Positions 1 through 64,000 of a stretch of DNA of 64,000 bases are shown here, one piece after another (positions within the stretch are counted from its first letter, which is position 1; the number at the start of each line of letters is the position of its first letter). Below the pieces are notes generated by a model. It saw only the letters and a program-made list of their open reading frames with translations, was not told the DNA's origin and made no database searches. Location of the stretch: assembly GCF_002009175.1 (NCBI RefSeq), contig NZ_CP018047.1:5890001-5954000 (forward strand), given 5' to 3'. The position numbers and the translations under genes were made by a program. The DNA comes from Streptomyces niveus. GTDB taxonomy: Bacteria; Actinomycetota; Actinomycetes; Streptomycetales; Streptomycetaceae.

Positions 1-1019
1 CCGGTACGCCACGGCTCTCGGACATCGCGGGACAGGCATCGGTCAGCGAGGCCACGGTCAGCCGGGTCCTCAACGGCAAGCCCGGTGTCGCGGACAGCAC
101 ACGCCAACGGGTCCTCGCCGCGCTCGACATCCTGGGTTACGAGCGTCCCGTACGGCTGCGGCAGCGCAGCGCCGGGCTGATCGGTCTGGTGACCCCGGAG
201 CTGATCAACCCGATCTTCCCGGCGTTCGCGCAGGCCGTCGAACAGGTCCTGGCCGGGCACGGCTACACACCGGTCCTGTGCACCCAACTGCCGGGCGGGG
301 CGACGGAGGACGAACTGGTCGAGCAGCTGGTGGAGCGCGGCGTCGGCGGCATCGTCTTCCTGTCCGGGCTGCACGCGGACACCTCGGCCGACCCCTCGCG
401 CTACGCCGCGCTCATCGACCGCGGGGTGCCGTTCGTCATGATCAACGGCTGCAACGACCGCGTCAGCGCGCCGTTCGTGTCGCTGGACGACCGGGCGGCC
501 ATGCGGATGGCCGTCGGGCACCTCGCCGATCTGGGGCACCGGCGGATCGGCCTGGCGACGGGACCGCTGCGATACGTGCCCTCCGCGCGCAAGCGCGAGG
601 GCTTCATCGACGCGCTGGGCGTCTGTCTGGGGCTCTCGCGCGAGGAGGCCGAGGAGCAGGTGTGCTGCACGCTGTTCAGCGTGGAGGGCGGCCAGGTGGC
701 GGCCGGCGCGCTGCTCGACCGAGGGTGCACGGGCATCGTCTGCGGCAGCGACATGATGGCGCTGGGAGTGGTGCGGGCCGCCCGTGAGCGCGGGTTGCGG
801 GTCCCGTACGACGTCTCGGTGGTCGGCTTCGACGACTCGCAGCTGATCGCCTTCACCGACCCGCCGCTCACGACGGTCCGTCAGCCGGTGCAGGCGATGG
901 CGGGGGCGGCGGTGGGCGCGCTGCTGGAGGAGATCGGGGGAAGTCCCGTGCAGCGCACGGAGTATGTGTTCCAGCCGGAGCTGGTGGTCCGGGGTTCGAC
1001 GGCGGGCGCGAGGGTCTGA
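1..1019 (+). CDS. malR: LacI-family repressor, MalR-like (5' end outside window)
   Basis: The open frame runs into the window edge (codons begin at base 3) and ends at TGA 1017-1019. The first visible residues are the second half of a LacI-type helix-turn-helix (SVSEATVSRVLNGKPGVA), followed by the hinge and a periplasmic-binding-protein-like sugar-sensing core with the typical VVGFDDSQLIAFTDPPLTTVRQP segment. Only roughly the first 10-20 residues are missing. Streptomyces MalR/Reg1 represses maltose uptake and amylase genes and is released by maltodextrin; the amylase and pullulanase genes directly downstream on the same strand fit that role. The family call is certain; the malR assignment is from remembered similarity and context. 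Confidence 0.85.
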   Translation, partial: GTPRLSDIAGQASVSEATVSRVLNGKPGVADSTRQRVLAALDILGYERPVRLRQRSAGLIGLVTPELINPIFPAFAQAVEQVLAGHGYTPVLCTQLPGGATEDELVEQLVERGVGGIVFLSGLHADTSADPSRYAALIDRGVPFVMINGCNDRVSAPFVSLDDRAAMRMAVGHLADLGHRRIGLATGPLRYVPSARKREGFIDALGVCLGLSREEAEEQVCCTLFSVEGGQVAAGALLDRGCTGIVCGSDMMALGVVRAARERGLRVPYDVSVVGFDDSQLIAFTDPPLTTVRQPVQAMAGAAVGALLEEIGGSPVQRTEYVFQPELVVRGSTAGARV

Positions 1020-1051
1020 GGTCACGGCCGGGGGGAGCGGCCCGCGGGGTT

Positions 1052-1121
1052 GCGCGGCTCGTGGCCGCGCTTGTCCTCGATCGCCGGACGGGCTGAATGT
1101 GACCGGCCCGGCCGGCCGGGC
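1052..1121 (+). terminator. GC-rich stem-loops after the LacI gene
   Basis: GCGCGGC (1052-1058) pairs with GCCGCGC (1064-1070) over a 5-nt loop and is followed by TTGT. A perfect 16-bp GCCC...GGGC palindrome follows at 1106-1121. Both lie between the repressor stop and the amylase promoter, so they probably end the repressor transcript. There is no long T tract, as is usual in Streptomyces. Confidence 0.5.
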
Positions 1122-1188
1122 GCGTGGGGCCCCGGCGTCGCCGGGACCTCCCGTCCGACCGGACCGGAGTCGGAACGAACGTACCTCG

Positions 1189-1217
1189 CCGCAATCTCTT
1201 GCGGAAGCGCTTGCACG
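1189..1217 (+). promoter_or_regulatory. LacI/MalR operator candidate upstream of the promoter
   Basis: CCGCAA-tctc-TTGCGG (1189-1204) is an inverted repeat, and it overlaps GGAAGCGCTTGC (1203-1214), which has the central CG symmetry typical of LacI-family operators. Streptomyces MalR/Reg1 sites are described as CTTGCAG-type repeats; two related copies (CTTGCGG, CTTGCAC) occur here. Confidence 0.5.
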
Positions 1218-1264
1218 TCATCGCTCCGATATTTCCCGCGTGTTACCCGGTGTTGTCCAGAGGG

Positions 1265-1293
1265 TTGACCGGGGCCGACAGGGCTCGTACGGT
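1265..1293 (+). promoter_or_regulatory. Predicted amylase promoter (TTGACC-17-TACGGT)
   Basis: TTGACC at 1265-1270 and TACGGT at 1288-1293 are separated by 17 nt, matching the principal-sigma (HrdB) consensus. The predicted start point is near 1300, giving a leader of about 110 nt that contains the second operator cluster. Confidence 0.6.
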
Positions 1294-1303
1294 CTGCTCC
1301 GCG

Positions 1304-1329
1304 GCAAGCTTTTGCTTTCTTGCAGCAAG
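1304..1329 (+). promoter_or_regulatory. Second MalR-like operator, in the amylase leader
   Basis: GCAAGCTTTTGC (1304-1315) is followed by CTTGCAGCAAG (1319-1329), an 11-bp palindrome that contains the CTTGCAG motif reported for Reg1/MalR. Placed just after the predicted start point, it could block transcription when bound. Confidence 0.5.
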
Positions 1330-1413
1330 AACATTCAGGAGCCTTGAGGGCAGGGCGCGTTGCCGTGCGAGGCCTCTCCCGTCACCCGCACCTCCCCCCA
1401 CGCAGGAGGAAAT

Positions 1414-3117
1414 ATGGCCCGCAGAGCTCCCGCCCTCGCGCTCGCCCTAGTGGCAGGCGCGGCCGCCCTCGTCGCTCCCGGAAGCCCCGCCCAGGCGGCG
1501 CCTCCCGGCCAGAAGGACGTCACCGCCGTCCTGTTCGAGTGGCGGTTCGACTCCGTGGCCAAGGCCTGTACCGACAGCCTCGGCCCCGACGGATTCGGCT
1601 ACGTCCAGGTCTCCCCGCCCCAGGAGCACATCCAGGGCGGCCAGTGGTGGACCTCGTACCAGCCCGTCAGCTACAAGATCGCCGGCCGGCTCGGCGACCG
1701 CGCCGCCTTCCAGTCCATGGTCAACACCTGCCACGCCGCCGGTGTGAAGGTCGTCGCCGACGCCGTCATCAACCACATGTCGGCCGGATCGGGCACCGGC
1801 ACCGGCGGCACGTCGTACAGCAAGTACGAGTACCCCGGCATCTATTCGGGCGCCGACATGGACGACTGCCGCTCGCAGATCAGCAACTACGGCGACCGCG
1901 GCAACGTGCAGAACTGCGAACTCGTCGGACTCGCCGACCTCGACACCGGTGAGGACTACGTACGCGGCCGGATCGCCACCTACCTCAACGACCTGCTGTC
2001 GCTCGGCGTGGACGGCTTCCGGATCGACGCCGCCAAGCACATGCCGGCCGCCGATCTCGCCAACATCAAGTCCAGGCTGAGCAATCCGGGCGTGTACTGG
2101 AAGCAGGAGGCGATCTACGGCGGCGGCGAGGCCGTGTCGCCCGCCGAGTACCTGGGCACCGGGGACGTACAGGAATTCCGCTACGGCCGGAGCCTCAAGC
2201 AGGTCTTCCTCAACGAGAACCTGGCCTATCTGAAGAACTTCGGCGAGGGCTGGGGCTTCATGGAGAGCGGCAGGTCCGCCGTCTTCGTGGACAACCACGA
2301 CACCGAGCGCGGCGGTGACACCCTCAACTACAAGAACGGCGCCGCCTACACGCTGGCCAACGTCTTCATGCTGGCCTACCCCTACGGCTCGCCCGACGTG
2401 CACTCCGGCTACGAGTTCAGCGACCACGACGCCGGACCGCCCAACGGCGGCACCGTGAACGCCTGTTACTCGAACGGCTGGAAGTGCCAGCACGACTGGC
2501 GCGAGATCTCCTCCATGGTCGGCTTCCGCAACGCGGCCCGCGGCCAGGCGGTCACCGACTGGTGGGACAACGGCGGCGACCAGATCGCCTTCGGGCGCGG
2601 CTCCAAGGCGTACGTCGCCATCAACTACACGGGCTCCTCGCTCAGCCGCACCTTCCAGACGTCGCTGCCCGCCGGTGGCTACTGCGACGTCCAGAGCGGC
2701 AACGGCGTCACCGTCAACGGCTCCGGCCAGTTCACGGCGACGCTCGGCGCCAACACGGCGGTCGCCCTGCACGCCGGTGCCCGCAGTTGCGGCGGGGGCG
2801 GCAACCCGCCGGCCGGTCAGTCGGGGGTCACGTTCGGCGTCAACGCGACGACCCAGCCCGGCCAGAACATCTACGTCACCGGTGACCGCGCCGAACTCGG
2901 CACCTGGAACACCGGGGCCGCGCTCAAGCTCGACCCGGCCGCCTACCCGGTGTGGAAGCTGAACGTGCCGCTGCCCGCCGGTACGTCCCTCGCCTACAAG
3001 TACGTCCGCAAGGACGCGGCCGGGAACGTGACATGGGAGAGCGGCGCCAACCGCACGGCGACCGTACCGAACACCACATCGGGCGGGCTGACGCTGAACG
3101 ACACCTGGCGCAACTGA
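1414..3117 (+). CDS. aml: Secreted alpha-amylase, GH13 with C-terminal CBM20
   Basis: Endo-acting alpha-1,4-glucanase that cuts starch outside the cell. The ATG at 1414 is chosen because AGGAGG (1404-1409) lies 4 nt upstream and a signal peptide ending AQA (residue 28) follows; an upstream ATG at 1360 would bury it. The GH13 barrel shows [17 protein letters not shown] with nucleophile Asp205, acid/base Glu232 in [10 protein letters not shown], and Asp296 in FVDNHDTE. A Gly/Pro linker leads to a starch-binding CBM20 from about residue 472 to the end. At 567 residues it is the usual size for Streptomyces amylases. It follows the LacI repressor, and operators flank its promoter. An 11-bp tandem repeat begins at its stop codon. 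Confidence 0.95.
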
Positions 3118-3158
3118 CCCGTCCCTGACCTGTCCCTGACCTGTCCCTGACGGGTCCC
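3115..3158 (+). repeat. 11-bp tandem repeat (x4) starting at the amylase stop codon
   Basis: Four consecutive units, TGACCCGTCCC, TGACCTGTCCC (twice) and TGACGGGTCCC, begin with the stop TGA itself. The period is not a multiple of three, so the repeated TGAs fall in all frames. A further short duplication of GGCACTCC follows at about 3164-3179. Confidence 0.9.
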
Positions 3159-3279
3159 TGAACGGCACTCCGGCACTCCAGCACCCCCCGCACCATCCGG
3201 CCGCCCCGGCGACGCGCACCCGACCTCCCCCGCGCGTCGCCGGGCCGGCCCTCTTCCCGTACTCCGAGGAGACCCTCCC

Positions 3280-6200
3280 GTGAAACGCCCGCCCCTGCCC
3301 GCGCTCCCGCGCAGAACGGCCGTCGCCGTCGTGGCCGCCGCCCTGTGCGCGGCCCTGGTGCCCGCGCTGCCGGCCGTCGCCGCCCGCGCCCCGGCCCCGC
3401 CGTCGGACGCCCGGCTCGCCGGTGAACCCGCCCGTCACGACCTGACGCGGGAACAGTTCTACTTCGTGCTGCCCGACCGCTTCGCCAACGGCGACCGGTC
3501 CAACGACCGGGGAGGACTGACCGGTTCACGTACCCAGACCGGTTACGACCCCGCCGACAAGGGCTTCTACCAGGGCGGCGACCTCAAGGGGATCACCGAT
3601 CGGCTCGACTACATCAAGGGGCTCGGCACCACCGCCATCTGGATGGCGCCGATCTTCAAGAACAAGCCGGTGCAGGGCACGGGCGACGACGTGTCGGCCG
3701 GCTACCACGGCTACTGGATCACCGACTTCACCCAGGTCGACCCGCACTTCGGCACCAACGCCGAGCTGGAGAAGCTGATCGACAAGGCCCACGACAAGGG
3801 CATGAAGGTCTTCTTCGACGTCATCACCAACCACACGGCCGACACCGTCGACTACGCCGAGAAGAAGTACGGCTACCGCCCCAAGGGCGCCTATCCGTAC
3901 CTCGACAAGGACGGCCGCCCCTTCGACGACCGCGAGGGCATCGGCAGGGTCGACGCCGACGCGTTCCCGTACACGCCCGCCCCCAAGGCGGGCGAGAAGA
4001 AGGTCCCGTCCTGGCTCAACGACCCGACGATGTACCACAACCGGGGCGACTCCACCTTCGCCGGGGAGAGCTCCGAGTACGGTGACTTCTCCGGGCTGGA
4101 CGACCTGTGGACCGAGCGTCCCGAGGTCGTCGACGGCATGGCGGAGATCTACCAGAAGTGGGTCCGTGACTTCGACATCGACGGCTTCCGCATCGACACC
4201 GTCAAACACGTCGACCTGGACTTCTGGACCCAGTGGGCCACCGCGCTCGACGCCTACGCCGCCAAGCGCGGCCGCGACGACTTCTTCATGTTCGGCGAGG
4301 TCTACTCCGCCGACCCGGCCGTCACCTCGCCGTACGTGACGCGCGGGCGGCTCGACTCCACCCTCGACTTCCCCTTCCAGGACGCGGCGCGCGCCTACGC
4401 CTCGCAGGGCGCGCCCGCCGAGCGGCTGGGAAGGGTCTTCGCCGAGGACTACCGCTACACCACCGACAAGGCCAACGCCTACGAGCAGGTGTCGTTCCTC
4501 GGCAACCACGACATGGGCCGGATCGGCACCTTCCTCAAGCAGGACAACCCGGACGCCGGCGACGCGGAACTGCTGAAGCGGGCCCGCCTCGCCAACGAGC
4601 TGATGTTCTTCTCGCGCGGCAACCCGGTGGTCTACTACGGCGACGAGCAGGGCTTCACCGGCCCCGGCGGCGACAAGGACGCCCGCCAGAGCCTCTTCGC
4701 CTCCACGACCCCCGACTATCTGGACGACGACCAGCTCGGCACCGACCGGACGCACGCCTCCGACGCCTACGACCCCACGCACCCGCTCTACCGGTCCGTC
4801 GCGGAGCTGTCGAAGCTCACCGAGCGGCACCCGGCGCTGCGGGACGGCGTACAGACCGAGCGGTACGCGGCGGACTCCGTGTACGCGTTCTCCCGCACCG
4901 ACGCGCGTGAGCGGGTCGAGTACGTCGTCGCCGTCAACAACGCCGGCACGCCGAAGACCGTTCAGGTGCCGACCGGGTCGGCGCGCACCGACTTCCGTGC
5001 CCTGTACGGCACTTCGGGCACCGTACGCAGCGGGGCCGACGCGAAGGCCGAGGTCACCGTCCCGGCGCTGTCGGCGGTCGTCCTGCGCGCCGCCGCGCCG
5101 CTCGCGCCGCCCGCCGCCAAGCCCTCGATCACCCTCGAAGCACCGGCCTCCGGGGCCACCGGCACCGTCGAGCTCACCGCGGACGTCGACGGCGGGCAGC
5201 TCAACCGTGTCGTCTTCGCCGCCCAGGTCGGCAACGGCAAGTGGCGCACCCTCGGCAGCGCCGACCACGCCCCGTACAAGGTCACCCAGCATCTGGACGA
5301 CAAGGTGGCCGCCGGAACACCCCTGCGCTACAAGGCTGTTGTCGTCGACAGCCGGGGCCGTACCACCTCGGACCTCGCCTCCTCGACCGCGGGGCAGGCA
5401 CCCGCACCCGAGCCGCCCACGGCCGTCGAGCGCGAGCACGCGATCGTGCACTACAAGCGCCCCGACGGGAAGTACGAGGGCTGGCAGCTCAAGTCCGGCG
5501 ACAAGGCCGCCGAGTTCACCGGCCGTGACGCGTACGGCGCGTTCGCGTGGGTCGACGTCACCGAGGGCGCGACCACCGTCCCGTACGCCGTCGTCAAGGA
5601 CGGCACACCGGACGGACCCGAGCGCACCGTCGACCTCGCGAAGACCGGTGAGGTCTGGGTCGAGCAGGGCGCGGACGGCCAGAGCGAGAAGGCCCCCGAC
5701 GGCGCCTACCCGCCGCAGGACAAGACCAAGGCCGTGCTGCACTACCAGCGCGCCGACGGGAAGTACGACGGCTGGGGTCTGCACACCTGGACCGGCGCCA
5801 AGGACCCGACCGACTGGGCGAAGCCGCTGATGCCGGTGAAGCAGGACGCGTACGGCGTGACGTACGAGGTGCCGCTCGCCGAGGGCGCCACGTCACTCAG
5901 CTACATCCTGCACAAGGGCGACGAGAAGGACCTGCCGTCCGACCAGTCGCTCGACCTCGCGACGTACGGCAACGAGGTCTGGCTGCTCGGCGGCCGGCCG
6001 AAGTATCTGCTGCCGACGGCCGGCGCCGTACCCACGCCGGATCTCGGCAAGGCCGAGGCGCAGTGGATCGACCGGGACACCGTCGTCTGGAAGGTGAAGG
6101 CCACAGAGGCCACCAGCCAGCAGCTCGTGTACGCGCCCGACGGCGGCATCACCGTCGAGAACGGGGCACTGTCCGACGAGGGACAGTGGCTGCGGCTCGC

Positions 6201-8613
6201 GCCGGGCACGCTGAGCGACGCGCAGAAGGACAAGTACCCGCATCTGAAGGACTTCCCGGCGTTCACCGTCGACCCGCGCGACCGCGACAGGGTGAAGGAG
6301 TCCCTGCGCGGCCAGCTCGTCGCGACGCAGCGGGCCGCCAACGGGGCGCTGCTCGACGCGACCGGCGTACAGATCCCCGGCGTCCTCGACGACCTGTACG
6401 GCGCCGACGCGACGCGCGCCTCGCTCGGGCCCGTCTTCCGCAAGGGAAGTCCCACACTGTCGGTGTGGGCGCCCACGGCCCGGCGGGTCTCGCTCGAACT
6501 CGACGGCAAGCGCGTGCCGATGCGGCGCGACGACCGCAGCGGCGTCTGGTCCGCCGAGGGGAACAGGAGCTGGACGGGCAAGCCGTACCGGTACGTGGTC
6601 GACGTCTTCGCGCCGACCGTCGGGAAGATGGTCACCAACAAGGTCACCGACCCGTACTCCACCGCCCTGACCACCGACTCGGCGCGCAGTCTCGCCGTCG
6701 ACCTCACCGACCCGAAGCTCGCGCCCAAGGGCTGGTCGACGCTGAAGAAGCCGGCGGCCGTCCCGATGCGCGACGCGCAGATCCAGGAGCTGCACGTCCG
6801 CGACTTCTCGATCGCCGACCGCACCTCCGGCCACCCCGGCCGCTATCTGGCCTTCACCGACACGGAATCGAAGGGGATGAAGCACCTGGCCGGGCTGGCC
6901 GACGCCGGTACCAGCTACGTCCATCTGCTGCCCGCCTTCGACATCGGCACCATCCCTGAGAAGAAGACCGACCAACAGGAACCGGCCTGCGACCTGTCCG
7001 TGTACGCCCCCGACTCCGACGAGCAGCAGGCGTGCGTCGCGAAGGCGGCGGCGAAGGACGGCTTCAACTGGGGCTACGACCCGCTGCACTACACCGTGCC
7101 CGAGGGCAGTTACGCCAGTGACCCCGAAGGCACCGAACGCACGGTGGAGTTCCGGCGGATGGTGCAGGGCATCAACGGCACCGGGCTGCGCACCGTGATG
7201 GACGTCGTCTACAACCACACCGTGGCGAGCGGACAGGATCCGAAGTCCGTACTGGACCGGATCGTGCCCGGCTACTACCAGCGGCTGCTCGACGACGGCA
7301 CGGTGGCCACGTCCACCTGCTGCGCCAACACCGCGCCCGAGAACGCCATGATGGGCAAGCTCGTGGTGGACTCGATGGTCACCTGGGCCAAGGAGTACAA
7401 GGTCGACGGCTTCCGTTTCGACCTGATGGGCCATCACCCCAAGGCCAACATCCTCGCCGTACGGAAGGCGCTGGACGCCCTGACCGTCGCCCGGGACGGG
7501 GTCGACGGGAAGTCGATCGTCCTCTACGGAGAGGGCTGGGACTTCGGCGAGATCGCCGGTGACGCGCGCTTCGTCCAGGCCACACAGAAGAACATGGCGG
7601 GCACCGGGATCGCGACCTTCTCCGACCGGGCGCGCGACGCGGTGCGCGGCGGCGGCCCCTTCGACGAGGACCCGGGCGTCCAGGGCTTCGCCTCCGGACT
7701 CTTCACCGACCCCAACACCTCGGCGGCGAACGGCACTCCGGCCGAGCAGCGGGCGAGGCTGCTGCACTACCAGGACCTGATCAAGGTCGGTCTCAGCGGC
7801 AATCTCGCCGACTACTCCTTCACCGACAGCGCGGGCCGCACCGTCAAGGGCTCCGACGTCGACTACAACGGATCGCCCGCCGGATACGCCGACGCGCCCG
7901 GCGACGCGCTCGCGTACTCGGACGCGCACGACAACGAAAGCCTCTACGACGCGCTGGCGTTCAAGCTGCCGCGCGCCACGCCGGCCGCCGACCGGGCCAG
8001 GGCGCAGGTGCTCGCCATGGCGACGGCGGCGCTCACCCAGGGGCCTTCGCTGTCCCAGGCGGGGACGGACCTGCTCCGTTCCAAGTCGCTGGACCGCAAC
8101 TCCTACGACAGCGGCGACTGGTTCAACGCGATCAACTGGGACTGCCGGGACGGCAACGGCTTCGGGCGGGGACTGCCGCCCGCCGCCGACAACGAGGACA
8201 AGTGGCCCTACGCCAAGCCTCTGTTGGGGACCAAGGGCATCGCGCCCGGCTGCCCGGAGATCTCCGGCGCCTCCGCCGCGTACCAGGACCTGCTGAGGAT
8301 CCGTACCACGGAGGCGGATTTCCGCCTCTCCTCCACCGGCGCCGTCCAGTCGGCGCTGTCCTTCCCGCTGTCGGGACCCGACGAGACGCCCGGCGTCATC
8401 ACGATGCGCCTCGGTCAGCTCGTGGTGGTCTTCAACGCCACCCCGGACAGCTCCGAGCAGCGGGTCCCGGCGCTCGCGGACCGGGCGTACGATCTGCACC
8501 CGGTGCAGTCGGCGGGCTCGGACGCGACGGTCAAGAAGGCCACGTACGAGGCGAGTTCGGGCACCTTCACGGTGCCCGCGCGGACGGTGGCGGTCTTCAG
8601 GGCGGGCGCGTGA
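3280..8613 (+). CDS. pulA: Secreted amylase-pullulanase (two GH13 domains, CBM41, CBM48)
   Basis: A 1777-residue debranching enzyme with two complete catalytic barrels. GTG start at 3280 behind GAGGAG (3266-3271), then an Arg-Arg signal peptide of about 34 residues. GH13 number one spans about 55-590: nucleophile Asp306 ([10 protein letters not shown]), Glu340 (FGEVYS), Asp411 (GNHDM). Two CBM41-type modules start near residues 720 and 817 ([24 protein letters not shown]). A pullulanase N-terminal module and CBM48 ([15 protein letters not shown]) follow at about 925-1110. The pullulanase GH13_14 barrel carries FNWGYDP, Asp1381 (DGFRFDLMG), Glu1418 (YGEGWDFG) and Asp1551 (DAHDNE). Both barrels keep the full catalytic triad, so it should cut alpha-1,4 and alpha-1,6 bonds. 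It lies in the same direction as aml and is likely under the same maltodextrin control. Confidence 0.93.
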
Positions 8614-8760
8614 GCGAACGGACCAGGGGCGGGCCGACGGATGGGTCCACGGTTGGGATGGTCCGGTGACGGAACCGGCCACCTGACAGAACTAGTCCGA
8701 TTCTGACCGATTCTCACCACGGGTGGCAGTCAAGGTCCCCAACTGGGCCAGACTGTCCCC

Positions 8761-10800
8761 GTGGTGGGACACCTTCCCGAAGAGACGACCAGTTTCGTAG
8801 GACGCGCGACCGAGCTGGTCACCGTCGAACGCGCCCTGCGGACACGCCGATTGACCACCCTCACCGGCCCCGGTGGCGTCGGCAAGAGCAGGCTGGCGCT
8901 CCGGGCGGCGGACAGGGCCGCCGAGCGGTTCCCCGACGGCGTCTGGTGGGCCGACCTGTCGCCGCTCACCGACGACCGGCTGCTCCTGGTGACCGTCTCC
9001 GACGCGGTCGGCCTCTCCGACCACACCCTGCGGATGCCCGTCGAAGCGCTCTGCGAATGGCTCGCCGACCGGCGCACACTGCTCGTACTCGACTGCTGCG
9101 AACGGCTGGTGAACGCCTGCGCCCAGCTCGTCGCCGACCTGCTCACCGCCGCTCCCGGCCTCACCGTCCTCGCCACCAGCAGACAGCCGCTCGGCACCCT
9201 CGACGAGGAACGCGTCGAGGTGGCGCCCCTGCCGCTGGACGGCGACGACGAGAAGGGCCTGGCGCTCGCCCTGTTCCGCGAACGCGCCGCGACGGCGGCG
9301 CCCGGCGTCCGCCTCGACGAACCGGCCGTCGCGGCTGCGGCCCAGGAGATCTGCCGCCGCCTCGAAGGCATCCCGCTCGCCCTCGAACTCGCCTGCGCGC
9401 GCCTCGGCGAGAACAGCGTCGAGGAGATCGCGGAACGGCTCACCTCCCGCCTCGACGTCCTCACCGACCGGACCGCCTGGCCCCGGCGCCACCGCGCGCT
9501 GCGCACCGCCATCGGCTGGAGCCACGAACTCTGCGCCCCGCTGGAGCGGCTGCTCTGGGCCAGGCTCGCCGTGTTCAGCGGCGACATCGAGGAAGCCGAC
9601 GCGCGGGCCGTCTGCGCCGGCGGCCCGCTCCTGGCCGACGACGTCACCCGCGCCCTCAACGGCCTCGCCGACCGCTCCGTGATCCGCCGCGACGGCACCC
9701 GCTACCGGATGCTCGACACACTCCGCGAGTACGGCGCCCTGTGGCTGGCCGAACTCGGCGAGGACCGCGCCCTCGCCGACCGCCACGCCGCGTACTTCGC
9801 CGCGCTCGTCCGCGAGGCGCACGCCGGCTGGCTCGGCCACGACCAGGTCGCCTGGTACGGCAGGATCGCCGACAGCCACTCCGAACTCTGCGCCGCCCTC
9901 GACCACCTGCTCGCCACGGACCCGCCCGCGGCCCAGGAGCTGGCGGGCCGGGTCGGCTTCTTCTGGACCTGCTGCGGCCACCTCCACGAAGCCAGGATCT
10001 ATCTGGAGCGCACCCTCGCCGCCGACCACACGCCCGGCCCGGACCGCACACGCACCATGTGGGCGCTGGGGCTGACCGTCATGCTTCAGGGCGACCACGA
10101 GGCCGCGCACACGCTCGGCGAACGGTGCGTCACGGCCGCCTGGCGCGACAAGGACCCCGAGTCCACGCTCTCGGCGGCGTACCTCCTCGGCCTCACCTCA
10201 CTCATGACGGGCCGCACGCGGGCGGGCCACACCGTGGCCGACCGCGCGCTGCGCGCCGTCGGCGGCGACGGCTTCTCCTACCCGTCCGAGCTGCGCTGCC
10301 GGCTCGTCCGTGTCTTCGCGCTCACCGGCCTCGGCCGGCTCGCCGAGGCCGGCGCGGAAGCCGCCGTCCTGCGTGAGGAGTGCGCGGCCCGCGGCGAGTG
10401 CTGGACCCGCTCGTACGCCGACTACCAGCTCTCCCTCGTCCACCTGCTGAGCGGGAACCCGCACGAGGCGGAGACCCACGCCCGTTCGATGCTCGCCGGC
10501 AAGCACCAACTGCGCGACAGCTTCGGCATCGCGCTCGGCCTCGACCTGCTGGCGGCGGCGGTCGCCGCCCAGGGCGACGGCGAACGGGCCGCCCGTGTCT
10601 ACGGCACCGGCCAGGCCTACTGGGACATGGTCGGCCACCCGCAGCGCGGCACCCCGGAACTGGCGGCGGTCCGCGCGGAGTGCGAACGCCGGGCCCGCGG
10701 GGCGGCGGGAGACCGGGGTTACGAGGACGCCTTTCGCCGGGGACTGTCGGAGAACAGCGCGAACGGTCTCGCGCGGGCGCTGCGGGGTCCGCTGCCCTGA
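8761..10800 (+). CDS. STAND/NB-ARC-type ATPase with TPR-like C-terminus
   Basis: A 679-residue cytosolic signal-transduction ATPase. Walker A GPGGVGKS is at residues 36-43, Walker B LLVLDCCE near 107-114, and an ATSRQPL sensor segment and the GIPLALELA motif typical of AfsR/LuxR-family NTPases follow. The C-terminal half is alpha-helical TPR-like repeat (TLGERCV, AEAGAEAAVL and similar). Close relatives end in a LuxR DNA-binding domain or begin with a SARP domain; here neither is present, and the protein stops soon after the TPRs. GTG start at 8761 with no strong Shine-Dalgarno; a short direct repeat (CCGATTCT) lies upstream at about 8698-8714. The partner or effector is unknown. Confidence 0.8.
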   Translation: MVGHLPEETTSFVGRATELVTVERALRTRRLTTLTGPGGVGKSRLALRAADRAAERFPDGVWWADLSPLTDDRLLLVTVSDAVGLSDHTLRMPVEALCEWLADRRTLLVLDCCERLVNACAQLVADLLTAAPGLTVLATSRQPLGTLDEERVEVAPLPLDGDDEKGLALALFRERAATAAPGVRLDEPAVAAAAQEICRRLEGIPLALELACARLGENSVEEIAERLTSRLDVLTDRTAWPRRHRALRTAIGWSHELCAPLERLLWARLAVFSGDIEEADARAVCAGGPLLADDVTRALNGLADRSVIRRDGTRYRMLDTLREYGALWLAELGEDRALADRHAAYFAALVREAHAGWLGHDQVAWYGRIADSHSELCAALDHLLATDPPAAQELAGRVGFFWTCCGHLHEARIYLERTLAADHTPGPDRTRTMWALGLTVMLQGDHEAAHTLGERCVTAAWRDKDPESTLSAAYLLGLTSLMTGRTRAGHTVADRALRAVGGDGFSYPSELRCRLVRVFALTGLGRLAEAGAEAAVLREECAARGECWTRSYADYQLSLVHLLSGNPHEAETHARSMLAGKHQLRDSFGIALGLDLLAAAVAAQGDGERAARVYGTGQAYWDMVGHPQRGTPELAAVRAECERRARGAAGDRGYEDAFRRGLSENSANGLARALRGPLP

Positions 10801-10817
10801 CCGGCCCTGACCGGCGC
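10798..10817 (+). repeat. 10-bp direct repeat starting at the STAND gene stop codon
   Basis: TGACCGGCCC (10798-10807) is immediately repeated as TGACCGGCGC (10808-10817). The first TGA is the stop codon. Confidence 0.85.
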
Positions 10818-10924
10818 GTCCTCGCCGCCGTGCCGCCAACGCGCGAATCATGCACGGGAGTTGCCGGAACTTGTTGCGGTCCTCGGCGGAGCGTGAACCC
10901 CGCAGGACGGGTAACCCGGTAGGT

Positions 10925-11632
10925 ATGACGTCCACCGACGTGAAACCAGAACCCGAACAGAGTCAGGGCGGGACCCGAGGGTCACGTGTGTCGCGAGCAC
11001 CCTGGTGGATCAAACTGCCCGTCGGACTCGTGGTGATCGTCCTGCTGCTCGGGATCGGCAGCAGGCTCGACCTCGTGCCCGGCTTCGACGACGTGTTCGG
11101 CGAGAAGACGAAGGACCGCACCGGGCCGACGCTTCTCAAGTCCATCCAGGACCTCAGCCGCTACCAGGCGGCGTCCGGAAACTTCCAGGTGGTGGTGGAT
11201 CTGGAGAAGGACGCCAAGTTCCTCCCCGACACCATCAAGGGCAGCCGCACGCTCTACGTCGGCGCGGGCAGCGTGGGCTCGTACGTGGACCTCGGCGGGA
11301 TCGGGGACGAGAACGTACAGGTTAACAAGGAGCGCACCACCGCGACGCTGCGACTGCCGCACGCCCAGCTCGGCAAGGCCACGCTGGACGCCGACCGGTC
11401 GTACGCCGTCTCCAAGCAGCGCGGACTGCTCGACCGGCTCGGGGACTTCTTCTCCGACAACCCGGCCGACGAGCGCGCCGTCAACAAACTCGCCGCCAAG
11501 CACATCCAGGACGCCGCGAAGGACAGCGGACTGACCGAGCGCGCCGAGAAGAACACCACCAGCATGCTGCAAGGGCTGCTCACCTCCCTCGGCTTCAAGG
11601 AAGTGACGGTGGTCTACGGGGAGGCCGGCTGA
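10925..11632 (+). CDS. DUF4230 single-pass membrane protein
   Basis: A 235-residue protein. An N-terminal Glu/Gln-rich cytoplasmic tail is followed by one membrane helix (about residues 33-53, LPVGLVVIVLLLGIGS) and an extracytoplasmic domain of the DUF4230 type: TGPTLLKSIQDLSRYQAASGNF, then ..VVVDLEKDAKFLPD. The ATG at 10925 is preferred over an in-frame GTG/ATG 75 nt upstream because homologues start with a short polar tail. There is no good Shine-Dalgarno; TAACCC lies 7 nt before the ATG, so a leaderless transcript is possible. Function unknown. It converges with the tetR gene 24 bp away. Confidence 0.85.
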   Translation: MTSTDVKPEPEQSQGGTRGSRVSRAPWWIKLPVGLVVIVLLLGIGSRLDLVPGFDDVFGEKTKDRTGPTLLKSIQDLSRYQAASGNFQVVVDLEKDAKFLPDTIKGSRTLYVGAGSVGSYVDLGGIGDENVQVNKERTTATLRLPHAQLGKATLDADRSYAVSKQRGLLDRLGDFFSDNPADERAVNKLAAKHIQDAAKDSGLTERAEKNTTSMLQGLLTSLGFKEVTVVYGEAG

Positions 11633-11655
11633 CGCCGCTCCCGTCCGCGAGGTGT

Positions 11656-12420
11656 CTACGCGGTGCGCGGCACCGGGAGGGGCGACGACAGGGGCGCCGG
11701 CACCTCTACCGGTACCGGCTGCCCCGGCAGCGTCGCCGCCAGGGCCGTCAGACGGGTCAGCAGATCGCCGAACGGCCCGTCCGGCGGCTCGTCGGCGAGC
11801 ACCGGCAGCAGGATCCGCGCCATCTCGTCGTCGTACGCCGCGCTCACCGCGGCCAGCGCGGCGAAATCGTGCACCAGCTGCAACTCCAGCTCCCCGCGCG
11901 GGATCCGGCGGCCGTCCAGCCACAGCAGCGCCGTCGACTCCGCGAGCGACACCCAGGAGCGCACGACCAGTTCCAGCCGGGGCGGCGGGGACTGGACGCA
12001 GAGATGGGACAGTATCTGCTCGTACGCGGCCTGCCGCACCTCGTCGATCATCGCGTTGGCCGTGGACGAGCCCACGGCGGGGCCGCCCCGCATCAGCGCG
12101 AAGAAGCCGGGGCCGTGCTCGTCGACGAAGTCGAAGAAGCGCGTCATGACCCGGAGCAGCCGGGCGCCGAGCGGTCCTTCGCGCGGTTCCACGAAGCGCT
12201 CGGCCAACTCGTCGGCGGCCCGCCGCAACGCGGCCTCGTACAGAGACTGCTTGCCCGGGAAGTAGTGGTAGACCAGCGGCCTGGAGATGCCGGCGGCCGC
12301 CGCGATCTCGTCGATGGAGACGTGATCGGGCGAGCGGTGGCTGAACAGTTCCAGCGCGACACCGATCAGTTGCTGGCGTCGCTCTTCGACGCCCATTCTG
12401 CGTCGGACCCCGGTCGTCAT
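11656..12420 (-). CDS. TetR-family transcriptional regulator
   Basis: A 254-residue repressor. The N-terminal helix-turn-helix (residues about 14-62; VSIDEIAAAAGISRPLVYHYFPGKQSLYEAA) is followed by an all-helical ligand domain and a Pro-rich tail. The start at 12420 is supported by TAGGCT 6 nt upstream, suggesting a leaderless transcript, since no Shine-Dalgarno is visible. It is divergent from the small membrane protein gene at 12473, and an inverted repeat between them is the likely operator for both. The ligand cannot be inferred. Confidence 0.93.
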   Translation of the reverse strand: MTTGVRRRMGVEERRQQLIGVALELFSHRSPDHVSIDEIAAAAGISRPLVYHYFPGKQSLYEAALRRAADELAERFVEPREGPLGARLLRVMTRFFDFVDEHGPGFFALMRGGPAVGSSTANAMIDEVRQAAYEQILSHLCVQSPPPRLELVVRSWVSLAESTALLWLDGRRIPRGELELQLVHDFAALAAVSAAYDDEMARILLPVLADEPPDGPFGDLLTRLTALAATLPGQPVPVEVPAPLSSPLPVPRTA

Positions 12421-12430
12421 ATGAACAGCC

Positions 12431-12460
12431 TAACCGTCGGTGGTTGAAGCCTGTCGGTTA
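12431..12460. promoter_or_regulatory. Candidate TetR operator in the divergent promoter
   Basis: TAACCG (12431-12436) and CGGTTA (12455-12460) form an inverted repeat with an 18-nt spacer in the 52-bp gap between the two divergent starts. It overlaps both putative -10 boxes (TAGGCT on the minus strand; TACGCT at 12459-12464 on the plus strand), the expected place for mutual repression. Confidence 0.5.
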
Positions 12461-12472
12461 CGCTCGCCGACC

Positions 12473-12997
12473 ATGAGCGCATCTGACCAGGAAGAGGTCA
12501 CCGAAACGCCCGAATCGCGGCCGGAGTCGAAGCGGGAGCCGAAGCCGGAAGCGGAGGCGGAGTCCGGGGCCGAGGGGGCGACGGGGGCGGAGGCGCCGAA
12601 GGGGACGGAGACGTCGGCGGGGGACCGGGAGAGCCTGCCGGAGACCGGGCCGGCCACCGGACCCGACACGTCGGCGGAGGACCCGGACACCGGGCCGGAC
12701 ACGGGTGTTGGCGATCCCGCGGACGCCGGGCACGACGACACAGCCCTCACCCCGCGCCAGGCCCGCCGTATCCGTGTCACCGTCGCCTCGGTCCTTCTGG
12801 TCGCCATGGCCGCGCTGTTGGCCGTACGGCTCGCCAACCGCAGCTCCGTCCTCGTCGTCGGCGTCTACGGGCTCGCGATGATCCTCTGCGGCGTCGTCAT
12901 CGAACTCAGCAGGCACGGCCGAACCCGCCTCGCCACCTGGGTGCTCGGCTTCGGCCTCGCCGCGACGCTGGCCACCGACTGGCTGCTCCTGCCCTGA
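12473..12997 (+). CDS. Small membrane protein with acidic N-terminal tail
   Basis: A 174-residue protein. The first 90 or so residues are a disordered Glu/Pro/Thr/Gly-rich tail. About three hydrophobic helices follow (VTVASVLLVAMAALLAV; VLVVGVYGLAMILCGVVIEL; ATWVLGFGLAATLATDWLLL), the last running to the C-terminus. The ATG at 12473 fits the divergent promoter; an earlier GTG at 12440 would overlap the operator. Its position opposite tetR suggests it is the regulator's target. No family recognised beyond conserved streptomycete membrane proteins (possibly DUF3017). Confidence 0.75.
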   Translation: MSASDQEEVTETPESRPESKREPKPEAEAESGAEGATGAEAPKGTETSAGDRESLPETGPATGPDTSAEDPDTGPDTGVGDPADAGHDDTALTPRQARRIRVTVASVLLVAMAALLAVRLANRSSVLVVGVYGLAMILCGVVIELSRHGRTRLATWVLGFGLAATLATDWLLLP

Positions 12998-13051
12998 GCA
13001 GGACTGCCGCGCGCGCCGCTCCGAGCCCGGCCGGGGCGGCGCCACCGGCCG

Positions 13052-15031
13052 TCACCGCAGCGCGCCCACCCGCGTGCCGTCGGCCAGCCGCCCGTCCAGC
13101 TCCGCCCGGTCACCCGGCTTCGCCGGAACCGCGAGGAGCCGCCCCCGCGCGTCGCCCGTGACGCCGCCCGTCGTACGGACGGAGCGGAACTCGCCGTCGC
13201 CGGCCGCCAGTACGTACCACCGGCCGCCGCGCGACTTCCACAGCACACCCGCCAGCACATGGGGCTCGCGCGCCCCGCACGCCGCCGAGTCCTCCGCCCG
13301 CGCCGCGATCGCGCCCGGCTGCGGCGGAGCCCCGGCCTTCGCCGACGGCGCCTGGAACTGCGCCAGCACCCTGCTGTCCGTGCCGCGCCACGTGTCGGCG
13401 CGAGTGCACACCCACCGCGCGCCTCCGTTGGACTCGGGCAGGGACTGACTCGCGTACTGCCAGGAGTTCACCGTCCGCACACCGTGCGAACGCACCGCGG
13501 GCAGCAGACAGGCCGTCCCCGCCCACGCGGCGCGCGCCGCCTCGCCCGACACGTCGGCGGGCGCGGACGGCGGGCCCGACGTCAGCCGGGCGGGGGTGAG
13601 TTCGCCGAGGTCGGTCAGCAGCCGTACGGCGCCAGCGCCGCCGTCCGTGGCCTTCTCCGCCACCTCCAGCACGTCCCACGCCCCGCACTCCCGCTTCGCG
13701 CCCGGCGTCGGCAGCGGGTCCGTCACGCCGTCCGCGCCGCGCCGCAGGGGGGCCGCGTCAGCGGCCGGGTCGAGCAGATCGCGTACGGACGTCGCCGCCA
13801 CCCAGGGCGCCGTCAGATAGCGCACGTTGCCGTCCGTACGCCCGGCGACCAGGGCGTACGTGGCCGGGGCCGCGCCCGGCGCGGTGTCGGCCGCCGCCCC
13901 GTCGACGCGGGCGAAGTCCAGCGCCACCGGGCCCGTGCCGGTACGGGGTTCCGCGTACCGGGCGATCCGCAGCCCGTCGTACAGCAGCACCACCCGCGCC
14001 CGGTCCACCTCGCCCGCGTACAGCAACTGCGCGGGTCCCATCGGCGGTCCCACCGGTGTCGCGGGCGTCGACGAGACCCGCACCGAGGCGCCCGGTCTCG
14101 CCCAGACCGCCAGCGCGCGGCGCAGCAGCGGCCGGTCGGCGGCGAGCGCGCCGCGCGTGGGCCACACGGAGAAGTCGGTACGGGCCGACGCCTGCCAGGC
14201 GTTCGCCGGGACACGCAGCACCTTCGCCGGGTCCAGGGCGGCCTCCGCCGCCGAGTTGCGCGCGTACGAGGGGGCGGCGGCGCCGTTCGCGCCCCAGCCG
14301 CCGCCGGGCAGGGCGAGCAGCGCGCCGCAGACGGCGACGGCGGCGACGCCCGCGACCGCGGCGCGCGCGTGCTGGCGCCGACGCAGCAGATCGGTGGGGC
14401 GGGCCTGGAGCGAACAGGGGTCGTACTCGGGGGACTCCAGCAGCGCCACGCCCTCCGTACCGATGCCGTCCGCCTCCGCGAGCGCCGCGTGCGGGTCCGC
14501 GACCCCGGCGGCGGCGAGCAGCCGGCGTACGTCGGTGTCGGGCAGCCCTTCCAGCCCCCTCAGTACGAAGGCGGCCCTGGCGCCGCCGGAGAGCCCCGAC
14601 AGCCGCCGGTCGAGGGCGAGTTCGTCGGCGCCGCCCGAACGCGGGAACAGCCGCAGGCCCCACACGTGCGGCAGCAGCGGCGGCAGCTGGGCGCGCCGGG
14701 GCCACGCCACGCGGCGCAGCGTGCGCCCCGCGTCGAGAGCCTGCCGCAGCACCCGGCCTCGTACATATGCGTACCCGCCGTCGGTGGTCGCCGCCGTGCG
14801 CCCGCGCGGCAGGGAGCGCTGTACGAGGGCGTGCGCGGTGAGCACACGACGGTTGCGCCCGAGGGACGGAGGCAGCACGAGATAGGCGAGCCGCGCCAGC
14901 CGCTGATAGTGCTCGACGAGGACGGCCTCGGCCTGCTCGACGTCGATGGGCACGGCGACGGCAGGACGAGGGGCGGCGGGGACGGCCGTGGCGGTGTCGT
15001 GTGGAGGCACGTCCAGCAGAACGATCCACAC
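13052..15031 (-). CDS. Membrane protein with sigma-factor-like N-terminus
   Basis: A 659-residue protein. Residues about 30-75 (VEQAEAVLVEHYQRLARLAYLVLPPSL) resemble ECF sigma region 2, and about 140-195 (LDRRLSGLSGGARAAFVLRGLEGLPDTDVRRLL) resemble region 4, but the usual promoter-recognition helix is not evident. A single hydrophobic helix near residues 220-240 is followed by a 400-residue Cys-containing extracytoplasmic domain with no family I recognise. The GTG at 15031 is one option; a GTG at 14953 (VPIDVEQAE) fits the conserved start better. Neither has a convincing Shine-Dalgarno. It may be a membrane-tethered, degenerate sigma protein; function unknown. Confidence 0.75.
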   Translation of the reverse strand: MWIVLLDVPPHDTATAVPAAPRPAVAVPIDVEQAEAVLVEHYQRLARLAYLVLPPSLGRNRRVLTAHALVQRSLPRGRTAATTDGGYAYVRGRVLRQALDAGRTLRRVAWPRRAQLPPLLPHVWGLRLFPRSGGADELALDRRLSGLSGGARAAFVLRGLEGLPDTDVRRLLAAAGVADPHAALAEADGIGTEGVALLESPEYDPCSLQARPTDLLRRRQHARAAVAGVAAVAVCGALLALPGGGWGANGAAAPSYARNSAAEAALDPAKVLRVPANAWQASARTDFSVWPTRGALAADRPLLRRALAVWARPGASVRVSSTPATPVGPPMGPAQLLYAGEVDRARVVLLYDGLRIARYAEPRTGTGPVALDFARVDGAAADTAPGAAPATYALVAGRTDGNVRYLTAPWVAATSVRDLLDPAADAAPLRRGADGVTDPLPTPGAKRECGAWDVLEVAEKATDGGAGAVRLLTDLGELTPARLTSGPPSAPADVSGEAARAAWAGTACLLPAVRSHGVRTVNSWQYASQSLPESNGGARWVCTRADTWRGTDSRVLAQFQAPSAKAGAPPQPGAIAARAEDSAACGAREPHVLAGVLWKSRGGRWYVLAAGDGEFRSVRTTGGVTGDARGRLLAVPAKPGDRAELDGRLADGTRVGALR

Positions 15032-15106
15032 CTCGTATGGTCACCCAACCGCCGTACGCCCAGGGGTGTTTGTCCGGCCCGCTGCCCGGGGCTGCTTCAC
15101 CGGCCC

Positions 15107-15134
15107 CGGTCAAGCCGGCCGGCCGGCTTGACCG
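15107..15134. terminator. Perfect 28-bp palindrome
   Basis: The left arm CGGTCAAGCCGGCC (15107-15120) is followed directly by its exact reverse complement (15121-15134) with no spacer. It can form a very stable hairpin on either strand, or act as a symmetric protein-binding site. Placed about 430 bp beyond the GH89 stop and 75 bp before the next start, it may be a terminator or an operator. Confidence 0.55.
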
Positions 15135-15185
15135 CCGACTGCGGACCGGGGGTGTTGTGTTTTGCCCGCCGGGCCGAAACTAGCC

Positions 15186-15250
15186 CCGGCACGGCCCGTG
15201 CCGGCCCGCCCGCCCCGCCCCGCCCGGCCCGCGCCGGGCCGGGCCGGGCG
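15186..15250. terminator. Clustered GC stem-loops
   Basis: CCGGCACG (15186-15193) pairs with CGTGCCGG (15197-15204) over a 3-nt loop. It is followed by a C-rich then G-rich stretch in which GGCCC (15226-15230) pairs with GGGCC (15236-15240) and longer foldings are possible. A terminator for the minus-strand GH89 transcript is likely. Confidence 0.5.
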
Positions 15251-15440
15251 GGAGCGGCACGGCGAACGGCGTCGCCGCCCGCAGAGCGGGGCGCGCGCCC
15301 CGCTTCGTAGGGCGGACCGTTCGTCGCAGGGCGCAACAGCCGGGTCGAGTACTGGCGTTGTCGGCGGGCCGGTCGTCCTCGGGCGATCGCGCCCGCGCGG
15401 GGACGCCTCGCGTGCCCGCAAGCGATGCGCGTCGGCCGGC

Positions 15441-15520
15441 CGCCGTCGCCGTCGCCGTCGCCGTTGCCTCCGCCGTTGCCTCCGCCGTCGCCGTCGCCGT
15501 CGCCGTCGCCGACGCCGACG
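15441..15520. repeat. GCCGTC hexanucleotide satellite
   Basis: About a dozen units of GCCGTC with variants (GCCGTT, GCCTCC, GCCGAC) lie just beyond the GH89 stop codon. In one minus-strand frame it would read as a Gly-Asp/Gly-Asn tract, but that frame has no start or conserved context. Confidence 0.8.
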
Positions 15521-15560
15521 GCGGAGGCGGAGGCCCGGCCGGTGGGCGCCGGGGCCCCGA

Positions 15561-18500
15561 CTACCCCGTCACCGCCCACCCGCTGAACTCGACCGTGCCG
15601 CGCAGCCCGCTGCTTCCGTTCGTCGCGCTCATGAAGAGGCCCACGTCCTGGACGGTGCCCGCGCCCGGGACCGGGACCGTGGCCACCGTTCGCCATGTCC
15701 TGCCGTCGTCCGGCGAGTACGAGCCGGTGAAGTCGCCTCCCGCGCGGGACAGTCGCAGCAGGACCGGAGCGGTGACGCCCGTGACGCGCTTGTAGGTGTC
15801 GAGCGTGCCGTCGCCGGTCGTGTCGTAGGAGAGCACCACTCCGTTGGAGGGCGTCACGGCGAGGTTGACGATGCCCGGTGAGCCGGGGGTCGCCAAGCGG
15901 TCGCGGACGATGAGGCCCGCGCGGGCCCACGCCCCCGTGTTCTCCTGCGCGTCCACCCGCACCGTCACGCTCACGCCGTCCCTGAACGCGCCTTCTTTGA
16001 AAGCCGTGCCGAACTGCGTGGTCGCCCGCCACAGGTCCTGGCCGCCGCCGTTGACCGCGAAGCGCTCGCCGAGCTGCCCGAAGACCGCCCCGTTGTTGCT
16101 GTACGTGCGCCACCCCGGGGCCAGCGGCCCCGCGACGTACACAGCGCCCCGCTGGACGGTCCGCACGCGCTCCTCGCCGCGCGGCCCGTACTCCAGCGCC
16201 AGCGAGTACGGCAGCGGGCGCAGCGGCGCCGTCAGGGGCTCGTCGGGCGCGGTCACCGACCAGGAGACGGACCCGGAGCCGGCCGGGGCGACGGCGGGCA
16301 GCCCTGTGGGGCCGTCCGGGCGGGCGTCGACGCCGGACAGGGCGAAGTCGACGGGGCCGGTGCCGCGCAGCCCGTTGAGGTATCGGAAGTCGGCCCTGAC
16401 CGTGCCCTCACCGCCCGGTGTGAAGGTGAGCGGGTCGGCGGTGACGGTGACGGTGCCCTGGTACGGGGCGGTGGCCAGGGTGTCCCGTACGCGCAGCGCC
16501 GTCCGGTACGCGTCACCGGTCTCCCGCACCGGGTAGGCGCCGCGCGCCCGCGTCCACGCCTCCTCGCCCACGTACCAGTCGAACGTCCTCGGTTCGCGCC
16601 CGGCGGCCAGCGCGTCCGCCAGCTCGTCCAGATACTGCTGCCACTGCGGCAGATGGACATCGGCGAGCAGGCCCTGCCAGTCGCGGTTGGCGTAGTTGCT
16701 CAGATGCCCGGCGGCCGATCTGTCGGCCCAGGTGGTGACCAGCGTGCGCGCCGTCCACTCCAGCGTCGTGGCCTCCGCAGGACTCGTCGCGAGCCGTTTC
16801 GCGTCCTCCAGCCACGGACCGAGCAGGAAGGACCGGTGGCAGCCCGCCACCGTGTCGCTCAGCCGCATCAGCCTCAGCCACAGCGCGGCCAGCGCGCGGA
16901 ACGTGGCGGCGTCGCCTCCTTGGTAGGCGCCGCGCAACTGCGGCAGCAGCAGCCGTGAACGGTTGGCGAGCGCCTGCCTGGCCAGCTCGGTGACGTCGTG
17001 CCGGTACGCGTCCGAGCCTCGCAGCCCGGCCGCCACGTCGAGCAGCGAGCCGAAGGCCTTGTCGAACTCGCCGGTGTCGTAAGCGGTCCCGACGGACGAG
17101 GTGAGGGAGGGCCGGCGGGAGAACAGCGAGTCGACGGGGCGCCCGTCGGCCGTCGTCAGCCGGTACGCGGTCGCCGCCAGCACCCCGAAGGCGTCCCGCG
17201 CGGCACGGTCCTCGCCGCCGTAGCGCAGATCCGCGTACGACCGGAACCAGCTCTCCTGGTCCACCGCATCCTGACGCCACGCCAGCTCGCTGAACAGCTC
17301 GAAGGCGGCAGGGTCACGCTCGGCGGCCTCCGGCATGTACGCCGTGCCGGCCAGCGCGCTGTCCGGCTTGTCGCGCCAGGCCGTGAACCGCTCCGTCCAG
17401 CGGTCGGAGTTGGCGCCCAGCGTCGTACGGCCGCCGAAGTTGGGGATGGTGCCGAAGGCGTACGGCGCGCCGCCCCAGTCCCGCTCGCGGTCCGTCACCG
17501 AGTCCAGGTCGGACAGGCCGTCGACGATCAGCACCCGGTCGGTGTCGATGGCGTCGAGCAGGGCCGGCACGGGGTTGGTCTGCCAGCCGAGGATCACCCA
17601 GGTGGCGCCGGGGCGGGCCGTGTGCAGCGAGGTCTCGACGGCGCGGGCGGCGTCGGGCACGGGGACGTCCCCGGCGTTGCCGCCCTCGTGCAGCAGGTCC
17701 ATCTTGAAGTGGTTCACCTCACCGAAGAGGTCGGCCTGGTGCCGGTAGAACGCGGCGGCGACCTCGGCGAAGACGGGGGTGCGCGGGTCGAGCCAGTCGG
17801 GGCGCGGCAGCCCGTTCCAACTGCCCTGCGGGACGGTCCTGGCGCCGGGGTTACGGGCGGCGAAGCCGTCCGGGACGGTGCCGAAGTAGCCGGGCAGCAC
17901 CGGGGACATGCCCAGTTCGCGCATCCGGTCGGTGATCCGCCGGCCGAGCACGGCGCGCGCGTCGATCAGCTCGGGGGAGAGCGGACCGCCGTACGCGCTC
18001 ATGTTCTGCAGCAGCCACCACGGCTGGTGCGAGGGCGCGGGCAGCCAGGTGCGGGCCTCGGTGTCGGAGTAGCCGAAGCCGGTCAGCAGCCGGTGGTAGA
18101 CGGCCTCCTGGCCGGTGGTGACCAGGACCTCGTTGCAGCCGTGCAGGGCGAGGACGTCGAGCATCCGCTCCCAGCGCGCCCAGTCGGCGTACGGGGCGGT
18201 GTAGCCGTCGTGCGTGTCGTTGAGGGCGAACCGGTGCCGTACGGTCGCCGAGCGCTCCAGCGGGCGGCGGGGCGCGGGCAGTGTGGCGGGCAGGTCGAGT
18301 TGGCTGCCCGACCAGCTGATGTGGGCGTCGCACTCGTACTTCAGGTACCAGTGCACCCCGGTGAGCAGGACACCGGCGTCGGTGCCGGACACCTCGATCC
18401 GGCCGGCGGACCCGGCGACCCGGAACCGCTCGGGGCCGCTCGTCACCCGGAACCGGAACTGGCCGGCGTGGCGGGGCAGCAGCCGCTCCACGGCGGCCCG

Positions 18501-18725
18501 CGCGGCGGCGGTCGCGGAGACCCCGGCGGTGTCGTCGGACGCGGGGGAGGGCGCGGGAACGGGCGCCGGGGCGGCCGGCGGCGCGGGGCGGGCCGCGGCG
18601 ACGGAGTGCGAGGTCAGCGCCGTGCCGACGCCGATCGCAACGGCGCCCGCCAGCAGGACGCGTCTGGAGGGGGCGGCGGGTGCGGGAGCCGGGGCGGGAG
18701 GGGTCGGGCTCGGCAGCTCGGTCAT
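15561..18725 (-). CDS. Secreted alpha-N-acetylglucosaminidase (GH89, NAGLU family)
   Basis: A 1054-residue enzyme that removes terminal alpha-linked GlcNAc. The ATG at 18725 is supported by AGAGGA upstream and a Tat signal (SRRVLLAGAVAIGVG). After a Pro/Ala linker come the NAGLU N-terminal domain and the TIM barrel: LNDTHDGY, WWLLQNMSAYGGPLS, catalytic candidates Glu347 (LLHEGGN) and Glu466 (YMPEAAER), and IPNFGGRTTLG. A helical C-terminal domain (EWTARTLVTTWAD) follows, then an NPCBM/bacterial-Ig-like extension to about residue 870, and a final jelly-roll module (about 880-1054, ARAGLIVRDR...VVLSYDTTGDGTLDTYKR) of the type seen at the end of many streptomycete glycosidases. The likely substrate is host or mucin-type glycan; no transporter is adjacent. 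Confidence 0.9.
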   Translation of the reverse strand: MTELPSPTPPAPAPAPAAPSRRVLLAGAVAIGVGTALTSHSVAAARPAPPAAPAPVPAPSPASDDTAGVSATAAARAAVERLLPRHAGQFRFRVTSGPERFRVAGSAGRIEVSGTDAGVLLTGVHWYLKYECDAHISWSGSQLDLPATLPAPRRPLERSATVRHRFALNDTHDGYTAPYADWARWERMLDVLALHGCNEVLVTTGQEAVYHRLLTGFGYSDTEARTWLPAPSHQPWWLLQNMSAYGGPLSPELIDARAVLGRRITDRMRELGMSPVLPGYFGTVPDGFAARNPGARTVPQGSWNGLPRPDWLDPRTPVFAEVAAAFYRHQADLFGEVNHFKMDLLHEGGNAGDVPVPDAARAVETSLHTARPGATWVILGWQTNPVPALLDAIDTDRVLIVDGLSDLDSVTDRERDWGGAPYAFGTIPNFGGRTTLGANSDRWTERFTAWRDKPDSALAGTAYMPEAAERDPAAFELFSELAWRQDAVDQESWFRSYADLRYGGEDRAARDAFGVLAATAYRLTTADGRPVDSLFSRRPSLTSSVGTAYDTGEFDKAFGSLLDVAAGLRGSDAYRHDVTELARQALANRSRLLLPQLRGAYQGGDAATFRALAALWLRLMRLSDTVAGCHRSFLLGPWLEDAKRLATSPAEATTLEWTARTLVTTWADRSAAGHLSNYANRDWQGLLADVHLPQWQQYLDELADALAAGREPRTFDWYVGEEAWTRARGAYPVRETGDAYRTALRVRDTLATAPYQGTVTVTADPLTFTPGGEGTVRADFRYLNGLRGTGPVDFALSGVDARPDGPTGLPAVAPAGSGSVSWSVTAPDEPLTAPLRPLPYSLALEYGPRGEERVRTVQRGAVYVAGPLAPGWRTYSNNGAVFGQLGERFAVNGGGQDLWRATTQFGTAFKEGAFRDGVSVTVRVDAQENTGAWARAGLIVRDRLATPGSPGIVNLAVTPSNGVVLSYDTTGDGTLDTYKRVTGVTAPVLLRLSRAGGDFTGSYSPDDGRTWRTVATVPVPGAGTVQDVGLFMSATNGSSGLRGTVEFSGWAVTG

Positions 18726-18856
18726 CAGCGGTCCTCTGTGACGGGTGTGACAACAGGTGCATGCGGAGCGCACGTTAATGACGGGGAGGGGGGTGGGCAA
18801 CGATGTGATGCCCCGTTCACCCGCGCGGGGGCTTGTCGAGAGGGCACGATGGCCGA

Positions 18857-19411
18857 ATGCGTACCGAGCGACCCCGACTGGCACTGGCGGTGCTGGCCCT
18901 GGCCCTGTTGAGCGGCTGCGGCGCGAACGACGACGAGACCCCGAAGACGCCGAAGACGGCGACCGGGAGCCTCGAACAACTGGCCGAGCAGGCCGAATGC
19001 GATCCGAACGTGCAGACCGACGCGAATGAGCTGCGTCAGGCGAACTGCAAAACGGATGACGGCAGATACATCCTCACCACCTTCGCGACCGACCGTGGCC
19101 AGCGCGAGTGGATCAACGAGGCCAACGACTACGGCGGTTCGTATCTCGTCGGCAGGAAGTGGGTCGTCAGCGGCGACGCGAAGGTGGTCGAGACGCTGCG
19201 CGGCCGGCTGGGCGGGTCGGTCGAGACGGCCCCGGAGCACCACGCGGGGAGCGGCGACGACGGCAGCGGCTCCGGCGACCACGGCACCGGCGGCGCCGAC
19301 CACGGCAACGGCACGGGCGGCAACGGCACGGGCGGCGACGGCGACAGCGACAGCGGTGAGGGCGAGGGCAAGGGCGGGGAAGGGCACTCGGGTCACCACA
19401 AGAAGGGCTGA
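18857..19411 (+). CDS. Small lipoprotein with Gly/Asp/His-rich tail
   Basis: A 184-residue lipoprotein. The signal peptide LALAVLALALLSGC places the lipid-modified Cys near residue 22. A compact conserved domain (about 40-120; SLEQLAEQAECDPNVQTDANELRQANCKT) contains two further Cys that could pair. The last 60 residues are a low-complexity Gly/Asp/Ser/His tail ending HSGHHKKG, perhaps cell-wall spanning or metal binding. The ATG at 18857 is chosen over an upstream GTG because the signal peptide follows directly. It is divergent from the GH89 gene. No function is assignable. Confidence 0.8.
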   Translation: MRTERPRLALAVLALALLSGCGANDDETPKTPKTATGSLEQLAEQAECDPNVQTDANELRQANCKTDDGRYILTTFATDRGQREWINEANDYGGSYLVGRKWVVSGDAKVVETLRGRLGGSVETAPEHHAGSGDDGSGSGDHGTGGADHGNGTGGNGTGGDGDSDSGEGEGKGGEGHSGHHKKG

Positions 19412-19450
19412 CACACAGGGCCCGACACACAGGGGCTGACACACGAAGGC
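19409..19450 (+). repeat. 14-bp tandem repeat (x3) starting at the lipoprotein stop codon
   Basis: The units are TGACACACAGGGCC, CGACACACAGGGGC and TGACACACGAAGGC. The first begins with the stop TGA; the period is not a multiple of three. Confidence 0.85.
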
Positions 19451-19480
19451 GCCGGACGAGCGGAGAGCCCGTCCGGCGCC
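19448..19480. terminator. Bidirectional terminator between convergent genes
   Basis: GGCGCCGGACG (19448-19458) pairs perfectly with CGTCCGGCGCC (19470-19480) over an 11-nt loop. It sits between the plus-strand lipoprotein gene and the minus-strand DUF1996 gene. Confidence 0.75.
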
Positions 19481-19499
19481 TGAGGATCACTTCACACGG

Positions 19500-21020
19500 C
19501 TAGTTGCATTCCTTGCCGGTGTTGATGCAGTCGACCATCTTCGTCATCACGGCGTCGTCGAAGACATTGATGAAGTCACCGTGGTCGGTGACCGGCTTGT
19601 GCAACTGCTCGGGGAACGAGTCCACCGCGAATCCGGGGCCCGGCGGGATGTCGTACACGATCCGCTGCTTCAGCTGCGGAATGGCCTGGAATCCCTCCTG
19701 GCACTGACCGTTCTCGTCGGCGAACGCCACATGGGTGCGGTGATTCGCGCTGTCGGTGTTCTGACCGTCCCAGCAGCTCTGGAAGGCGAAGGAACGCACC
19801 ACCTGGCTGCCCGCGGGGCAGATCGGGTATTTGTCCTTCAGCTGGCGGTCCTCGAATCCGGTGCAGCTCCACGAGGCATTCGCGTTGGCGTCGCCGTTGA
19901 CGAACGCCTTCGCGTCACCGGTGATGATGCGCAGGAATCGCGGCATGGCCGTGACCTTCGACGTGGCGTTGCCGGCGAATTGCAGCGTGACCTCGGACGG
20001 TGTCTGGATCTCTCCGACGTTGCCGTCCTTGCCGCCGCCGTCCTCGTTCGCGTCGGCCTCGTTCTGACCGTTCTGGAGCCGGATCACCGGCCAGTAATAG
20101 GTGGACTTGTCACCCTGCTCGTTGCAGGTCGTCTCACCGTTGGCGAGGTCGTCGTCGCTCGCGAAGGCGTTGTTGGCCTGGTTGCCCACGTAGTCGTGCT
20201 TGTGGTGGGCGCCGTTGCTCACACCCGGCGCGGCGATGACGTTGTCCGAGTTGAAGAGGCCGTTCTCGTTGCGCCCGCATTCGGTGGTGAAGGTGCCGGT
20301 CGAAGCCTGCTCCTGCTCCTGCGGCTGCTGGATGTTCGGTTCGATGGACTCGATGTCGACGAAGTCGGAGGCCTCGGGGCCGTTGCCGGGGGGCTGGCCG
20401 CCGTTGCCGCCGTTGTCGCCGCCCTGACCGCCGTCCTGGCCCGCGTTCTGGCCCTGGCCACCGTCCTGACCGGCGTTCTGCCCGCCGTTCTGGCCGCCGT
20501 TCTGACCCTGGCCACCGTTCTGGCCGCCACCCGGGTCACCCTCGTTGGTGCTGTCGTCGGGGCGCATGGTGCAGGGCGCCAGCGAGTCCAGGTTCTTCTG
20601 CCAGTGCCCCGCGCGCTTGAGCGCGGAACGGATGCGCTTGAGGCTGGCGAGCCTCTTCTGCTTCAGCGGCTTGAGGATCTTCCGCTCGGTGAGTTTCGGA
20701 TCTCTCTCCAACTTTGTCTTGTTGTCGGCGAACCGTTTGTAGGCGGCAGTGATCTGGGAATCCATCCTGGCCAGTTCCCGGTCGACCTGAGCACGGGCGC
20801 GCCTCGGCACCTTGGTGAGCTCATTGACGACCTCGGGACAGTCGATGGTGGACATCTGGCGTCCGGCATTCTGGATGCGCTGATCCTGGCCGGAGCCGCC
20901 TTCACCCGCGGATGCGTAGACATTTACCGCTACCAGCCCACCCCCGCCCAGAATCAAGGCTGCCGCGGCCGCGATGGCCCGGTTCGCCACTGTCGAGCGT
21001 TTTCTTGACGTGCGTCCCAT
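19500..21020 (-). CDS. Secreted DUF1996 protein with Gly/Gln/Asn-rich linker
   Basis: A 506-residue exported protein. The ATG at 21020 (GAGGAG 7 nt upstream) is preferred to one four codons earlier. After a signal peptide (about residues 12-38) comes a basic helical region (about 60-145, [22 protein letters not shown]), then a low-complexity QNGGQ/QDGGQ linker (about 160-210), then the DUF1996 domain to the end ([19 protein letters not shown]...SCWDG...FAFQSC). Fungal and streptomycete DUF1996 proteins are extracellular and of unknown function. The linker suggests separation of a wall-binding and a catalytic or binding module. Confidence 0.88.
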
Positions 21021-21226
21021 GGAACTCCTCAAGCTTCGGTGCCGGTTCAGGGGGATCTCCGGCGGGGGGAGGAAGCGCTCCGTTCCATACGGACGTCATT
21101 CGCGGCCTGTTCAGTCGCCGCGGGAATTCATAGAAATCTCCATCAACAAACCGGGCGGATGCCCTCAACACACCCCGCCCGGCGGCCCCTTGGGCACCAC
21201 GGGCACCGGAGCGCCCGGCCCGTCAC

Positions 21227-21880
21227 CTACTGCTGTCCCCGGTCCAGATAGGCGATCACCGCGAGCACCCGCCGGTTGTCGTCGTCCGACACCGGCAGCC
21301 CCAGCTTCCCGAAGATGTTCGACGTGTGCTTGGACACCGCCCGCTCCGTGACGACGAGTTGGGCGGCGATCGCCGCGTTCGACCGCCCCTGCGCCATCAG
21401 CTCCATCACCTCGCGCTCACGCGGCGTCAGCTGGCCGATCGGCTTGTCCTGGGCACGGCGGGACAGCAGTTGCTGGATGACCTGGGGGTCCATCGCCGTA
21501 CCGCCGCCGGCCACCCGGCGCACCGCGTCGATGAACTGGTCCGCGTCGAAGACCCGGTCCTTGAGCAGATAGCCGATGCCGCCGTTGCCGTCGGCCAGCA
21601 ACTCGCGTGCGTACAACTGCTCCACGTGCTGCGACAGGACGAGGACGGGCAGTCCGGGACGGTTCCTGCGCGCGGCGAGGGCGCACTGGAGCCCTTCGTC
21701 GGTGTGGGACGGCGGAAGCCGGACGTCGACCACGGCGACGTCCGGCTCCAGTTCCGCGAACGCCTTCGTCAGCTCGGGCCCGGTCTCCACCGCGGCCAGG
21801 ACCTCGAAGTCGTACGCCTCCAGCATCCGGACCAGGCCGTCACGGAGCAGGAAGAGATCTTCGGCTAGGACAACTCGCAA
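21227..21880 (-). CDS. NarL/LuxR-type response regulator
   Basis: 217 residues. The start is a TTG at 21880 inside the 3' end of the kinase gene (16-bp overlap), preceded by GGAGA; the frame stays open upstream, but only this start gives the canonical LRVVLAEDLFLLRDG beginning. The receiver domain has the acidic pair Glu7/Asp8 and phospho-acceptor Asp52 (VAVVDVRLPP). A LuxR helix-turn-helix near 150-200 follows (LTPREREVMELMAQGRSNAAIAAQLVVTERAVSKHTSNIF). It is translationally coupled to the upstream kinase gene and is a paralogue of the regulator at 51387-52046. Confidence 0.92.
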   Translation of the reverse strand: MRVVLAEDLFLLRDGLVRMLEAYDFEVLAAVETGPELTKAFAELEPDVAVVDVRLPPSHTDEGLQCALAARRNRPGLPVLVLSQHVEQLYARELLADGNGGIGYLLKDRVFDADQFIDAVRRVAGGGTAMDPQVIQQLLSRRAQDKPIGQLTPREREVMELMAQGRSNAAIAAQLVVTERAVSKHTSNIFGKLGLPVSDDDNRRVLAVIAYLDRGQQ

Positions 21881-23136
21881 GGGATCTCCACGGTGACCAT
21901 GGTGGGGCCGCCCGCGGGGCTGCTGACGGCCAGGATGCCGTCGAATGTACCGAGTCGGCGCTCCAGCCCGCTCAGTCCGGTACCGGAACCGATCCTCGCG
22001 CCGCCGACGCCGTTGTCGCCGACACTGACCCGCAGCATCGACTCCGCGTACGTCATGTCGACCCAGACGCGGTCCGCGTTCGCGTGCTTGATCGCGTTGG
22101 TGAGGATCTCGCTGACCGCGAAGTACGCGGCCGACTCCACCGGGGCCTCGGCCCGGCCCGGCAGATCCACCTGTACGTCGGTCTCCACCGGCAGCCGCAG
22201 GGCCAGCGCCTTCACCGCGTCGCCCAGTCCGCGCTCCGCGAGCACCGGCGGGTGAATGCCCCTGACCAGGTCGCGCAGTTCGGTCAGCGCCTCGGCGGAG
22301 GACTTGCGGGCGTGGGCGATCAACTCCTTGGCCTTGGCCGGGTTCTTCTCGATGAGCGCCTCGATCGTGCCCAGGTCCATGCCCATGGCGACGAGGCGGG
22401 CCTGCGCACCGTCGTGCAGATCGCGCTCGATCCGGCGCAGTTCGGCGGCGGAGGTGTCCACGGCGTCGTGCCGGGTCTCGGTGAGATGGGCTACGCGCTG
22501 CGCCAGCTCCTGGTCCTGACTGGGTGCGAGCAGCGACTTGGCCAGCAGGAAGTGGCCGCGCTGCACGTCCTTGGCGTACCGCACGCCCACCGCCGCGATC
22601 GCCGCGCCCAGCAGGGCTGCCAGCACACCCGTGAACTGGCTGTGGACGGGAACGAATCCGTACCAGTACGAGCCGCCCTCCTCGAAGACCCGCCACAGCC
22701 CAGCCGCCAGCACGAGACCCTCCACCGGGTAGGCGAACAGCCCCAGGGAGACGAAGGCGACGACCGCGCCCGCCGTCATGTCCACCAGCAGCCACGCCAG
22801 GTCCCGCCAGGTCGCCGGGTCCTTCAGCATCAGCGTCGTCCGCTCGACCTGGCCGGTGACACCCGTGCGCAGATCGGCGGGCATCGGGCGGTACGGGACC
22901 GGGATCCTGACGTCCGACCAGGTCGCCGCCAGCAGCCGGCGCCGGTTGGCGTGCGCCCGCACGGCCCGCAGGACGTGCGGGGTGGTGAAGACACCGATGC
23001 CGAGAGCGATGAAGGCGATCGAGAGCACCGACAGGACGAACAGCGTGACCGAGCCCGCGACCGCGGTGACCCCGAGCACCAGCCCCCGGCCCGCGGTCGT
23101 CGCCGCCTCCGCGGCCACCTTCTTCGTCCTGTTCAT
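21865..23136 (-). CDS. Sensor histidine kinase (HisKA_3), membrane bound
   Basis: 423 residues. The ATG at 23136 has GAGGAGAGGA upstream; an earlier in-frame start would add an unstructured 47-residue tail. There are two hydrophobic pairs (about 18-55 and 120-205) with a cytoplasmic loop between them and no large extracellular sensor domain. The dimerisation helix carries His241 in ELRRIERDLHDGAQ, and the HATPase has the N box (EILTNAIKHANA), the G1 box (VGDNGVGGA) and a GLSGLERR G2 region. It phosphorylates the overlapping response regulator. The stimulus is unknown. Confidence 0.92.
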   Translation of the reverse strand: MNRTKKVAAEAATTAGRGLVLGVTAVAGSVTLFVLSVLSIAFIALGIGVFTTPHVLRAVRAHANRRRLLAATWSDVRIPVPYRPMPADLRTGVTGQVERTTLMLKDPATWRDLAWLLVDMTAGAVVAFVSLGLFAYPVEGLVLAAGLWRVFEEGGSYWYGFVPVHSQFTGVLAALLGAAIAAVGVRYAKDVQRGHFLLAKSLLAPSQDQELAQRVAHLTETRHDAVDTSAAELRRIERDLHDGAQARLVAMGMDLGTIEALIEKNPAKAKELIAHARKSSAEALTELRDLVRGIHPPVLAERGLGDAVKALALRLPVETDVQVDLPGRAEAPVESAAYFAVSEILTNAIKHANADRVWVDMTYAESMLRVSVGDNGVGGARIGSGTGLSGLERRLGTFDGILAVSSPAGGPTMVTVEIPCELS

Positions 23137-23258
23137 CGTCGTTCCTCTCCTCGTCGCCCGTGCCCCATCGGCCCCCGGCCCTCCGCCCGGCCTGCGGGCA
23201 CGAGCATCAGTCTGCCGGGCGGGGCCCGTCCCACGGGAGCTGGCTCCGCCCCCAATCG

Positions 23259-23277
23259 GTGGTGTAGCTAGCACCAC
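23259..23277 (-). terminator. Short hairpin after the epimerase stop
   Basis: GTGGTG (23259-23264) pairs with CACCAC (23272-23277) around TAGCTAG, directly after the minus-strand stop codon at 23278-23280. It may be a weak terminator or part of the kinase promoter region. Confidence 0.35.
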
Positions 23278-24282
23278 TCACCGGCCCAGCAACGCCGCCT
23301 CCACCTCCGGTGCCAGCCCGAGCGCCGGGCGGTCCGGGCGCTGCGGGGCCGTGCCGCCGATCGACCGGAGCCAGGCCCAGGTGTCGAGGACGGTCTCCCG
23401 CGCCGGCCGGCACCGCAGCCCCGCCGCCAGCGCCTTGGCGACATCGCCGCGGTGCATCATGTCGTGCACCTCACCGCGCGGCAGCCAAATCGGCAGGTCC
23501 GTCCACGGCTCGACCCCGGCGGCGAGGATCGTGTCCGGATCGGTCCAGCGCAGCTCGGCGTCCGATCCGGTGGCCTCGACGCACGCCTCCAGCAGCTCGC
23601 CCATCGTGGTGTGACCGGGCGGACTCACCAGGTTGTACGCGCCCCCGAGACCGCGCGCCGCCGCGTCGAGGGTCCACTCGGCGAGGTCGCGCACGTCGAT
23701 GTACTGCAACGGGTTGTCACGCGGACCGGGCGCGAGCACCGCTCCGCCGCGCGCGATCCGCCCCAGCCACCACGGCAGCCGCCCCACGTTCTCCCAGGGG
23801 CCGAGGATCAGACCCGCGCGCACCAGGAGCGCGCGGTCGCCGAAGACCGCCTCGGCGGCCAGCTCGCCGCCGCGCTTGTCCCGCGCGTAGTCACGCTGTC
23901 CGGCGTCGGCGTCGGCGCCGTCCACCAGCGGGCCGTCCTCCGGGAGACCGGCGGGGGTCGGGTACGCGTACACCGAACGGCTCGACACATACGCGTAGTG
24001 CCCCGCCCGCCCGGCCAGCAGCCGGGCCGCGTCGAGCACCGCCGACGGGGCGCCCGACCAGGTGTCGACGACCACGTCCCAATCGGGAGCCGCGCCACCC
24101 GTCGTGCCGGTCAGGGCCGCGAGGCCGTCCGGGGCCGTGCGGTCACCGCGCAGGACATCGACGCCCGCCGGCGGCTCGTGGCGCCCCCGATGGAAGACGG
24201 TCACCTGCCAGTCGCGGGCGAGCGCGGCCTCGACCACGGCACGGCCCACGAATTCGGTACCACCCAGTATCAGAAGTCTCAT
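23278..24282 (-). CDS. NAD-dependent epimerase/dehydratase (extended SDR-like)
   Basis: A 334-residue cytosolic oxidoreductase. The Rossmann NAD-binding motif is MRLLILGGTEFVGRAVVE (a GGxxFxG variant typical of the reductase-like SDR subgroup near isoflavone reductase/CSP41). Later come a YAYVSSRSVY segment and, in place of the classical YxxxK, DYARDKRGGE. The C-terminal substrate region is LPIWLPRGEVHDMMHRGDVAKALAAGLRCR. The ATG at 24282 starts the Rossmann strand; upstream sequence is not conserved. It is divergent from the membrane gene at 24402. Substrate unknown. Confidence 0.85.
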   Translation of the reverse strand: MRLLILGGTEFVGRAVVEAALARDWQVTVFHRGRHEPPAGVDVLRGDRTAPDGLAALTGTTGGAAPDWDVVVDTWSGAPSAVLDAARLLAGRAGHYAYVSSRSVYAYPTPAGLPEDGPLVDGADADAGQRDYARDKRGGELAAEAVFGDRALLVRAGLILGPWENVGRLPWWLGRIARGGAVLAPGPRDNPLQYIDVRDLAEWTLDAAARGLGGAYNLVSPPGHTTMGELLEACVEATGSDAELRWTDPDTILAAGVEPWTDLPIWLPRGEVHDMMHRGDVAKALAAGLRCRPARETVLDTWAWLRSIGGTAPQRPDRPALGLAPEVEAALLGR

Positions 24283-24401
24283 GGGGGAACCCTGCCACGG
24301 GGCTGTCCGATTACCGGATCTCTTCTGCTGCGGGCATAGCAGGTCAGCGGCGTAAGTACCATCTGCCGCACACGTCACGGGGATGGCAGCATGAGCGCAC
24401 C

Positions 24402-25100
24402 ATGACAGATGCCCGGTCGCCGATGCGCGCCTTGCGGGCCGCGATCCTCGCGGCGGTGTGCGTGACACTGGCGGCGGTGGGGCATTCGTCCGCATCTGCC
24501 GGATCGGGCCACGAGATTCCGCTCGGTGTCCTCACGGCGGCGTTCGCCGTGCTCGCCGCTCTGTCGTGGCTCGCGGGCGGGCGGCGCCGGGGCATCGGCT
24601 TCATCGCACCCGCCGTGCTCACCGCCCAGGGCGCGCTGCATATGACGTTCTCCGCCGTGGGGACGCACGGCGCGATGCCTACGCGAACCCACGGTCATCC
24701 GACGGCGGGGATGGGCGCCGGTGCGGACATGGGGGAGAGCGCGGGCCAGGGGCCGGTGGCCGCCGTCCTGGCCGCCGCGGGCGACACCTCGCCCGGCATG
24801 CTCGCCGCCCACCTGCTCGCGGGCGCGGGCTGCGCACTGTGGCTGGCCCGCGGCGAGGCCGCGTTCTTCCGGCTCGCCCGGACCGTCGCCGCCTTCGCCT
24901 TCACCCCGCTGGGGCTGCTGCTCGCCGCGCCCCGGCCCCTCCCCGTACCGACGCCCGTACGGCCCCGGCACCGCACCCGCGCGCCGCACCGGCCGCGCGG
25001 CCGGGTGCTGGCCCACGCGGTGTCCCGGCGCGGACCGCCCGCACACCGGACGCTCCCGATCCGAACGACGGCCTCCGGGGCCGCCACCGCCACGGTCTGA
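24402..25100 (+). CDS. Multipass membrane protein with His/Met-rich loop
   Basis: A 232-residue protein. About four hydrophobic helices: ALRAAILAAVCVTLAAVGHS, PLGVLTAAFAVLAALSWLAG, FIAPAVLTAQGALHMTF, MLAAHLLAGAGCALWLA, and perhaps VAAFAFTPLGLLLAA. Between helices three and four lies a His/Met-rich stretch (THGAMPTRTHGHPTAGMGAG), suggestive of copper or another soft metal. The C-terminal 50 residues are basic and Arg/Pro-rich. Because it directly precedes the PepSY gene, which carries its own His-rich insert, I infer a metal-handling role. The family resembles the small membrane proteins linked with copper uptake clusters in actinobacteria. Start chosen at ATG 24402. Confidence 0.7.
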   Translation: MTDARSPMRALRAAILAAVCVTLAAVGHSSASAGSGHEIPLGVLTAAFAVLAALSWLAGGRRRGIGFIAPAVLTAQGALHMTFSAVGTHGAMPTRTHGHPTAGMGAGADMGESAGQGPVAAVLAAAGDTSPGMLAAHLLAGAGCALWLARGEAAFFRLARTVAAFAFTPLGLLLAAPRPLPVPTPVRPRHRTRAPHRPRGRVLAHAVSRRGPPAHRTLPIRTTASGAATATV

Positions 25101-25156
25101 CCTGGGCGGGGTCCGGGGGTCCATTTCCCCGTGCCACGCCAACTCCTAGGACAGTC

Positions 25157-26671
25157 ATGGCCATTGACGACCCCGTACAGGGCGCCGACTCCCCACGCGC
25201 CACCACCGAGAAGCCGAGCGCGAAGAAGGCGGGCGCCCAGAAGCCCAACGACAAGAAGGCGAACGACGGGAAGGCGTCCGCTCCCGCGACCACCTGGGGC
25301 GCCGTGCGCCCGCTCGTCCTGCGGCTGCACTTCTACGCCGGTCTGCTCATCGCGCCGCTCCTGCTGATCGCCGCCGTCAGCGGGCTGCTCTACTCGCTCT
25401 CGTACCAGGCGGAGAAGATCGTCTACCGCCAGGAACTCCGCTCCCCGGACAGCGACCGGACGGCCATGCTCTCCCAGCAGGTCGAGGCGGCACGCGCCGC
25501 GCACCCCGACGGCAAGGTCACCGCCGTCTGGCCCTCCTCCGAGGCCGAGGAGTCCACCCGGGTCCTGATGACGATGCCCGACAGCGAGGAGAGCAAGTCG
25601 CTGGCCGTGTTCGTCGATCCCCACACCGCCCAGATCCGCGGCGAGCTGGACAGCTACGGCAGTTCCGGGGCCCTTCCGCTGCGTACGTGGCTCTCCGAAC
25701 TCCACCGCCATCTGCACCTCGGTGAGCCCGGCCGCATCTACAGCGAGACGGCTGCGAGCTGGCTGTGGGTCGTCGCGCTCGGCGGGCTGCTGCTCTGGAT
25801 CGGCCGCCGCAGGACCTCGAAGCGGGCGATGCTGCGGCCCGAACGCGGCGCCACCGGACGCCGCAGAACACTCGGCAGGCACGGCGCGCTCGGAATGTGG
25901 GCGGCGGCGGGATTCCTGGCGCTCTCCGCGACGGGCCTGACCTGGTCGACGTACGCGGGCGAGAACATCGGCGCCGTCCAGGACCAGCTCGGCGGCGCCA
26001 CCCCCGTCGTCTCCGCCGAACTCAAGGGCGGCGACGGCGCGGCGGCGGGTGGCGAAGGGCATGAGGGCCACGGTGGCGACAGCGGGGCCGGCGGTGACCA
26101 CGAGGGCATGGACATCGGCTTCGACAACGCCCTGACCGCCGCGCGCCAGGCCGGACTCGACGGCCCGGTGACCGTGAAGCCGCCCGCCGAGGGCACGGCG
26201 TACGTCGTCGCGCAGCGCGACAACACGTTCCCGCTCCGGCTGGACTCCGTCTCGGTCGACCCCGGCACCGGCCTCGTCCTCGACGAACTGCGCTTCGCCG
26301 ACTACCCGTTGCTCGCCCAGCTCACCCGGATCGGTATCGACGCCCACATGGGCCTCACCTTCGGCGTCGTCAACCAGCTGCTTCTTGCCGCGCTCGCCCT
26401 CTCGCTGATCCTGATCATTGTCTGGGGCTACCGCATGTGGTGGCAGCGCAGGCCCACCCAGGACCGGAAGCTGGGTGTGGGCAAGCCCATGGCACGCGGC
26501 GCGTGGCGGAAGGTCCCGCTGTCCGTGCTGCTGCCGCTGATCGCCGCCGCGGCGCTGGTCGGCTGGTTCGTACCGCTGCTCGGGATCACGCTGGTGGCGT
26601 TCCTGGTCCTGGACGTGGTGCTCGGCGCGGTGGCGCGGGCACGGTCCGCGAGGGCCGGTACGGCGGCCTAG
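25157..26671 (+). CDS. PepSY-associated transmembrane protein (iron/copper reductase-like)
   Basis: 504 residues. The ATG at 25157 (AGGA upstream) is followed by a Lys/Ala-rich cytoplasmic tail, then helix one (LHFYAGLLIAPLLLIAAVSGLLYS). PepSY domains lie outside, with the family hallmark LSELHRHLHLGEPGR at about residue 180. Further helices are near 205-222, 255-275, 415-440 and 465-490. An insert of GEGHEGHGGDSGAGGDHEG near residue 300 is His-rich. PepSY_TM proteins are thought to move electrons or assist metal or siderophore reduction at the membrane. It is co-directional with the preceding membrane gene, 56 bp downstream, and probably co-transcribed. Confidence 0.88.
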   Translation: MAIDDPVQGADSPRATTEKPSAKKAGAQKPNDKKANDGKASAPATTWGAVRPLVLRLHFYAGLLIAPLLLIAAVSGLLYSLSYQAEKIVYRQELRSPDSDRTAMLSQQVEAARAAHPDGKVTAVWPSSEAEESTRVLMTMPDSEESKSLAVFVDPHTAQIRGELDSYGSSGALPLRTWLSELHRHLHLGEPGRIYSETAASWLWVVALGGLLLWIGRRRTSKRAMLRPERGATGRRRTLGRHGALGMWAAAGFLALSATGLTWSTYAGENIGAVQDQLGGATPVVSAELKGGDGAAAGGEGHEGHGGDSGAGGDHEGMDIGFDNALTAARQAGLDGPVTVKPPAEGTAYVVAQRDNTFPLRLDSVSVDPGTGLVLDELRFADYPLLAQLTRIGIDAHMGLTFGVVNQLLLAALALSLILIIVWGYRMWWQRRPTQDRKLGVGKPMARGAWRKVPLSVLLPLIAAAALVGWFVPLLGITLVAFLVLDVVLGAVARARSARAGTAA

Positions 26672-26685
26672 CCCTTACCCCACGC

Positions 26686-26726
26686 GTGTGAGGCCCCCGC
26701 CGGGCGAACCGGCGGGGGCCTCACAC
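26686..26726. terminator. Strong bidirectional terminator
   Basis: GTGTGAGGCCCCCGCCGG (26686-26703) pairs perfectly over 18 bp with 26709-26726 around a 5-nt GCGAA loop. It lies between the convergent PepSY and winged-helix genes. Confidence 0.9.
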
Positions 26727-26760
26727 ATGCCGAGCCGAGGGACGCGAGGCCCCCAAGCTC

Positions 26761-27351
26761 CTACGGCGCGTACTTGTAGCCGACGCGGCGGATCGTACGG
26801 ATCGTGTGGCGGTGTTCGATGCCCAGCTTCCGGCGCAGTCTCGCCACATGCACGTCGACGGTCCGTCCGTCGCCCACGTGTCCGTAACCCCAGACGGTGG
26901 TCACCAACTGGTCGCGGGTGTGCACCCGGTGGGGGTGCGCCACGAGATGGGCGAGCAGCTCGAATTCGAGGTACGTCAGATCCAGCGGCCGGCCGTCCAC
27001 CTCGACGGTCCGCTCGGCGGGGTCGATCCGCACCGGCCCCTCGCCGGCGCCGGGAGCCGGGGCGGGCCCCGGTGTGTGCGAGGCGGCGGCCACCGGGTGC
27101 TGATCGGCCGGTACGAGCACGAGATAGCCGATCATCGGCGGCCGGCCGGGCAGCGTCGGCAGGGTGTGCGCCGGGGCCGGCAGCCAGGTGGAGCCGGGCG
27201 GCAGGAAGTCCACGAGCCGGTCGGCCGCGCCGGTCGTACCGGGCGGCACGACCTCGTCACGGTCGACGGCTCGCAGTCGGTGACGGCCGGAGAGGGGAGA
27301 GGCCGCGGCGGTGGCGGCGGTGACGGTGGAGAAAGGGCGGGAGTTCGCCAT
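26761..27351 (-). CDS. Orphan OmpR-type winged-helix regulator without receiver domain
   Basis: A 196-residue DNA-binding protein. The last 90 residues are a Trans_Reg_C winged helix (VDGRPLDLTYLEFELLAHLVAHPHRVHTRDQLVTTVWG...RTVDVHVARLRRKLG...IRTIRRVGYKYAP). The N-terminal 100 residues are Pro/Ala-rich with the short motif PGRPPMIGYLVLVP and lack the Asp residues of a receiver domain, so it is not a phosphorylation-controlled response regulator. Such orphan regulators are frequent in Streptomyces. The ATG at 27351 lacks a strong Shine-Dalgarno. Targets unknown. Confidence 0.85.
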   Translation of the reverse strand: MANSRPFSTVTAATAAASPLSGRHRLRAVDRDEVVPPGTTGAADRLVDFLPPGSTWLPAPAHTLPTLPGRPPMIGYLVLVPADQHPVAAASHTPGPAPAPGAGEGPVRIDPAERTVEVDGRPLDLTYLEFELLAHLVAHPHRVHTRDQLVTTVWGYGHVGDGRTVDVHVARLRRKLGIEHRHTIRTIRRVGYKYAP

Positions 27352-27728
27352 GAGGGGTCAGCTCTTTCGCGCGAAGGATGTCGTCGAGTCGACAGGACGG
27401 GACGTACGTCATTCGCGACGGCCGAAGGCCTGGGAAGAGGCTTTAGAGGGCCGGCGCGTTCCTCGCGCGGCAACACACCCGGTCGAAGTCGTGATGCTGC
27501 CGGGACGGCCAGAACGGCTCAAGGTCGATGCGACCCGACGCGTCGTGCTGAAGGCTGGCCATGACCTCATTGAAGCAGAAACGCGGGCGCAGCAGGAGTG
27601 CTCTCTCACTGGTCGGTACGCACGGAGAGATCCATTGGCCATTTCATGGGCCGTTCATGGGGTTAACAGCCCGTTCACGGAGGGCACCGGCCCCGATGCC
27701 GTCCGGGCAGGAGGCCGGAAGACGTCCG
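27352..27728. other. 377-bp intergenic region
   Basis: No convincing gene. It lies upstream of the winged-helix gene (minus strand) and downstream of the DUF6891 gene (also minus). A series of PHO-box-like direct repeats is at 27642-27683. A 77-codon minus-strand reading frame at 27409-27642 has no Shine-Dalgarno and poor streptomycete composition, so it is not called. Confidence 0.6.
27642..27683 (+). promoter_or_regulatory. PHO-box-like direct repeats
   Basis: TTTCATGGGCC (27642), GTTCATGGG (27653), GTTAACAGCCC (27662) and GTTCACGGAGG (27673) form an array with about 11-bp spacing, as in Streptomyces PhoP sites (11-nt direct repeat units beginning GTTCA). The array is over 290 bp upstream of the winged-helix start, so the target is unclear. 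Confidence 0.35.
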
Positions 27729-28649
27729 TCAGCCGAGCCGCTTGCGCCAGTCCAGGTCCGGCACGTCGATCGCGGACCCCGGCGAACCGTCCCATTTCAC
27801 CGAAAGACCCGCGCCCGTCAGAGCCGCCGTGACCTCCCTGCCCACAGCCGCCGTCGTCTCCTGCGAGCCGTCGAACCCTCCGTAGTAGAGCGACAGCCCG
27901 CCCCCGAGAGCCACCGCCTCGGTGCACTGCGTATGGAAGAAGACGAAGCCGCGCACCGTCCCCGTGTCGCGGTCCTCGCGCTCGCCGCCGATCTCCGCCA
28001 GGCCGCAACCACGACAGCAGGCGAAGTTCTCGCGGGCCACTATGCCCCGCGCGTCCAGCTCCTCGAAGACCGCCGTGATCCGCTCCGGGTCGGTCTCGCC
28101 CACCCAGCCCGCCTGCTCCTCGATCCGCTCCAGCCAGAGCCGGTCCACGATCCGCCGGGCCTGCGCGGCGGAGACGGGCCGCTCGTCCCCGTCGACCAGC
28201 CACTCCTCGGCGTCCTCGGCGAGCTGCGCCCGTCCGTCGTACCCGCGCTTGATCAGCCCGCGAACGTATTCCTCGATCTCCAGTCTGGTCCCGTCGTCGA
28301 GCTCCGGCACCGGCTCGCGGTCCGGCAGCTCCACCGGATCCCAGACCACGCCCGCGTCCCAGCCGGGCTCCTGGCGGGCCCACGCGACCATGATCCGGGC
28401 CACCGACTCCGCGTCCGGCAGCTCCGTGCCGAACATCGTGCCGGGGGAGCCGTCCCGGTGCTCCAGCGTGTAGCTCCCGGCGCCGTCCCGCGCCACCTGG
28501 ATGAACACGTACGGCAGGTCGGGGATCCGGTTCACGGTCAGGAACTGGTCGTCGACACCCCCGATCCGCGCGACCAGCTCCCCGAGCCGGTCCGCCGAAA
28601 TCCGCTCGTATTCGCGCCAGTTCTCCGTCTTCACCCTGATGGCCAGCAT
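27729..28649 (-). CDS. DUF6891-like protein, predicted leaderless, DNA-damage promoter
   Basis: A 306-residue cytosolic protein of unknown function. The N-terminal third (MLAIRVKTENWREYERISADRLGELVARIGG) is a distinct small domain. The C-terminal 200 residues carry a CCRGCG cysteine cluster followed by FVFFHTQCTEAV and LSLYYGGFDG, as in DUF6891 proteins. The start at 28649 is fixed by a RecA-NDp-type promoter whose -10 box ends exactly 7 nt before the ATG; there is no Shine-Dalgarno, and the in-frame sequence upstream is the promoter itself. Expression in response to DNA damage is therefore predicted. Confidence 0.82.
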   Translation of the reverse strand: MLAIRVKTENWREYERISADRLGELVARIGGVDDQFLTVNRIPDLPYVFIQVARDGAGSYTLEHRDGSPGTMFGTELPDAESVARIMVAWARQEPGWDAGVVWDPVELPDREPVPELDDGTRLEIEEYVRGLIKRGYDGRAQLAEDAEEWLVDGDERPVSAAQARRIVDRLWLERIEEQAGWVGETDPERITAVFEELDARGIVARENFACCRGCGLAEIGGEREDRDTGTVRGFVFFHTQCTEAVALGGGLSLYYGGFDGSQETTAAVGREVTAALTGAGLSVKWDGSPGSAIDVPDLDWRKRLG

Positions 28650-28656
28650 GGGGTTC

Positions 28657-28679
28657 ACTCTGGCACGGGCCACTGACAA
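28657..28679 (-). promoter_or_regulatory. RecA-NDp (PafBC-type) promoter of the DUF6891 gene
   Basis: On the minus strand TTGTCAGTG (28679-28671), an 8-nt spacer and CAGAGT (28662-28657) are followed by 7 nt and the ATG at 28649. It matches the mycobacterial DNA-damage element TTGTCRGTG-N8-TAnnnT except for C at the first -10 base. Confidence 0.75.
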
Positions 28680-28741
28680 CTGCCCTCCGGCCCCGGGCTC
28701 CCGGTAGCCGGCAGCCAGGCAGCCGGCCTCCGGCGGCAAGG

Positions 28742-29857
28742 TCACTTCAGCAGGGCGCCGAATCCCGCCGCGCGGATCCGGCGCACGATCTCCTCGGGCG
28801 TCGTGCCCAGTTGCTCCGCCGTCCGCCGCAGATGCCAGTCGTTGTCGGCCAGGCTGTTCAGCAGATGACCGCGTCTGATCTGTGCCGGGGCCAGCCGGAA
28901 CGTCTTCAGGTACGCCGTGCGCCCCTTGTGGTCGGTGATCAGCTCACCGATGTGCTGCCCTCCGGAGTCGAGGCGGAACGGCGGCAGGAAGCGGTACATG
29001 TCGAACGACGCCATGCGGTAGACCCGCTCGAACGAGTAGGAGGTGCCGAGCAGTTCACGCGCCATGACCGAGTCGTGCGACTCGCGCCACGCCAGCTCCT
29101 GCGCACGTGCGGCGGCCCGCAGATCGGCGAGTGTCCCGATGTGCCTCCCGTCGCCGAGCCGCGCCTCGAAGTCCGGTACGGGCGCGCCGAAGTGGCCGTA
29201 CTGATGGATCAGCTCCCCGTACATGTCCTGGAGCAGCGTCGGGTGCAGGGCGCGGTAGTCGTCGGGGTGCGGCACCACGAAGGCGGCGGCGAGCGCGTCC
29301 GCGACGTACACCAGCAGCCCGCACTGGCCCGGATGGATCTCGAAGACCCGCAGCGCGTCGGCGAGTCCGGGCACGTCGAGCCCGAGGTAGGCCGCCTCGG
29401 AACGGGGCGACAGACCCTGCCGCAGCGCCTCCTGCGACCACTGGTTCCAGGCGATCGCCGGGCCGCCGAAGTGCAGCGCCAGATAGCCCTCCATGGCCAG
29501 GTGCAGCGGCAGGAACCGGCAGCGCGTGACGGCGCCGCCCTGCTGCCCCTTCTTGGAAGGGCGCCGCTTGACCATGCGGTGATGCCGGACGACCGCCATG
29601 CCCGTGGGCCGCGCGGTGTCCAACTGCGTTCCGTAGGAGGCCGACTGCTCGCCTGACCAGTCGGCGACGAGCCCGTGCGGGATGTACGACACGTAACCGA
29701 TGCCCGGCGACACCAGGACCTCGCCGAACCGGTCGTACACCTCCCGGTGCAACCGCAGCCCCGGCACCGGCTCCTCGCGCACCAGCGGCACGAGGCGCAC
29801 CCCGCCCCACACCTGCGCCGGGCACACCGTCAGCCTGGTGAAGTCCAGCCCGGTCAC
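28742..29857 (-). CDS. ARPP-like protein with C-terminal Fis-type helix-turn-helix
   Basis: A 371-residue protein. The N-terminal motif LTVCPAQVWGGVRLVPLV resembles proteins annotated with ARPP-type domains (I recall ARPP-2 in streptomycete annotations but cannot verify it). The central region is rich in aromatic and His residues (VVRHHRMVKRRPSKKGQQGG; LALHFGGPAIAWNQWS). The last 45 residues form a Fis-like helix-turn-helix (HLLNSLADNDWHLRRTAEQLGTTPEEIVRRIRAAGFG), normally a DNA-binding module. GTG start at 29857 overlaps the TGA of the upstream TROVE/vWA gene by 4 bp, so the two are translationally coupled and probably form one functional unit, perhaps an RNA-binding ribonucleoprotein system. 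Function unproven. Confidence 0.65.
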   Translation of the reverse strand: MTGLDFTRLTVCPAQVWGGVRLVPLVREEPVPGLRLHREVYDRFGEVLVSPGIGYVSYIPHGLVADWSGEQSASYGTQLDTARPTGMAVVRHHRMVKRRPSKKGQQGGAVTRCRFLPLHLAMEGYLALHFGGPAIAWNQWSQEALRQGLSPRSEAAYLGLDVPGLADALRVFEIHPGQCGLLVYVADALAAAFVVPHPDDYRALHPTLLQDMYGELIHQYGHFGAPVPDFEARLGDGRHIGTLADLRAAARAQELAWRESHDSVMARELLGTSYSFERVYRMASFDMYRFLPPFRLDSGGQHIGELITDHKGRTAYLKTFRLAPAQIRRGHLLNSLADNDWHLRRTAEQLGTTPEEIVRRIRAAGFGALLK

Positions 29858-31341
29858 CGTCCCCCGCCTCCCTCGTACCTATGTAGAAAGTTCTCGATCC
29901 GCCGGTCCAGATACGCCTGGAGCTCGGCCAGTCCGGTACGGCCCTCGGCGAACTGCGCGATCTCCGCCAGCGCCGGAAGGTCCTCGGCGTCCCGGATCCC
30001 CGCCGTCGGCACACTCGCCGCCAGCCTGCGCACGTCGAAGTCGTCCGCGTCGTACACCGGATTCAGATGGACGACCGTCGTACGCCGCTCCCGGTCCAGG
30101 CGGGTGCGCCACACCCGCAGGACCTCGCCCGCCAGCCCCGGAGGCGCGTTGTCCCAGCCGTCGGAGACGATGACGAGCCGGTCGGGGGCGTACTCCAGCG
30201 CGTCGACGAGGCGCGTACCGAGCGGCGTCGGGCCGTGGGGGCGTACCAGAAGCGGGTCCGTACGGCCCGAGGTCCACCACGCGCCGTACGACCCCGGCGC
30301 CGCCAGCGCCTCCAGCAGGAAGTGCCCGCCGAGCGCGACACCGAGCGGACGGCGGCGCTTCTCGCCCGAACCGGACGAGGAGTAGCTGTCGTCCAGGACG
30401 GCGGCGACGCGCCCCCATGTCCCGGCGTACGCCCCCGCCGCCCGGCGCGCGGCCCTGCGCAGCGCGCCCGTCAGCTCCGCGCGCCGGCGTATCCGCTCCT
30501 CCACCGGCAGTGACAGGGCGTAGAGCGCGAGCCTGGTCAGCGGCATGACGGAGAGGTCCGTCCGCACGGCGGCCCCCTTCTGGTCCGCGCCCGACTCGCG
30601 CTGCGTGCGCAGCCGTTCGTGCCGGGTCATCCGGGGCGCGATCCGCTCCACGAACGCCGAGCGCTTCACACCGTGCTTGGCCGCGAAGCCCTCGGCGACG
30701 GTGAACGGCAGCTCGTAGAGCGCGCCCTGCTCGTAGTGCGCGCGGCGGTGCGCGTCGAGCAGCCCGTGCTCGTACCGCGGTCGTACGCCCGGCGCGAAGA
30801 GGAAGTCGCCCAGTTCGCCGGCGGCCGGGCCCGCGCCCGTGGCCGACTTCAGCGGCAGATGGAAGTGGCGTGCCGCGGTCTTCAGCCCGTCGCGGTACTT
30901 CACCGCGTCGTGTCCCAGGTCGGGCCGGGCGGCCAGCCAGTCGCGCAGGATCGCGCGGGTACGGCGGTTGGAGACCTTCGCGGCGCGCAGCGCGCGGAAG
31001 AGACGGTAGACGCGCTGCGGCGGCAGCAGCGCCAGCCGCGCGGCGATCAGCCGGCCCTCCGCCCGCTTCTGGTCCTGGCCCCACTCCCCGGCCTCGCCCG
31101 CCGTGCGCAGCAACTGCTCCACGATGCGGGCCGCGTTGTGGTCGTTGATGTCGAGTGCGAGCGAAGCGGCGTACACGGTGCGGTAGTTGACCCGTACGTA
31201 CTCATGGAGGAAGTCGAGCGACAGCCGCTGCCGGTGGGCCTCGGAGCGGAACTCGCGCTGACCGGTGGACGTGACGGCGGCGTTGACGAAGAGCAGTACG
31301 TCCTCGGCAGCGATCAGGTCGGAGCAGGTCTCCTCCGTCAT
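29854..31341 (-). CDS. TROVE-like/vWA protein (Ro60-type architecture)
   Basis: A 495-residue protein. The first 270 or so residues are helical-repeat and resemble the TROVE ring of Ro60/Rsr (LPPQRVYRLFRALRAAKVSNRRTRAILRDWL; AVKYRDGLKTAARHFHLPL; ERIAPRMTRHERLRTQRES). The C-terminal 190 residues are a vWA fold with a MIDAS-like DDSYSSS, a threonine in GPTPLGTRLVDAL and IVSDGWDN. In Ro60 proteins this pair holds structured RNA such as Y RNA and helps RNA quality control after stress. The ATG at 31341 has GGGGAGA about 11 nt upstream; the in-frame extension upstream is not conserved-looking. It is coupled to the ARPP-like gene through a 4-bp GTGA overlap. The TROVE call rests on motif resemblance only. 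Confidence 0.6.
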   Translation of the reverse strand: MTEETCSDLIAAEDVLLFVNAAVTSTGQREFRSEAHRQRLSLDFLHEYVRVNYRTVYAASLALDINDHNAARIVEQLLRTAGEAGEWGQDQKRAEGRLIAARLALLPPQRVYRLFRALRAAKVSNRRTRAILRDWLAARPDLGHDAVKYRDGLKTAARHFHLPLKSATGAGPAAGELGDFLFAPGVRPRYEHGLLDAHRRAHYEQGALYELPFTVAEGFAAKHGVKRSAFVERIAPRMTRHERLRTQRESGADQKGAAVRTDLSVMPLTRLALYALSLPVEERIRRRAELTGALRRAARRAAGAYAGTWGRVAAVLDDSYSSSGSGEKRRRPLGVALGGHFLLEALAAPGSYGAWWTSGRTDPLLVRPHGPTPLGTRLVDALEYAPDRLVIVSDGWDNAPPGLAGEVLRVWRTRLDRERRTTVVHLNPVYDADDFDVRRLAASVPTAGIRDAEDLPALAEIAQFAEGRTGLAELQAYLDRRIENFLHRYEGGGGR

Positions 31342-31498
31342 GATGTCGTTGTCTCCCCGTGTTCCGGTGCGTTGGCGTGTCACGGCTCCGCGCATGCGGA
31401 AGCCGGCCGGGGCATGGGGGCGCGATCAGCGAAATTATTGCTTCAGAGGCAAGTCCCGGAAGTCGCACCGGAGGCCCGCGGCCGGCTCTCGAAACGTA

Positions 31499-31516
31499 GC
31501 ACCGGGGGTCCGGTGC
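31499..31516. terminator. Hairpin in the divergent spacer
   Basis: GCACCGG (31499-31505) pairs with CCGGTGC (31510-31516) over a GGGT loop between the TROVE/vWA and oxidoreductase genes. These are divergent, so this is more likely an operator or RNA element than a terminator. Confidence 0.3.
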
Positions 31517-31578
31517 GGCGCCACCCAATTCCCGGTCCGCTCTGGGCCGGGGCGGGTGCGGGCGGCACACTGATCCGT

Positions 31579-32544
31579 ATGAGCCAGCTACGCATCGCAC
31601 TCCTCGGCACCGGCCCCTGGGCCGAGCGCACGCACGCCCCCGCCATCGCGGCGCATCCGGACGTCGTGTTCAGCGGCGTCTGGGGGCGGCGCCCCGAAGC
31701 CGCGGCCGCGCTCGCCGCCGCCCACGGCACCACGGCGTACGCCGGAGGTGGTGAGGGCGACGGGGACGGCGGTTCGGGTGGTGCCGGTGGTGCGGGCGGT
31801 CTGGAAGGGCTCGACGCGCTGCTCGCCGTGAGCGACGCCGTCGCCTTCGCCCTGCCGCCCGATGTCCAGGCTCCGCTCGCCGCACGCGCGGCGGCGGCCG
31901 GCTGCCACCTCCTCATGGACAAGCCGGTCGCGACGACCGTGCCCGGCGCACGCGCCGTCGCGGACGCCGCCGAACGCGCGGGCGTCGCCTCACTCGTCTT
32001 CTGCACGCTCCGCTTCGCCCCCGGGACGGCGGAGTGGGTCGAGGAACAGGCCGCGGTGGGCGGCTGGTTCACGGCACGCGCCCACTGGCTCGGCGCGCTG
32101 TACGGGTCGGGCGACAGGAGCCCGTACGCCGACTCGCCCTGGCGCCGGGAGAAGGGCGGCCTGTGGGACGTGGGCCCGCACGCGCTCTCCGCGCTGCTGC
32201 CGATCCTGGGCGATGTGACGGGCGTGACGGCCGTACGGTCCGAGCCCGACCTCACACATCTGGTGCTCACGCACACGTCGGGCGTGACGAGTTCGGCGGT
32301 GCTGAGCCTGAGCGCCCCGGAGAAGGGCGCGGGCGCGGGGCTCGAACTGCGCGGCGAGCACGGGACGGCGGTACTCCCCGAGGGCTGGGGCGATCCGGCG
32401 GACATCTTCGGCACGGCGATCGACGCCCTGCTCACGGCGGCGCGCACGGGCCGACCGCACGCGTGCGACGTGCGGTTCGGCCTGCGCCTGACGGAGATCC
32501 TCGCCGAGGCGGAGGGTCTGATCGCTCGCGGGGCGACCGGTTGA
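31579..32544 (+). CDS. Gfo/Idh/MocA-family NAD(P)-dependent oxidoreductase
   Basis: A 321-residue cytosolic dehydrogenase. The N-terminal Rossmann motif is LRIALLGTGPWAERTHAPAI. The family lysine sits in MDKPVATTVPGARAVADAA (DKP instead of EKP). A substrate half follows with WDVGPHALSALLPILGDV (GxxxDxGxH-type motif) and a C-terminal beta sheet. A Gly-rich insertion (GGGEGDGDGGSGGAGGAGG) near residue 60 interrupts the Rossmann fold between strands and is unusual. ATG at 31579; CACACT lies 7 nt before the ATG and no Shine-Dalgarno is visible, so it may be leaderless. It is divergent from the TROVE/vWA operon. Substrate unknown (sugar or inositol-like by family). Confidence 0.88.
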   Translation: MSQLRIALLGTGPWAERTHAPAIAAHPDVVFSGVWGRRPEAAAALAAAHGTTAYAGGGEGDGDGGSGGAGGAGGLEGLDALLAVSDAVAFALPPDVQAPLAARAAAAGCHLLMDKPVATTVPGARAVADAAERAGVASLVFCTLRFAPGTAEWVEEQAAVGGWFTARAHWLGALYGSGDRSPYADSPWRREKGGLWDVGPHALSALLPILGDVTGVTAVRSEPDLTHLVLTHTSGVTSSAVLSLSAPEKGAGAGLELRGEHGTAVLPEGWGDPADIFGTAIDALLTAARTGRPHACDVRFGLRLTEILAEAEGLIARGATG

Positions 32545-32574
32545 CGCCCGTGGGCCGAGGTCCGCGGACCGATC

Positions 32575-33210
32575 TCAGCCCACTCGTTCGATCCGGGCGT
32601 TGCGGATCAGGAACTTGCCGGGCTCACGGACCTGTTCGAACGCCGCGTCGTTGAGCAGCGCGCAGCTGCCCGACGCTGCGGTGACCTGGACCGTGGTGGA
32701 TTTGTCGTTGTCGAGGTTGGTCACCTTCAGCGTGGTGCCGACGGGGAACTCGTTGCTGGACGCCGCCGGGGCGCCGGCCTCGCCGGACAGCGTGACGGTC
32801 GATCCGGCACAGACGACCTCACCGGCCCGGCCCGGATCCGAGCCCGCGCCTTCGCCGGCGTCCTCCTCGCCGGCGGCGGGCGGCGCTGCCTCGGCCGGGG
32901 GTGCCTCGGCGGGCGGCGCCGCGCCCGTGTCGCTCGCGCCCACCTCGCACCCGGACGCCGCCTGCTTCCGCCTGATCTCCTCGATCACGTCCTGCCGGTT
33001 CTTGATCCGCGCGTCGGACAGGGCGTCCGGAGCGGCCCGCTGGCCGTCGATGAAGCGCTGGTTGTTCGCGAGGGCCGTGTTCAGCCCGTCGCACTCCACC
33101 GAGGCCTGGCTGGTGCCGGTCATCGCCACCGCCGTACCGCCCACCAACGCGACCGCGCCGACGAGCAGGGCGATCTTCTTCTTCCGGCTGAAGGATTTCT
33201 TGCGCGACAC
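32575..33210 (-). CDS. Secreted protein with expansin/DPBB-like C-terminal domain
   Basis: A 211-residue exported protein. GTG start at 33210 behind CAGGAG. A Lys/Arg-rich N-terminus is followed by a signal helix (IALLVGAVALVGGTAVAM), a short Cys-containing helical domain (ECDGLNTALANNQRFIDGQRAAPDALSDARIKNRQDVIEEI) and a Pro/Ala/Glu linker. The last 80 residues contain PVGTTLKVTNLDNDKSTTVQV, reminiscent of RlpA/double-psi beta-barrel proteins. The third-Cys pattern (CAGST ... SGSC) may form a disulphide. Function unknown; possibly cell-wall interaction. It converges with the oxidoreductase gene 30 bp away. Confidence 0.75.
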   Translation of the reverse strand: MSRKKSFSRKKKIALLVGAVALVGGTAVAMTGTSQASVECDGLNTALANNQRFIDGQRAAPDALSDARIKNRQDVIEEIRRKQAASGCEVGASDTGAAPPAEAPPAEAAPPAAGEEDAGEGAGSDPGRAGEVVCAGSTVTLSGEAGAPAASSNEFPVGTTLKVTNLDNDKSTTVQVTAASGSCALLNDAAFEQVREPGKFLIRNARIERVG

Positions 33211-33439
33211 GTGGGGCTCCTGTTCCCGGCCGCGAAGGGCGGCCGGCTGGGTTTCCGTGTGCCGTTACGTACGGGTGGGGAGCCGCTTCCGCTCAAGCGC
33301 CCCGGCGGCAACTTCCCTGACGCCAGCGCCAGTTCGGCTTCCGGTCATTCGGTGACCGCCTCGTGCACACCGAGCAGGAACCGCCGCACGGCCGCGACTG
33401 CTGCCGATTGTCCCTCAAACACCGTCTGGCCAGGGGCGA

Positions 33440-33462
33440 TTGTCAGTGGGGGGCGGTAGAAT
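33440..33462 (+). promoter_or_regulatory. RecA-NDp (PafBC-type) promoter, exact consensus match
   Basis: TTGTCAGTG (33440-33448), 8 nt, then TAGAAT (33457-33462): a perfect fit to the element TTGTCRGTG-N8-TAnnnT that drives LexA-independent DNA-damage genes in mycobacteria. Start point expected near 33470, giving a leader of about 38 nt for the gene at 33508. Confidence 0.8.
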
Positions 33463-33507
33463 TGTAAGTGTTCGTGAGGGTTCCACCACCGTGCCGGGAG
33501 GTCGCCG

Positions 33508-33795
33508 ATGGCCGTTGCCACAATCACGACGAAGCTCTTCGACATCACACAGCCAGCAGCCAGGACCGTGCAGCGCAAGCCACTGCCCGCGGGACAGCCC
33601 CGTGAGTGGTACGAGACCCACAACCGCCGCCTCAAGGCCATGCGCCTCGCCATCGCCCTGCTCGACTCGGGCGTGTACCACCCGGCGAGCGCGACCAACC
33701 GGAAGATACGTGCGACGGCGTCGCTGACGGGTATCCATCCCCCGTCGGACACGACGTGCCGCATGGTGCGCGCCCTGATCCGCTACGGGCGCTGA
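33508..33795 (+). CDS. Small conserved streptomycete protein, predicted DNA-damage inducible
   Basis: A 95-residue basic protein with no signal or membrane helix. Start MAVATITTKLFDITQPAARTV; conserved-looking core LPAGQPREWYETHNRRLKAMRLAIALLDSGVYHPA; C-terminal SLTGIHPPSDTTCRMVRALIRYG. The basic helices could bind nucleic acid. The ATG at 33508 has GGGAGG 5-10 nt upstream. The promoter is an exact RecA-NDp match, and a 14-bp-stem terminator follows, so it is a monocistronic gene. I do not recognise a characterised family. Confidence 0.8.
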   Translation: MAVATITTKLFDITQPAARTVQRKPLPAGQPREWYETHNRRLKAMRLAIALLDSGVYHPASATNRKIRATASLTGIHPPSDTTCRMVRALIRYGR

Positions 33796-33840
33796 AGGAG
33801 CCGGCCGCGCCGAGGGGCGGCGGACGGTGAGATAGCGAAG

Positions 33841-33885
33841 CCCCGGTGCGGGACCGGTGGAGGCACCTGTCCCGCACCGGGGTTT
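33841..33885 (+). terminator. Rho-independent-like terminator
   Basis: CCCCGGTGCGGGAC (33841-33854) pairs perfectly with GTCCCGCACCGGGG (33869-33882) and is followed by TTT. It lies 45 bp after the small basic-protein gene. The loop can itself pair (GGTG/CACC). Confidence 0.85.
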
Positions 33886-34043
33886 CCCGTACGCGGACGA
33901 CCGGCGGGGGCGGGTGCCCGCTCGGCCGGCGCGTCCGGCATGCTGAGGCCGGTGACCTCATCCGAAGCCGGGCACATACACGTACACGCGCGCCGGCCGT
34001 CAGCGACAGAGCCGCCGCGACCGTCGACCCGTGCGCGAACGCG

Positions 34044-34967
34044 ATGAACGCCGTCCTCTTCGGCTTCCTGCCCATCTGGGTGATCACCGGCCTCGGCTGG
34101 GTGGCCGCGCGTCACGACATCCTCGGGAGCCAGGCCCAGCACGTCCTCGGGCGCTTCGCCTTCACCTTCGCCATGCCGGCCCTGCTGTTCCTGGCGATGG
34201 CCGGAGCCGATGTGACCGCCCTGCTGAACGTCGGCGTCCTCGTCTTCGCCATCAGCCTGGTCGTCGTCTTCGCCGCCGGACTGCTGATCAGCCGCTGGGT
34301 GTTCCGGCGCAGCCAGGCCGAACAGGCCATCGGTGCGATGGGGGCCGGTTACGTCAACTCCGCCAACCTCGGCATCCCGGTGGCCGTACACGTCCTCGGC
34401 GACACCTCCTTCGTCATCACCGTGGCCCTGTTTCAGATGCTTTTCATCGCGCCGGTCGTGCTCGTCCTCCTCGATCTGGACGTACGTCGCGAGACACGCG
34501 GACGCGCCGCCCGGATGCTCCAACTGCCCTTCCGCAACCCGATCATCGCGGCCTCCCTCGCCGGAGTGGCCGTGTCGGCGCTCGGCCGGCCCCTTCCCGC
34601 TGAGGCGACCGCACCGCTCGAACTGCTCGGCGACGCCGCCGTCCCGGCCGCCCTCTTCGCGCTCGGCATGTCCCTCAACACCCGTGTGCGCCCGGACTCG
34701 TCCGCACGCGCCGAACGGGCCCTGCTGGTCGCCCTCAAGATCGTGGCCCAGCCGCTGCTCGCCTACGCCGTCGGCCACTGGCTGTTCGGGCTGAGCGGCC
34801 ACACCCTGTTCGCCGTCGTGATCTGCGCGGGGTTGCCGACGGCGCAGAACGCCTTCATCTTCGCTTCCGAGTACCGGCTGAACACCGACCTCGCCAGGGA
34901 CACCGTCATCCTGTCCACGCTCTGCTCGATGCTGTCCCTTTCGGTGATCACCTGGCTTCTCGTCTGA
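34044..34967 (+). CDS. AEC-family (auxin efflux carrier-like) transporter
   Basis: A 307-residue inner-membrane permease with about ten hydrophobic helices, starting VLFGFLPIWVITGLGWVAA. It has the family's conserved N-terminal FAFTFAMPALLF segment, the AGYVNSANLGIPVA motif with Asn at the crossover, and a matching C-terminal repeat containing ICAGLPTAQNAFIFASEY. It probably exports a small organic anion or amino-acid derivative. The ATG at 34044 is the first start before the first helix; the long in-frame sequence upstream spans the previous gene's terminator and is not coding. The 3' end overlaps the convergent GNAT gene by 20 bp. Confidence 0.88.
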   Translation: MNAVLFGFLPIWVITGLGWVAARHDILGSQAQHVLGRFAFTFAMPALLFLAMAGADVTALLNVGVLVFAISLVVVFAAGLLISRWVFRRSQAEQAIGAMGAGYVNSANLGIPVAVHVLGDTSFVITVALFQMLFIAPVVLVLLDLDVRRETRGRAARMLQLPFRNPIIAASLAGVAVSALGRPLPAEATAPLELLGDAAVPAALFALGMSLNTRVRPDSSARAERALLVALKIVAQPLLAYAVGHWLFGLSGHTLFAVVICAGLPTAQNAFIFASEYRLNTDLARDTVILSTLCSMLSLSVITWLLV

Positions 34968-35526
34968 CCCACCGCACCTCGCCGTCGTGCCATTCGTCGG
35001 TGGGCTCCAGACCCACGGCGCGGGCGACGGCCCCCGACGCCGCGTGGTCGGGGTGGACATGGGCGGCTGTCTCGCGCACCGAGCGCTGTTCCAGCCAGTC
35101 CACCAGCCCGCGCGCCGCCTCGCTCGCGATGCCCCGCCCCTGGAAGGCGGTCCCCACCACCCAGGCGATCTCCGCGACGAGCCCCGACCCGGACGGGCTG
35201 ATCGTCGCCTGGACCGTGCCCGTCAACGGCCCCTGTCCCAGCCCCTCTTCGCCGTCCCCGTCCCCTTCCCGGAGCCGGATGACCCAGTTGCACCAGGACT
35301 CCGCCGGATCGGCAGGTCCGGCGGCCATGCGCGCGTACCGCGAGCGCAACTCGTCGGCGGTCGCGGGCGCACCCCCGATGAAGGTGTGCAGCGCCGGGTC
35401 CGACAGCACATCCGCCATCTCCGACGCGTGCTCCACCCGCTGCGGCACCAGCACCAGCCGCTCCGTCCGGATGACCTCCGCCTCGACGCGCCCCGTCGCC
35501 CGGCCTTCCCGCCCCAGATTCTCCAT
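34948..35526 (-). CDS. GNAT-family N-acetyltransferase, predicted leaderless, DNA-damage promoter
   Basis: A 192-residue acetyltransferase of the RimJ/RimL type. It begins with IRTERLVLVPQRVEHASEMADVL, ends with VGLEPTDEW, and has the acetyl-CoA loop VVGTAFQGRGIASEAARGLVDWL (Q/RxxGxG/A). The start at 35526 is fixed by a RecA-NDp-type promoter whose -10 box ends 7 nt before it; an in-frame ATG at 35535 would overlap the promoter and there is no Shine-Dalgarno. A Glu/Gly/Asp-rich insertion (REGDGDGEEGLGQGP) lies in the middle. Expression after DNA damage is predicted. The substrate could be a protein N-terminus, amino acid or drug. Confidence 0.87.
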   Translation of the reverse strand: MENLGREGRATGRVEAEVIRTERLVLVPQRVEHASEMADVLSDPALHTFIGGAPATADELRSRYARMAAGPADPAESWCNWVIRLREGDGDGEEGLGQGPLTGTVQATISPSGSGLVAEIAWVVGTAFQGRGIASEAARGLVDWLEQRSVRETAAHVHPDHAASGAVARAVGLEPTDEWHDGEVRWVRREAR

Positions 35527-35533
35527 GTGACTC

Positions 35534-35556
35534 ATAGTGACATCGACCACTGACAA
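35534..35556 (-). promoter_or_regulatory. RecA-NDp (PafBC-type) promoter of the GNAT gene
   Basis: On the minus strand TTGTCAGTG (35556-35548), an 8-nt spacer and CACTAT (35539-35534), then 7 nt and the ATG at 35526. The architecture is identical to that at 28657-28679 and 37049-37071. Confidence 0.75.
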
Positions 35557-35598
35557 TCGACCGGGGACCGGGTGCATCCGGCAAACAGGCGGACCCGG

Positions 35599-37014
35599 TC
35601 AGAGCCACCGCGCCGGGTCGGTGCCCCACATCGACGGCGGACCGGCCCAATCGTCCGGCCCGCCCTCGTAGTTGACCGGCGACCGGACATACCGCAGCTC
35701 GCCGTACGGCGAGGGTGTCCCGGCCATCCACGCCTCGGCGTCGTACGCCTCCGTCAGGTCCCCCTCCGCACGGTCACTCGCGGGCTCCGGCCGGATGCCA
35801 CGCATCAGCCACGACGCGGTCCCGGCGAGCGAGAGCCGCAGTTGCCGGCCCGCGCCGTCGTCGCGACGCTCCGTGAGCGCGCGCAGGATCGCTGCCGCGA
35901 GGAGATAACCCGTGCTGTGGTCCAGCGCCTGTGCGGGCAGTGCGCCGGGCCGCCCGTCCGGTCCCCGTTCGATGAGGGAGATCCCCTTCGCGGCCTGCAC
36001 CAGCGAGTCGAATCCGCGCCGGTCCCGCCACGGCCCCGCCCAGCCCCAGGCGTCGAGTCGCGCCACGATCAGTCCGGGGTGGCGCTCCAGCAGGGTGTCC
36101 GGAGCGAGTCCGTACCGGTCGAGCGCGTCGGCGCGGTAGCCGAGGACCACGACATCCGCCGAGTCGAGCAGTCCCTCGAAGACCGCCAGATCGGCCCGGG
36201 CGCCCAGGTCCAGTCGGGTGGAGCGCTTGCCGAACCCGGTGTCGGCGTGGGCCTTCGGGTCCTCGGGCGGCCGAGGCGGGTCGACGCGCAGCACGTCGGC
36301 CCCGAGCAGTCCCAGCGTGCGGGTGGCCACGGGTCCCGCGATGACACGGGTCAGATCGAGGACCCGCACCCCGTGCGCCGGCAGCGCCCCTTCCGCCGCC
36401 GACGACGCACGCGGACGACGACGAGCGGCGGCACGGCCCGTACCGCCCGCCACCTGCCGGCTTTCGATCAGCGGCCACCGGTCCGTCCCCGGCTCCGCCA
36501 CGGCGACCGCCAGCCCGCCCGCCGCGTACACCGTCTCCTCGACCCACCCGGCCGTCCGCGTCCTCAGCTCATCGGCCAGCCGCTCACACACCGCGCTGTC
36601 GTCGTCCCCGCCGTCGTCGCGGATGCCCAGCGAGGACAGCAACCGGGCGCGGTGGTGCGGGTAGTTGGCATGCGTCCGTACCCAGCCGTCGGCCGTGGGC
36701 CAGAACGAGGAGAGCGGGGCGAACGGGGACCAGGTCCGTCCGTCGATCCGCAGATGCCGCTCGCTGACGAACGCCGCCCCGACGGCCGCCTCGTGCACCC
36801 GGACCGCCGGTGTCTCCCGCCCGGACCGCCGCGCCGCCAGCTCGGCGGCCGCCAGTGAGCAGACCCCCACGCTCGCCCGCGCCAACTGCCGTACGGGCAA
36901 CCGCGACGGCAGCACACCGGGAGCGGGTACGTACGTCACCCTCCCCGCCGACTCCGGTGCGCCCCCGAGCGCGCTCCAGGCGTGCGCGGTCGCCGCGTCG
37001 ACGTCCTGTTCCAC
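35599..37014 (-). CDS. CaiB/BaiF (family III) CoA-transferase
   Basis: 471 residues, longer than the usual 380-410. GTG start at 37014 with GGGAGGA upstream; the extended frame to 37098 would cover the neighbouring promoter. The C-terminal two thirds begin with the family start HGVRVLDLTRVIAGPVATRTLGLLGADVLRV, followed by GFGKRSTRLDL and the YxxDALDRYGL segment. The Asp after GxP in other members (catalytic Asp of the CoA-transferase) is not obvious in the visible order. The first 185 residues match the C-terminal half-like domain (ERHLRIDGRTWSPFAPLSSFWPTADGWVRTHANYPHHR), so the order of halves is unusual or permuted. It moves CoA between carboxylic acids; substrate unknown. Confidence 0.85.
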   Translation of the reverse strand: MEQDVDAATAHAWSALGGAPESAGRVTYVPAPGVLPSRLPVRQLARASVGVCSLAAAELAARRSGRETPAVRVHEAAVGAAFVSERHLRIDGRTWSPFAPLSSFWPTADGWVRTHANYPHHRARLLSSLGIRDDGGDDDSAVCERLADELRTRTAGWVEETVYAAGGLAVAVAEPGTDRWPLIESRQVAGGTGRAAARRRPRASSAAEGALPAHGVRVLDLTRVIAGPVATRTLGLLGADVLRVDPPRPPEDPKAHADTGFGKRSTRLDLGARADLAVFEGLLDSADVVVLGYRADALDRYGLAPDTLLERHPGLIVARLDAWGWAGPWRDRRGFDSLVQAAKGISLIERGPDGRPGALPAQALDHSTGYLLAAAILRALTERRDDGAGRQLRLSLAGTASWLMRGIRPEPASDRAEGDLTEAYDAEAWMAGTPSPYGELRYVRSPVNYEGGPDDWAGPPSMWGTDPARWL

Positions 37015-37048
37015 GAGCGATGTCCTCCCTGTCCCGCTGAAGCCGGGG

Positions 37049-37071
37049 TTGTCAGTGGCAGGTGCCAGAAT
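37049..37071 (+). promoter_or_regulatory. RecA-NDp (PafBC-type) promoter of the FGE-like gene
   Basis: TTGTCAGTG (37049-37057), 8 nt, CAGAAT (37066-37071), then 7 nt to the ATG at 37079. One mismatch to TAnnnT. Confidence 0.75.
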
Positions 37072-37078
37072 TCCCATC

Positions 37079-37891
37079 ATGTCTCTCGCCGACCTCACTT
37101 TCGACCGCTGGCGCGCCCTGGACCGGGACGCCGCGCACCGCCTCGCGCTCGAAGCCGCGCGGTCGGCGGACGGGCGGCTGGTGGAGTTCGACGGCGCGCC
37201 CCACCTCGGTGGTGTTCTCCACCGCGCGGTGGTCGAGCGCGGGGGACAGCGGTTCGCCCTGATACCCGGCGGCGAGGTGACGGTCGGATTCGACCTGGAG
37301 AGCTGGCGGCCCCTGCCGGAGCAGCTCGGCTCCTACCGGACGGAGACCCTCGCCGGCGGATTCGGCTTCGACGACGACCTCACGGCCCATCTCGCGCGGT
37401 ATCTGACCCCGAGGCGTACGGCCTCGGTGCCCACCGTGCTGATGGCGGTGGAGCCGTGGGAGCTTCCCGACGAGGCCGATTCCGTCATGGAATTCCTCAC
37501 GGAGCAGGAGTTGCGGCTGCCCGCTCCGGACGAGTGGGAGCACGCCTGCGGGGCGGGCGCGCGGACGTTGTTCCGCTGGGGTTCCGCCTGCCCGCTGGAC
37601 CGGGAGCCGTACGGGGACCACGACGACCCGGCCGGCCATCGGCGCCGGACGAACGCCTTCGGTCTGCGAATAGCCCGCGACGTCTACGAGGCGGAGGCGA
37701 CGTCCGATCCGGGATCCGTCTACGGCGGAGACGGCGGCGAGGCGGTCTGCGGTGGTTACGGCGCCTTCGTCGCATGGCTGCCGCTGGCGACCGCCAACCG
37801 CAACCCCGGCATGGCCGAATTCCTCAACGGACCCGAGGGTGAGGACATGGGCGACGAGTTCGGTGTCCGGCCCGTGCTCGACCTCGGCTGA
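37079..37891 (+). CDS. SUMF1/formylglycine-generating-enzyme-fold protein, predicted leaderless
   Basis: A 270-residue protein. The central motif LRLPAPDEWEHACGAGARTLFRWG is the FGE-sulfatase/SUMF1 signature (RLPTEAEWEYA...YPWG), followed by a degenerate RTNAFGLRIARDVYEAE (in place of N.FGLYDM.GNVWEW) and a C-terminal EFGVRPVLDL. The N-terminal 120 residues include GQRFALIPGGEVTVGFD, the usual start of the fold. The paired catalytic cysteines of true formylglycine-generating enzymes are not clearly present (Cys in ACGAG, SACPL, AVCGGYG), so it is probably a binding or modified-function member. The ATG at 37079 is leaderless by promoter position. Damage-inducible by prediction. Confidence 0.75.
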   Translation: MSLADLTFDRWRALDRDAAHRLALEAARSADGRLVEFDGAPHLGGVLHRAVVERGGQRFALIPGGEVTVGFDLESWRPLPEQLGSYRTETLAGGFGFDDDLTAHLARYLTPRRTASVPTVLMAVEPWELPDEADSVMEFLTEQELRLPAPDEWEHACGAGARTLFRWGSACPLDREPYGDHDDPAGHRRRTNAFGLRIARDVYEAEATSDPGSVYGGDGGEAVCGGYGAFVAWLPLATANRNPGMAEFLNGPEGEDMGDEFGVRPVLDLG

Positions 37892-38203
37892 GCGGGACGC
37901 ACTCCCGGCCCCACGCGAAGATCCGATCAATCCTGGTGGCCGATTTCCCTCCCCTGTCGCCCTGTTGAGCGCTCTCCTCGCCAGGAGAGAGGTCAAGGGG
38001 GACATTTTGTCATGGAGGAAAACTAATCTTCGGATAGTTCAGCGCCGACCCTTGACCCCCCTATACCTCCGATGTTCACTACGCCTGACGATGCCGCCGC
38101 CTCGTCGAAGATCAGCCTCGGATCACTCGTAGATCACTCGTAGATCACCCGTCACCGCTTCGCTCAGCCAGCGCCCCCGGGCGCCCCGAGAGAGGACCGG
38201 ATA
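37892..38203 (+). other. 312-bp upstream region of the ThuA/DUF1080 gene
   Basis: No gene. The region is locally AT-richer than its surroundings near 38000-38050. It contains a degenerate RecA-NDp-like string (TTGTCATGG-N8-TAATCT, 38007-38029, two mismatches), an AACTA/TAGTT inverted repeat, a TTGACC-17-TTCACT promoter candidate (38052-38080), three copies of an 11-bp repeat (38121-38153), and GAGAGGA as Shine-Dalgarno. Confidence 0.5.
38121..38153 (+). repeat. 11-bp direct repeat (x3) upstream of the ThuA gene
   Basis: GATCACTCGTA (38121), GATCACTCGTA (38132) and GATCACCCGTC (38143) follow each other without gaps. One repeat per helical turn suggests cooperative regulator binding in the leader, but slippage is equally possible. 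Confidence 0.75.
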
Positions 38204-39991
38204 GTGCGCTTTGTGTCCCGCGCCCTGATCGCGCTCGTCCTGGCGGCCATGTCGCTCGTCGCCGTACCGCAGGCCCCACGGGCCGAGGCGGCGCCGACGC
38301 CCGCGACCACGCCCGCGTCGACGCCCGCCCAAGCAGCCTCCAAAGCGGCCCCCCGGGCCGCCGCCGCGCCGCTGACCAAGGTCCTGGTCTTCTCCAAGAC
38401 CGCCGGATTCCGGCACTCCTCGATCCCGGCCGGCATCGCCGCCGTCCAACGGCTCGGCGCAGCCAATGGGTTCACCGTCACCGCCACGGAGAACGCGGGC
38501 GCGTTCACCGCCGCCAACCTGGCCCAGTACCAGGCGGTGATCTGGCTCTCCACCACAGGCGACGTGCTCAACGCCGCGCAGCAGACCGCCTTCGAGTCGT
38601 ACGTCGCCTCCGGCGGCGGCTACGTCGGCGTGCACGCCGCGTCCGACACCGAGTACGACTGGCCCTGGTACGGCGGTCTCGTCGGCGCGTACTTCGCCTC
38701 CCACCCCGCCACCCAGCAGGCCACCGTCAAGGTCGAGGACCGCGCGTCCGTCTCCACCTCGCATCTGCCGCAGCGCTGGACCCGCACCGACGAGTGGTAC
38801 AACTACCGCGCCAATCCGCGTGCGGCGGTCAAGGTGCTCGCGAGCCTCGACGAGGCGTCGTACACCGGCGGCTCCATGGGCGATCATCCGATCACCTGGT
38901 GCCAGGACTACCGGGGCGGACGCTCCTGGTACACCGGCCTCGGCCACACCGAGGAGTCCTACGCGGACCCGGCGTTCACCACCATGCTGCTCGGCGGCAT
39001 CCAGACGGCGGCGCGCGCAAAGGCCGCCGACTGCCGCCCGGAGACCGGCTACACCCCGCTGTTCGACGGCAGCCAGGCCAGTCTCGACAAGTGGCGGCAG
39101 GCGGGGGCCGGCAGCTTCAGCCTCGCCGACGGCACGCTCTCCTCGGTCGGCGGCATGGGCCTGCTCTGGTATCCGGTGACACCGTTCGCCAACTACTCGC
39201 TCAAGGCCGACTGGATGATGCCGGGCGACGACAACGGCGGCGTCTTCATCGGCTTCCCCGACCCGCAGGGCGACCCGTGGAAGCCGGTCGACCTCGGCCA
39301 CGAGATCCAGATCGACGCCTCCGACGGCGACCCGACCCGTACCACCGGGAGCGTCTACAGCTTCAAGGCACCCGACACGGCGGCACGCGCCGCCGCGCTC
39401 AACCCGCCCGGGACCTGGAACAGTTACGAGATCACGGTGCACGGCCGCCTTGTCGAGATCTTCCTCAACGGCGTGAAGATCAACGACTACACCAGCACCC
39501 GTGACATCGCGCTCGGCCACATCGGTCTCCAGAACGACGGCGCCGGTCTGGACATCAGCTACCGCAACGTCCGCATCAAGCAGGACGGGGCACAGACCAC
39601 CGATCTCGCCCGCGGCAGGCCGGTCACGGTCACCAGCGTCGAGCCCGGCAGCGCGCACGTGGGCGCCAACGCCGTGGACGGTGACTCCACGACCCGCTGG
39701 GGCAGCGCGTACGCGGATCCGCAGTCGATCACCGTCGACCTCGGCGGCGTCCGCACCCTCCAGCAGGTCCGGCTCAACTGGGAGACCGCGTACGCCTCGG
39801 CGTACACGGTGCAGATATCGGCGGACAACGCCACCTGGCGCACCGCGAGCACGGTCACGGCGGGCAACGGGGGTCTCGACGAGATCGCCGTGAGCGGCAC
39901 CGGACGGTACGTACGGGTCCAGGGCACCACGCGCGCCACGCAGTACGGCTACTCCCTCTGGGATCTCAACGTGTTCGGCACCACTCAGTAA
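38204..39991 (+). CDS. Secreted ThuA + DUF1080 + F5/8 type C (discoidin) protein
   Basis: 595 residues. GTG start at 38204 behind GAGAGGA. Signal peptide about 1-30, then a Thr/Pro/Ala linker. ThuA-like domain about 57-280 (VLVFSKTAGFRHSSIPAGI; VGVHAASDTEYDWPWYGGLVGAYF; GGRSWYTGLGHTEESY). DUF1080 (3-keto-disaccharide hydrolase-type jelly roll) about 283-455 (YTPLFDGSQASLDKW; DNGGVFIGFPDPQGDPW; GHIGLQNDGAGLDISYRNVRI). A discoidin carbohydrate-binding module covers about 468-595. These families act on keto- or modified disaccharides and are common in polysaccharide clusters. The enzyme sits at the head of the secreted carbohydrate block. Confidence 0.88.
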   Translation: MRFVSRALIALVLAAMSLVAVPQAPRAEAAPTPATTPASTPAQAASKAAPRAAAAPLTKVLVFSKTAGFRHSSIPAGIAAVQRLGAANGFTVTATENAGAFTAANLAQYQAVIWLSTTGDVLNAAQQTAFESYVASGGGYVGVHAASDTEYDWPWYGGLVGAYFASHPATQQATVKVEDRASVSTSHLPQRWTRTDEWYNYRANPRAAVKVLASLDEASYTGGSMGDHPITWCQDYRGGRSWYTGLGHTEESYADPAFTTMLLGGIQTAARAKAADCRPETGYTPLFDGSQASLDKWRQAGAGSFSLADGTLSSVGGMGLLWYPVTPFANYSLKADWMMPGDDNGGVFIGFPDPQGDPWKPVDLGHEIQIDASDGDPTRTTGSVYSFKAPDTAARAAALNPPGTWNSYEITVHGRLVEIFLNGVKINDYTSTRDIALGHIGLQNDGAGLDISYRNVRIKQDGAQTTDLARGRPVTVTSVEPGSAHVGANAVDGDSTTRWGSAYADPQSITVDLGGVRTLQQVRLNWETAYASAYTVQISADNATWRTASTVTAGNGGLDEIAVSGTGRYVRVQGTTRATQYGYSLWDLNVFGTTQ

Positions 39992-40105
39992 CCAGCAACG
40001 AGTCACCCCCCCCCGATCGACCGCCCGGACGACCTGGTGCGCGACAGCCGTCGCGCGCCGGGCCGTCGGGGCGCCCCCACATCCGCGATCGCCCCTGGAG
40101 GTTCC

Positions 40106-42652
40106 GTGTTGTCGCGCGCTGTCGCCTACCTCACCGCCCTGTTAACCCTGTCCGCACTGCTGCTGGCGCCCGGTGCCGTGGCAGCCGATCCGGAGGCCGG
40201 CCAGAGACCCGCGGACCGGCAGACCACTCAGAAGGCCGACCGGAGAGCCGCCGCGCCCCCGCCCACCAGCGGCTTCGAGAAGGTCAAACTCGACGGCGGG
40301 CTGGGCATGGGGGAGCCGATCGAGCTTGCCGTACTGCCCGACGGCAAGGTCCTCTACATCAACCGCGGCACCAGCGCCGCCGGCGGCCAGGTCCGCCTCT
40401 ACAACCCGGCCACCAAGTCCACGACGGTCGCGCTGACCGTCCCGCTGGACGCCCGTTTCGAGGACGGGCTGATCGGCATCACCCTGCACCCGAAGTTCGC
40501 CACCACCGGGTGGGTGGTGCTCTTCTACTCGCCCAAGAGCACCCCGCTGGTGAACCGGATCTCGCGCTTCACCTTCAGCCAGAGCACCAACACGATCGCC
40601 GCGTCCAGCGAAGACATGATCATCGAGTGGCCGACCGAGCGTGAGATGTGCTGCCACTCGGCCGGCTCCATGTCCTGGGACACCGCGGGCAACCTCTACT
40701 TCGCGGTCGGCGACAACACCAACTCCGGCGGCGACGCGCAGGGCATGGCCCCGATCGACGAACGCCCGTCCCGGCACGCGCAGTTCGACGCCCAGCGCAC
40801 CTCCGGCAACGCGAACGACCTGCGCGGCAAGATCAACCGGATCCACCCGGAGGACAACGGCACCTACACCGTCCCGGACGGCAACCTCTTCGCCAAGGGC
40901 GCCGCGGGCACCCGCCCCGAGGTCTATGTGATGGGCGTACGCAACCCGTACCGCGTCTGGGTCGACAAGAAGGCGAACAACACCCTGTACTGGGGCGAGG
41001 TCGGCCCCGACGCGGGCGCGACCATCCCGGCGCGCGGCCCGGCGGCGTACGACGAGTTCAACCGCGCCACCGGCCCCGGCAACTACGGCTGGCCCTACTG
41101 CGGCGGCCCCAACGTGGCCTACAACGACTGGGACTTCGCGGCCAACCAGCCGCGCGGCTGGTTTCCCTGCGGCGGCAGCACCGGTCCGGTCAACAACTCC
41201 CCGCGCAACACGGGCATCCAGCAACTGCCGCCCACCAAGACCTCGTTGGTGTGGGAGCAGCACGGCGGCAGCAAGGAGTGGCCGCAGCTGGACAATCCGG
41301 GCGGCTGCGGTTCCCCCAACCACACCGAGGTCTACCACTACGACGCGAACCTCAACTCCGACGTCAAGTGGCCCCAGTACTACGACAACAAGCTGCTGAT
41401 CTCCGAGTACTGCCGCAACTGGATCAAGGAGGTCCAGTTCAACAACGGCAACGCGAGCACCGGTACGCCGACGGCCATCGAACCGGTCCTCGACGGTATG
41501 AAGCTCGTCCACCCGATCGACATGGAGTTCGGCCCGGACGGCTCGCTGTATCTCCTCGAATACGGCAGCGGTTATTTCTCGGGCGCCGAGGACGCCGGTC
41601 TCTACAAGATCAACTATGTGCAGGGCGGCCGGTCACCGCTCGCCAAGGCGTCCGTGAACAGGGACAACGGACTCGCGCCGCTGGCCGTCACGTTCTCCAG
41701 CGCGGGCAGCAGCGACCCGGACGGCAATCCGCTCAGCTACGCGTGGGACTTCACGGACAACGGCAGCACCGACTCCACCGCCCCCAACCCGTCCTTCACC
41801 TATCCGTCGAACGGCAGCTTCCAGGCCAGACTCACCGTCAGCGACGGGACCGGGAGATCCGGCACCACGACCGTCCCGGTCGTCGTCGGCAACAACCGCC
41901 CCACGCTGACGATTTCGCAGCCACCGGCGGGCGGTGTCTTCGAGTGGAACGAGAACGTCACCGTCACGGCGTCGGCGACCGACCCGCAGGACGGCCCGAT
42001 CGACTGCTCGAAGGTGATCGTACGGATCGCTCTGGGCCACCAGGAACACGCGCACGAGGTCGCCGAAGGCACCGGATGCTCCACGACGTTCAACACCGGA
42101 CCGATCCACTCCGGCCTCGACGCCACGCAGTTCTACGTGGTGCGGGCCAGCTACACGGACAAGGGCGCCGTCGGCACCGTACCGCTGACCGGTGAGAAGG
42201 AGCTGAGCCTGTGGCCCAAGAAGTGGCAGGCGGAGCACTTCGCGCAGCTCTCCGGACCGCAGATCATCAACGCCGGCGGAGCCGAGGGCGGCAAACGCCT
42301 CGGTGACGTGCAGAACAACGAATGGGTCAAGTACCACCCGGTGAGCCTCAAGGGCGTCACCGGCCTCAGGGCGCGCGTCTCCTCCGACAAGGCGGGGAAC
42401 GTGGCGACCTTCCGGTACGACTCCGTCACCGGACCGGTGGTCGCGCGCGTGACCGTGCCCAACACCGGCGGCTGGGAGACGTACTCCGAGATCAGCGTGC
42501 CCGTCACGGGCGCGGTGGAGCAGCCACGCGATCTCTTCGTGGTCTTCACCGGCGGCTCCGGAGCCATTCTCGACCTCGACAGCTACACGTTCACCGGGCC
42601 CGGCATCAGCCGTCCCGCCACCGTCAACGGCCGTGGGAGTGATGCACAGTGA
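40106..42652 (+). CDS. Secreted PQQ-type sugar dehydrogenase with PKD and CBM6
   Basis: 848 residues. GTG at 40106 with GGAGG (40097-40101). Signal peptide to about residue 26. GSDH beta-propeller about 55-510, with GEPIELAVLPDGKVLYINRG, LIGITLHPKF, GMAPIDERPSRHAQFDAQRTSGN, DLRGKINRIHPEDNGTY, RNPYRVWVDK and HPIDMEFGPDGSLYLLEYG. A PKD domain (about 512-595, SSDPDGNPLSYAWDF) and a carbohydrate-binding CBM6-like module (about 706-835, GAEGGKRLGDVQNNEWVKYH) follow. It oxidises the anomeric carbon of a sugar, probably with PQQ, outside the cell. Its stop overlaps the next start by 4 bp (GTGA), so the two are coupled. Confidence 0.9.
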   Translation: MLSRAVAYLTALLTLSALLLAPGAVAADPEAGQRPADRQTTQKADRRAAAPPPTSGFEKVKLDGGLGMGEPIELAVLPDGKVLYINRGTSAAGGQVRLYNPATKSTTVALTVPLDARFEDGLIGITLHPKFATTGWVVLFYSPKSTPLVNRISRFTFSQSTNTIAASSEDMIIEWPTEREMCCHSAGSMSWDTAGNLYFAVGDNTNSGGDAQGMAPIDERPSRHAQFDAQRTSGNANDLRGKINRIHPEDNGTYTVPDGNLFAKGAAGTRPEVYVMGVRNPYRVWVDKKANNTLYWGEVGPDAGATIPARGPAAYDEFNRATGPGNYGWPYCGGPNVAYNDWDFAANQPRGWFPCGGSTGPVNNSPRNTGIQQLPPTKTSLVWEQHGGSKEWPQLDNPGGCGSPNHTEVYHYDANLNSDVKWPQYYDNKLLISEYCRNWIKEVQFNNGNASTGTPTAIEPVLDGMKLVHPIDMEFGPDGSLYLLEYGSGYFSGAEDAGLYKINYVQGGRSPLAKASVNRDNGLAPLAVTFSSAGSSDPDGNPLSYAWDFTDNGSTDSTAPNPSFTYPSNGSFQARLTVSDGTGRSGTTTVPVVVGNNRPTLTISQPPAGGVFEWNENVTVTASATDPQDGPIDCSKVIVRIALGHQEHAHEVAEGTGCSTTFNTGPIHSGLDATQFYVVRASYTDKGAVGTVPLTGEKELSLWPKKWQAEHFAQLSGPQIINAGGAEGGKRLGDVQNNEWVKYHPVSLKGVTGLRARVSSDKAGNVATFRYDSVTGPVVARVTVPNTGGWETYSEISVPVTGAVEQPRDLFVVFTGGSGAILDLDSYTFTGPGISRPATVNGRGSDAQ

Positions 42653-45447
42653 CCACCGCGAGATCCCTGGGAACGGGTATGTCCGCCGGGAGAGCGAACG
42701 TGTTCGCCGGCGGAAGAACCCGGACCGCACGCCTCCTCGGCGCGCTCCTCGTCCTCGTCTGCGTGGTGAGCGGCCTCTCGGGCGTGTCACCGGCCGCGGC
42801 CTCGCCCACCGACGCCGCCTTCAACTCCTCGACCGGCGCCCTGAACGTGGACTACGCGAAGTACATGTCCAAGCACGACCTCGTCTACAACCGGCCGACC
42901 ACCGAACCGCAGCACGGCTTGACCGTGGGCAACGGCCGTACCGGCGCGATGGCCTGGCAGAACAACGGTTTCAACATGCAGGTGTCCGGCGTGGACACCT
43001 CCCAGCAGACCGCCTTCGGCGCCGGGCTGATCAATCTGTCCACCACCCCGGCCATGGACAGCGGCTACTCCACCTTCCAGCAGCGCCTGTCCCTCTACGA
43101 CGGCACCCTCACCACCAAGTACGACAACAACCGCACCGTCACGGTGATGGGCCAGCCCAACTCCGAGGTCATGGGCATCCATGTGGAGGACTCCCGCTCG
43201 GGGGTCTCCGCGATCACGCTGGACCTGAGCCTGTGGGACGTCGCCAACCTCGGCAACAGCGGTGACGTGCCGAACATCGACACCTGGCGGACCGTGTCCA
43301 CGTACGCGGACTCCACCGGCGCCGGGCTCAGCCGGGGACAGTCGGACCCGCAGAACTTCGGCTACACCCTCGGCGCGACCGTGGAGGGCGCCTCGTACAC
43401 CGCTCGTGTCGTGGACGGCCGCAAGGTGCGGCTCTCGATCACTCCGGACTCCAGCTACACCATCTGGTTCACCGCGAGCAGCCGGCTCAACGCGCCGAGC
43501 CACAACTCGGTCGCCGAGGCGAAGCGCGCGCTGGCGGCGGTCAAGGCCACCGGATACACGAGCACCAACACCGCCTATCTCAACTGGTGGCACGCGTTCT
43601 GGCAGAAGTCGTTCGTCCAGTACTCCAACGGGTCCCGTGAAGCGGACTACATGGAGAACGTCTACTACCTCTCCACCTACATGATCGCGGCGGCCGGATA
43701 CGGAAACTATCCCGCCCACTTCATCAACGGCGTCTTCCGGGCCACCGGGGACGCCACGAAATGGAGCAACGCGTACTGGTACTGGAATCAACGGGACATC
43801 TACAACTCGTTCCTCTCCTCCAACCACACCGATCTCATCGCCGGGTTCAACAAGCTGTACAGCCGGAATTTCGACGCGCTGAAGGCGTACACCCGCACCC
43901 GGTACAACGTGGACGGCATCTGGGTGCCGGAGACGATGGGCTGGGACGGCAACGCGCGCGGCACGGTCAACAGCGACTACACGAACAACATCTGGTCGAC
44001 CGGTACCGAGGCCGCGTACAACATGTACCTCCAGTACACCTACACGAACGACACCAACTACCTGCGGAACACGGCCTATCCGTTCATGCGCGAGGTCGCC
44101 AAGTTCTACCAGGCGAAGCTGTCGTTCAACAGCTCGACCGGCAAGTACTACGTGGCCACCTCCCACTCGCACGAGACGTACTGGAACGTGCCCAACGCGA
44201 TCACGGACCTGGCCGCCGTACGCACCCTGTTCCCGCTCGCCATCAAGGCGAGCAACCAGCTCGGCCTGGACGCCTCGCTGCGTCCGCAGTGGCAGAACAT
44301 CCTGGACAACCTGATCGCGTATCCGTCCGACACGAACGCCAACACCTATCTGCCGCACACGCCACCGATCGCCCAGACGCGCAACAACGAGAATGTCGCG
44401 GCCGAGATCATCTGGCCCTACGACCTCACCGGTATCGGATATCCCGATCAGCAGAAGGCGATCAACACCTGGAACGTCCGGCCGTTCCCCTACGGGAACG
44501 TATGGGCCAACGACGCGATCCAGGCCGCCAGACTCGGACTCGGGAATCAGACCCTCCAGGGCCTGAAGACGATGCTCCAGAAGTACCAGAACTATCCGAA
44601 CGGCATGACCAGCAACACCAACGGCGTCTTCGAATATCTCGGGGTGCATCTGGCCGCGACGAACGAATCGCTGCTCCAGTCGTACAACGACAAGATCCGG
44701 GTCTTCCCCGCCGTTCCCACCGACTCCACCTTCGTCGGCAAATTCAGCCTGCTGGCCAAGGGCGGATTCATGGTCAGCTCGGAGCGGGAGGCCGGTGAGG
44801 TCAAATACGTCGGTATCAAGAGCCAGTTCGGCAACGCCGCCCGCGTCGTCAATCCGTGGGGGACACAGGAGGTCAGGGTCCGCAGGACCTCCGACAACGC
44901 CGTCGTGACGACCTCCAGCAGCGCCGAGATCGCCTTCAACACCGGGGCGAACGAGGTGTACGTGGTCGAGCGGACCGCCAAGCCGCTCAGCTCCTACACC
45001 TCGACACAGCTCACCGGCACCGCGAACCAGGGCATGAAGTCCCTGGCCGGCACCAGCTCCACGCTGGGGTCGAACGCGACCTCCGACCCGATGGTCAACA
45101 ACACGGCGCTGACGTACGACAGCAACTGGCATCTCACCAACAGCCGTGGTTACGGCGACTTCAACGACGACACGCACCACAGCAACACGGTGGACGCGGT
45201 GGCCTCGTACACGTTCACCGGCACCGGGATCCAGTATCTGTCCGAACGCAACGGCGACATGGGGACGGTCGACGTCTATCTGGACAACGTCTTCCAGGCG
45301 ACGGTGAATCTGAAGGTCGACGGCGCGAGACAGGTCCAGCAGGTCGTGTGGCAGAAACAGGGGCTCACACGCGGCTCGCACACCATCAGGATCGTCAACC
45401 GCAGTACGTCGGTGGGAATGGTGGACGCCCTGCGTATCACCCCATGA
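42649..45447 (+). CDS. Secreted DUF5703/GH95-like glycoside hydrolase
   Basis: 932 residues. GTG start at 42649 overlaps the upstream stop; signal peptide about residues 26-50 (LLGALLVLVCVVSGLSGVSPAAA). The N-terminal domain is DUF5703-like (KHDLVYNRPTTEPQHGLTVGNGRTGAMAWQNN; DTSQQTAFGAG). An (alpha/alpha)6-barrel resembling GH95/GH65 follows, with YMENVYYLSTYMIAAAGYG, YWYWNQRDIYNSFLSSNH and GIWVPETMGWDG. A C-terminal jelly roll (about 800-932) contains GYGDFNDDTHHSNTVDAV. Family relatives are alpha-L-fucosidases or related; the catalytic residues cannot be fixed by eye, so no substrate is claimed. A terminator follows. Confidence 0.82.
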   Translation: MTTARSLGTGMSAGRANVFAGGRTRTARLLGALLVLVCVVSGLSGVSPAAASPTDAAFNSSTGALNVDYAKYMSKHDLVYNRPTTEPQHGLTVGNGRTGAMAWQNNGFNMQVSGVDTSQQTAFGAGLINLSTTPAMDSGYSTFQQRLSLYDGTLTTKYDNNRTVTVMGQPNSEVMGIHVEDSRSGVSAITLDLSLWDVANLGNSGDVPNIDTWRTVSTYADSTGAGLSRGQSDPQNFGYTLGATVEGASYTARVVDGRKVRLSITPDSSYTIWFTASSRLNAPSHNSVAEAKRALAAVKATGYTSTNTAYLNWWHAFWQKSFVQYSNGSREADYMENVYYLSTYMIAAAGYGNYPAHFINGVFRATGDATKWSNAYWYWNQRDIYNSFLSSNHTDLIAGFNKLYSRNFDALKAYTRTRYNVDGIWVPETMGWDGNARGTVNSDYTNNIWSTGTEAAYNMYLQYTYTNDTNYLRNTAYPFMREVAKFYQAKLSFNSSTGKYYVATSHSHETYWNVPNAITDLAAVRTLFPLAIKASNQLGLDASLRPQWQNILDNLIAYPSDTNANTYLPHTPPIAQTRNNENVAAEIIWPYDLTGIGYPDQQKAINTWNVRPFPYGNVWANDAIQAARLGLGNQTLQGLKTMLQKYQNYPNGMTSNTNGVFEYLGVHLAATNESLLQSYNDKIRVFPAVPTDSTFVGKFSLLAKGGFMVSSEREAGEVKYVGIKSQFGNAARVVNPWGTQEVRVRRTSDNAVVTTSSSAEIAFNTGANEVYVVERTAKPLSSYTSTQLTGTANQGMKSLAGTSSTLGSNATSDPMVNNTALTYDSNWHLTNSRGYGDFNDDTHHSNTVDAVASYTFTGTGIQYLSERNGDMGTVDVYLDNVFQATVNLKVDGARQVQQVVWQKQGLTRGSHTIRIVNRSTSVGMVDALRITP

Positions 45448-45471
45448 GCCCCATCTCCTGAGCCCCTCTCC
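45445..45471 (+). repeat. 14/13-bp direct repeat starting at the DUF5703 stop codon
   Basis: TGAGCCCCATCTCC (45445-45458) is repeated as TGAGCCCCTCTCC (45459-45471), one base shorter. The first TGA is the stop codon. Confidence 0.85.
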
Positions 45472-45530
45472 TGGGAGTCATGACCTGCGGGTCATGACCT
45501 GAGCGCGCCGGACGGGACGCCGGCGCGGGC

Positions 45531-45564
45531 GTGGCCCCGAACGGAGAACTCCGTTCGGGGCCAC
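45531..45564. terminator. Strong bidirectional terminator between convergent genes
   Basis: GTGGCCCCGAACGGAG (45531-45546) pairs with CTCCGTTCGGGGCCAC (45549-45564), a 16-bp stem with a tiny loop. It lies between the DUF5703 and GH87-like genes. A smaller ATGACC/GGTCAT hairpin is at 45480-45495. Confidence 0.85.
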
Positions 45565-45599
45565 GTGCGTTGCCGATCCGGATTCCGGGCTCCGGACTC

Positions 45600-47690
45600 C
45601 TACCAGGGGGAGGGGGCGGGTGGCGCGACCACGGGCGGCCGGTCGTCACAGGTGATCGTGTTCGGCAGCAGCCACGGCGCCAGCCACGACTCCGTACCCC
45701 GGCCCCCGTCGTTGCCGCCGAGGTCGGTCAGCGCGAACTCGGAACCGGCGGGCGTGAAGTTGAACGAGCCGCAGTTGTTGACGCCGACCGCGCCCACACC
45801 GCGCGCGTCCACGTTCTCGAAGGACGCGGATCCCTTCACCCGGGCGCTGACCGCCGACGTACCCGTCCCGTCGATCCGGACGTCCTTGAAGCGGACGCCC
45901 TCGATCGCGTACAGGTCCTTCACCGCGTAGTCGCTGACCAGCATGATCGCGTTGTACGTGCTGTCGAGATAGTGGTCGCCGGTCACCCGGACGTCCGCGT
46001 CGATGTCCTTGTCGAGCGCGTAGAGCCAGATGGCTCCCAGCCCGATCCTCCAGTTCAGCTCGTAAGTCCCGGCGCGCACCGTGGTGTTGTCGGTGAAGCT
46101 CAGCCGCCCGGTGAACTTCTCCGCACCGAAGCGGGACCCGGCGTGCAGCGCGCTGCCCTCCCGGACCGGGTCGGCGACGAGATTGTCCGAGACGGTGCTG
46201 TCCGTGCCGCCGTAGATCGCGATGCCGTTGGCCAGGACCGGTGACTGCACGGTGTTGCGGGTGAAGGTGTTCCGCGCGTTGGCGGTCTTCTCCGACCACA
46301 TCGCGAGACCGTCGTCGCCCGTGTTGCGGACGAAGTTGTCGGACACGACCGAATCCGTCACTCCCGTATGGAAGTTGAGGGCGTCGGCGATCTGGTCGAC
46401 GACGATGTTGCCGGTGACGCGGACGTTCGACATCGGTCCGTCGAACCACAGTCCGACCTTGGTGTGCCGGATGTGCAGCCCCGTGATCGTGGAGTCGCTC
46501 ATCGCCCCGCCGACGCCGTTGACCTGGTCGGTGTCGATCCGCTCCCGTACGTCGCCCTCGATCGCGAAGCCGGACAGATGGACGTCGCGGCTGCCGCCGT
46601 CCGCCGCGTCCTTGCCGTAGAAGCCGACTCCGGTGTGGACGGAGCCGTCGGGTGCGGGCTCGTCGAGAGTGATCTGGCGGCCCTTGATGACGGTGTGCCA
46701 GTTTCCCGCGCCCTCGATCGTGACGTCGTCCACCAGGATGTGACGGTTCACCTGGTAGGTGCCGGGCGGGATGTAGACCTTGAGGTTCTTGCGCTTCGCG
46801 TGGGCGATGGCCCGGTCGAAGGCGTCGGCGGAGTCGCGCCGGCCGAGCGGATCGGCGCCGAACAGAACCACGTTGGCGGCGACCAGCCGCACATGCGGCG
46901 CGGCGACGAGCTCCGAGTCGAGCAGGTCCACGACCGTCCAGTCGGCCTTGCTGCCGGCCGGCACCGTCAGCCGGACCTTGTCCCCGGCGCGGTACGTCTT
47001 GCCGAGTCTCAGGCGCTGCTCGTCGTAGAAGTGGCTCGGGCGGAACGGCTTCGTGATGACGGGTGCGGGGGTGGTCGCGGCGGGCACGCACGCGCACTCG
47101 GTGATCCACCAGTCGGGGTGCAGCAGATCGGCGCCCGGATCGTTGGAGAAGGGGTACTGGTTGTAGAGCCACGCGTACTGCGAGGTGAGCGTCATGGTCT
47201 TACGGGCCTTGCCGTTGACCGTGACGTCGAGGGGCGCGGTGATGCCGCCGCCCCCGGGCGCGTCCGGGATGCTGTAGCGCACGGTGATCGCGTCGGCCGG
47301 GCCGGGCAGGGTGAACTCGACGTACTGCTTCGGCGTGAGCTTCACCGCCGTACGGCCGGAGGCCTCGGAGGGCAGCGTGTACGCGGTCCGGTCCGGCCCG
47401 ATGACCGCCCCGTTCGTCGCGGCGTTCTCCGCCTCCTGCTCGGCGAACGCGACGCGGGCGCCCCGGCCCGCGACGAGCGCCGGGTCGAGGGCGGCGCGGG
47501 TGACGACGGGACCGGCGGACCGGCCGTCGGGGGCCGCTAGGGCGGTGCCGCCACCGCTGAGCAGGCCGATTCCGACGGCGGCCGCGGTCACCGCGGCGAG
47601 CGTCCGGGCGCGTCCGCGGGCATGTCCGCGGACAGGTCTGCCGGCACCTCTGCGGGCGCGTTCGCGTGCGCCGGTGAGACTCCACGACAT
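45600..47690 (-). CDS. Secreted GH87-like alpha-1,3-glucanase/mycodextranase
   Basis: 696 residues. ATG 47690, supported by a promoter at 47776-47805 that excludes the upstream ATG at 47831; the Shine-Dalgarno is weak. An Arg-rich N-terminus and signal peptide to about residue 53 are followed by a jelly-roll/CBM6-like domain (about 80-245) with VDLLDSELVAAP, then a right-handed beta helix beginning LGRRDSADAFDRAIAHAKRKN. The catalytic region shows DQIADALNFHTG and NTGDDGLAMWS (Asp459-Asp460), matching the GH87 DGxNxH...GDD pattern. It probably degrades mutan or nigeran-type alpha-glucan. A short C-terminal Pro tail ends at 45600. Confidence 0.8.
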   Translation of the reverse strand: MSWSLTGARERARRGAGRPVRGHARGRARTLAAVTAAAVGIGLLSGGGTALAAPDGRSAGPVVTRAALDPALVAGRGARVAFAEQEAENAATNGAVIGPDRTAYTLPSEASGRTAVKLTPKQYVEFTLPGPADAITVRYSIPDAPGGGGITAPLDVTVNGKARKTMTLTSQYAWLYNQYPFSNDPGADLLHPDWWITECACVPAATTPAPVITKPFRPSHFYDEQRLRLGKTYRAGDKVRLTVPAGSKADWTVVDLLDSELVAAPHVRLVAANVVLFGADPLGRRDSADAFDRAIAHAKRKNLKVYIPPGTYQVNRHILVDDVTIEGAGNWHTVIKGRQITLDEPAPDGSVHTGVGFYGKDAADGGSRDVHLSGFAIEGDVRERIDTDQVNGVGGAMSDSTITGLHIRHTKVGLWFDGPMSNVRVTGNIVVDQIADALNFHTGVTDSVVSDNFVRNTGDDGLAMWSEKTANARNTFTRNTVQSPVLANGIAIYGGTDSTVSDNLVADPVREGSALHAGSRFGAEKFTGRLSFTDNTTVRAGTYELNWRIGLGAIWLYALDKDIDADVRVTGDHYLDSTYNAIMLVSDYAVKDLYAIEGVRFKDVRIDGTGTSAVSARVKGSASFENVDARGVGAVGVNNCGSFNFTPAGSEFALTDLGGNDGGRGTESWLAPWLLPNTITCDDRPPVVAPPAPSPW

Positions 47691-48002
47691 CTGGGGCTCG
47701 ATTCTCTTGAGGAGGACGAACGAACGCCTGTGGGGCCGACGTTCGAGGGAGCGGGACGCCGTGGGGGTGAGGTGGACATTAGGACCGGTGCGCCTCGCGC
47801 CACAAGATGCCTGCGAGTGGTTTTCGCTCATCCGTGGCTCAACTGCGGCTCTGAGTCGACTTCTTGCGTTTACTGACCTGATCGTTTACGGACGGGAGGG
47901 ATCCGGGCGAGTGCTTCCGGGCGCCCGGCATAGTGAGGGCCTCTCCCGCGCGTCAGCACGGGTAGGCAGGGCCGGCCGGCCCGCCGGGAGAAGAAGGTGA
48001 CG
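47691..48002. other. 312-bp divergent promoter region
   Basis: No gene. It contains the GH87 promoter (47776-47805, minus) and a CGTTTACTGAC/CGTTTACGGAC direct repeat 16 bp apart (about 47867-47893) that may belong to the sigma-gene promoter. The GGGAG/AAGAAGG Shine-Dalgarno of the sigma gene is at 47986-47997. Confidence 0.5.
47776..47805 (-). promoter_or_regulatory. Predicted promoter of the GH87-like gene (TTGTGG-18-TAATGT)
   Basis: On the minus strand TTGTGG (47805-47800) and TAATGT (47781-47776) are separated by 18 nt; start point near 47769. The leader is then about 79 nt. Confidence 0.5.
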
Positions 48003-48584
48003 ATGGATGCCACAAGCCAGGAAAGCTTCCTGGAATTCGTGACGAACAGATCGACAGCCCTGCTGAGAACCGCCGTGCTGCTCAGCGGCGGCGACCGTCA
48101 CGCGGGCGAGGACCTGTTGCAGAACGCGCTCATCAAGGCCGCCGGCCGCTGGCACCGGATCGACGAACCGGAGGCGTACGTACGGCAGATCCTCTACCGC
48201 CAGCAGGTCAGCCGGTGGCGGCTGAAGGGCCGCCGCAAGGAACTCACCGTCGCCGAACCGCCCGACCCCGGCGCCGACACACGGACCGGATCCGCCACCG
48301 ACGCCACCGGGGCCGCGGAACTGCGCCTCGTGATGCGCGACGCGCTGTCCCGGCTCACCGCGCGGCAGCGCGCCGTACTCGTCCTGCGCTATTTCGAGGA
48401 TCTGCCCGAGGCCGACGTGGCCCGCCTCCTCGGCGTCTCCGTCGGCACGGTGCGCTCCACCACCCACCGCTCACTGGCCCGTCTGCGCGTCCTCGCGCCC
48501 GAACTCTCCGTGCTCGACCCGTCCGACGGCGAGCAACAGCAGCCGCCGTCGCGCGACTTCGCCCCCGTGGAGGTACGACCGTGA
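48003..48584 (+). CDS. SigE-family ECF RNA polymerase sigma factor
   Basis: A 193-residue sigma factor. Region 2 is ESFLEFVTNRSTALLRTAVLLSGGDRHAGEDLLQNALIKAAGRWHRI. Region 4 is LSRLTARQRAVLVLRYFEDLPEADVARLLGVSVGTVRSTTHRSLARLR. These have the streptomycete SigE-family pattern rather than classical ECF spacing. Start: ATG 48003 or GTG 47997; the ATG is preferred for its better spacing from AAGG. Its stop overlaps the next gene's GTG by 4 bp. The downstream partner is a membrane-anchored beta-propeller that may act as the sensor or anti-sigma factor. Confidence 0.9.
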   Translation: MDATSQESFLEFVTNRSTALLRTAVLLSGGDRHAGEDLLQNALIKAAGRWHRIDEPEAYVRQILYRQQVSRWRLKGRRKELTVAEPPDPGADTRTGSATDATGAAELRLVMRDALSRLTARQRAVLVLRYFEDLPEADVARLLGVSVGTVRSTTHRSLARLRVLAPELSVLDPSDGEQQQPPSRDFAPVEVRP

Positions 48585-49804
48585 ACGTCGAGGAACTCGT
48601 ACGGGCGTCGCTGCGCGAGCAGGCCGCCGACACCGTGACCGCCCCCGCCGACCTTGCGGACCGGGTCCTCGCGGTCCGGCGCCGCCGCCGGGCACGCACC
48701 CTCGCCGGTGCCGCGGCCACGACCGCGCTGGTGATCGCCGCCGCGGTGGCCGTACCCGCCGCGCTCGACCGGGACGGCGGGGCCACGCGGCTGGCGAGCG
48801 AAATCTCCCGCGGCAAGACCCTCACGGACGTTGACCAGTCGCCGCCGCGCGATCTGATCGCGGTCGGCGACCAGGCGCTCGCCGCGTACTTCACCGTCCG
48901 GATGAACAAACAGCCCAACCGCGACGAGATCCTGACCCGTACGTACTCCGTGCTGGACCAGAAGACCGGGAAGTACGAGGTGGACGCGCGCTGGGCCTAT
49001 CTCGCGGTCGCGCCCGGTATGCGCACGGCGGCGGTCCTGGAGCGCCAACTGCCCGCCGGTCGGGTGGGAATTCTGGATCTGCTCACCAAGAAGGTGACGC
49101 GCTGGATCCCGGTCGAGGGGGGCGTCGGATCGGTCGAGTTCTCGCCCGACGGCGAGCGGCTGATCGCCACGACGTACGACAAGAACCCGGACCACTTCTA
49201 CTGGTCGGAGAAGGTCCAGGTCAACGACACGATGGAACCGCAGCGGGTCTACTCCCGGACGGGGTTCGCGATCGTCGACGTCGAATCGGGCGAGTCGGAC
49301 CGGCACGAGGTGCCCCCCTACATGATGGAGGGGGACCTGGAGGGTTTCGGTCCGGGCGAGAAGCTGCGCTTCAACAACGACGGCACGCTGGTCTACGAGC
49401 CCATCAACATGGCCCCCGGCCGGATCTTCCGCGATCTGCGCGGCAAGGTGGTGGCTGCGCCGCCCAAGGAGGCGCACGTCGACCTCGTGATGGCCCCGGC
49501 CGGCCTCTCCCCGAACGGTGAACTCGTCGCGGGCGGCTTCGCCGGCGGAGCGCGTACGACGGCCACCGAGGTCCTCGACCCCGGCACCGGCAAGCGCGCG
49601 GCCAAGCTGAAGGGCCAGGAACTCCTCGCCTGGGCCGACGACGAACGCCTGATCGCCTGGGACATCGCGCCCGGCGGCAACGAGTTCGAGAACCGGCTGG
49701 TGCTGATCACGATCGGCAGCGACAAGGTGGTCTCGCTGAGCGGAGCCCGTACGCCCAAGGACTACTCACCGGGCCGCTGGGAACCGGTCTTCGCCAAGCG
49801 CTGA
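48581..49804 (+). CDS. Membrane-anchored TolB/beta-propeller-like protein, sigma partner
   Basis: A 407-residue protein. GTG at 48581 overlaps the sigma stop; GGAGG lies 7 nt upstream. A short cytoplasmic tail (VEELVRASLREQAADTVTAPADLADRVL) precedes one helix (about 42-62, TLAGAAATTALVIAAAVAVPAAL). The extracytoplasmic 330 residues contain propeller-like blades (VGSVEFSPDGERLIATTYDKNPDHF; APAGLSPNGELVAGGF; LLAWADDERLIAWD). The short tail before the helix could be the anti-sigma segment, but no zinc-binding HxxxCxxC motif is seen. Role inferred from coupling only. Converges with the next gene, overlapping 43 bp. Confidence 0.8.
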   Translation: MNVEELVRASLREQAADTVTAPADLADRVLAVRRRRRARTLAGAAATTALVIAAAVAVPAALDRDGGATRLASEISRGKTLTDVDQSPPRDLIAVGDQALAAYFTVRMNKQPNRDEILTRTYSVLDQKTGKYEVDARWAYLAVAPGMRTAAVLERQLPAGRVGILDLLTKKVTRWIPVEGGVGSVEFSPDGERLIATTYDKNPDHFYWSEKVQVNDTMEPQRVYSRTGFAIVDVESGESDRHEVPPYMMEGDLEGFGPGEKLRFNNDGTLVYEPINMAPGRIFRDLRGKVVAAPPKEAHVDLVMAPAGLSPNGELVAGGFAGGARTTATEVLDPGTGKRAAKLKGQELLAWADDERLIAWDIAPGGNEFENRLVLITIGSDKVVSLSGARTPKDYSPGRWEPVFAKR

Positions 49805-51114
49805 CGCCGGATCCTCCGGACCGGGACCGCCGGGGGGCGGCCCCGGAACCGGTGGTGCGGGAGCCGGCGCAGCAGCGCGGGGAGCCACGGGGCGGCGCCG
49901 ACGACGAGCAGGAGGGCCAACAGCGGCACGCGCCACCAGGACGACAGATGCGACGGCGGCGGGGCCGGGGTCTCAGTGACCCACGGCCGGGCCGTCTTGG
50001 ACCACGCGACGAACGCGTCACCGATCGGGATCAGCCCGAAGGCGTAACGCTTCGTCCACGGGGTGCTGACCGGCATGCCGAGCAACTCACCGTAGTTCGC
50101 GATCCCTTCGGCGAGCGAGGCGTCGCCCTGGACCTGGGCCGCGCCGAGCGTGACGACCGTCGCGGACAGACTCACGCCGAGGGGGAGCGGCCCGGAGTCG
50201 ACGTCCGCCGGACCGTCCATGCCCTTGGGATACTCCCTCGTCACCGGCCCGAGACCGAGCGGAGTGACGACGTACCGGTCGCGGAAGCGCACGTACTGCT
50301 CACGGGCGAAGTCCGGGTCGATGTCGGGTAGGAACCGCTGGATGATGCTCTGCGAGGTGCCCCTGGCCACCTCCAGCGGGTCGCCGGTGTCGGGCGCGAC
50401 GCGGTGCGGCAGCAGTCCCGTACGGGGGTCGAGACGCTGCCGCGCCCCGTCCGTCCACCGCTCCACGGTGCCCGCGAACCGGGAGGGCAGAAGCGTGTCG
50501 TGCAGCCGTAGCGACGCCATCGCCACGGTCGAGTCGACCGGCCACGCCTGCCCCGGATAGGCCGCCAGATACGGCGACGCGGAGTCGTCGAAGGCCGCGC
50601 CGAGAGCCGCGGAATCCGCCGCGAACCGCCGCACCTCCGCGCTCTCGCGCTCGCCCTCCGGCAGCAAGGACAGCACGCCGCCGCGCAGCCAGTTGGTCCA
50701 GCCGCGGTAGAAGACCCCGTAGGACGGCACCAGTTCGGCACTGAACGCGGCCCGCCCGTCCGCCGAGTCCAGCCGCCCCAGCGCCCACCGCGCCTCGCGC
50801 ACCGCCTCGTCCCGCGCCTCACCGGTCGGCTCCCGCATCCCCAACTCGGCCCAGCTCAGGCCGTACAGCGCGTGCAGGAAGAAGTACCCCTCCGGGAACT
50901 GCTGTTGAGCCGCGGCTCCGGCGCCGTCGTCCAACGCCGCCCGTATGAAGGTGAGTTGCTGACGCACCCCGGCGGGCTCACCCTCGGTGCCCCCGGTGGC
51001 GGGCGCGACGAGCCGCACCGCTCCGAGCAGCGCACACGCACTGACGAACACGGCGACGGCGACGCGCGCCCATCGCAGCACGCGACGGGCGGGTGCTGAC
51101 GGCTGCTTCGGCAT
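49762..51114 (-). CDS. Alpha-helical membrane protein, possible linalool-dehydratase-like fold
   Basis: 450 residues. The first membrane helix is near residues 17-37 (VAVAVFVSACALLGAVRLV) and a last one near 395-415. The large extracytoplasmic domain is alpha-helical with SWAELGMRE, SAELVPSYGVFYRGWTNWLRGGVL, YPGQAWPVDSTVAMASL and DTGDPLEVARGTSQSIIQRFL. This looks like an (alpha/alpha)-toroid of the kind seen in linalool dehydratase-isomerase relatives, but I cannot confirm that. ATG at 51114 with AGGATC upstream. Overlaps the convergent neighbour by 43 bp. Function unknown. Confidence 0.75.
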   Translation of the reverse strand: MPKQPSAPARRVLRWARVAVAVFVSACALLGAVRLVAPATGGTEGEPAGVRQQLTFIRAALDDGAGAAAQQQFPEGYFFLHALYGLSWAELGMREPTGEARDEAVREARWALGRLDSADGRAAFSAELVPSYGVFYRGWTNWLRGGVLSLLPEGERESAEVRRFAADSAALGAAFDDSASPYLAAYPGQAWPVDSTVAMASLRLHDTLLPSRFAGTVERWTDGARQRLDPRTGLLPHRVAPDTGDPLEVARGTSQSIIQRFLPDIDPDFAREQYVRFRDRYVVTPLGLGPVTREYPKGMDGPADVDSGPLPLGVSLSATVVTLGAAQVQGDASLAEGIANYGELLGMPVSTPWTKRYAFGLIPIGDAFVAWSKTARPWVTETPAPPPSHLSSWWRVPLLALLLVVGAAPWLPALLRRLPHHRFRGRPPAVPVRRIRRQRLAKTGSQRPGE

Positions 51115-51214
51115 TCCGGTGATCCTATGGGCCGATGAATGGGCCGCGTGCGGTGCACGTGCTGTTCACCCGGTGGGAGGTCGTGAGTTCCCAGGTGGTG
51201 CGGGTCGGGTCTCC

Positions 51215-51361
51215 CTACTCGGCTTCCGCGGCGCACAGTTGCTGGTCGATCAGGGTGTTCTTGGCCTCCTCCGTGGAGAGGTCGCTCGTCGAGCCGTCGC
51301 CCGTCGCCTCCAGTACGACGACGTCGCGGCCGTCCGCGCTGACGCCTGCCGTACCACCCAT
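51215..51361 (-). CDS. Possible 48-residue small protein or gene remnant
   Basis: The minus-strand frame from ATG 51361 to TAG 51215 translates to 48 residues (GGTAGVSADGRDVVVLEATG, then a middle DLSTEEAKNTLID and end QQLCAAEAE) with typical high-GC codon use. In-frame TGA just upstream closes it. Shine-Dalgarno is weak. It lies 26 bp after the response regulator gene on the same strand, so it could be its small operon partner or the surviving C-terminus of a larger gene. No family recognised. Confidence 0.4.
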   Translation of the reverse strand: MGGTAGVSADGRDVVVLEATGDGSTSDLSTEEAKNTLIDQQLCAAEAE

Positions 51362-51386
51362 GGGGACTCAGGTACCTGACGGTAGG

Positions 51387-52046
51387 TCACCCACGGCGGC
51401 GGACGTCTTCGAGATAGCGCAGCACCGCGGCGACCCGGCGGTCCGTCCGGTCGGTGGGCGACAGGTCGAGCTTCGCGAAGATGCTGCGGATGTGCTTGTG
51501 GACGGCGCCGTCCGTCACGACGAGCCGTTCGGCGATGGCGGAGTTGCCCAACCCCTCGGCCATCAGGGCCAGTACGTCGCGCTCACGCGGACTGAGCCGC
51601 TCCAGCCGGGTGTCGTCGCGGCTGCGGGTGAACAGTTGCGCGACGACATCGGGGTCGATGGCGGTCCCGCCGTCCGCCACCCGGTGCAGCGCGTCCAGGA
51701 ACTCCTCGACGCGCCCCACCCGTTCCTTCAGGAGATAGCCGACGCCCGTGACACCTCCGGTGAGCAGGTCCGTGGCGAAGCTCTGCTCGACGTACGCGGA
51801 CAGGACGAGCACGGCCAGGCCGGGACGGCGGCGCCGGGCCTCGACCGCCGCGACGATCCCCTCGTCGGTGTGGGTCGGGGGCATCCGTACGTCGAGGATG
51901 GCGACATCCGGCTCGTGCTCGTCGATGGCGTCGAGAATTCCGTCGGCCGTACCGGCCGTGGCCACCACATCGAGACCCTCCGCGCGCAGCAGCAGGGCGA
52001 GCCCTTCGCGCAGCAGCGGGTCGTCCTCGGCTATCACGATCCGCAC
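51387..52046 (-). CDS. NarL/LuxR-type response regulator
   Basis: 219 residues. GTG at 52046 overlaps the 3' end of the kinase gene by 13 bp. The receiver begins VRIVIAEDDPLLREG (acidic pocket Glu7, Asp8, Asp9) with phospho-acceptor Asp52 (VAILDVRMPP) and the usual T/K surface. LuxR helix-turn-helix about 152-200 (LSPRERDVLALMAEGLGNSAIAERLVVTDGAVHKHIRSIF). Partner of the upstream kinase; close paralogue of the pair at 21227-23136. The likely target is the divergent ABC operon at 53523, preceded by a palindrome. Confidence 0.92.
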   Translation of the reverse strand: MRIVIAEDDPLLREGLALLLRAEGLDVVATAGTADGILDAIDEHEPDVAILDVRMPPTHTDEGIVAAVEARRRRPGLAVLVLSAYVEQSFATDLLTGGVTGVGYLLKERVGRVEEFLDALHRVADGGTAIDPDVVAQLFTRSRDDTRLERLSPRERDVLALMAEGLGNSAIAERLVVTDGAVHKHIRSIFAKLDLSPTDRTDRRVAAVLRYLEDVRRRG

Positions 52047-53341
52047 GGGAGTTCCACCTTCAGGGTTGTGGGCCCGCCGGGGGGACTGGCCACGGTGAGA
52101 GTGCCGTCGAGCGCCGCGATACGGCGGCGGATGCCGACGAGCCCGGATCCGCCGTTCTCGTCCGCGCCGCCCCGGCCGTCGTCGCTGATGAGCAGGTGCA
52201 GTCTGCCGTCGCCGCTCCCGTCGCGCACGGTGACGGTGGCCTGTTCGGCCCGGCTGTGCTTCGCGATGTTCGTCAGCGCCTCGGCCACCACGAAATAGGC
52301 GGTCGCCTCGACGGACGCGGCGCGCCGCGCGGGCGCGTCGACATCGATCCGGCACGGCACCGGACAGGAGGCGGCCAGCCCGGTCAGCGCTCCTTCGAGC
52401 CCCCGGTCGGTCAGTACGGGCGGCAGGATGCCGCGGGCGACCGTACGCAGCTCGGCCAGCGCCTGCTCCGCGGAGCTGTGGGCGCGTTCGAGCAGTTCCT
52501 CGGCACCCGCCGGATCGCGGGCGACCATGCGTCGCGCGGCTCCGAGCAGGACCGTGACGGTGACGAGCCGGTTCTGGGTGCCGTCGTGCAACGAGCGTTC
52601 GATGCGCCGCAGTTCGGTGGCGTGCGCGTCCAGTGCGGCTGCCCGGGTGGCGGTGAGTTCCGCGATCCGCAGCGACAGGTCGGCGTCGGCTCCGGCGGAC
52701 AGCAGCCGACGGCCCGGCTCCGCCTGGAGCCTGGCCATACCCGGTGTGAGCCCCAGGATGATGGCGATCCACCCCAGGCCGAGCAGGGCCACGGCGACGA
52801 CGTCGGACCAGGATTGCGCGTATCCGAGACCGATGGATGTGCTGGTCGCGCCGTCGGGCAGCAGCCGCCAGTACAGCGGGAAGGTGGTGTCACGGATCGC
52901 GCAGATCGGCAGCAGTACGCCGATCAGGCCCAGGAACAGCCCGAGCGTCGCGTGGCGGACAAGCCAGCTCGCCTCGCGCCGGGTGGTGGGGTCCGTGAGT
53001 GCGGGGCGCAGCCGGGTCGGTGCCGGGTCGGGGGCGGCCAGTTCGGGTCCCCACCGGTTCAGCCTGCGGCGTTCACGGGCGGCGACGGCGTGCAGGACGC
53101 GCAGCGCGAGCGGCGCCATCAGCAGTCCGACGCCGACGAGGCTCAGTACGGCGGTGACGGCCAGCCAGACCAGGGCGAACAGCGCGAGCAGGGCTGTACC
53201 GAAGCCGCCCGCGAGCCGTTCGACCGCGACGAGGGCGGCGCCGCCGGCCCGGACGACGATGTCCCGCACGCCGTCGTCCCGGTTGTCGGAGGCCCGTCCG
53301 CCGGTGTGTGGGTTGTCCTGTTCGCCGTGTCGGGTCGACAT
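52034..53341 (-). CDS. Sensor histidine kinase (HisKA_3), membrane bound
   Basis: 435 residues. ATG 53341 behind AAGGAGAGG; a TTG three bases earlier is also in frame. Membrane helices lie near 50-90 and 135-215, separated by a short cytoplasmic loop. His252 is in RRIERSLHDGTQNRL, then the HATPase N box EALTNIAKHSRA, G1 ISDDGRGGA and G2 SGLVGIRRR. No extracytoplasmic sensor domain of any size is visible, as in membrane-stress kinases that sense through their helices. Divergent from the small-protein/ABC operon, as in Bce- or cell-envelope-stress systems. Confidence 0.92.
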   Translation of the reverse strand: MSTRHGEQDNPHTGGRASDNRDDGVRDIVVRAGGAALVAVERLAGGFGTALLALFALVWLAVTAVLSLVGVGLLMAPLALRVLHAVAARERRRLNRWGPELAAPDPAPTRLRPALTDPTTRREASWLVRHATLGLFLGLIGVLLPICAIRDTTFPLYWRLLPDGATSTSIGLGYAQSWSDVVAVALLGLGWIAIILGLTPGMARLQAEPGRRLLSAGADADLSLRIAELTATRAAALDAHATELRRIERSLHDGTQNRLVTVTVLLGAARRMVARDPAGAEELLERAHSSAEQALAELRTVARGILPPVLTDRGLEGALTGLAASCPVPCRIDVDAPARRAASVEATAYFVVAEALTNIAKHSRAEQATVTVRDGSGDGRLHLLISDDGRGGADENGGSGLVGIRRRIAALDGTLTVASPPGGPTTLKVELPCGS

Positions 53342-53406
53342 CAACCTCTCCTTCGGCGGCGACCCTATGCGGCTGATCGGCCGGGTCGCCAGTTGGACGC
53401 CCGACA

Positions 53407-53424
53407 GGTACAGCCTGCTGTACC
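53407..53424. promoter_or_regulatory. Candidate response-regulator operator
   Basis: GGTACAGC (53407-53414), CT, GCTGTACC (53417-53424): an 18-bp inverted repeat in the 181-bp gap between the kinase gene and the divergent ABC operon. It is the obvious binding site for the LuxR-type regulator. Confidence 0.55.
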
Positions 53425-53522
53425 AACAACAGGGCGGCAGACGGGCTCGGCGACGAGGGGTGGTGATTCATAGCGTCGGAGACGACAGCGAGACCCCCCG
53501 AAACACGCGGAGGAAGCACACC

Positions 53523-53768
53523 ATGGCCTACACCGACCCCTACCGTCCGCCGACCGGCACCGACGCGCGCCCCGACGCGTCGCCCGGCGACCTCACCCGG
53601 GCCGGAGTGACGCGCACACTGCTCTGGGTCGTGCTGGTGATCAGCGCGGTCGGCAACATGGTGGCCTCGTACAGCGGTTCCGGTACGCCGGTCCACCTCG
53701 TGTGCGGCGCGGTCACCGCGCTCTGCGTGACGGCGCTCGTCGTTCTGCGGCTGCGGGGTCGGCGATGA
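53523..53768 (+). CDS. Small two-helix membrane protein
   Basis: 81 residues. ATG 53523 with GGAGGAAG upstream. A polar N-terminus (about 25 residues) is followed by two hydrophobic helices (TLLWVVLVISAVGNMVASY; HLVCGAVTALCVTALVVLRL). Its stop overlaps the ABC ATPase start (ATGA), so it is the first gene of a three-gene operon. It could be a regulator or accessory subunit of the FtsX-type transporter. No characterised family recognised. Confidence 0.8.
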   Translation: MAYTDPYRPPTGTDARPDASPGDLTRAGVTRTLLWVVLVISAVGNMVASYSGSGTPVHLVCGAVTALCVTALVVLRLRGRR

Positions 53769-54592
53769 GGGCGGCGCTCCGGAGGTCCGGGAAGAGTCCG
53801 GCCGACAGCGGTAGCGGTACCGGCACCGTCACCGGCAGGGACTCCAGCCACGCGCCCGCGATGACGCCCGCGATGGCGCCCGCCATCGCGCTGGCGAACC
53901 TCAGCAAGACGTACCCGGGCGGGGTGACCGCTCTGAACGACGTGTCACTGACCGTGGAACGCGGCACGTTCCTCGCCGTGATGGGACCGTCCGGGTCGGG
54001 CAAGAGCACCCTGATGCACTGCGCCGCCGGGCTCGACGCCCCGACCGGCGGAAGCGTCCGCATCGACGGCCAGGAGATCGGCGGCCTGAACGAGAACCGC
54101 CGGACCGAACTGCGCCGCGAACGCGTCGGGTTCGTCTTCCAGTCGTACAACCTCGTTCCCTCACTCAGCGTCGCCGACAACATCACCCTGCCCCTTCGTC
54201 TGGCGGGCCGGGCCCCGGACCGGCAGTGGCTGCACACCCTGACGGAGCGGGTCGGGATGGCCGACCGACTGAGCCACCGGCCTGCCGAACTCTCCGGCGG
54301 TCAGCAGCAACGGGCGGCGATCGTACGGGCGTTGGTGGCCAAACCGGCTGTCGTGTTCGCCGACGAACCGACCGGTGCGCTGGATCTGCGCAGCGCCCAC
54401 GAGGTGCTGGAACTGCTGCGTGAACTCGTCGACGAACTCGGCCAGACGGTGGTGATGGTCACGCACGACCCGGCCGCCGCCGCACAGGCGCACGAGGCAC
54501 TGGTGATGGCCGACGGCCGCGTCGTGGACACCCTGCCCGCGCCCACGGCTCCCCAACTGGCCGCCCGGCTCGTCGCGTTGGGCGGGAACTGA
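53765..54592 (+). CDS. ABC transporter ATP-binding protein (MacB/LolD type)
   Basis: 275 residues. The ATG at 53765 is coupled to the upstream stop; a second ATG at 53861 would remove a poorly conserved Arg/Ser/Gly-rich extension and may be the true start. Walker A GPSGSGKST, Q-loop FVFQSYNLVPSL, signature LSGGQQQR, Walker B VVFADEPT, H-loop MVTHD. This spacing is typical of the FtsE/MacB/LolD family. It powers the FtsX-like permease encoded next (2-bp gap). Substrate likely a membrane-active compound, peptide or lipoprotein by family. Confidence 0.93.
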   Translation: MRAALRRSGKSPADSGSGTGTVTGRDSSHAPAMTPAMAPAIALANLSKTYPGGVTALNDVSLTVERGTFLAVMGPSGSGKSTLMHCAAGLDAPTGGSVRIDGQEIGGLNENRRTELRRERVGFVFQSYNLVPSLSVADNITLPLRLAGRAPDRQWLHTLTERVGMADRLSHRPAELSGGQQQRAAIVRALVAKPAVVFADEPTGALDLRSAHEVLELLRELVDELGQTVVMVTHDPAAAAQAHEALVMADGRVVDTLPAPTAPQLAARLVALGGN

Positions 54593-54594
54593 TC

Positions 54595-57252
54595 ATGCTG
54601 CACATCGCGGTACAGATGGCCCGGCACCGGATCAGCGCCCTGCTGGCGGTGGTGTGCGCGGTGCTCGGCGGCGCGGCGCTGATCACGGGCACCGGCGTAC
54701 TCACCGAGTCCGGACTGCGCTCCGAACTGCCGCCGGGCCGGCTCGGCGGCGCGGACATCCTGGTGTCGGCCGACCAGACCTTCCGGCTCGGCGGCCCGGA
54801 CCTGCCGATCGCCCTTCCCGAACGTGCCGCTGTGCCGGCCTCGTTGATCGAACGGCTGGCCCAACTGCCGGGCGTCACGGCCGCTGTCGGGGACGTCGGC
54901 TTCCCCGTCGGCGTCCTCGACGCCCGGGGACGGGTCGTACCCGTGGGGGAGGACCCCCGCACGGCCGGGCACAACTGGTCCTCCCACACGCTCCTGGCGT
55001 CCCCGCGCGGCGAGGAAGGCCCCGGTACGGACGGTCCCGGCATCGACGGACGGAAGCCGGCCGGTTCCCGCGAGATCGCCGTGGACAGCGCCGTCGCCGC
55101 GGCCGCGGGCGTGCGGCCGGGCGGCGAGATCCGCGTGGTCGCGGCCGGGCGCCCCGCCGCCGAGTACCGCGTCTCCGCCGTGATCGACGCGCCCGGTGCC
55201 GGTGTCCTCTTCGCGGACCCGACCGCCGCCGACCTGGCCCGCCGCGACGACGGCTCCCGAGCAGGGACGGTCGACCTCATCGGACTCCGTACGGAGCCGG
55301 GCACCACCGAAGCGGTGGCCGAAGCCGTACGCGCGGAGCTACGGGACCACGAGCCGCGAGCCGCCGAATCGCGAGCCGCCGAATCGCGGGACACCCAACG
55401 ACCCGGCACCGGGCTCGTGGTGGCCACCGGCGCGGAGCGCGGTGACCTCGCGGCGCCCGACGCCGTGGCCGCCCGGTCCCTGCTGATCCTGCTCGCCTCC
55501 TCACTCGCGGGCATCATCCTGCTGATCACCGGCTTCGTCATGGCCGGCGCCCTTGGCGTGGCGATCGCCGGGCAGCGACGCGAACTGGCCCTGATGCGCG
55601 CCGTCGGCGCGACCCCGAAACAGATCCGCCGGATCGCCGCCTCCCAGGCCACCGTCATCGCCGCCGCGGCGCTCGTGCCCGGTATCCCCCTCGGCTATCT
55701 GCTGGCCGACCTGTTCCGCGGGCTGCTGGTCGACCGCGGCGTACTCCCCGAAGCCCTGCCGCTGACCTTCGGCCCGCTTCCCGCACTCGCCACAACTCTG
55801 CTGCTGGCCCTGGCGGTTCAGGTCTCGGCCCGTGGTGCCGCCTGGCGTACGTCCCGTATGCCCGCCACCGAGGCGGTCGCCGAGTCGCGCAGCGAACCGC
55901 GCCACCCCTCCCGTCTGCGGACCCGCGCCGGTCTGCTGCTCGTCGTCGCCGCGACGACCCTCTCGGTGGTGCCGCTGCTCTCCCGGACCGCGCTCGGAGC
56001 GACCGCCACCTCCATCGCCGGCATCATCGCGGCGATCGGCCTCGCCCTGGCCGGCCCCGCCCTGATCCGGCGCCTCAGCGACACACTGGCCCGGCGGCTG
56101 CCGGCCGGTGCCTCGCCCGCCACCTGGCTGGCGATGTCCAACGTCCGCGGTTACGCGATCCGTATCGCCGGGGTCGTCAGCACCCTCACCATGGCCGTCG
56201 TCTTCACCCTGACCTACACCCTCGCCCAGACCACCGTGCTGACCGCCACCACGGACGACGTCGGCACCGGCACCCTGGCCGGGGAACGCCTGACCGCGCC
56301 CGGCCTCGGCGGGCTGCCCGAGGGCACGCTCGCCGCCGTACGGGACACCTCCGGCGTACGGGAGGCGGCTCCCGTCACCGGCACCACCGTCCTGTGGCCG
56401 TACGAGCAACTGGGCGACCCGATGGTCGAGTCGGCGTCCGCGATGATCCTCACCCCCGACGCACGGGACGTGCTCGACCTGGACGTACGCTCCGGCAGCC
56501 TGGCCCGCCTCACGGGCGACACCGTCGCGGTCGGCAGCGACGTGGCACGCTCGCGCGGCGCCTCCGTCGGACAGCGGATCCTGCTGATCCTCGGCGACGG
56601 CACGCACGTCACCCCGCGGGTCGTCGCCGTCTACGGCCGGGACCTCGGCTTCGGCCCGGTCGTACTCTCCCGCGATCTCGCGATGGAACACACCACCACG
56701 CGCCTCGACCAGAGCATCCTCATCCGCACCGATACCGAAGCGGGCGTCGGCGCCTCCGGGGCCACGCGCGACAGCCTCGCCGCCTTCGTCTCGGCCCGCC
56801 CCGGCCTGGCTCTCTCACCCGCCGACACCACCGGCGCCGGCCTCGAAGACGCCCCGCCCGAGGTCTGGATCAACCTCGCCACCATCGTCGTACTCCTCGG
56901 CTACCTCCTCCTCAACATCGCCAACAAACTCACCGCCACCACCGCCCAGCGCCGCACCGAGATCGCCACACTGCGGCTCAACGGCACGACCCCGCGCCAG
57001 ATCCGCGCCATGATGCGCCGTGAAGCGGCCCTCATCGCGACCGCCGCGCTCACCACGGGCCTCGCGGTCTCCGTGATCCCACTCGCGCTCCTGGGCGTCG
57101 GCTTTCTCGACCGCCCCTGGCCGGCCGGACCGCTCTGGCTGCTCCCGGCGATCGCGCTCACGATCGTGACCATCTCCTTCCTCACGATCGAACTCCCCAC
57201 CCGCCGGGCACTGCTCACGGCACCGGCCGAAGCGCTCGCCAACCGCGAATAG
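54595..57252 (+). CDS. FtsX-type ABC transporter permease (two FtsX domains)
   Basis: 885 residues, ATG 54595, 2 bp after the ATPase gene. Helix one at about 14-34, then a large extracytoplasmic MacB-periplasmic-core-like domain. An FtsX half follows near 295-420 (LLILLASSLAGIILLITGFVMAGAL; RELALMRAVGATPKQIRRI), further helices near 445-495, a second extracytoplasmic domain, and a second FtsX half to the end (INLATIVVLLGYLLLNIANK; RRTEIATLRLNGTTPRQI). It is typical of exporters controlled by envelope-stress two-component systems. An in-frame 15-bp duplication encodes RAAES twice near residue 260. Confidence 0.93.
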   Translation: MLHIAVQMARHRISALLAVVCAVLGGAALITGTGVLTESGLRSELPPGRLGGADILVSADQTFRLGGPDLPIALPERAAVPASLIERLAQLPGVTAAVGDVGFPVGVLDARGRVVPVGEDPRTAGHNWSSHTLLASPRGEEGPGTDGPGIDGRKPAGSREIAVDSAVAAAAGVRPGGEIRVVAAGRPAAEYRVSAVIDAPGAGVLFADPTAADLARRDDGSRAGTVDLIGLRTEPGTTEAVAEAVRAELRDHEPRAAESRAAESRDTQRPGTGLVVATGAERGDLAAPDAVAARSLLILLASSLAGIILLITGFVMAGALGVAIAGQRRELALMRAVGATPKQIRRIAASQATVIAAAALVPGIPLGYLLADLFRGLLVDRGVLPEALPLTFGPLPALATTLLLALAVQVSARGAAWRTSRMPATEAVAESRSEPRHPSRLRTRAGLLLVVAATTLSVVPLLSRTALGATATSIAGIIAAIGLALAGPALIRRLSDTLARRLPAGASPATWLAMSNVRGYAIRIAGVVSTLTMAVVFTLTYTLAQTTVLTATTDDVGTGTLAGERLTAPGLGGLPEGTLAAVRDTSGVREAAPVTGTTVLWPYEQLGDPMVESASAMILTPDARDVLDLDVRSGSLARLTGDTVAVGSDVARSRGASVGQRILLILGDGTHVTPRVVAVYGRDLGFGPVVLSRDLAMEHTTTRLDQSILIRTDTEAGVGASGATRDSLAAFVSARPGLALSPADTTGAGLEDAPPEVWINLATIVVLLGYLLLNIANKLTATTAQRRTEIATLRLNGTTPRQIRAMMRREAALIATAALTTGLAVSVIPLALLGVGFLDRPWPAGPLWLLPAIALTIVTISFLTIELPTRRALLTAPAEALANRE
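55356..55385 (+). repeat. In-frame 15-bp tandem duplication inside the permease gene
   Basis: GCGAGCCGCCGAATC occurs at 55356-55370 and again at 55371-55385, adding five residues without shifting the frame in the extracytoplasmic domain. Confidence 0.85.
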
Positions 57253-57285
57253 CGAGCGGTGGAAGGGCCGCCGTAGGGTGACGGC

Positions 57286-57492
57286 ATGCGATCTCCTCGC
57301 CGGTCCGTCGCTCTCGCGGCGGGCAGGCTCCACGCGTTCGGCTCCCCGGCCGACGTACTGACGCGGGACACCGTCCGCACCGTGTTCGGCCTCGACAGCC
57401 GCATCATCGAGGACCCCGTGTCGGGGAGACCGCTGATGCTGCCGATCGGCCGCCATCATGTGAGCCAAGAAACTAAGGTAAGCCTTACCTGA
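57286..57492 (+). pseudogene. C-terminal remnant of a siderophore ABC transporter ATPase
   Basis: A 68-codon frame whose residues from about 11 on (ALAAGRLHAFGSPADVLT, ..VRTVFGLDSRIIEDPVSG, RPLMLPIGRHHV) match the C-terminus of FecE/FepC-type ATPases, which normally run to about 260-290 residues. The Walker A, signature and Walker B parts are missing. There is no Shine-Dalgarno, and the first ten residues are unrelated. The stop TGA overlaps the iron box of the next gene. It is a decayed gene whose loss probably removed the rest of a ferric-siderophore uptake locus. Confidence 0.78.
57474..57492. promoter_or_regulatory. Iron box (DmdR/IdeR-type operator)
   Basis: TAAGGTAAGCCTTACCTGA contains a perfect inverted repeat AGGTAAG-C-CTTACCT (57476-57490). 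It matches the actinobacterial iron-box consensus TTAGGTTAGGCTNACCTAA. It lies 19-37 bp upstream of the methyltransferase ATG, so that gene is predicted to be repressed by iron through DmdR1. Confidence 0.8.
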
Positions 57493-57510
57493 ATCTATCG
57501 AGGGGGTTCC

Positions 57511-58599
57511 ATGGGCGAGCGGCGTGACGGACGGAACAGCGCAGACGACGAGGCGGCGGCGCGTACGGCCGAGTGGGAGGCACGTGGCACGGTGTCCCGG
57601 CTCGTACTCGGACAGATGGCCACCCAAGCCCTGGGCACGGCGGTGCGGTTGGGGATCTTCGACCGGATCGGCGCGGGCGCGCTCACCGCCGACGACCTGG
57701 CCCGCGCCCTCGCCACCCACCCGCAGGCCACTCTGCGCCTGCTCCGCGCACTGGCCGGGCTGCAACTCCTCCAGGAGTCCGAGTCCGAGCCCGGCGTCTT
57801 CCGTACCACCCGCGCGGGAGATCTCCTGCGTTCGGACACCGCCGGCAGCATGCGCGCCATGGCAGGCATGTTCACCGATCCCGTCATGCTCCGCGCGTGG
57901 GACCTGCTGGAGGACGGAGTACGTACCGGAGAGACCACGTTCGGCACCGTCTTCGGCACGGACTTCTTCGGCCACCTGGGCCAACACCCCACGCTCTCCG
58001 CCGACTTCAACGCAGCCATGAGCCAGGGAACCCGCTCCGCCGCCGAAGCGGCCCCGCACCACTACGACTTCGGCCGCTTCACCACCGTCGTGGACATGGG
58101 AGGCGGCGACGGCACCCTGCTCAGCGCGATCCTCACCGCCCACCCCCGACTGCGCGGCATTCTCTACGACACACCCGAAGGCCTCGCCCAGGCACCCGAA
58201 CGCTTCGCCCGCGACGGCCTCACCGACCGGGTCGAGCTGCGCACCGGCGACTTCTTCGAATCGGCGCCGGGCGGGGGAGACCTCTATCTGCTCAAGAGCA
58301 TCATCCACGACTGGAACGACGAGCGGTGCGCGACGATCCTGCGCCACATCAGAGACGTCGTCCCCGCCGACGGCGCCCTGCTGATGGTCGAACCGGTGCT
58401 CCCGCCGACCGTACCGACGGGCAGCCACAACCAGGTCTACCTCAGCGACCTGAACATGCTGGTCAACGTCGGCGGCCGGGAACGCACGGAGCAGGACTTC
58501 ACCGCCCTCTGTACGGCCTCCGGCTTCACGCTCCGTACGGTGACGCCGCTGCCGAGTCCCAACGTCTTCCGCCTCATCGAGGCGACGCCGGGAACATAG
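57511..58599 (+). CDS. SAM-dependent O-methyltransferase (Methyltransf_2), iron-regulated
   Basis: 362 residues. ATG 57511 with GAGGGGG. N-terminal dimerisation winged helix (about 20-105, VSRLVLGQMATQALGTAVRLGIFDRIGAGALTADDLAR). SAM-binding motif VVDMGGGDGTLL at about 197, acidic GDFFESAPGG, KSIIHDWNDERC containing a catalytic-type His-Asp, and MVEPVLPP. Family members methylate small phenolic or polyketide hydroxyls. The iron box and the siderophore ABC remnant upstream suggest it once belonged to, or still belongs to, a siderophore or iron-linked metabolite locus. Converges with the USP gene, 10 bp away. Confidence 0.9.
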   Translation: MGERRDGRNSADDEAAARTAEWEARGTVSRLVLGQMATQALGTAVRLGIFDRIGAGALTADDLARALATHPQATLRLLRALAGLQLLQESESEPGVFRTTRAGDLLRSDTAGSMRAMAGMFTDPVMLRAWDLLEDGVRTGETTFGTVFGTDFFGHLGQHPTLSADFNAAMSQGTRSAAEAAPHHYDFGRFTTVVDMGGGDGTLLSAILTAHPRLRGILYDTPEGLAQAPERFARDGLTDRVELRTGDFFESAPGGGDLYLLKSIIHDWNDERCATILRHIRDVVPADGALLMVEPVLPPTVPTGSHNQVYLSDLNMLVNVGGRERTEQDFTALCTASGFTLRTVTPLPSPNVFRLIEATPGT

Positions 58600-58609
58600 C
58601 CCCCGGTCC

Positions 58610-59515
58610 CTACCTCCGTGGGACGACGGCCACCGGGGCGGAACAGCGGTGCAGCACGGCATGGTTCATGTGCCCGATACGGGCAACGCCCCTCAGGTGA
58701 TGGCGTGTTCCGAGGCCGAGCACCACGAGTGCCGCCCCGGTACCGGCGTCCGCCAGTTCCCGGGCGGGCTTTCCGATCGCGGAGTGCTCACGGACGGCGA
58801 CATCCGGATAGCGCTCGAACCACGGCGCCAGAGTGTTCTGAAGCATCTCCTCGTCCCGCGCGGGGGGACGGTGCCGGCCGTGAATCACATCGAGCCGAGC
58901 CGAGCGAAGTGAGGCCGCCTCGAAGGCGAACCCGAGCGCTTCCTCGCTCGGCCGGCCGAGATCGACGCCGACCACGACCGGCCCGGCGCCCACCGGGCCC
59001 CCGATCACCGGAGCCGCGCCCACCGGACCGGGATGCTCGTCGCCGGACGCGTCCTCGCCGTGCTCCTCACCCTCACCCACACCGTGCTCCGCCGACCGGC
59101 GACCGGAACCGACAAGTACGACGGGCCGCTCGGCGACCGACACGGTGGCGGAGGCCACCGACCCCCCGAGGAATCCGGTGCGTCCGCCCAGCCCACCGAC
59201 GCCGATGGCCAGCAACTGGCTCTCCGCGGCGGCGCGGCCCAGCATCTGCGGGGGAGGCCCGGTCAACCGCTCCGCAGTGATGTCGAGGCCGGGGTAATGG
59301 CTGCGGAGTTCGGCCGCCGTCTCCACCGGGACCCGGCGTGACCACTGCTCGGCCATCTCGTTCGAGTCGAGCGACGCCCGCGAATACGGCTGCCACTCCC
59401 ATGCGCTGACCAGCCGCAGGGGCGCGTTCCTGAGCGACGCCTCGCGCGCACCCCAGTAGGCGGCTCCAACGCTCCCCACCGTGTTGTTCATACCGACGGT
59501 CACCGGACGTGTCAT
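58610..59515 (-). CDS. Universal stress protein, tandem UspA domains
   Basis: 301 residues. ATG 59515 with GGGGAGG. N-terminal UspA about 4-140 with GVGGLGGRTGFLGGSVAS, a good ATP-binding G-2x-G-9x-G(S/T) motif. A 45-residue Gly/Pro/Glu linker precedes the C-terminal UspA (about 175-301), where GLGTRHHLRGVARIGHMNHAVLH is a degenerate nucleotide motif. Streptomyces USPs of this kind lie in the hypoxia/dormancy regulon controlled by DevR/OsdR. It is 12 bp downstream of the next USP on the same strand and likely co-transcribed. Confidence 0.92.
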   Translation of the reverse strand: MTRPVTVGMNNTVGSVGAAYWGAREASLRNAPLRLVSAWEWQPYSRASLDSNEMAEQWSRRVPVETAAELRSHYPGLDITAERLTGPPPQMLGRAAAESQLLAIGVGGLGGRTGFLGGSVASATVSVAERPVVLVGSGRRSAEHGVGEGEEHGEDASGDEHPGPVGAAPVIGGPVGAGPVVVGVDLGRPSEEALGFAFEAASLRSARLDVIHGRHRPPARDEEMLQNTLAPWFERYPDVAVREHSAIGKPARELADAGTGAALVVLGLGTRHHLRGVARIGHMNHAVLHRCSAPVAVVPRR

Positions 59516-59527
59516 ACCGCACCTCCC

Positions 59528-60412
59528 CTACTCGCGCTCCGGGACGATCGCGACCGGACAGGACGCGTAATGCAGCATCGCGTGATTGACCCCTCCGAGC
59601 TGAAGACCGAAGGCCCCATGACGTCGGCGGGCACCGACGACGAGGAGATCCGCCGGGCCCGCCGTCTCCAGCAGCGTCTGATGGGCCGTGCCCCGCACGG
59701 CCTTCCGCCGGACGGTCACCTTGGTCAGGTCCTCACCCACGTGGGACAGGGCACTGTCCACGTACTCGTCCGCCTGTCGCTGACCAGCCGTCAACTGCCC
59801 GCTGTCGGAGGCCGGATGGGGCAGGGCCAGGTGACGAGGGCTGTGCCAGGCGCGTACGGCCACGAGTTCACACCCTCTCGACCGGGCCTCGCGGAACGCG
59901 AAGCGCGCCGCCGCGCCGCTCGCGGAGCTGTCCCCGACTCCGAGCACGACGCGCCCGTGGCCGGCCTGCTCCTCGGATTCCCGGCCGCGGACCACGACGA
60001 CCGGGCAGCGGGCCCGCGCGGCGACGGACAGGCTCACGGAACCCAGGAGCATGCCGGAGACCGGGCCGTGTCCCCGGGAGCCCAGCACGAGCAGAGCGGC
60101 GTCTTCCGCCTCCTCCAGGAGCGCCGTCACGGGCTCCTCGGGCCGGATGTCGGTGGTCACCTTCACCTCGGGGGACAGACTCCGCGCGCGCTCCTCCGAC
60201 ATGGCGACAAGACTCTCGGCGTACACCTGCTCCGACGGACGGTCCGCGGGGAGCCCGGACCGTACTCCTTCGTAGTGCTCCCAGACGGAGGCGTGGACGA
60301 TTCTCAGCGGCAGGCCGCGGCGCGCCGCTTCGGGCGCCGCCCAGTCCAGCGCGCGGAGGCTGCCCTCCGATCCGTCGACTCCCGCGACCACCGGAAGCTC
60401 CATGACTCCCAC
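59528..60412 (-). CDS. Universal stress protein, tandem UspA domains
   Basis: 294 residues. GTG 60412 with GGGAGGAGAGG; an ATG at 60403 is also possible. N-terminal UspA (LPVVAGVDGSEGSLRALDWAA) has a full ATP motif, GSRGHGPVSGMLLGSVS. The C-terminal domain (about 155-294) is degenerate at the same place (GARRRHGAFGLQLGGVNHAMLHY). First gene of a two-USP run; its upstream spacer to the nitroreductase gene is 91 bp and rich in GGACCGGA-type short repeats. Confidence 0.92.
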   Translation of the reverse strand: MGVMELPVVAGVDGSEGSLRALDWAAPEAARRGLPLRIVHASVWEHYEGVRSGLPADRPSEQVYAESLVAMSEERARSLSPEVKVTTDIRPEEPVTALLEEAEDAALLVLGSRGHGPVSGMLLGSVSLSVAARARCPVVVVRGRESEEQAGHGRVVLGVGDSSASGAAARFAFREARSRGCELVAVRAWHSPRHLALPHPASDSGQLTAGQRQADEYVDSALSHVGEDLTKVTVRRKAVRGTAHQTLLETAGPADLLVVGARRRHGAFGLQLGGVNHAMLHYASCPVAIVPERE

Positions 60413-60503
60413 GACCTCTCCTCCCGCGTTCCGGTGGCGCTCCCTGTCGATCGGTCCTCCGTCCTCAGTCCTCCGGTCTCCGGTCCTCGAAGTCGCCGGT
60501 CGC

Positions 60504-61487
60504 TCAGCTCTCGAACGTCAGCACCTCGTGGACGGACCGGCGCGGTGTCCGGGGCCCTCGGGGCCCGTAGCCGAGCCGCAGGACCATCTGGACATGCCCC
60601 GAGCCCGAGACCGGATCGCGCAGCAGCCACCGCAGGTCGGACCATTCGAGCGCCTGGGTGGCGAAGGAACTCGTCAGCCCGTGCCCCGTGGCGACGAGGA
60701 GCAGCCGTTCCAGTGCCTGCCCCGCTCGCAGCCAGTCGGCCGGCTCGTCCGCCGCCGTGCTGAGCAGCGCCACCTGGGGCCGGTCCTCGAAGTCGGCCGT
60801 GGGCCGGCCCTCCACCACGTCGAGCCCGGCGAAGTCGCGGGCGGGGGCGGTTCCGCCGCGCTTGCGCGGCCCGAACGCGTACTCCGGCACCCCGTCCTTC
60901 ATGGCGCCGGCCCCGGAGTTCCTGGTCCACCCCGCCCGTTCCGCGTTCCGGTCGGGGTCCATGAGGCTGTAGCCCTCGGCGTCCGCGATCAGGTCGAGCA
61001 CGGACCTCAGGTGCGGGCCGGAGAGAAACGTCAGCTCGGCTCCTTCGAGCCGGGCGGCGCCCCCTAGCGTGTCCCGGAGAGCCGGCGGAATCCGCCGCCC
61101 GGTGAACGGAAAACGGCTCGTGTGCCGTTCGCGGATGGCCGGATACAGCTCGGCCAGCGCGTCCGTGGTCGTGGGGGAGCCGATCCGTACGGTCGCCAGC
61201 CGCTCGGGAACCGCCGGATCGGGGAGCAGCGTCGTCTCGGGGCGCCTGCCGAGGTGGGCGAGCGCCACCCGCAGATTCAGGAGCGCGGCCCCGCACCCCA
61301 CGTGCAGACCCCGTCCGTCCCGGTCCTCGTGCGTCATGGCGCGGGAGAGGTCCGCGGACAGCGTGATGGTGCCGGTGCCCGGTGCGTACCGGAAAAGCCA
61401 AGGCTGTGCGTTGTGCATCGACGGTGCGGCGGTGGCGTCGGACACGAGCCCCGTCACCGTCAGCCTGTCGATCGTCTGTACGGACAC
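60504..61487 (-). CDS. Acg-type FMN-binding nitroreductase family protein
   Basis: 327 residues. GTG 61487 behind GGGAGG; the frame upstream to 61661 crosses the operator and is not used. Nitroreductase-fold signatures: SDATAAPSMHNAQPWLFRYA near the N-terminus, RHTSRFPFTGRRIPPALRD in the middle and GLTSSFATQALEWSDLRWLL in the C-terminal part, ending QMVLRLGYGPRGPRTPRRSV. This is the layout of Acg (Rv2032) proteins of the mycobacterial DosR regulon, which bind FMN but lack reductase activity in M. tuberculosis. Divergent from the USP at 61716, with a large inverted repeat between. Confidence 0.88.
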   Translation of the reverse strand: MSVQTIDRLTVTGLVSDATAAPSMHNAQPWLFRYAPGTGTITLSADLSRAMTHEDRDGRGLHVGCGAALLNLRVALAHLGRRPETTLLPDPAVPERLATVRIGSPTTTDALAELYPAIRERHTSRFPFTGRRIPPALRDTLGGAARLEGAELTFLSGPHLRSVLDLIADAEGYSLMDPDRNAERAGWTRNSGAGAMKDGVPEYAFGPRKRGGTAPARDFAGLDVVEGRPTADFEDRPQVALLSTAADEPADWLRAGQALERLLLVATGHGLTSSFATQALEWSDLRWLLRDPVSGSGHVQMVLRLGYGPRGPRTPRRSVHEVLTFES

Positions 61488-61529
61488 GGCACCTCCCGGG
61501 CCTCGTCGTGTTTCCAGCGTGGCGGCGGT

Positions 61530-61576
61530 GACATGGTTCGGGCAGGGGCCGACCGTCCCCTTCCCCGAACCATGTC
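61530..61576. promoter_or_regulatory. Large operator-like inverted repeat with DevR/OsdR-box-like core
   Basis: GACATGGTTCGGG (61530-61542) is the exact reverse complement of CCCGAACCATGTC (61564-61576). The 21-nt spacer contains GGGGCCGACCGTCCCC (61545-61560), a near-palindrome resembling the GGGNC...GNCCC core of DosR/DevR boxes. It lies between the divergent Acg and USP genes. Confidence 0.55.
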
Positions 61577-61586
61577 GCCCCCATGT

Positions 61587-61609
61587 GACAGGCCGCCCCA
61601 GGGCCTGTC
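61587..61609. promoter_or_regulatory. Second short hairpin in the divergent promoter
   Basis: GACAGGCC (61587-61594) pairs with GGCCTGTC (61602-61609) over a 7-nt loop, between the large inverted repeat and the USP start. Possible second operator half. Confidence 0.4.
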
Positions 61610-61715
61610 GTCGCTCGATAGGGCTGGGTGGCACCTGCTGCGCCGTGCCCACCGGAGTCACGCTTGAGCGTGTGGCCCCGTTCCTCGGCGGCCCACACCC
61701 TGGAAGGGGGCCGTC

Positions 61716-62588
61716 ATGAACCGTGTCGTCACCGTCGGCCTCGACGGCACGCCCGAATCACTGACCGCCGCCCGCTGGGCCGCGAGGGAGGCCGAGCTGC
61801 GCGGGGTGACCCTGCGGATGATGCACGCGTGGGTGCTGCTCTCCGAGGAGTGGGACGAGCCGCCCACGGCGCAGGACGACCCGAACTACTGGCCGAAGTG
61901 GATCGTCGAGCAGGCGCGGCGAAGCGTCGAGCCGCTTCACCCCAGCCTGCCCGTGGTCGAGGACCTGGTGGCGGAGGATCCGGTGGACGCGCTGCTGGCG
62001 GCCGCTGAGGAATCGGAGCTGCTGGTGCTCGGCTCGCGGGACATGGCACCTCTGGCGAGCTACTTCCTCGGCGACATCGGACTGCACCTCATGGTGCACG
62101 CGCGGGCCCCGACCGTGTTCGTGCGGGCGCGTGACGACTCCGTACCGGCCACCGACGAGGGCGACGTGGCCGTGGCCCTCGGTCTGCACGGCCCGTGTGA
62201 CGAACTGCTGGAGTTCGCGTTCGCCGGCGCGGCCCGGCGCGGTGTCACGCTGCGCGCCGTCCACGGCAGGAACCTGCCGGCCTCCGCCTACACACGGGGC
62301 GGCATCGTCGCCGACCCGTATCTCCCCGGCGTGGTCATCAGGGGCGCTCAACGGGAACTGGCCGACGCACTCCGTCCCTGGCGCGAGAAGTACCCGGACG
62401 TGCGGGTGGTCGACACCGTGCGGGCGGAGAGCCCGGCGAGGGCCCTCGTACGGGGAGCGGCGGGCGCCGGCCTCCTCGTCGTCGGCCGCCGCGAGAGACA
62501 CCCGAGGACCGCGGTGCGTGTGGGCAATGTCCTGGGGGCGGCCGTGCACCACGCACCGTGCCCGGTCGCGATCGTCCCGCACGGCTGA
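61716..62588 (+). CDS. Universal stress protein, tandem UspA domains
   Basis: 290 residues. ATG 61716 with GGAAGGGGG. N-terminal domain begins RVVTVGLDGTPESLTAARWA; its nucleotide motif is degenerate (GSRDMAPLASYFLGDIG). The C-terminal domain (about 150-290) ends VGRRERHPRTAVRVGNVLGAAVHHAPCPV. ATP binding is therefore doubtful in both halves. Transcribed away from the Acg gene and towards the XRE-PNPOx gene. A 25-bp tandem duplication spans its stop codon. Confidence 0.9.
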   Translation: MNRVVTVGLDGTPESLTAARWAAREAELRGVTLRMMHAWVLLSEEWDEPPTAQDDPNYWPKWIVEQARRSVEPLHPSLPVVEDLVAEDPVDALLAAAEESELLVLGSRDMAPLASYFLGDIGLHLMVHARAPTVFVRARDDSVPATDEGDVAVALGLHGPCDELLEFAFAGAARRGVTLRAVHGRNLPASAYTRGGIVADPYLPGVVIRGAQRELADALRPWREKYPDVRVVDTVRAESPARALVRGAAGAGLLVVGRRERHPRTAVRVGNVLGAAVHHAPCPVAIVPHG

Positions 62589-62621
62589 GACGCCGTGCGT
62601 CCCGCACGGCTGAGACGCCGT
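62573..62621 (+). repeat. 25-bp tandem duplication across the USP stop codon
   Basis: The 24-nt string beginning CGTCCCGCACGGCTGAGACG is at 62573-62596 and again at 62598-62621 (period 25). The first copy contains the stop TGA (62586-62588). Confidence 0.95.
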
Positions 62622-62673
62622 ACTGGGAAGACGCGCACGAAGGCGGAGACGTGACCAGGAGGAGGCGACCACG

Positions 62674-63414
62674 ATGACCGGTACGGAGCCGGACCACGGC
62701 TTCCGGCCCGACGCCCCCGTACCGCATCGGTCCGATCTCGGCCGACGCGTGGCGGCCCGGCGCCAGGAACTGGGGCTGACCCGTGAGGACGTGGCGGTGC
62801 GGGCGGGCTCGGCGCCCGGCTACATCCAGTACCTGGAGGAGTGGGCGGCGGCGCCCGGGACGGGCTTCCTGCTGCGCCTGGCCGACGCGCTGGAGACCAC
62901 GGTCACGGAGCTGGTCGGCGGGACGGCCGATCTTCCGCCGGGCCCGGGGGCGGCGGGGAACGATCCGGAGCTGACCGACCTGAACGCGGAGGAGTGCCGG
63001 CAGCTGCTGTCCACCCACGGGGTGGGAAGAGTGGCCGTGACCCAGCACGGTGCGCCCGCGGTGTATCCCGTGAACTACACGGTCGACGGTGACCTGGTGG
63101 CCTTCAGGACAGCACCGGAGGCGGCGCCCGCGGCGGCCCGGGACCAGGCGGTCGCGTTCGAGGTGGACCACATCGACGAGGCGTTCAGCCAGGGCTGGAG
63201 CGTCCTTGTCATCGGTGACGGCCATGCGGTCACCGATCCCGAGCGCGTACTGCGCCTGGAAGAACGGGCCCACACCACGCCCTGGGCCGGCGGCGACCGC
63301 GGCCTGTGGATCGGGGTCACGCCGACCGAGATCACCGGGCGCCGGATCCGGCAGCGGCACAACCGGGGCCCGGTGGCCCCCGCGCCCCCGGCCGGAAGCG
63401 GCCCGCTTGCCTGA
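62674..63414 (+). CDS. XRE helix-turn-helix fused to pyridoxamine-phosphate-oxidase-like domain
   Basis: 246 residues. ATG 62674 with CAGGAGGAGG. Residues about 18-78 are an XRE/lambda-type helix-turn-helix (LGRRVAARRQELGLTREDVAVRAGSAPGYIQYLEEW). Residues about 100-225 are a split-barrel flavin/F420-type domain (LNAEECRQLLSTHGVGRVAVTQHGAPAVYPVNYTVDGDLVAFRT; AVAFEVDHIDEAFSQGWSVLVIGDG). Such fusions recur in actinobacterial hypoxia regulons and may be redox- or flavin-sensing regulators. Downstream of the USP and upstream of the GAF kinase. Confidence 0.9.
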   Translation: MTGTEPDHGFRPDAPVPHRSDLGRRVAARRQELGLTREDVAVRAGSAPGYIQYLEEWAAAPGTGFLLRLADALETTVTELVGGTADLPPGPGAAGNDPELTDLNAEECRQLLSTHGVGRVAVTQHGAPAVYPVNYTVDGDLVAFRTAPEAAPAAARDQAVAFEVDHIDEAFSQGWSVLVIGDGHAVTDPERVLRLEERAHTTPWAGGDRGLWIGVTPTEITGRRIRQRHNRGPVAPAPPAGSGPLA

Positions 63415-63438
63415 ACCCGTAACGCTGAGCCCGTACGC
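63412..63438 (+). repeat. 14/13-bp direct repeat starting at the XRE-PNPOx stop codon
   Basis: TGAACCCGTAACGC (63412-63425) is followed by TGAGCCCGTACGC (63426-63438). The first TGA is the stop codon. Confidence 0.8.
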
Positions 63439-63445
63439 CCCAGCC

Positions 63446-63481
63446 CCGCATCCATGGGGGAAGCGCCGTCCCGGGATGCGG
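63446..63481 (+). terminator. Hairpin after the XRE-PNPOx gene
   Basis: CCGCATCC (63446-63453) pairs with GGATGCGG (63474-63481) across a 20-nt loop, 31 bp after the stop codon. Likely a terminator before the kinase gene. Confidence 0.5.
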
Positions 63482-63556
63482 TGACGGACGCAGTCGCTAC
63501 CGTGGAATTGCGGCCTCGTGGAGGCCCGACGGCAGGACTGCCCCGACGGAGGACTC

Positions 63557-64000
63557 GTGGGCGACGGCGACGACACGGGCAGGTACGGCGACGACGTACG
63601 ACGCCGGCAGGACGTCCTGCCCGCCGAGCTGCGGGCGCAGCTCGGCGCCGTACAGCACGGCAATCCCGAATCGGTGCAGAGCCTCCTCCAGGCCGTGCTC
63701 TCCGTCGGACGGGAGCTGGACCTCCCTCAGGTGCTGCGGCGCATCGTGGAAGCCGCGGTGGTGCTGGTGGACGCCGAGTACGGAGCACTGGGTGTCGTGG
63801 AGGAGGACACGCGCCTGTCCCAGTTCGTGACGGTCGGCGTCGACCCGGACCGGGCAGCCGCCATCGGACACCTTCCCGAAGGGCACGGAATCCTGGGTGA
63901 ACTCATCCGCCACCCGAGGCCGTTGCGCCTTTCGGACCTGACGAGTCATTCGGCGTCCTACGGGTTTCCGCCGAACCATCCCCCCATGCACTCGTTCCTC
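63557..64000 (+). CDS. GAF-domain sensor histidine kinase, DevS/OsdK-like (3' end outside window)
   Basis: 148 codons to the window edge, no stop. GTG 63557 with GGAGG. After a polar 40-residue N-terminus comes SVQSLLQAVLSVGRELDLPQVLRRIVEAAVVLVDAEYGALGV, then LPEGHGILGELIRHPRPLRLSDLTSH and PASYGFPPNHPPMHSFL-like text (here HSASYGFPPNHPPMHSFL). This is the first GAF domain of the DevS/DosT/OsdK family; in mycobacteria it binds haem and senses oxygen, NO or CO. A second GAF and a HisKA_3/HATPase should follow. It is the likely regulator of the stress genes to its left. Confidence 0.88.
   Translation, partial: MGDGDDTGRYGDDVRRRQDVLPAELRAQLGAVQHGNPESVQSLLQAVLSVGRELDLPQVLRRIVEAAVVLVDAEYGALGVVEEDTRLSQFVTVGVDPDRAAAIGHLPEGHGILGELIRHPRPLRLSDLTSHSASYGFPPNHPPMHSFL

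Follow-up and report, generated by a model that had tools for sequence, protein, structure and literature searches.

Candidate RecA-NDp/PafBC-type promoters with two forms of −10 element in Streptomyces niveus and across the genus

We analyzed a 64,000-nucleotide stretch of Streptomyces niveus DNA, here called the window, in which a first-pass annotation had described four DNA damage promoters of the RecA-NDp/PafBC type. All four elements proved to be present as exact matches to the pattern TTGTCAGTG-N8-YANNNT (Table 1), where shuffled sequence led us to expect 0.01, and there was no fifth match in the window with one mismatch allowed. The four sites satisfy the −26 element TTGTCRGTG with its 8-nt spacer. 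The claim that they share an identical 9-mer found exactly nowhere else in the window holds for the A-form, TTGTCAGTG; the G-form, TTGTCGGTG, occurs at 4461-4469 (−) and 46087-46095 (+), both times without a fitting −10. Each element lies before a gene and faces it, as had been proposed, the genes being g1 to g4 in turn. Since the ATG lies exactly 7 nt past the −10 hexamer at sites 1, 3, and 4, leaderless mRNAs are predicted there. At site 2 the ATG lies 45 nt past the −10 and is preceded by GGGAGG.

Table 1. Positions of the four elements, the genes that they face, and an upstream box, numbered within the window
Feature	Position	Strand	Description
g1	27729..28649	−	306-aa protein, DUF6891 (PF21831; E 5.5e-61); predicted leaderless
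Element 1	28657..28679	−	TTGTCAGTG at 28671-28679; TG at 28664-28665 in N8; −10 CAGAGT at 28657-28662; g1 ATG 7 nt downstream
TGGCCAG box	33427..33433	+	Upstream of element 2; in 32/48 g2 promoters, by eye
Element 2	33440..33462	+	TTGTCAGTG, N8, −10 TAGAAT, without TG
g2	33508..33795	+	Basic protein of 95 aa without a known family; found in nearly all Streptomyces
g3	34948..35526	−	GNAT acetyltransferase (PF13302; E 3.4e-20); predicted leaderless
Element 3	35534..35556	−	TTGTCAGTG, TG extension, −10 CACTAT; g3 ATG 7 nt downstream
Element 4	37049..37071	+	TTGTCAGTG, TG extension, −10 CAGAAT; g4 ATG 7 nt downstream
g4	37079..37891	+	270-aa protein; ATG 7 nt past the −10 of element 4

Pfam profiles placed g1 in DUF6891 (206.2 bits against a cut-off of 27) and g3 among the GNAT acetyltransferases (73.6 bits against 25.4), and the small basic protein is g2. 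We could not assign g2 to a known family, as it had no Pfam, NCBIfam, PHROG, or PDB sequence match; its conserved C-terminal part is predicted to form three helices (the alignment covered 26 of 30 sequences, four being left out), and a fold search based on the model gave no confident match. For g4, described as similar to formylglycine-generating enzyme, a few relatives carry that name or that of sulfatase-modifying factor, and no Pfam or NCBIfam profile matched at E 0.1. The structure model of g4 was of low confidence (mean pLDDT 65.8). EgtB/OvsA chains recurred among its matches, the best of which was to CalU17 at E 0.3, and none reached E 0.001. Any function of the four proteins would be putative.

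The −10 has the form TAnnnT at element 2 only, and elements 1, 3, and 4 carry CAnnnT hexamers, each with a TG extension. We therefore filed element 2 as a member of the RecA-NDp/PafBC type and the three others as a variant. The TAnnnT consensus cited in the first-pass annotation fits element 2 and fails at the other three; the [TC] in its own pattern covered the CAnnnT class and left it unexplained. Among the sites listed, which took in those of four relatives (150 of 201), the extended −10 motif TGn was present at 32 of 83 distinct C-first sites versus 0 of 98 T-first sites, so that most C-first sites (51/83) lacked it. In the S. niveus genome alone, the counts were 7 of 13 versus 0 of 21 once sites inside frames were dropped. 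This filter took out L007, L012, L016, L024, and L034; for L007, L016, and L034, the sole reason was apparently that the open frame of the gene behind the site continues upstream. When TG sites were examined by eye, 7 were T-first among 150 listed of 648. A TG one base closer to the hexamer was likewise commoner in the C-first class (14/83 versus 1/98 among the sites listed), a pattern that an extended −10 leaves unexplained. By gene, TGn was present at 18/18 g1 sites versus 0/54 g2 sites. The CAnnnT class with an extended −10, as defined from sequence, is new here.

The first-pass annotation had called for a genome-wide scan, which we ran as a pattern scan. It revealed clear enrichment, with 39 sites in the S. 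niveus genome versus 1 for a reversed-pattern control. An A occupied position 6 of the 9-mer at 26 of the 39. Two sites, L012 and L024, fall within other coding frames and are unlikely to be promoters; L012, whose sequence recurs in many genomes, is itself a match within coding sequence of the opposite strand, and the frame behind it is no gene. Frames of ≥90 aa began 6 to 7 nt past the −10 at 17 of the 39 sites, and no other spacing between 0 and 59 nt accounted for more than 3. The count of 17 takes in the GTG at 7 nt of recA (L006), which is probably not the true start given an ATG at 43 nt and a RecA profile that begins at residue 20. Across the genus, we found 4,520 sites versus 111 for the reversed pattern, the sites of relatives not being mutually independent. 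On this evidence the element occurs in all 101 genus genomes sampled, and the genes behind it can serve directly as candidate targets.

Behind the S. niveus sites lie recA, polA, a separate 5′-3′ exonuclease gene, ruvC, and genes for NAD-dependent DNA ligase, UDG, an Lhr-type helicase, and a YoaA/DinG-type helicase, together with several genes without a repair annotation. One site precedes a macrodomain gene whose product matches chain 5e3b and is SCO6735-like. According to an earlier study, SCO6735 is UV inducible and lies behind a RecA-NDp promoter (PMC5087735), so its counterpart among the 39 sites serves as an internal control for the promoter reading. The genome also encodes PafB and PafC, which match chains of the PafBC entry 7p5x (E 9e-55 and 3e-53), as a gene pair about 1.6 kb behind PafA. 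In some species the element is found upstream of the CRISPR nuclease-helicase gene cas3.

We looked across related genomes to determine how far each promoter is conserved. Among 57 genus matches to g2, the element was exact at 48, had one change at 7 and two at 1, and was absent at 1; in named genomes (the best 80 of 582 candidates) it was exact at 77, had one mismatch at 2, and was absent at 1. A g1 match at E < 1e-20, a threshold that leaves out weaker matches in three genomes, was present in 20 of 61 genus genomes, 18 of which had the element within one mismatch before g1, with none shown in the other 2. In the genome labeled G018, the match covers only the C-terminal part of g1, and the element precedes a shorter frame. 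For g3, none of 29 relatives from other genomes had the element upstream, nor did any of the 5 lying close to g2 in named genomes. Of 61 genomes, 10 carried g4, and in 4 of these 10 there was no element near it. The g4 element was kept in G044 and in S. niveus NRRL 2466, and g4 was the next gene behind g2 in G053, G029, and G052, with gaps of 90, 478, and 81 nt. In this neighborhood comparison, the rows labeled GFO and AEC were set aside, their queries being out of frame (9 stops each), and the protein labeled VWA has no family match to back that label.

If the 39 sites were placed at random, four would fall inside 8,415 bp with a simulated probability of 3.2e-4. Despite this, the comparison with relatives suggests that the cluster consists of a conserved pair and two accessory genes and is not a single unit. 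The damage-response island proposed in the first-pass annotation thus survives as the g1/g2 pair behind conserved predicted damage promoters; one inherited four-gene island is rejected, since g3 relatives are without the element and g4 occurs in a minority of genomes. Judged by sequence, g1, g2, and g4 would be new members of the element-bearing gene set.

The reading that we favor, at a probability of about 0.86, is that the four elements are RecA-NDp/PafBC-type promoters whose −10 comes in two forms and whose conserved unit is g1 plus g2. As a prediction, the PafBC-type damage promoter is well supported; the genus-wide enrichment, the repair genes, the SCO6735-like gene, the presence of PafB and PafC, and the conservation before g1 and g2 all argue strongly for it. 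By analogy with mycobacteria, single-stranded DNA made by damage would bind the WYL domains of PafBC, PafB would read the −26 element, and PafC would hold region 4 of the housekeeping sigma factor, a contact that would allow RNA polymerase to initiate where the −35 is poor. We infer that PafBC binds the elements described here and that damage induces the genes behind them. In Streptomyces, the −10 would be either TAnnnT by itself or a weaker hexamer, in most cases CAnnnT, that TGn often rescues, and the inferred transcription start site would in many cases be the start codon itself. Within the window, g1 would represent the extended −10 form and g2 the TAnnnT form; g4 would be a partner that g2 has in some genomes, and g3 would have gained an element of its own in this lineage.

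Chance is a negligible explanation for these strings. The 9-mer core alone is common when one mismatch is allowed (52 in the window versus 19 expected), and L012 and L024 fall within coding frames, but the shuffles and the reversed-pattern control exclude a chance origin for the full pattern in the window, the genome, and the 101 genus genomes, and conservation before g1 and g2 already refutes it for these two. Only slightly less improbable is that the four are SOS genes under LexA control, with the element incidental. A GTTCG stretch that presumably resembles half a LexA box is kept in 34 of 48 g2 leaders (by eye), but around the four elements, out to 150 nt, there was no copy of GAACNNNNGTTC, which we take to be the LexA box, even when one mismatch was allowed, so we reject LexA control of these genes; an exact box lies near only 1 of the 39 sites (L011). 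A LexA response does exist in Streptomyces, as a S. venezuelae study describes (PMC9380542).

A real promoter class might instead answer to another activator, such as a different WYL protein or a SARP-like sigma adaptor, or to another stress. The genome has 10 WYL matches, AfsR likewise acts by sigma adaptation in Streptomyces, and, in the S. venezuelae study, an initial search suggested that the Mycobacterium smegmatis motif is not conserved there (PMC9380542). We nevertheless regard this as unlikely: the sequence is the very element that PafBC uses in mycobacteria; recA and ruvC, which are members of the mycobacterial regulon (PMC8223512), are downstream here too; the genome has a pafB-pafC pair; and the SCO6735-like gene carries the element. 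More plausible, though still rather doubtful, is that only g1 and g2, with g4, are genuine members and that the g3 element is recent or fortuitous and without physiological weight. The relatives of g3 fit this idea; against it, the site before g3 matches exactly, carries the TG extension, and has a start codon 7 nt on, which exceeds what chance would give in the window.

RecA-NDp/PafBC-dependent promoters have reportedly been described in mycobacteria (Gamulin 2004, Mueller 2018), and Streptomyces recA is said to have a RecA-NDp promoter (Ahel 2002). The elements described here share with the mycobacterial ones TTGTCRGTG, the 8-nt spacer, the −10, recA and ruvC downstream, and pafBC near pafA; they differ in the second class (CAnnnT plus TGn), in the frequent A at position 6, and in the accessory genes g1, g2, and g4. 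The Streptomyces recA and SCO6735 (PMC5087735) promoters are of the same kind and from the same genus, and recA and a SCO6735-like gene are among our 39 sites, but those were single genes, whereas here the set is genus-wide and includes g1, g2, and g4. SARP/AfsR sigma adaptation similarly offers the housekeeping sigma factor an alternative docking point to the −35, with a different box and activator, and its authors liken their system to PafBC (PMC10936776). The LexA/SOS regulon of S. venezuelae is also a damage response in this genus, but it works through a repressor and an SOS box (PMC9380542) that we did not find at the four genes.

The same signature before repair genes and before the tiny g2 across the genus suggests a Streptomyces damage regulon. 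A wider proposal, that this is a genus-wide PafBC regulon with two interchangeable core-promoter classes kept gene by gene (as at g2 and g1), a g2 core confined to Streptomyces as sampled, and an extension to cas3 in some species, strikes us as evenly poised. The 2022 S. venezuelae LexA study did not settle the existence of a PafBC-type response in Streptomyces (PMC9380542); the question can now be tested directly, and the negative motif search reported there needs revisiting. The analysis also brings forward g2, a protein of no known family kept behind a predicted damage promoter in nearly every sampled genome, and a natural promoter series in which to study how a weak −10 is tolerated when an activator replaces the −35 contact. 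The sites at cas3 raise the possibility that CRISPR interference may be tied to DNA damage in some species.

A pattern scan of the window recovered exactly the four positions at which the first-pass annotation had placed the element TTGTCRGTG, with its 8-nt spacer and −10 hexamer. A scan of the genome itself (7.99 Mb, single contig) found 39 TTGTCRGTG-N8-YANNNT sites, against 1 match to the reversed pattern. Across 101 genomes of the genus there were 4520 sites versus 111 for the control, with 15 to 79 per genome (median, 41) and more than five times the genome's own control in every case. Strong enrichment was confined to this genus among 246 genomes of the phylum. Elsewhere in the class, one family (f3) showed weaker enrichment, with 7 to 21 sites in 6 genomes and G at position 6 in most of the sites listed, as perhaps did one genome of another family (f4), which had 8 sites. 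The top count outside the class, 7, came from a genome carrying a tandem repeat of the element string. With any −10 allowed that does not end in A, TTGTCAGTG gave 41 sites in the S. niveus genome versus 8 in the control, and YANNNT was present in 26 of the 41.

At sites 1, 3, and 4 an ATG lies 7 nt past the −10 hexamer; at site 2 the distance is 45 nt, and the ATG is preceded by GGGAGG. Counting ATG or GTG codons that open a frame of 90 codons or more, we found a start 6 or 7 nt past the hexamer at 17 of the 39 sites, and each of the remaining spacings between 0 and 59 nt occurred at 3 sites or fewer. recA is probably counted wrongly among the 17, as the ATG it is likely to use comes only at 43 nt. 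Two sites (L012 and L024) fall within other coding frames. L012, which is among the sites most often repeated in the genus listings, lies in a frame of the opposite strand and is therefore probably kept for the encoded protein sequence rather than for promoter use. The promoters are real.

Features discussed in the text (window coordinates, except G000:C1, the S. niveus contig, and G013 and G096, relatives)
Feature	Position	Strand	Remark
Site 1	28657-28679	−	
Site 2	33440-33462	+	
Site 3	35534-35556	−	
Site 4	37049-37071	+	
g1	27729-28649	−	306 aa, behind site 1
g2	33508-33795	+	95 aa, behind site 2
g3	34948-35526	−	behind site 3
g4	37079-37891	+	270 aa, behind site 4
Region between g1 and g2	28742-31395		
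TGGCCAG box	33427-33433		
GTTCG stretch	33470-33474		
L001	G000:C1:23460-23482		close to contig start
L012	G000:C1:3109457-3109479		
Back-to-back element pair	G000:C1:2946322-2946394		
Similar pair	G013 5359151-5359256		
Similar pair	G096 3938188-3938269		
cas3 element	G000:C1:7399519-7399541		
Adjacent WYL genes	G000:C1:6,607,520-6,608,509 and 6,608,528-6,609,499		

The promoters are very probably of the PafBC type. Ten WYL matches were found in the genome, and two adjacent WYL genes match the PafB-type chain and the PafC chain of 7p5x, named as the PafBC entry in the available text of PMC10936776. The pair sits about 1.6 kb behind the gene for PafA, a Pup ligase (TIGR03686). Two FKBP-type genes intervene, and a proteasome alpha subunit gene is nearby. 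Mycobacterial PafBC is described, in excerpts of PMC11804915, as activated by single-stranded DNA, with PafB reading the −26 motif and PafC holding domain 4 of sigma-A. By analogy, the PafBC of this genome would be activated in the same way and make the same contacts.

The sites differ in the first base of the −10 hexamer (TANNNT, T-first; CANNNT, C-first). Among the 181 distinct sites listed from five genomes, the relatives being represented by 150 listed of 201, TG occupied spacer positions 6 and 7 in 32/83 C-first versus 0/98 T-first sites (Fisher p 2.7e-13), and A stood at hexamer position 5 in 47/83 versus 6/98. Without selection on the −10, TG occurred in S. niveus at 0/16 TANNNT sites versus 12/25 others (p 0.001). 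TG was present at 648 of the 4520 genus-wide sites; of the 150 of these listed, 7 were T-first when counted by eye. All 18 g1 sites carry TG. Of the g2 sites, 54 keep an 8-nt spacer and depart from the element by no more than one change; none of these carries TG, and all are T-first. We read these sequences as suggesting that an extended −10 compensates for a weak hexamer. This would be only part of the story, since 51/83 C-first sites have no TG at positions 6 and 7; nor does it account for the TG found one base further on in 14/83 C-first versus 1/98 T-first of the sites listed.

The first-pass annotation had proposed a four-gene damage island. What stands of it is a conserved pair, g1 and g2, whereas g3 and g4 are accessory. 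Among 21 stretches picked for the presence of g2, the two genes are no more than about 9 kb apart in 12 (S. niveus included, fragments counted). g1, which contains DUF6891, was found in 20 of 61 genus genomes (E < 1e-20), and its element was present within one mismatch in 18 (11 exact, S. niveus included), with ATG or GTG at 6 to 7 nt in 16 of the 18; the g1 loci of G020 and G052 had no element within one mismatch. g1 also fell within the 7-kb flanks of 11 of 80 named g2 loci, with 3 exact elements, 7 one mismatch off, and 1 two off. The GNAT enzyme gene g3 had no element upstream in 29 other relatives, and in named genomes the 5 relatives close to g2 had none either. g4 occurred in 10/61 genus genomes, with its own element exact in S. 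niveus and G044 and one mismatch off in G039; in G053, G029, and G052 it lies behind g2, whose element is the nearest, and the g4 loci of G030, G016, G043, and G038 had no element within one mismatch. Only 6 of the 80 named g2 loci matched g4, one through a 42-residue piece, and only S. niveus NRRL 2466 had g4's own element.

The region between g1 and g2 encodes an ARPP-2 protein (PF22549, E 8.6e-119) as well as a protein of 513 aa with no family match; the pattern scan found no element belonging to either gene in the window. Matches to both likewise lie between g1 and g2 in L151, a relative's stretch.

g2 was found in 56/61 genus genomes. In the order, 126 of 147 genomes had it, each of them a member of the genus; none of the 14 listed from other genera did. 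The closest named relatives of both g2 and g4 are in S. niveus and other Streptomyces. The g2 element was exact in 48 of 57 matches, with one change in 7 and two in 1; the match without it is a second copy, in G057. Of the 80 best candidates among 582 in named genomes, 77 had the exact element, 2 had it with one mismatch, and 1, again a second copy, lacked it. A control stretch 1.5 kb farther upstream held the element within one change in 1/78. Streptomyces gardneri, S. exfoliatus, and S. narbonensis, presumably relatives of S. venezuelae, are among the 77. A 26-sequence alignment of g2 shows a conserved core, with 31 invariant columns. The protein had no family match in Pfam or NCBIfam and no PDB sequence match; a three-helix part is predicted, for which a fold search gave no confident match. 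By eye, a TGGCCAG box immediately 5′ of the element appears in 32/48 g2 promoters and a GTTCG stretch shortly past the −10 in 34/48.

Downstream frames of the 39 sites, L024 left out, were scanned with Pfam and NCBIfam. Repair genes among them encode RecA, a DNA polymerase I-type protein, a separate 5′-3′ exonuclease, RuvC, an NAD-dependent DNA ligase, a uracil-DNA glycosylase-superfamily protein, and Lhr-type and YoaA/DinG-type helicases. Others encode ribosomal protein S6 (with ssb presumably behind it), a sigma factor, a divergent MoxR/SWIM pair, a HEPN protein, PhoH, Cas3, and a TnpB-type transposase. The macrodomain protein behind L003 matches chain 5e3b (E 1.7e-75), which we take to be SCO6735 itself. 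The available text of PMC5087735 describes SCO6735 of S. coelicolor as a macrodomain protein whose gene has a RecA-NDp promoter and is induced 5-fold by UV. Several genes behind the sites have no DNA-repair annotation, namely those for an ABC transporter permease, an MFS transporter, an FAD-dependent oxidoreductase, and a glyoxalase-type protein, so the target list is not pure. The exact element L001 lies 43 nt 5′ of the ATG of an IS605 OrfB/TnpB-type gene. A back-to-back element pair separates the MoxR-type AAA gene from the SWIM zinc-finger gene, and similar pairs occur in two relatives.

In 9 of 30 cas3 loci (L275-L278, L281, L283, L284, L288, and L291), TTGTCAGTG precedes the Cas3 HD domain by no more than about 170 nt, and L274 has CTGTCAGTG; the other 20 had no element upstream of that domain. 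Four cas3 sites have TANNNT without the TG extension, and the 5 with other hexamers carry TG.

The discussion in PMC9380542, as far as available, states that Streptomyces encodes PafBC homologues and that an initial motif search suggested that S. venezuelae has not conserved the M. smegmatis motif. According to excerpts of PMC8223512, the RecA-NDp promoter reaches past mycobacteria into other Actinobacteria. In the accessible open-licence literature on PafBC, RecA-NDp, cas3, the LexA-independent response, DUF6891, and the proteasome, we found no paper describing this Streptomyces regulon, nor, in accessible open-licence text, any mention of two promoter classes or an extended −10. The extended −10 class, a new point of this analysis, may already be in print; also new are the g2 protein and the list of targets across the genus.
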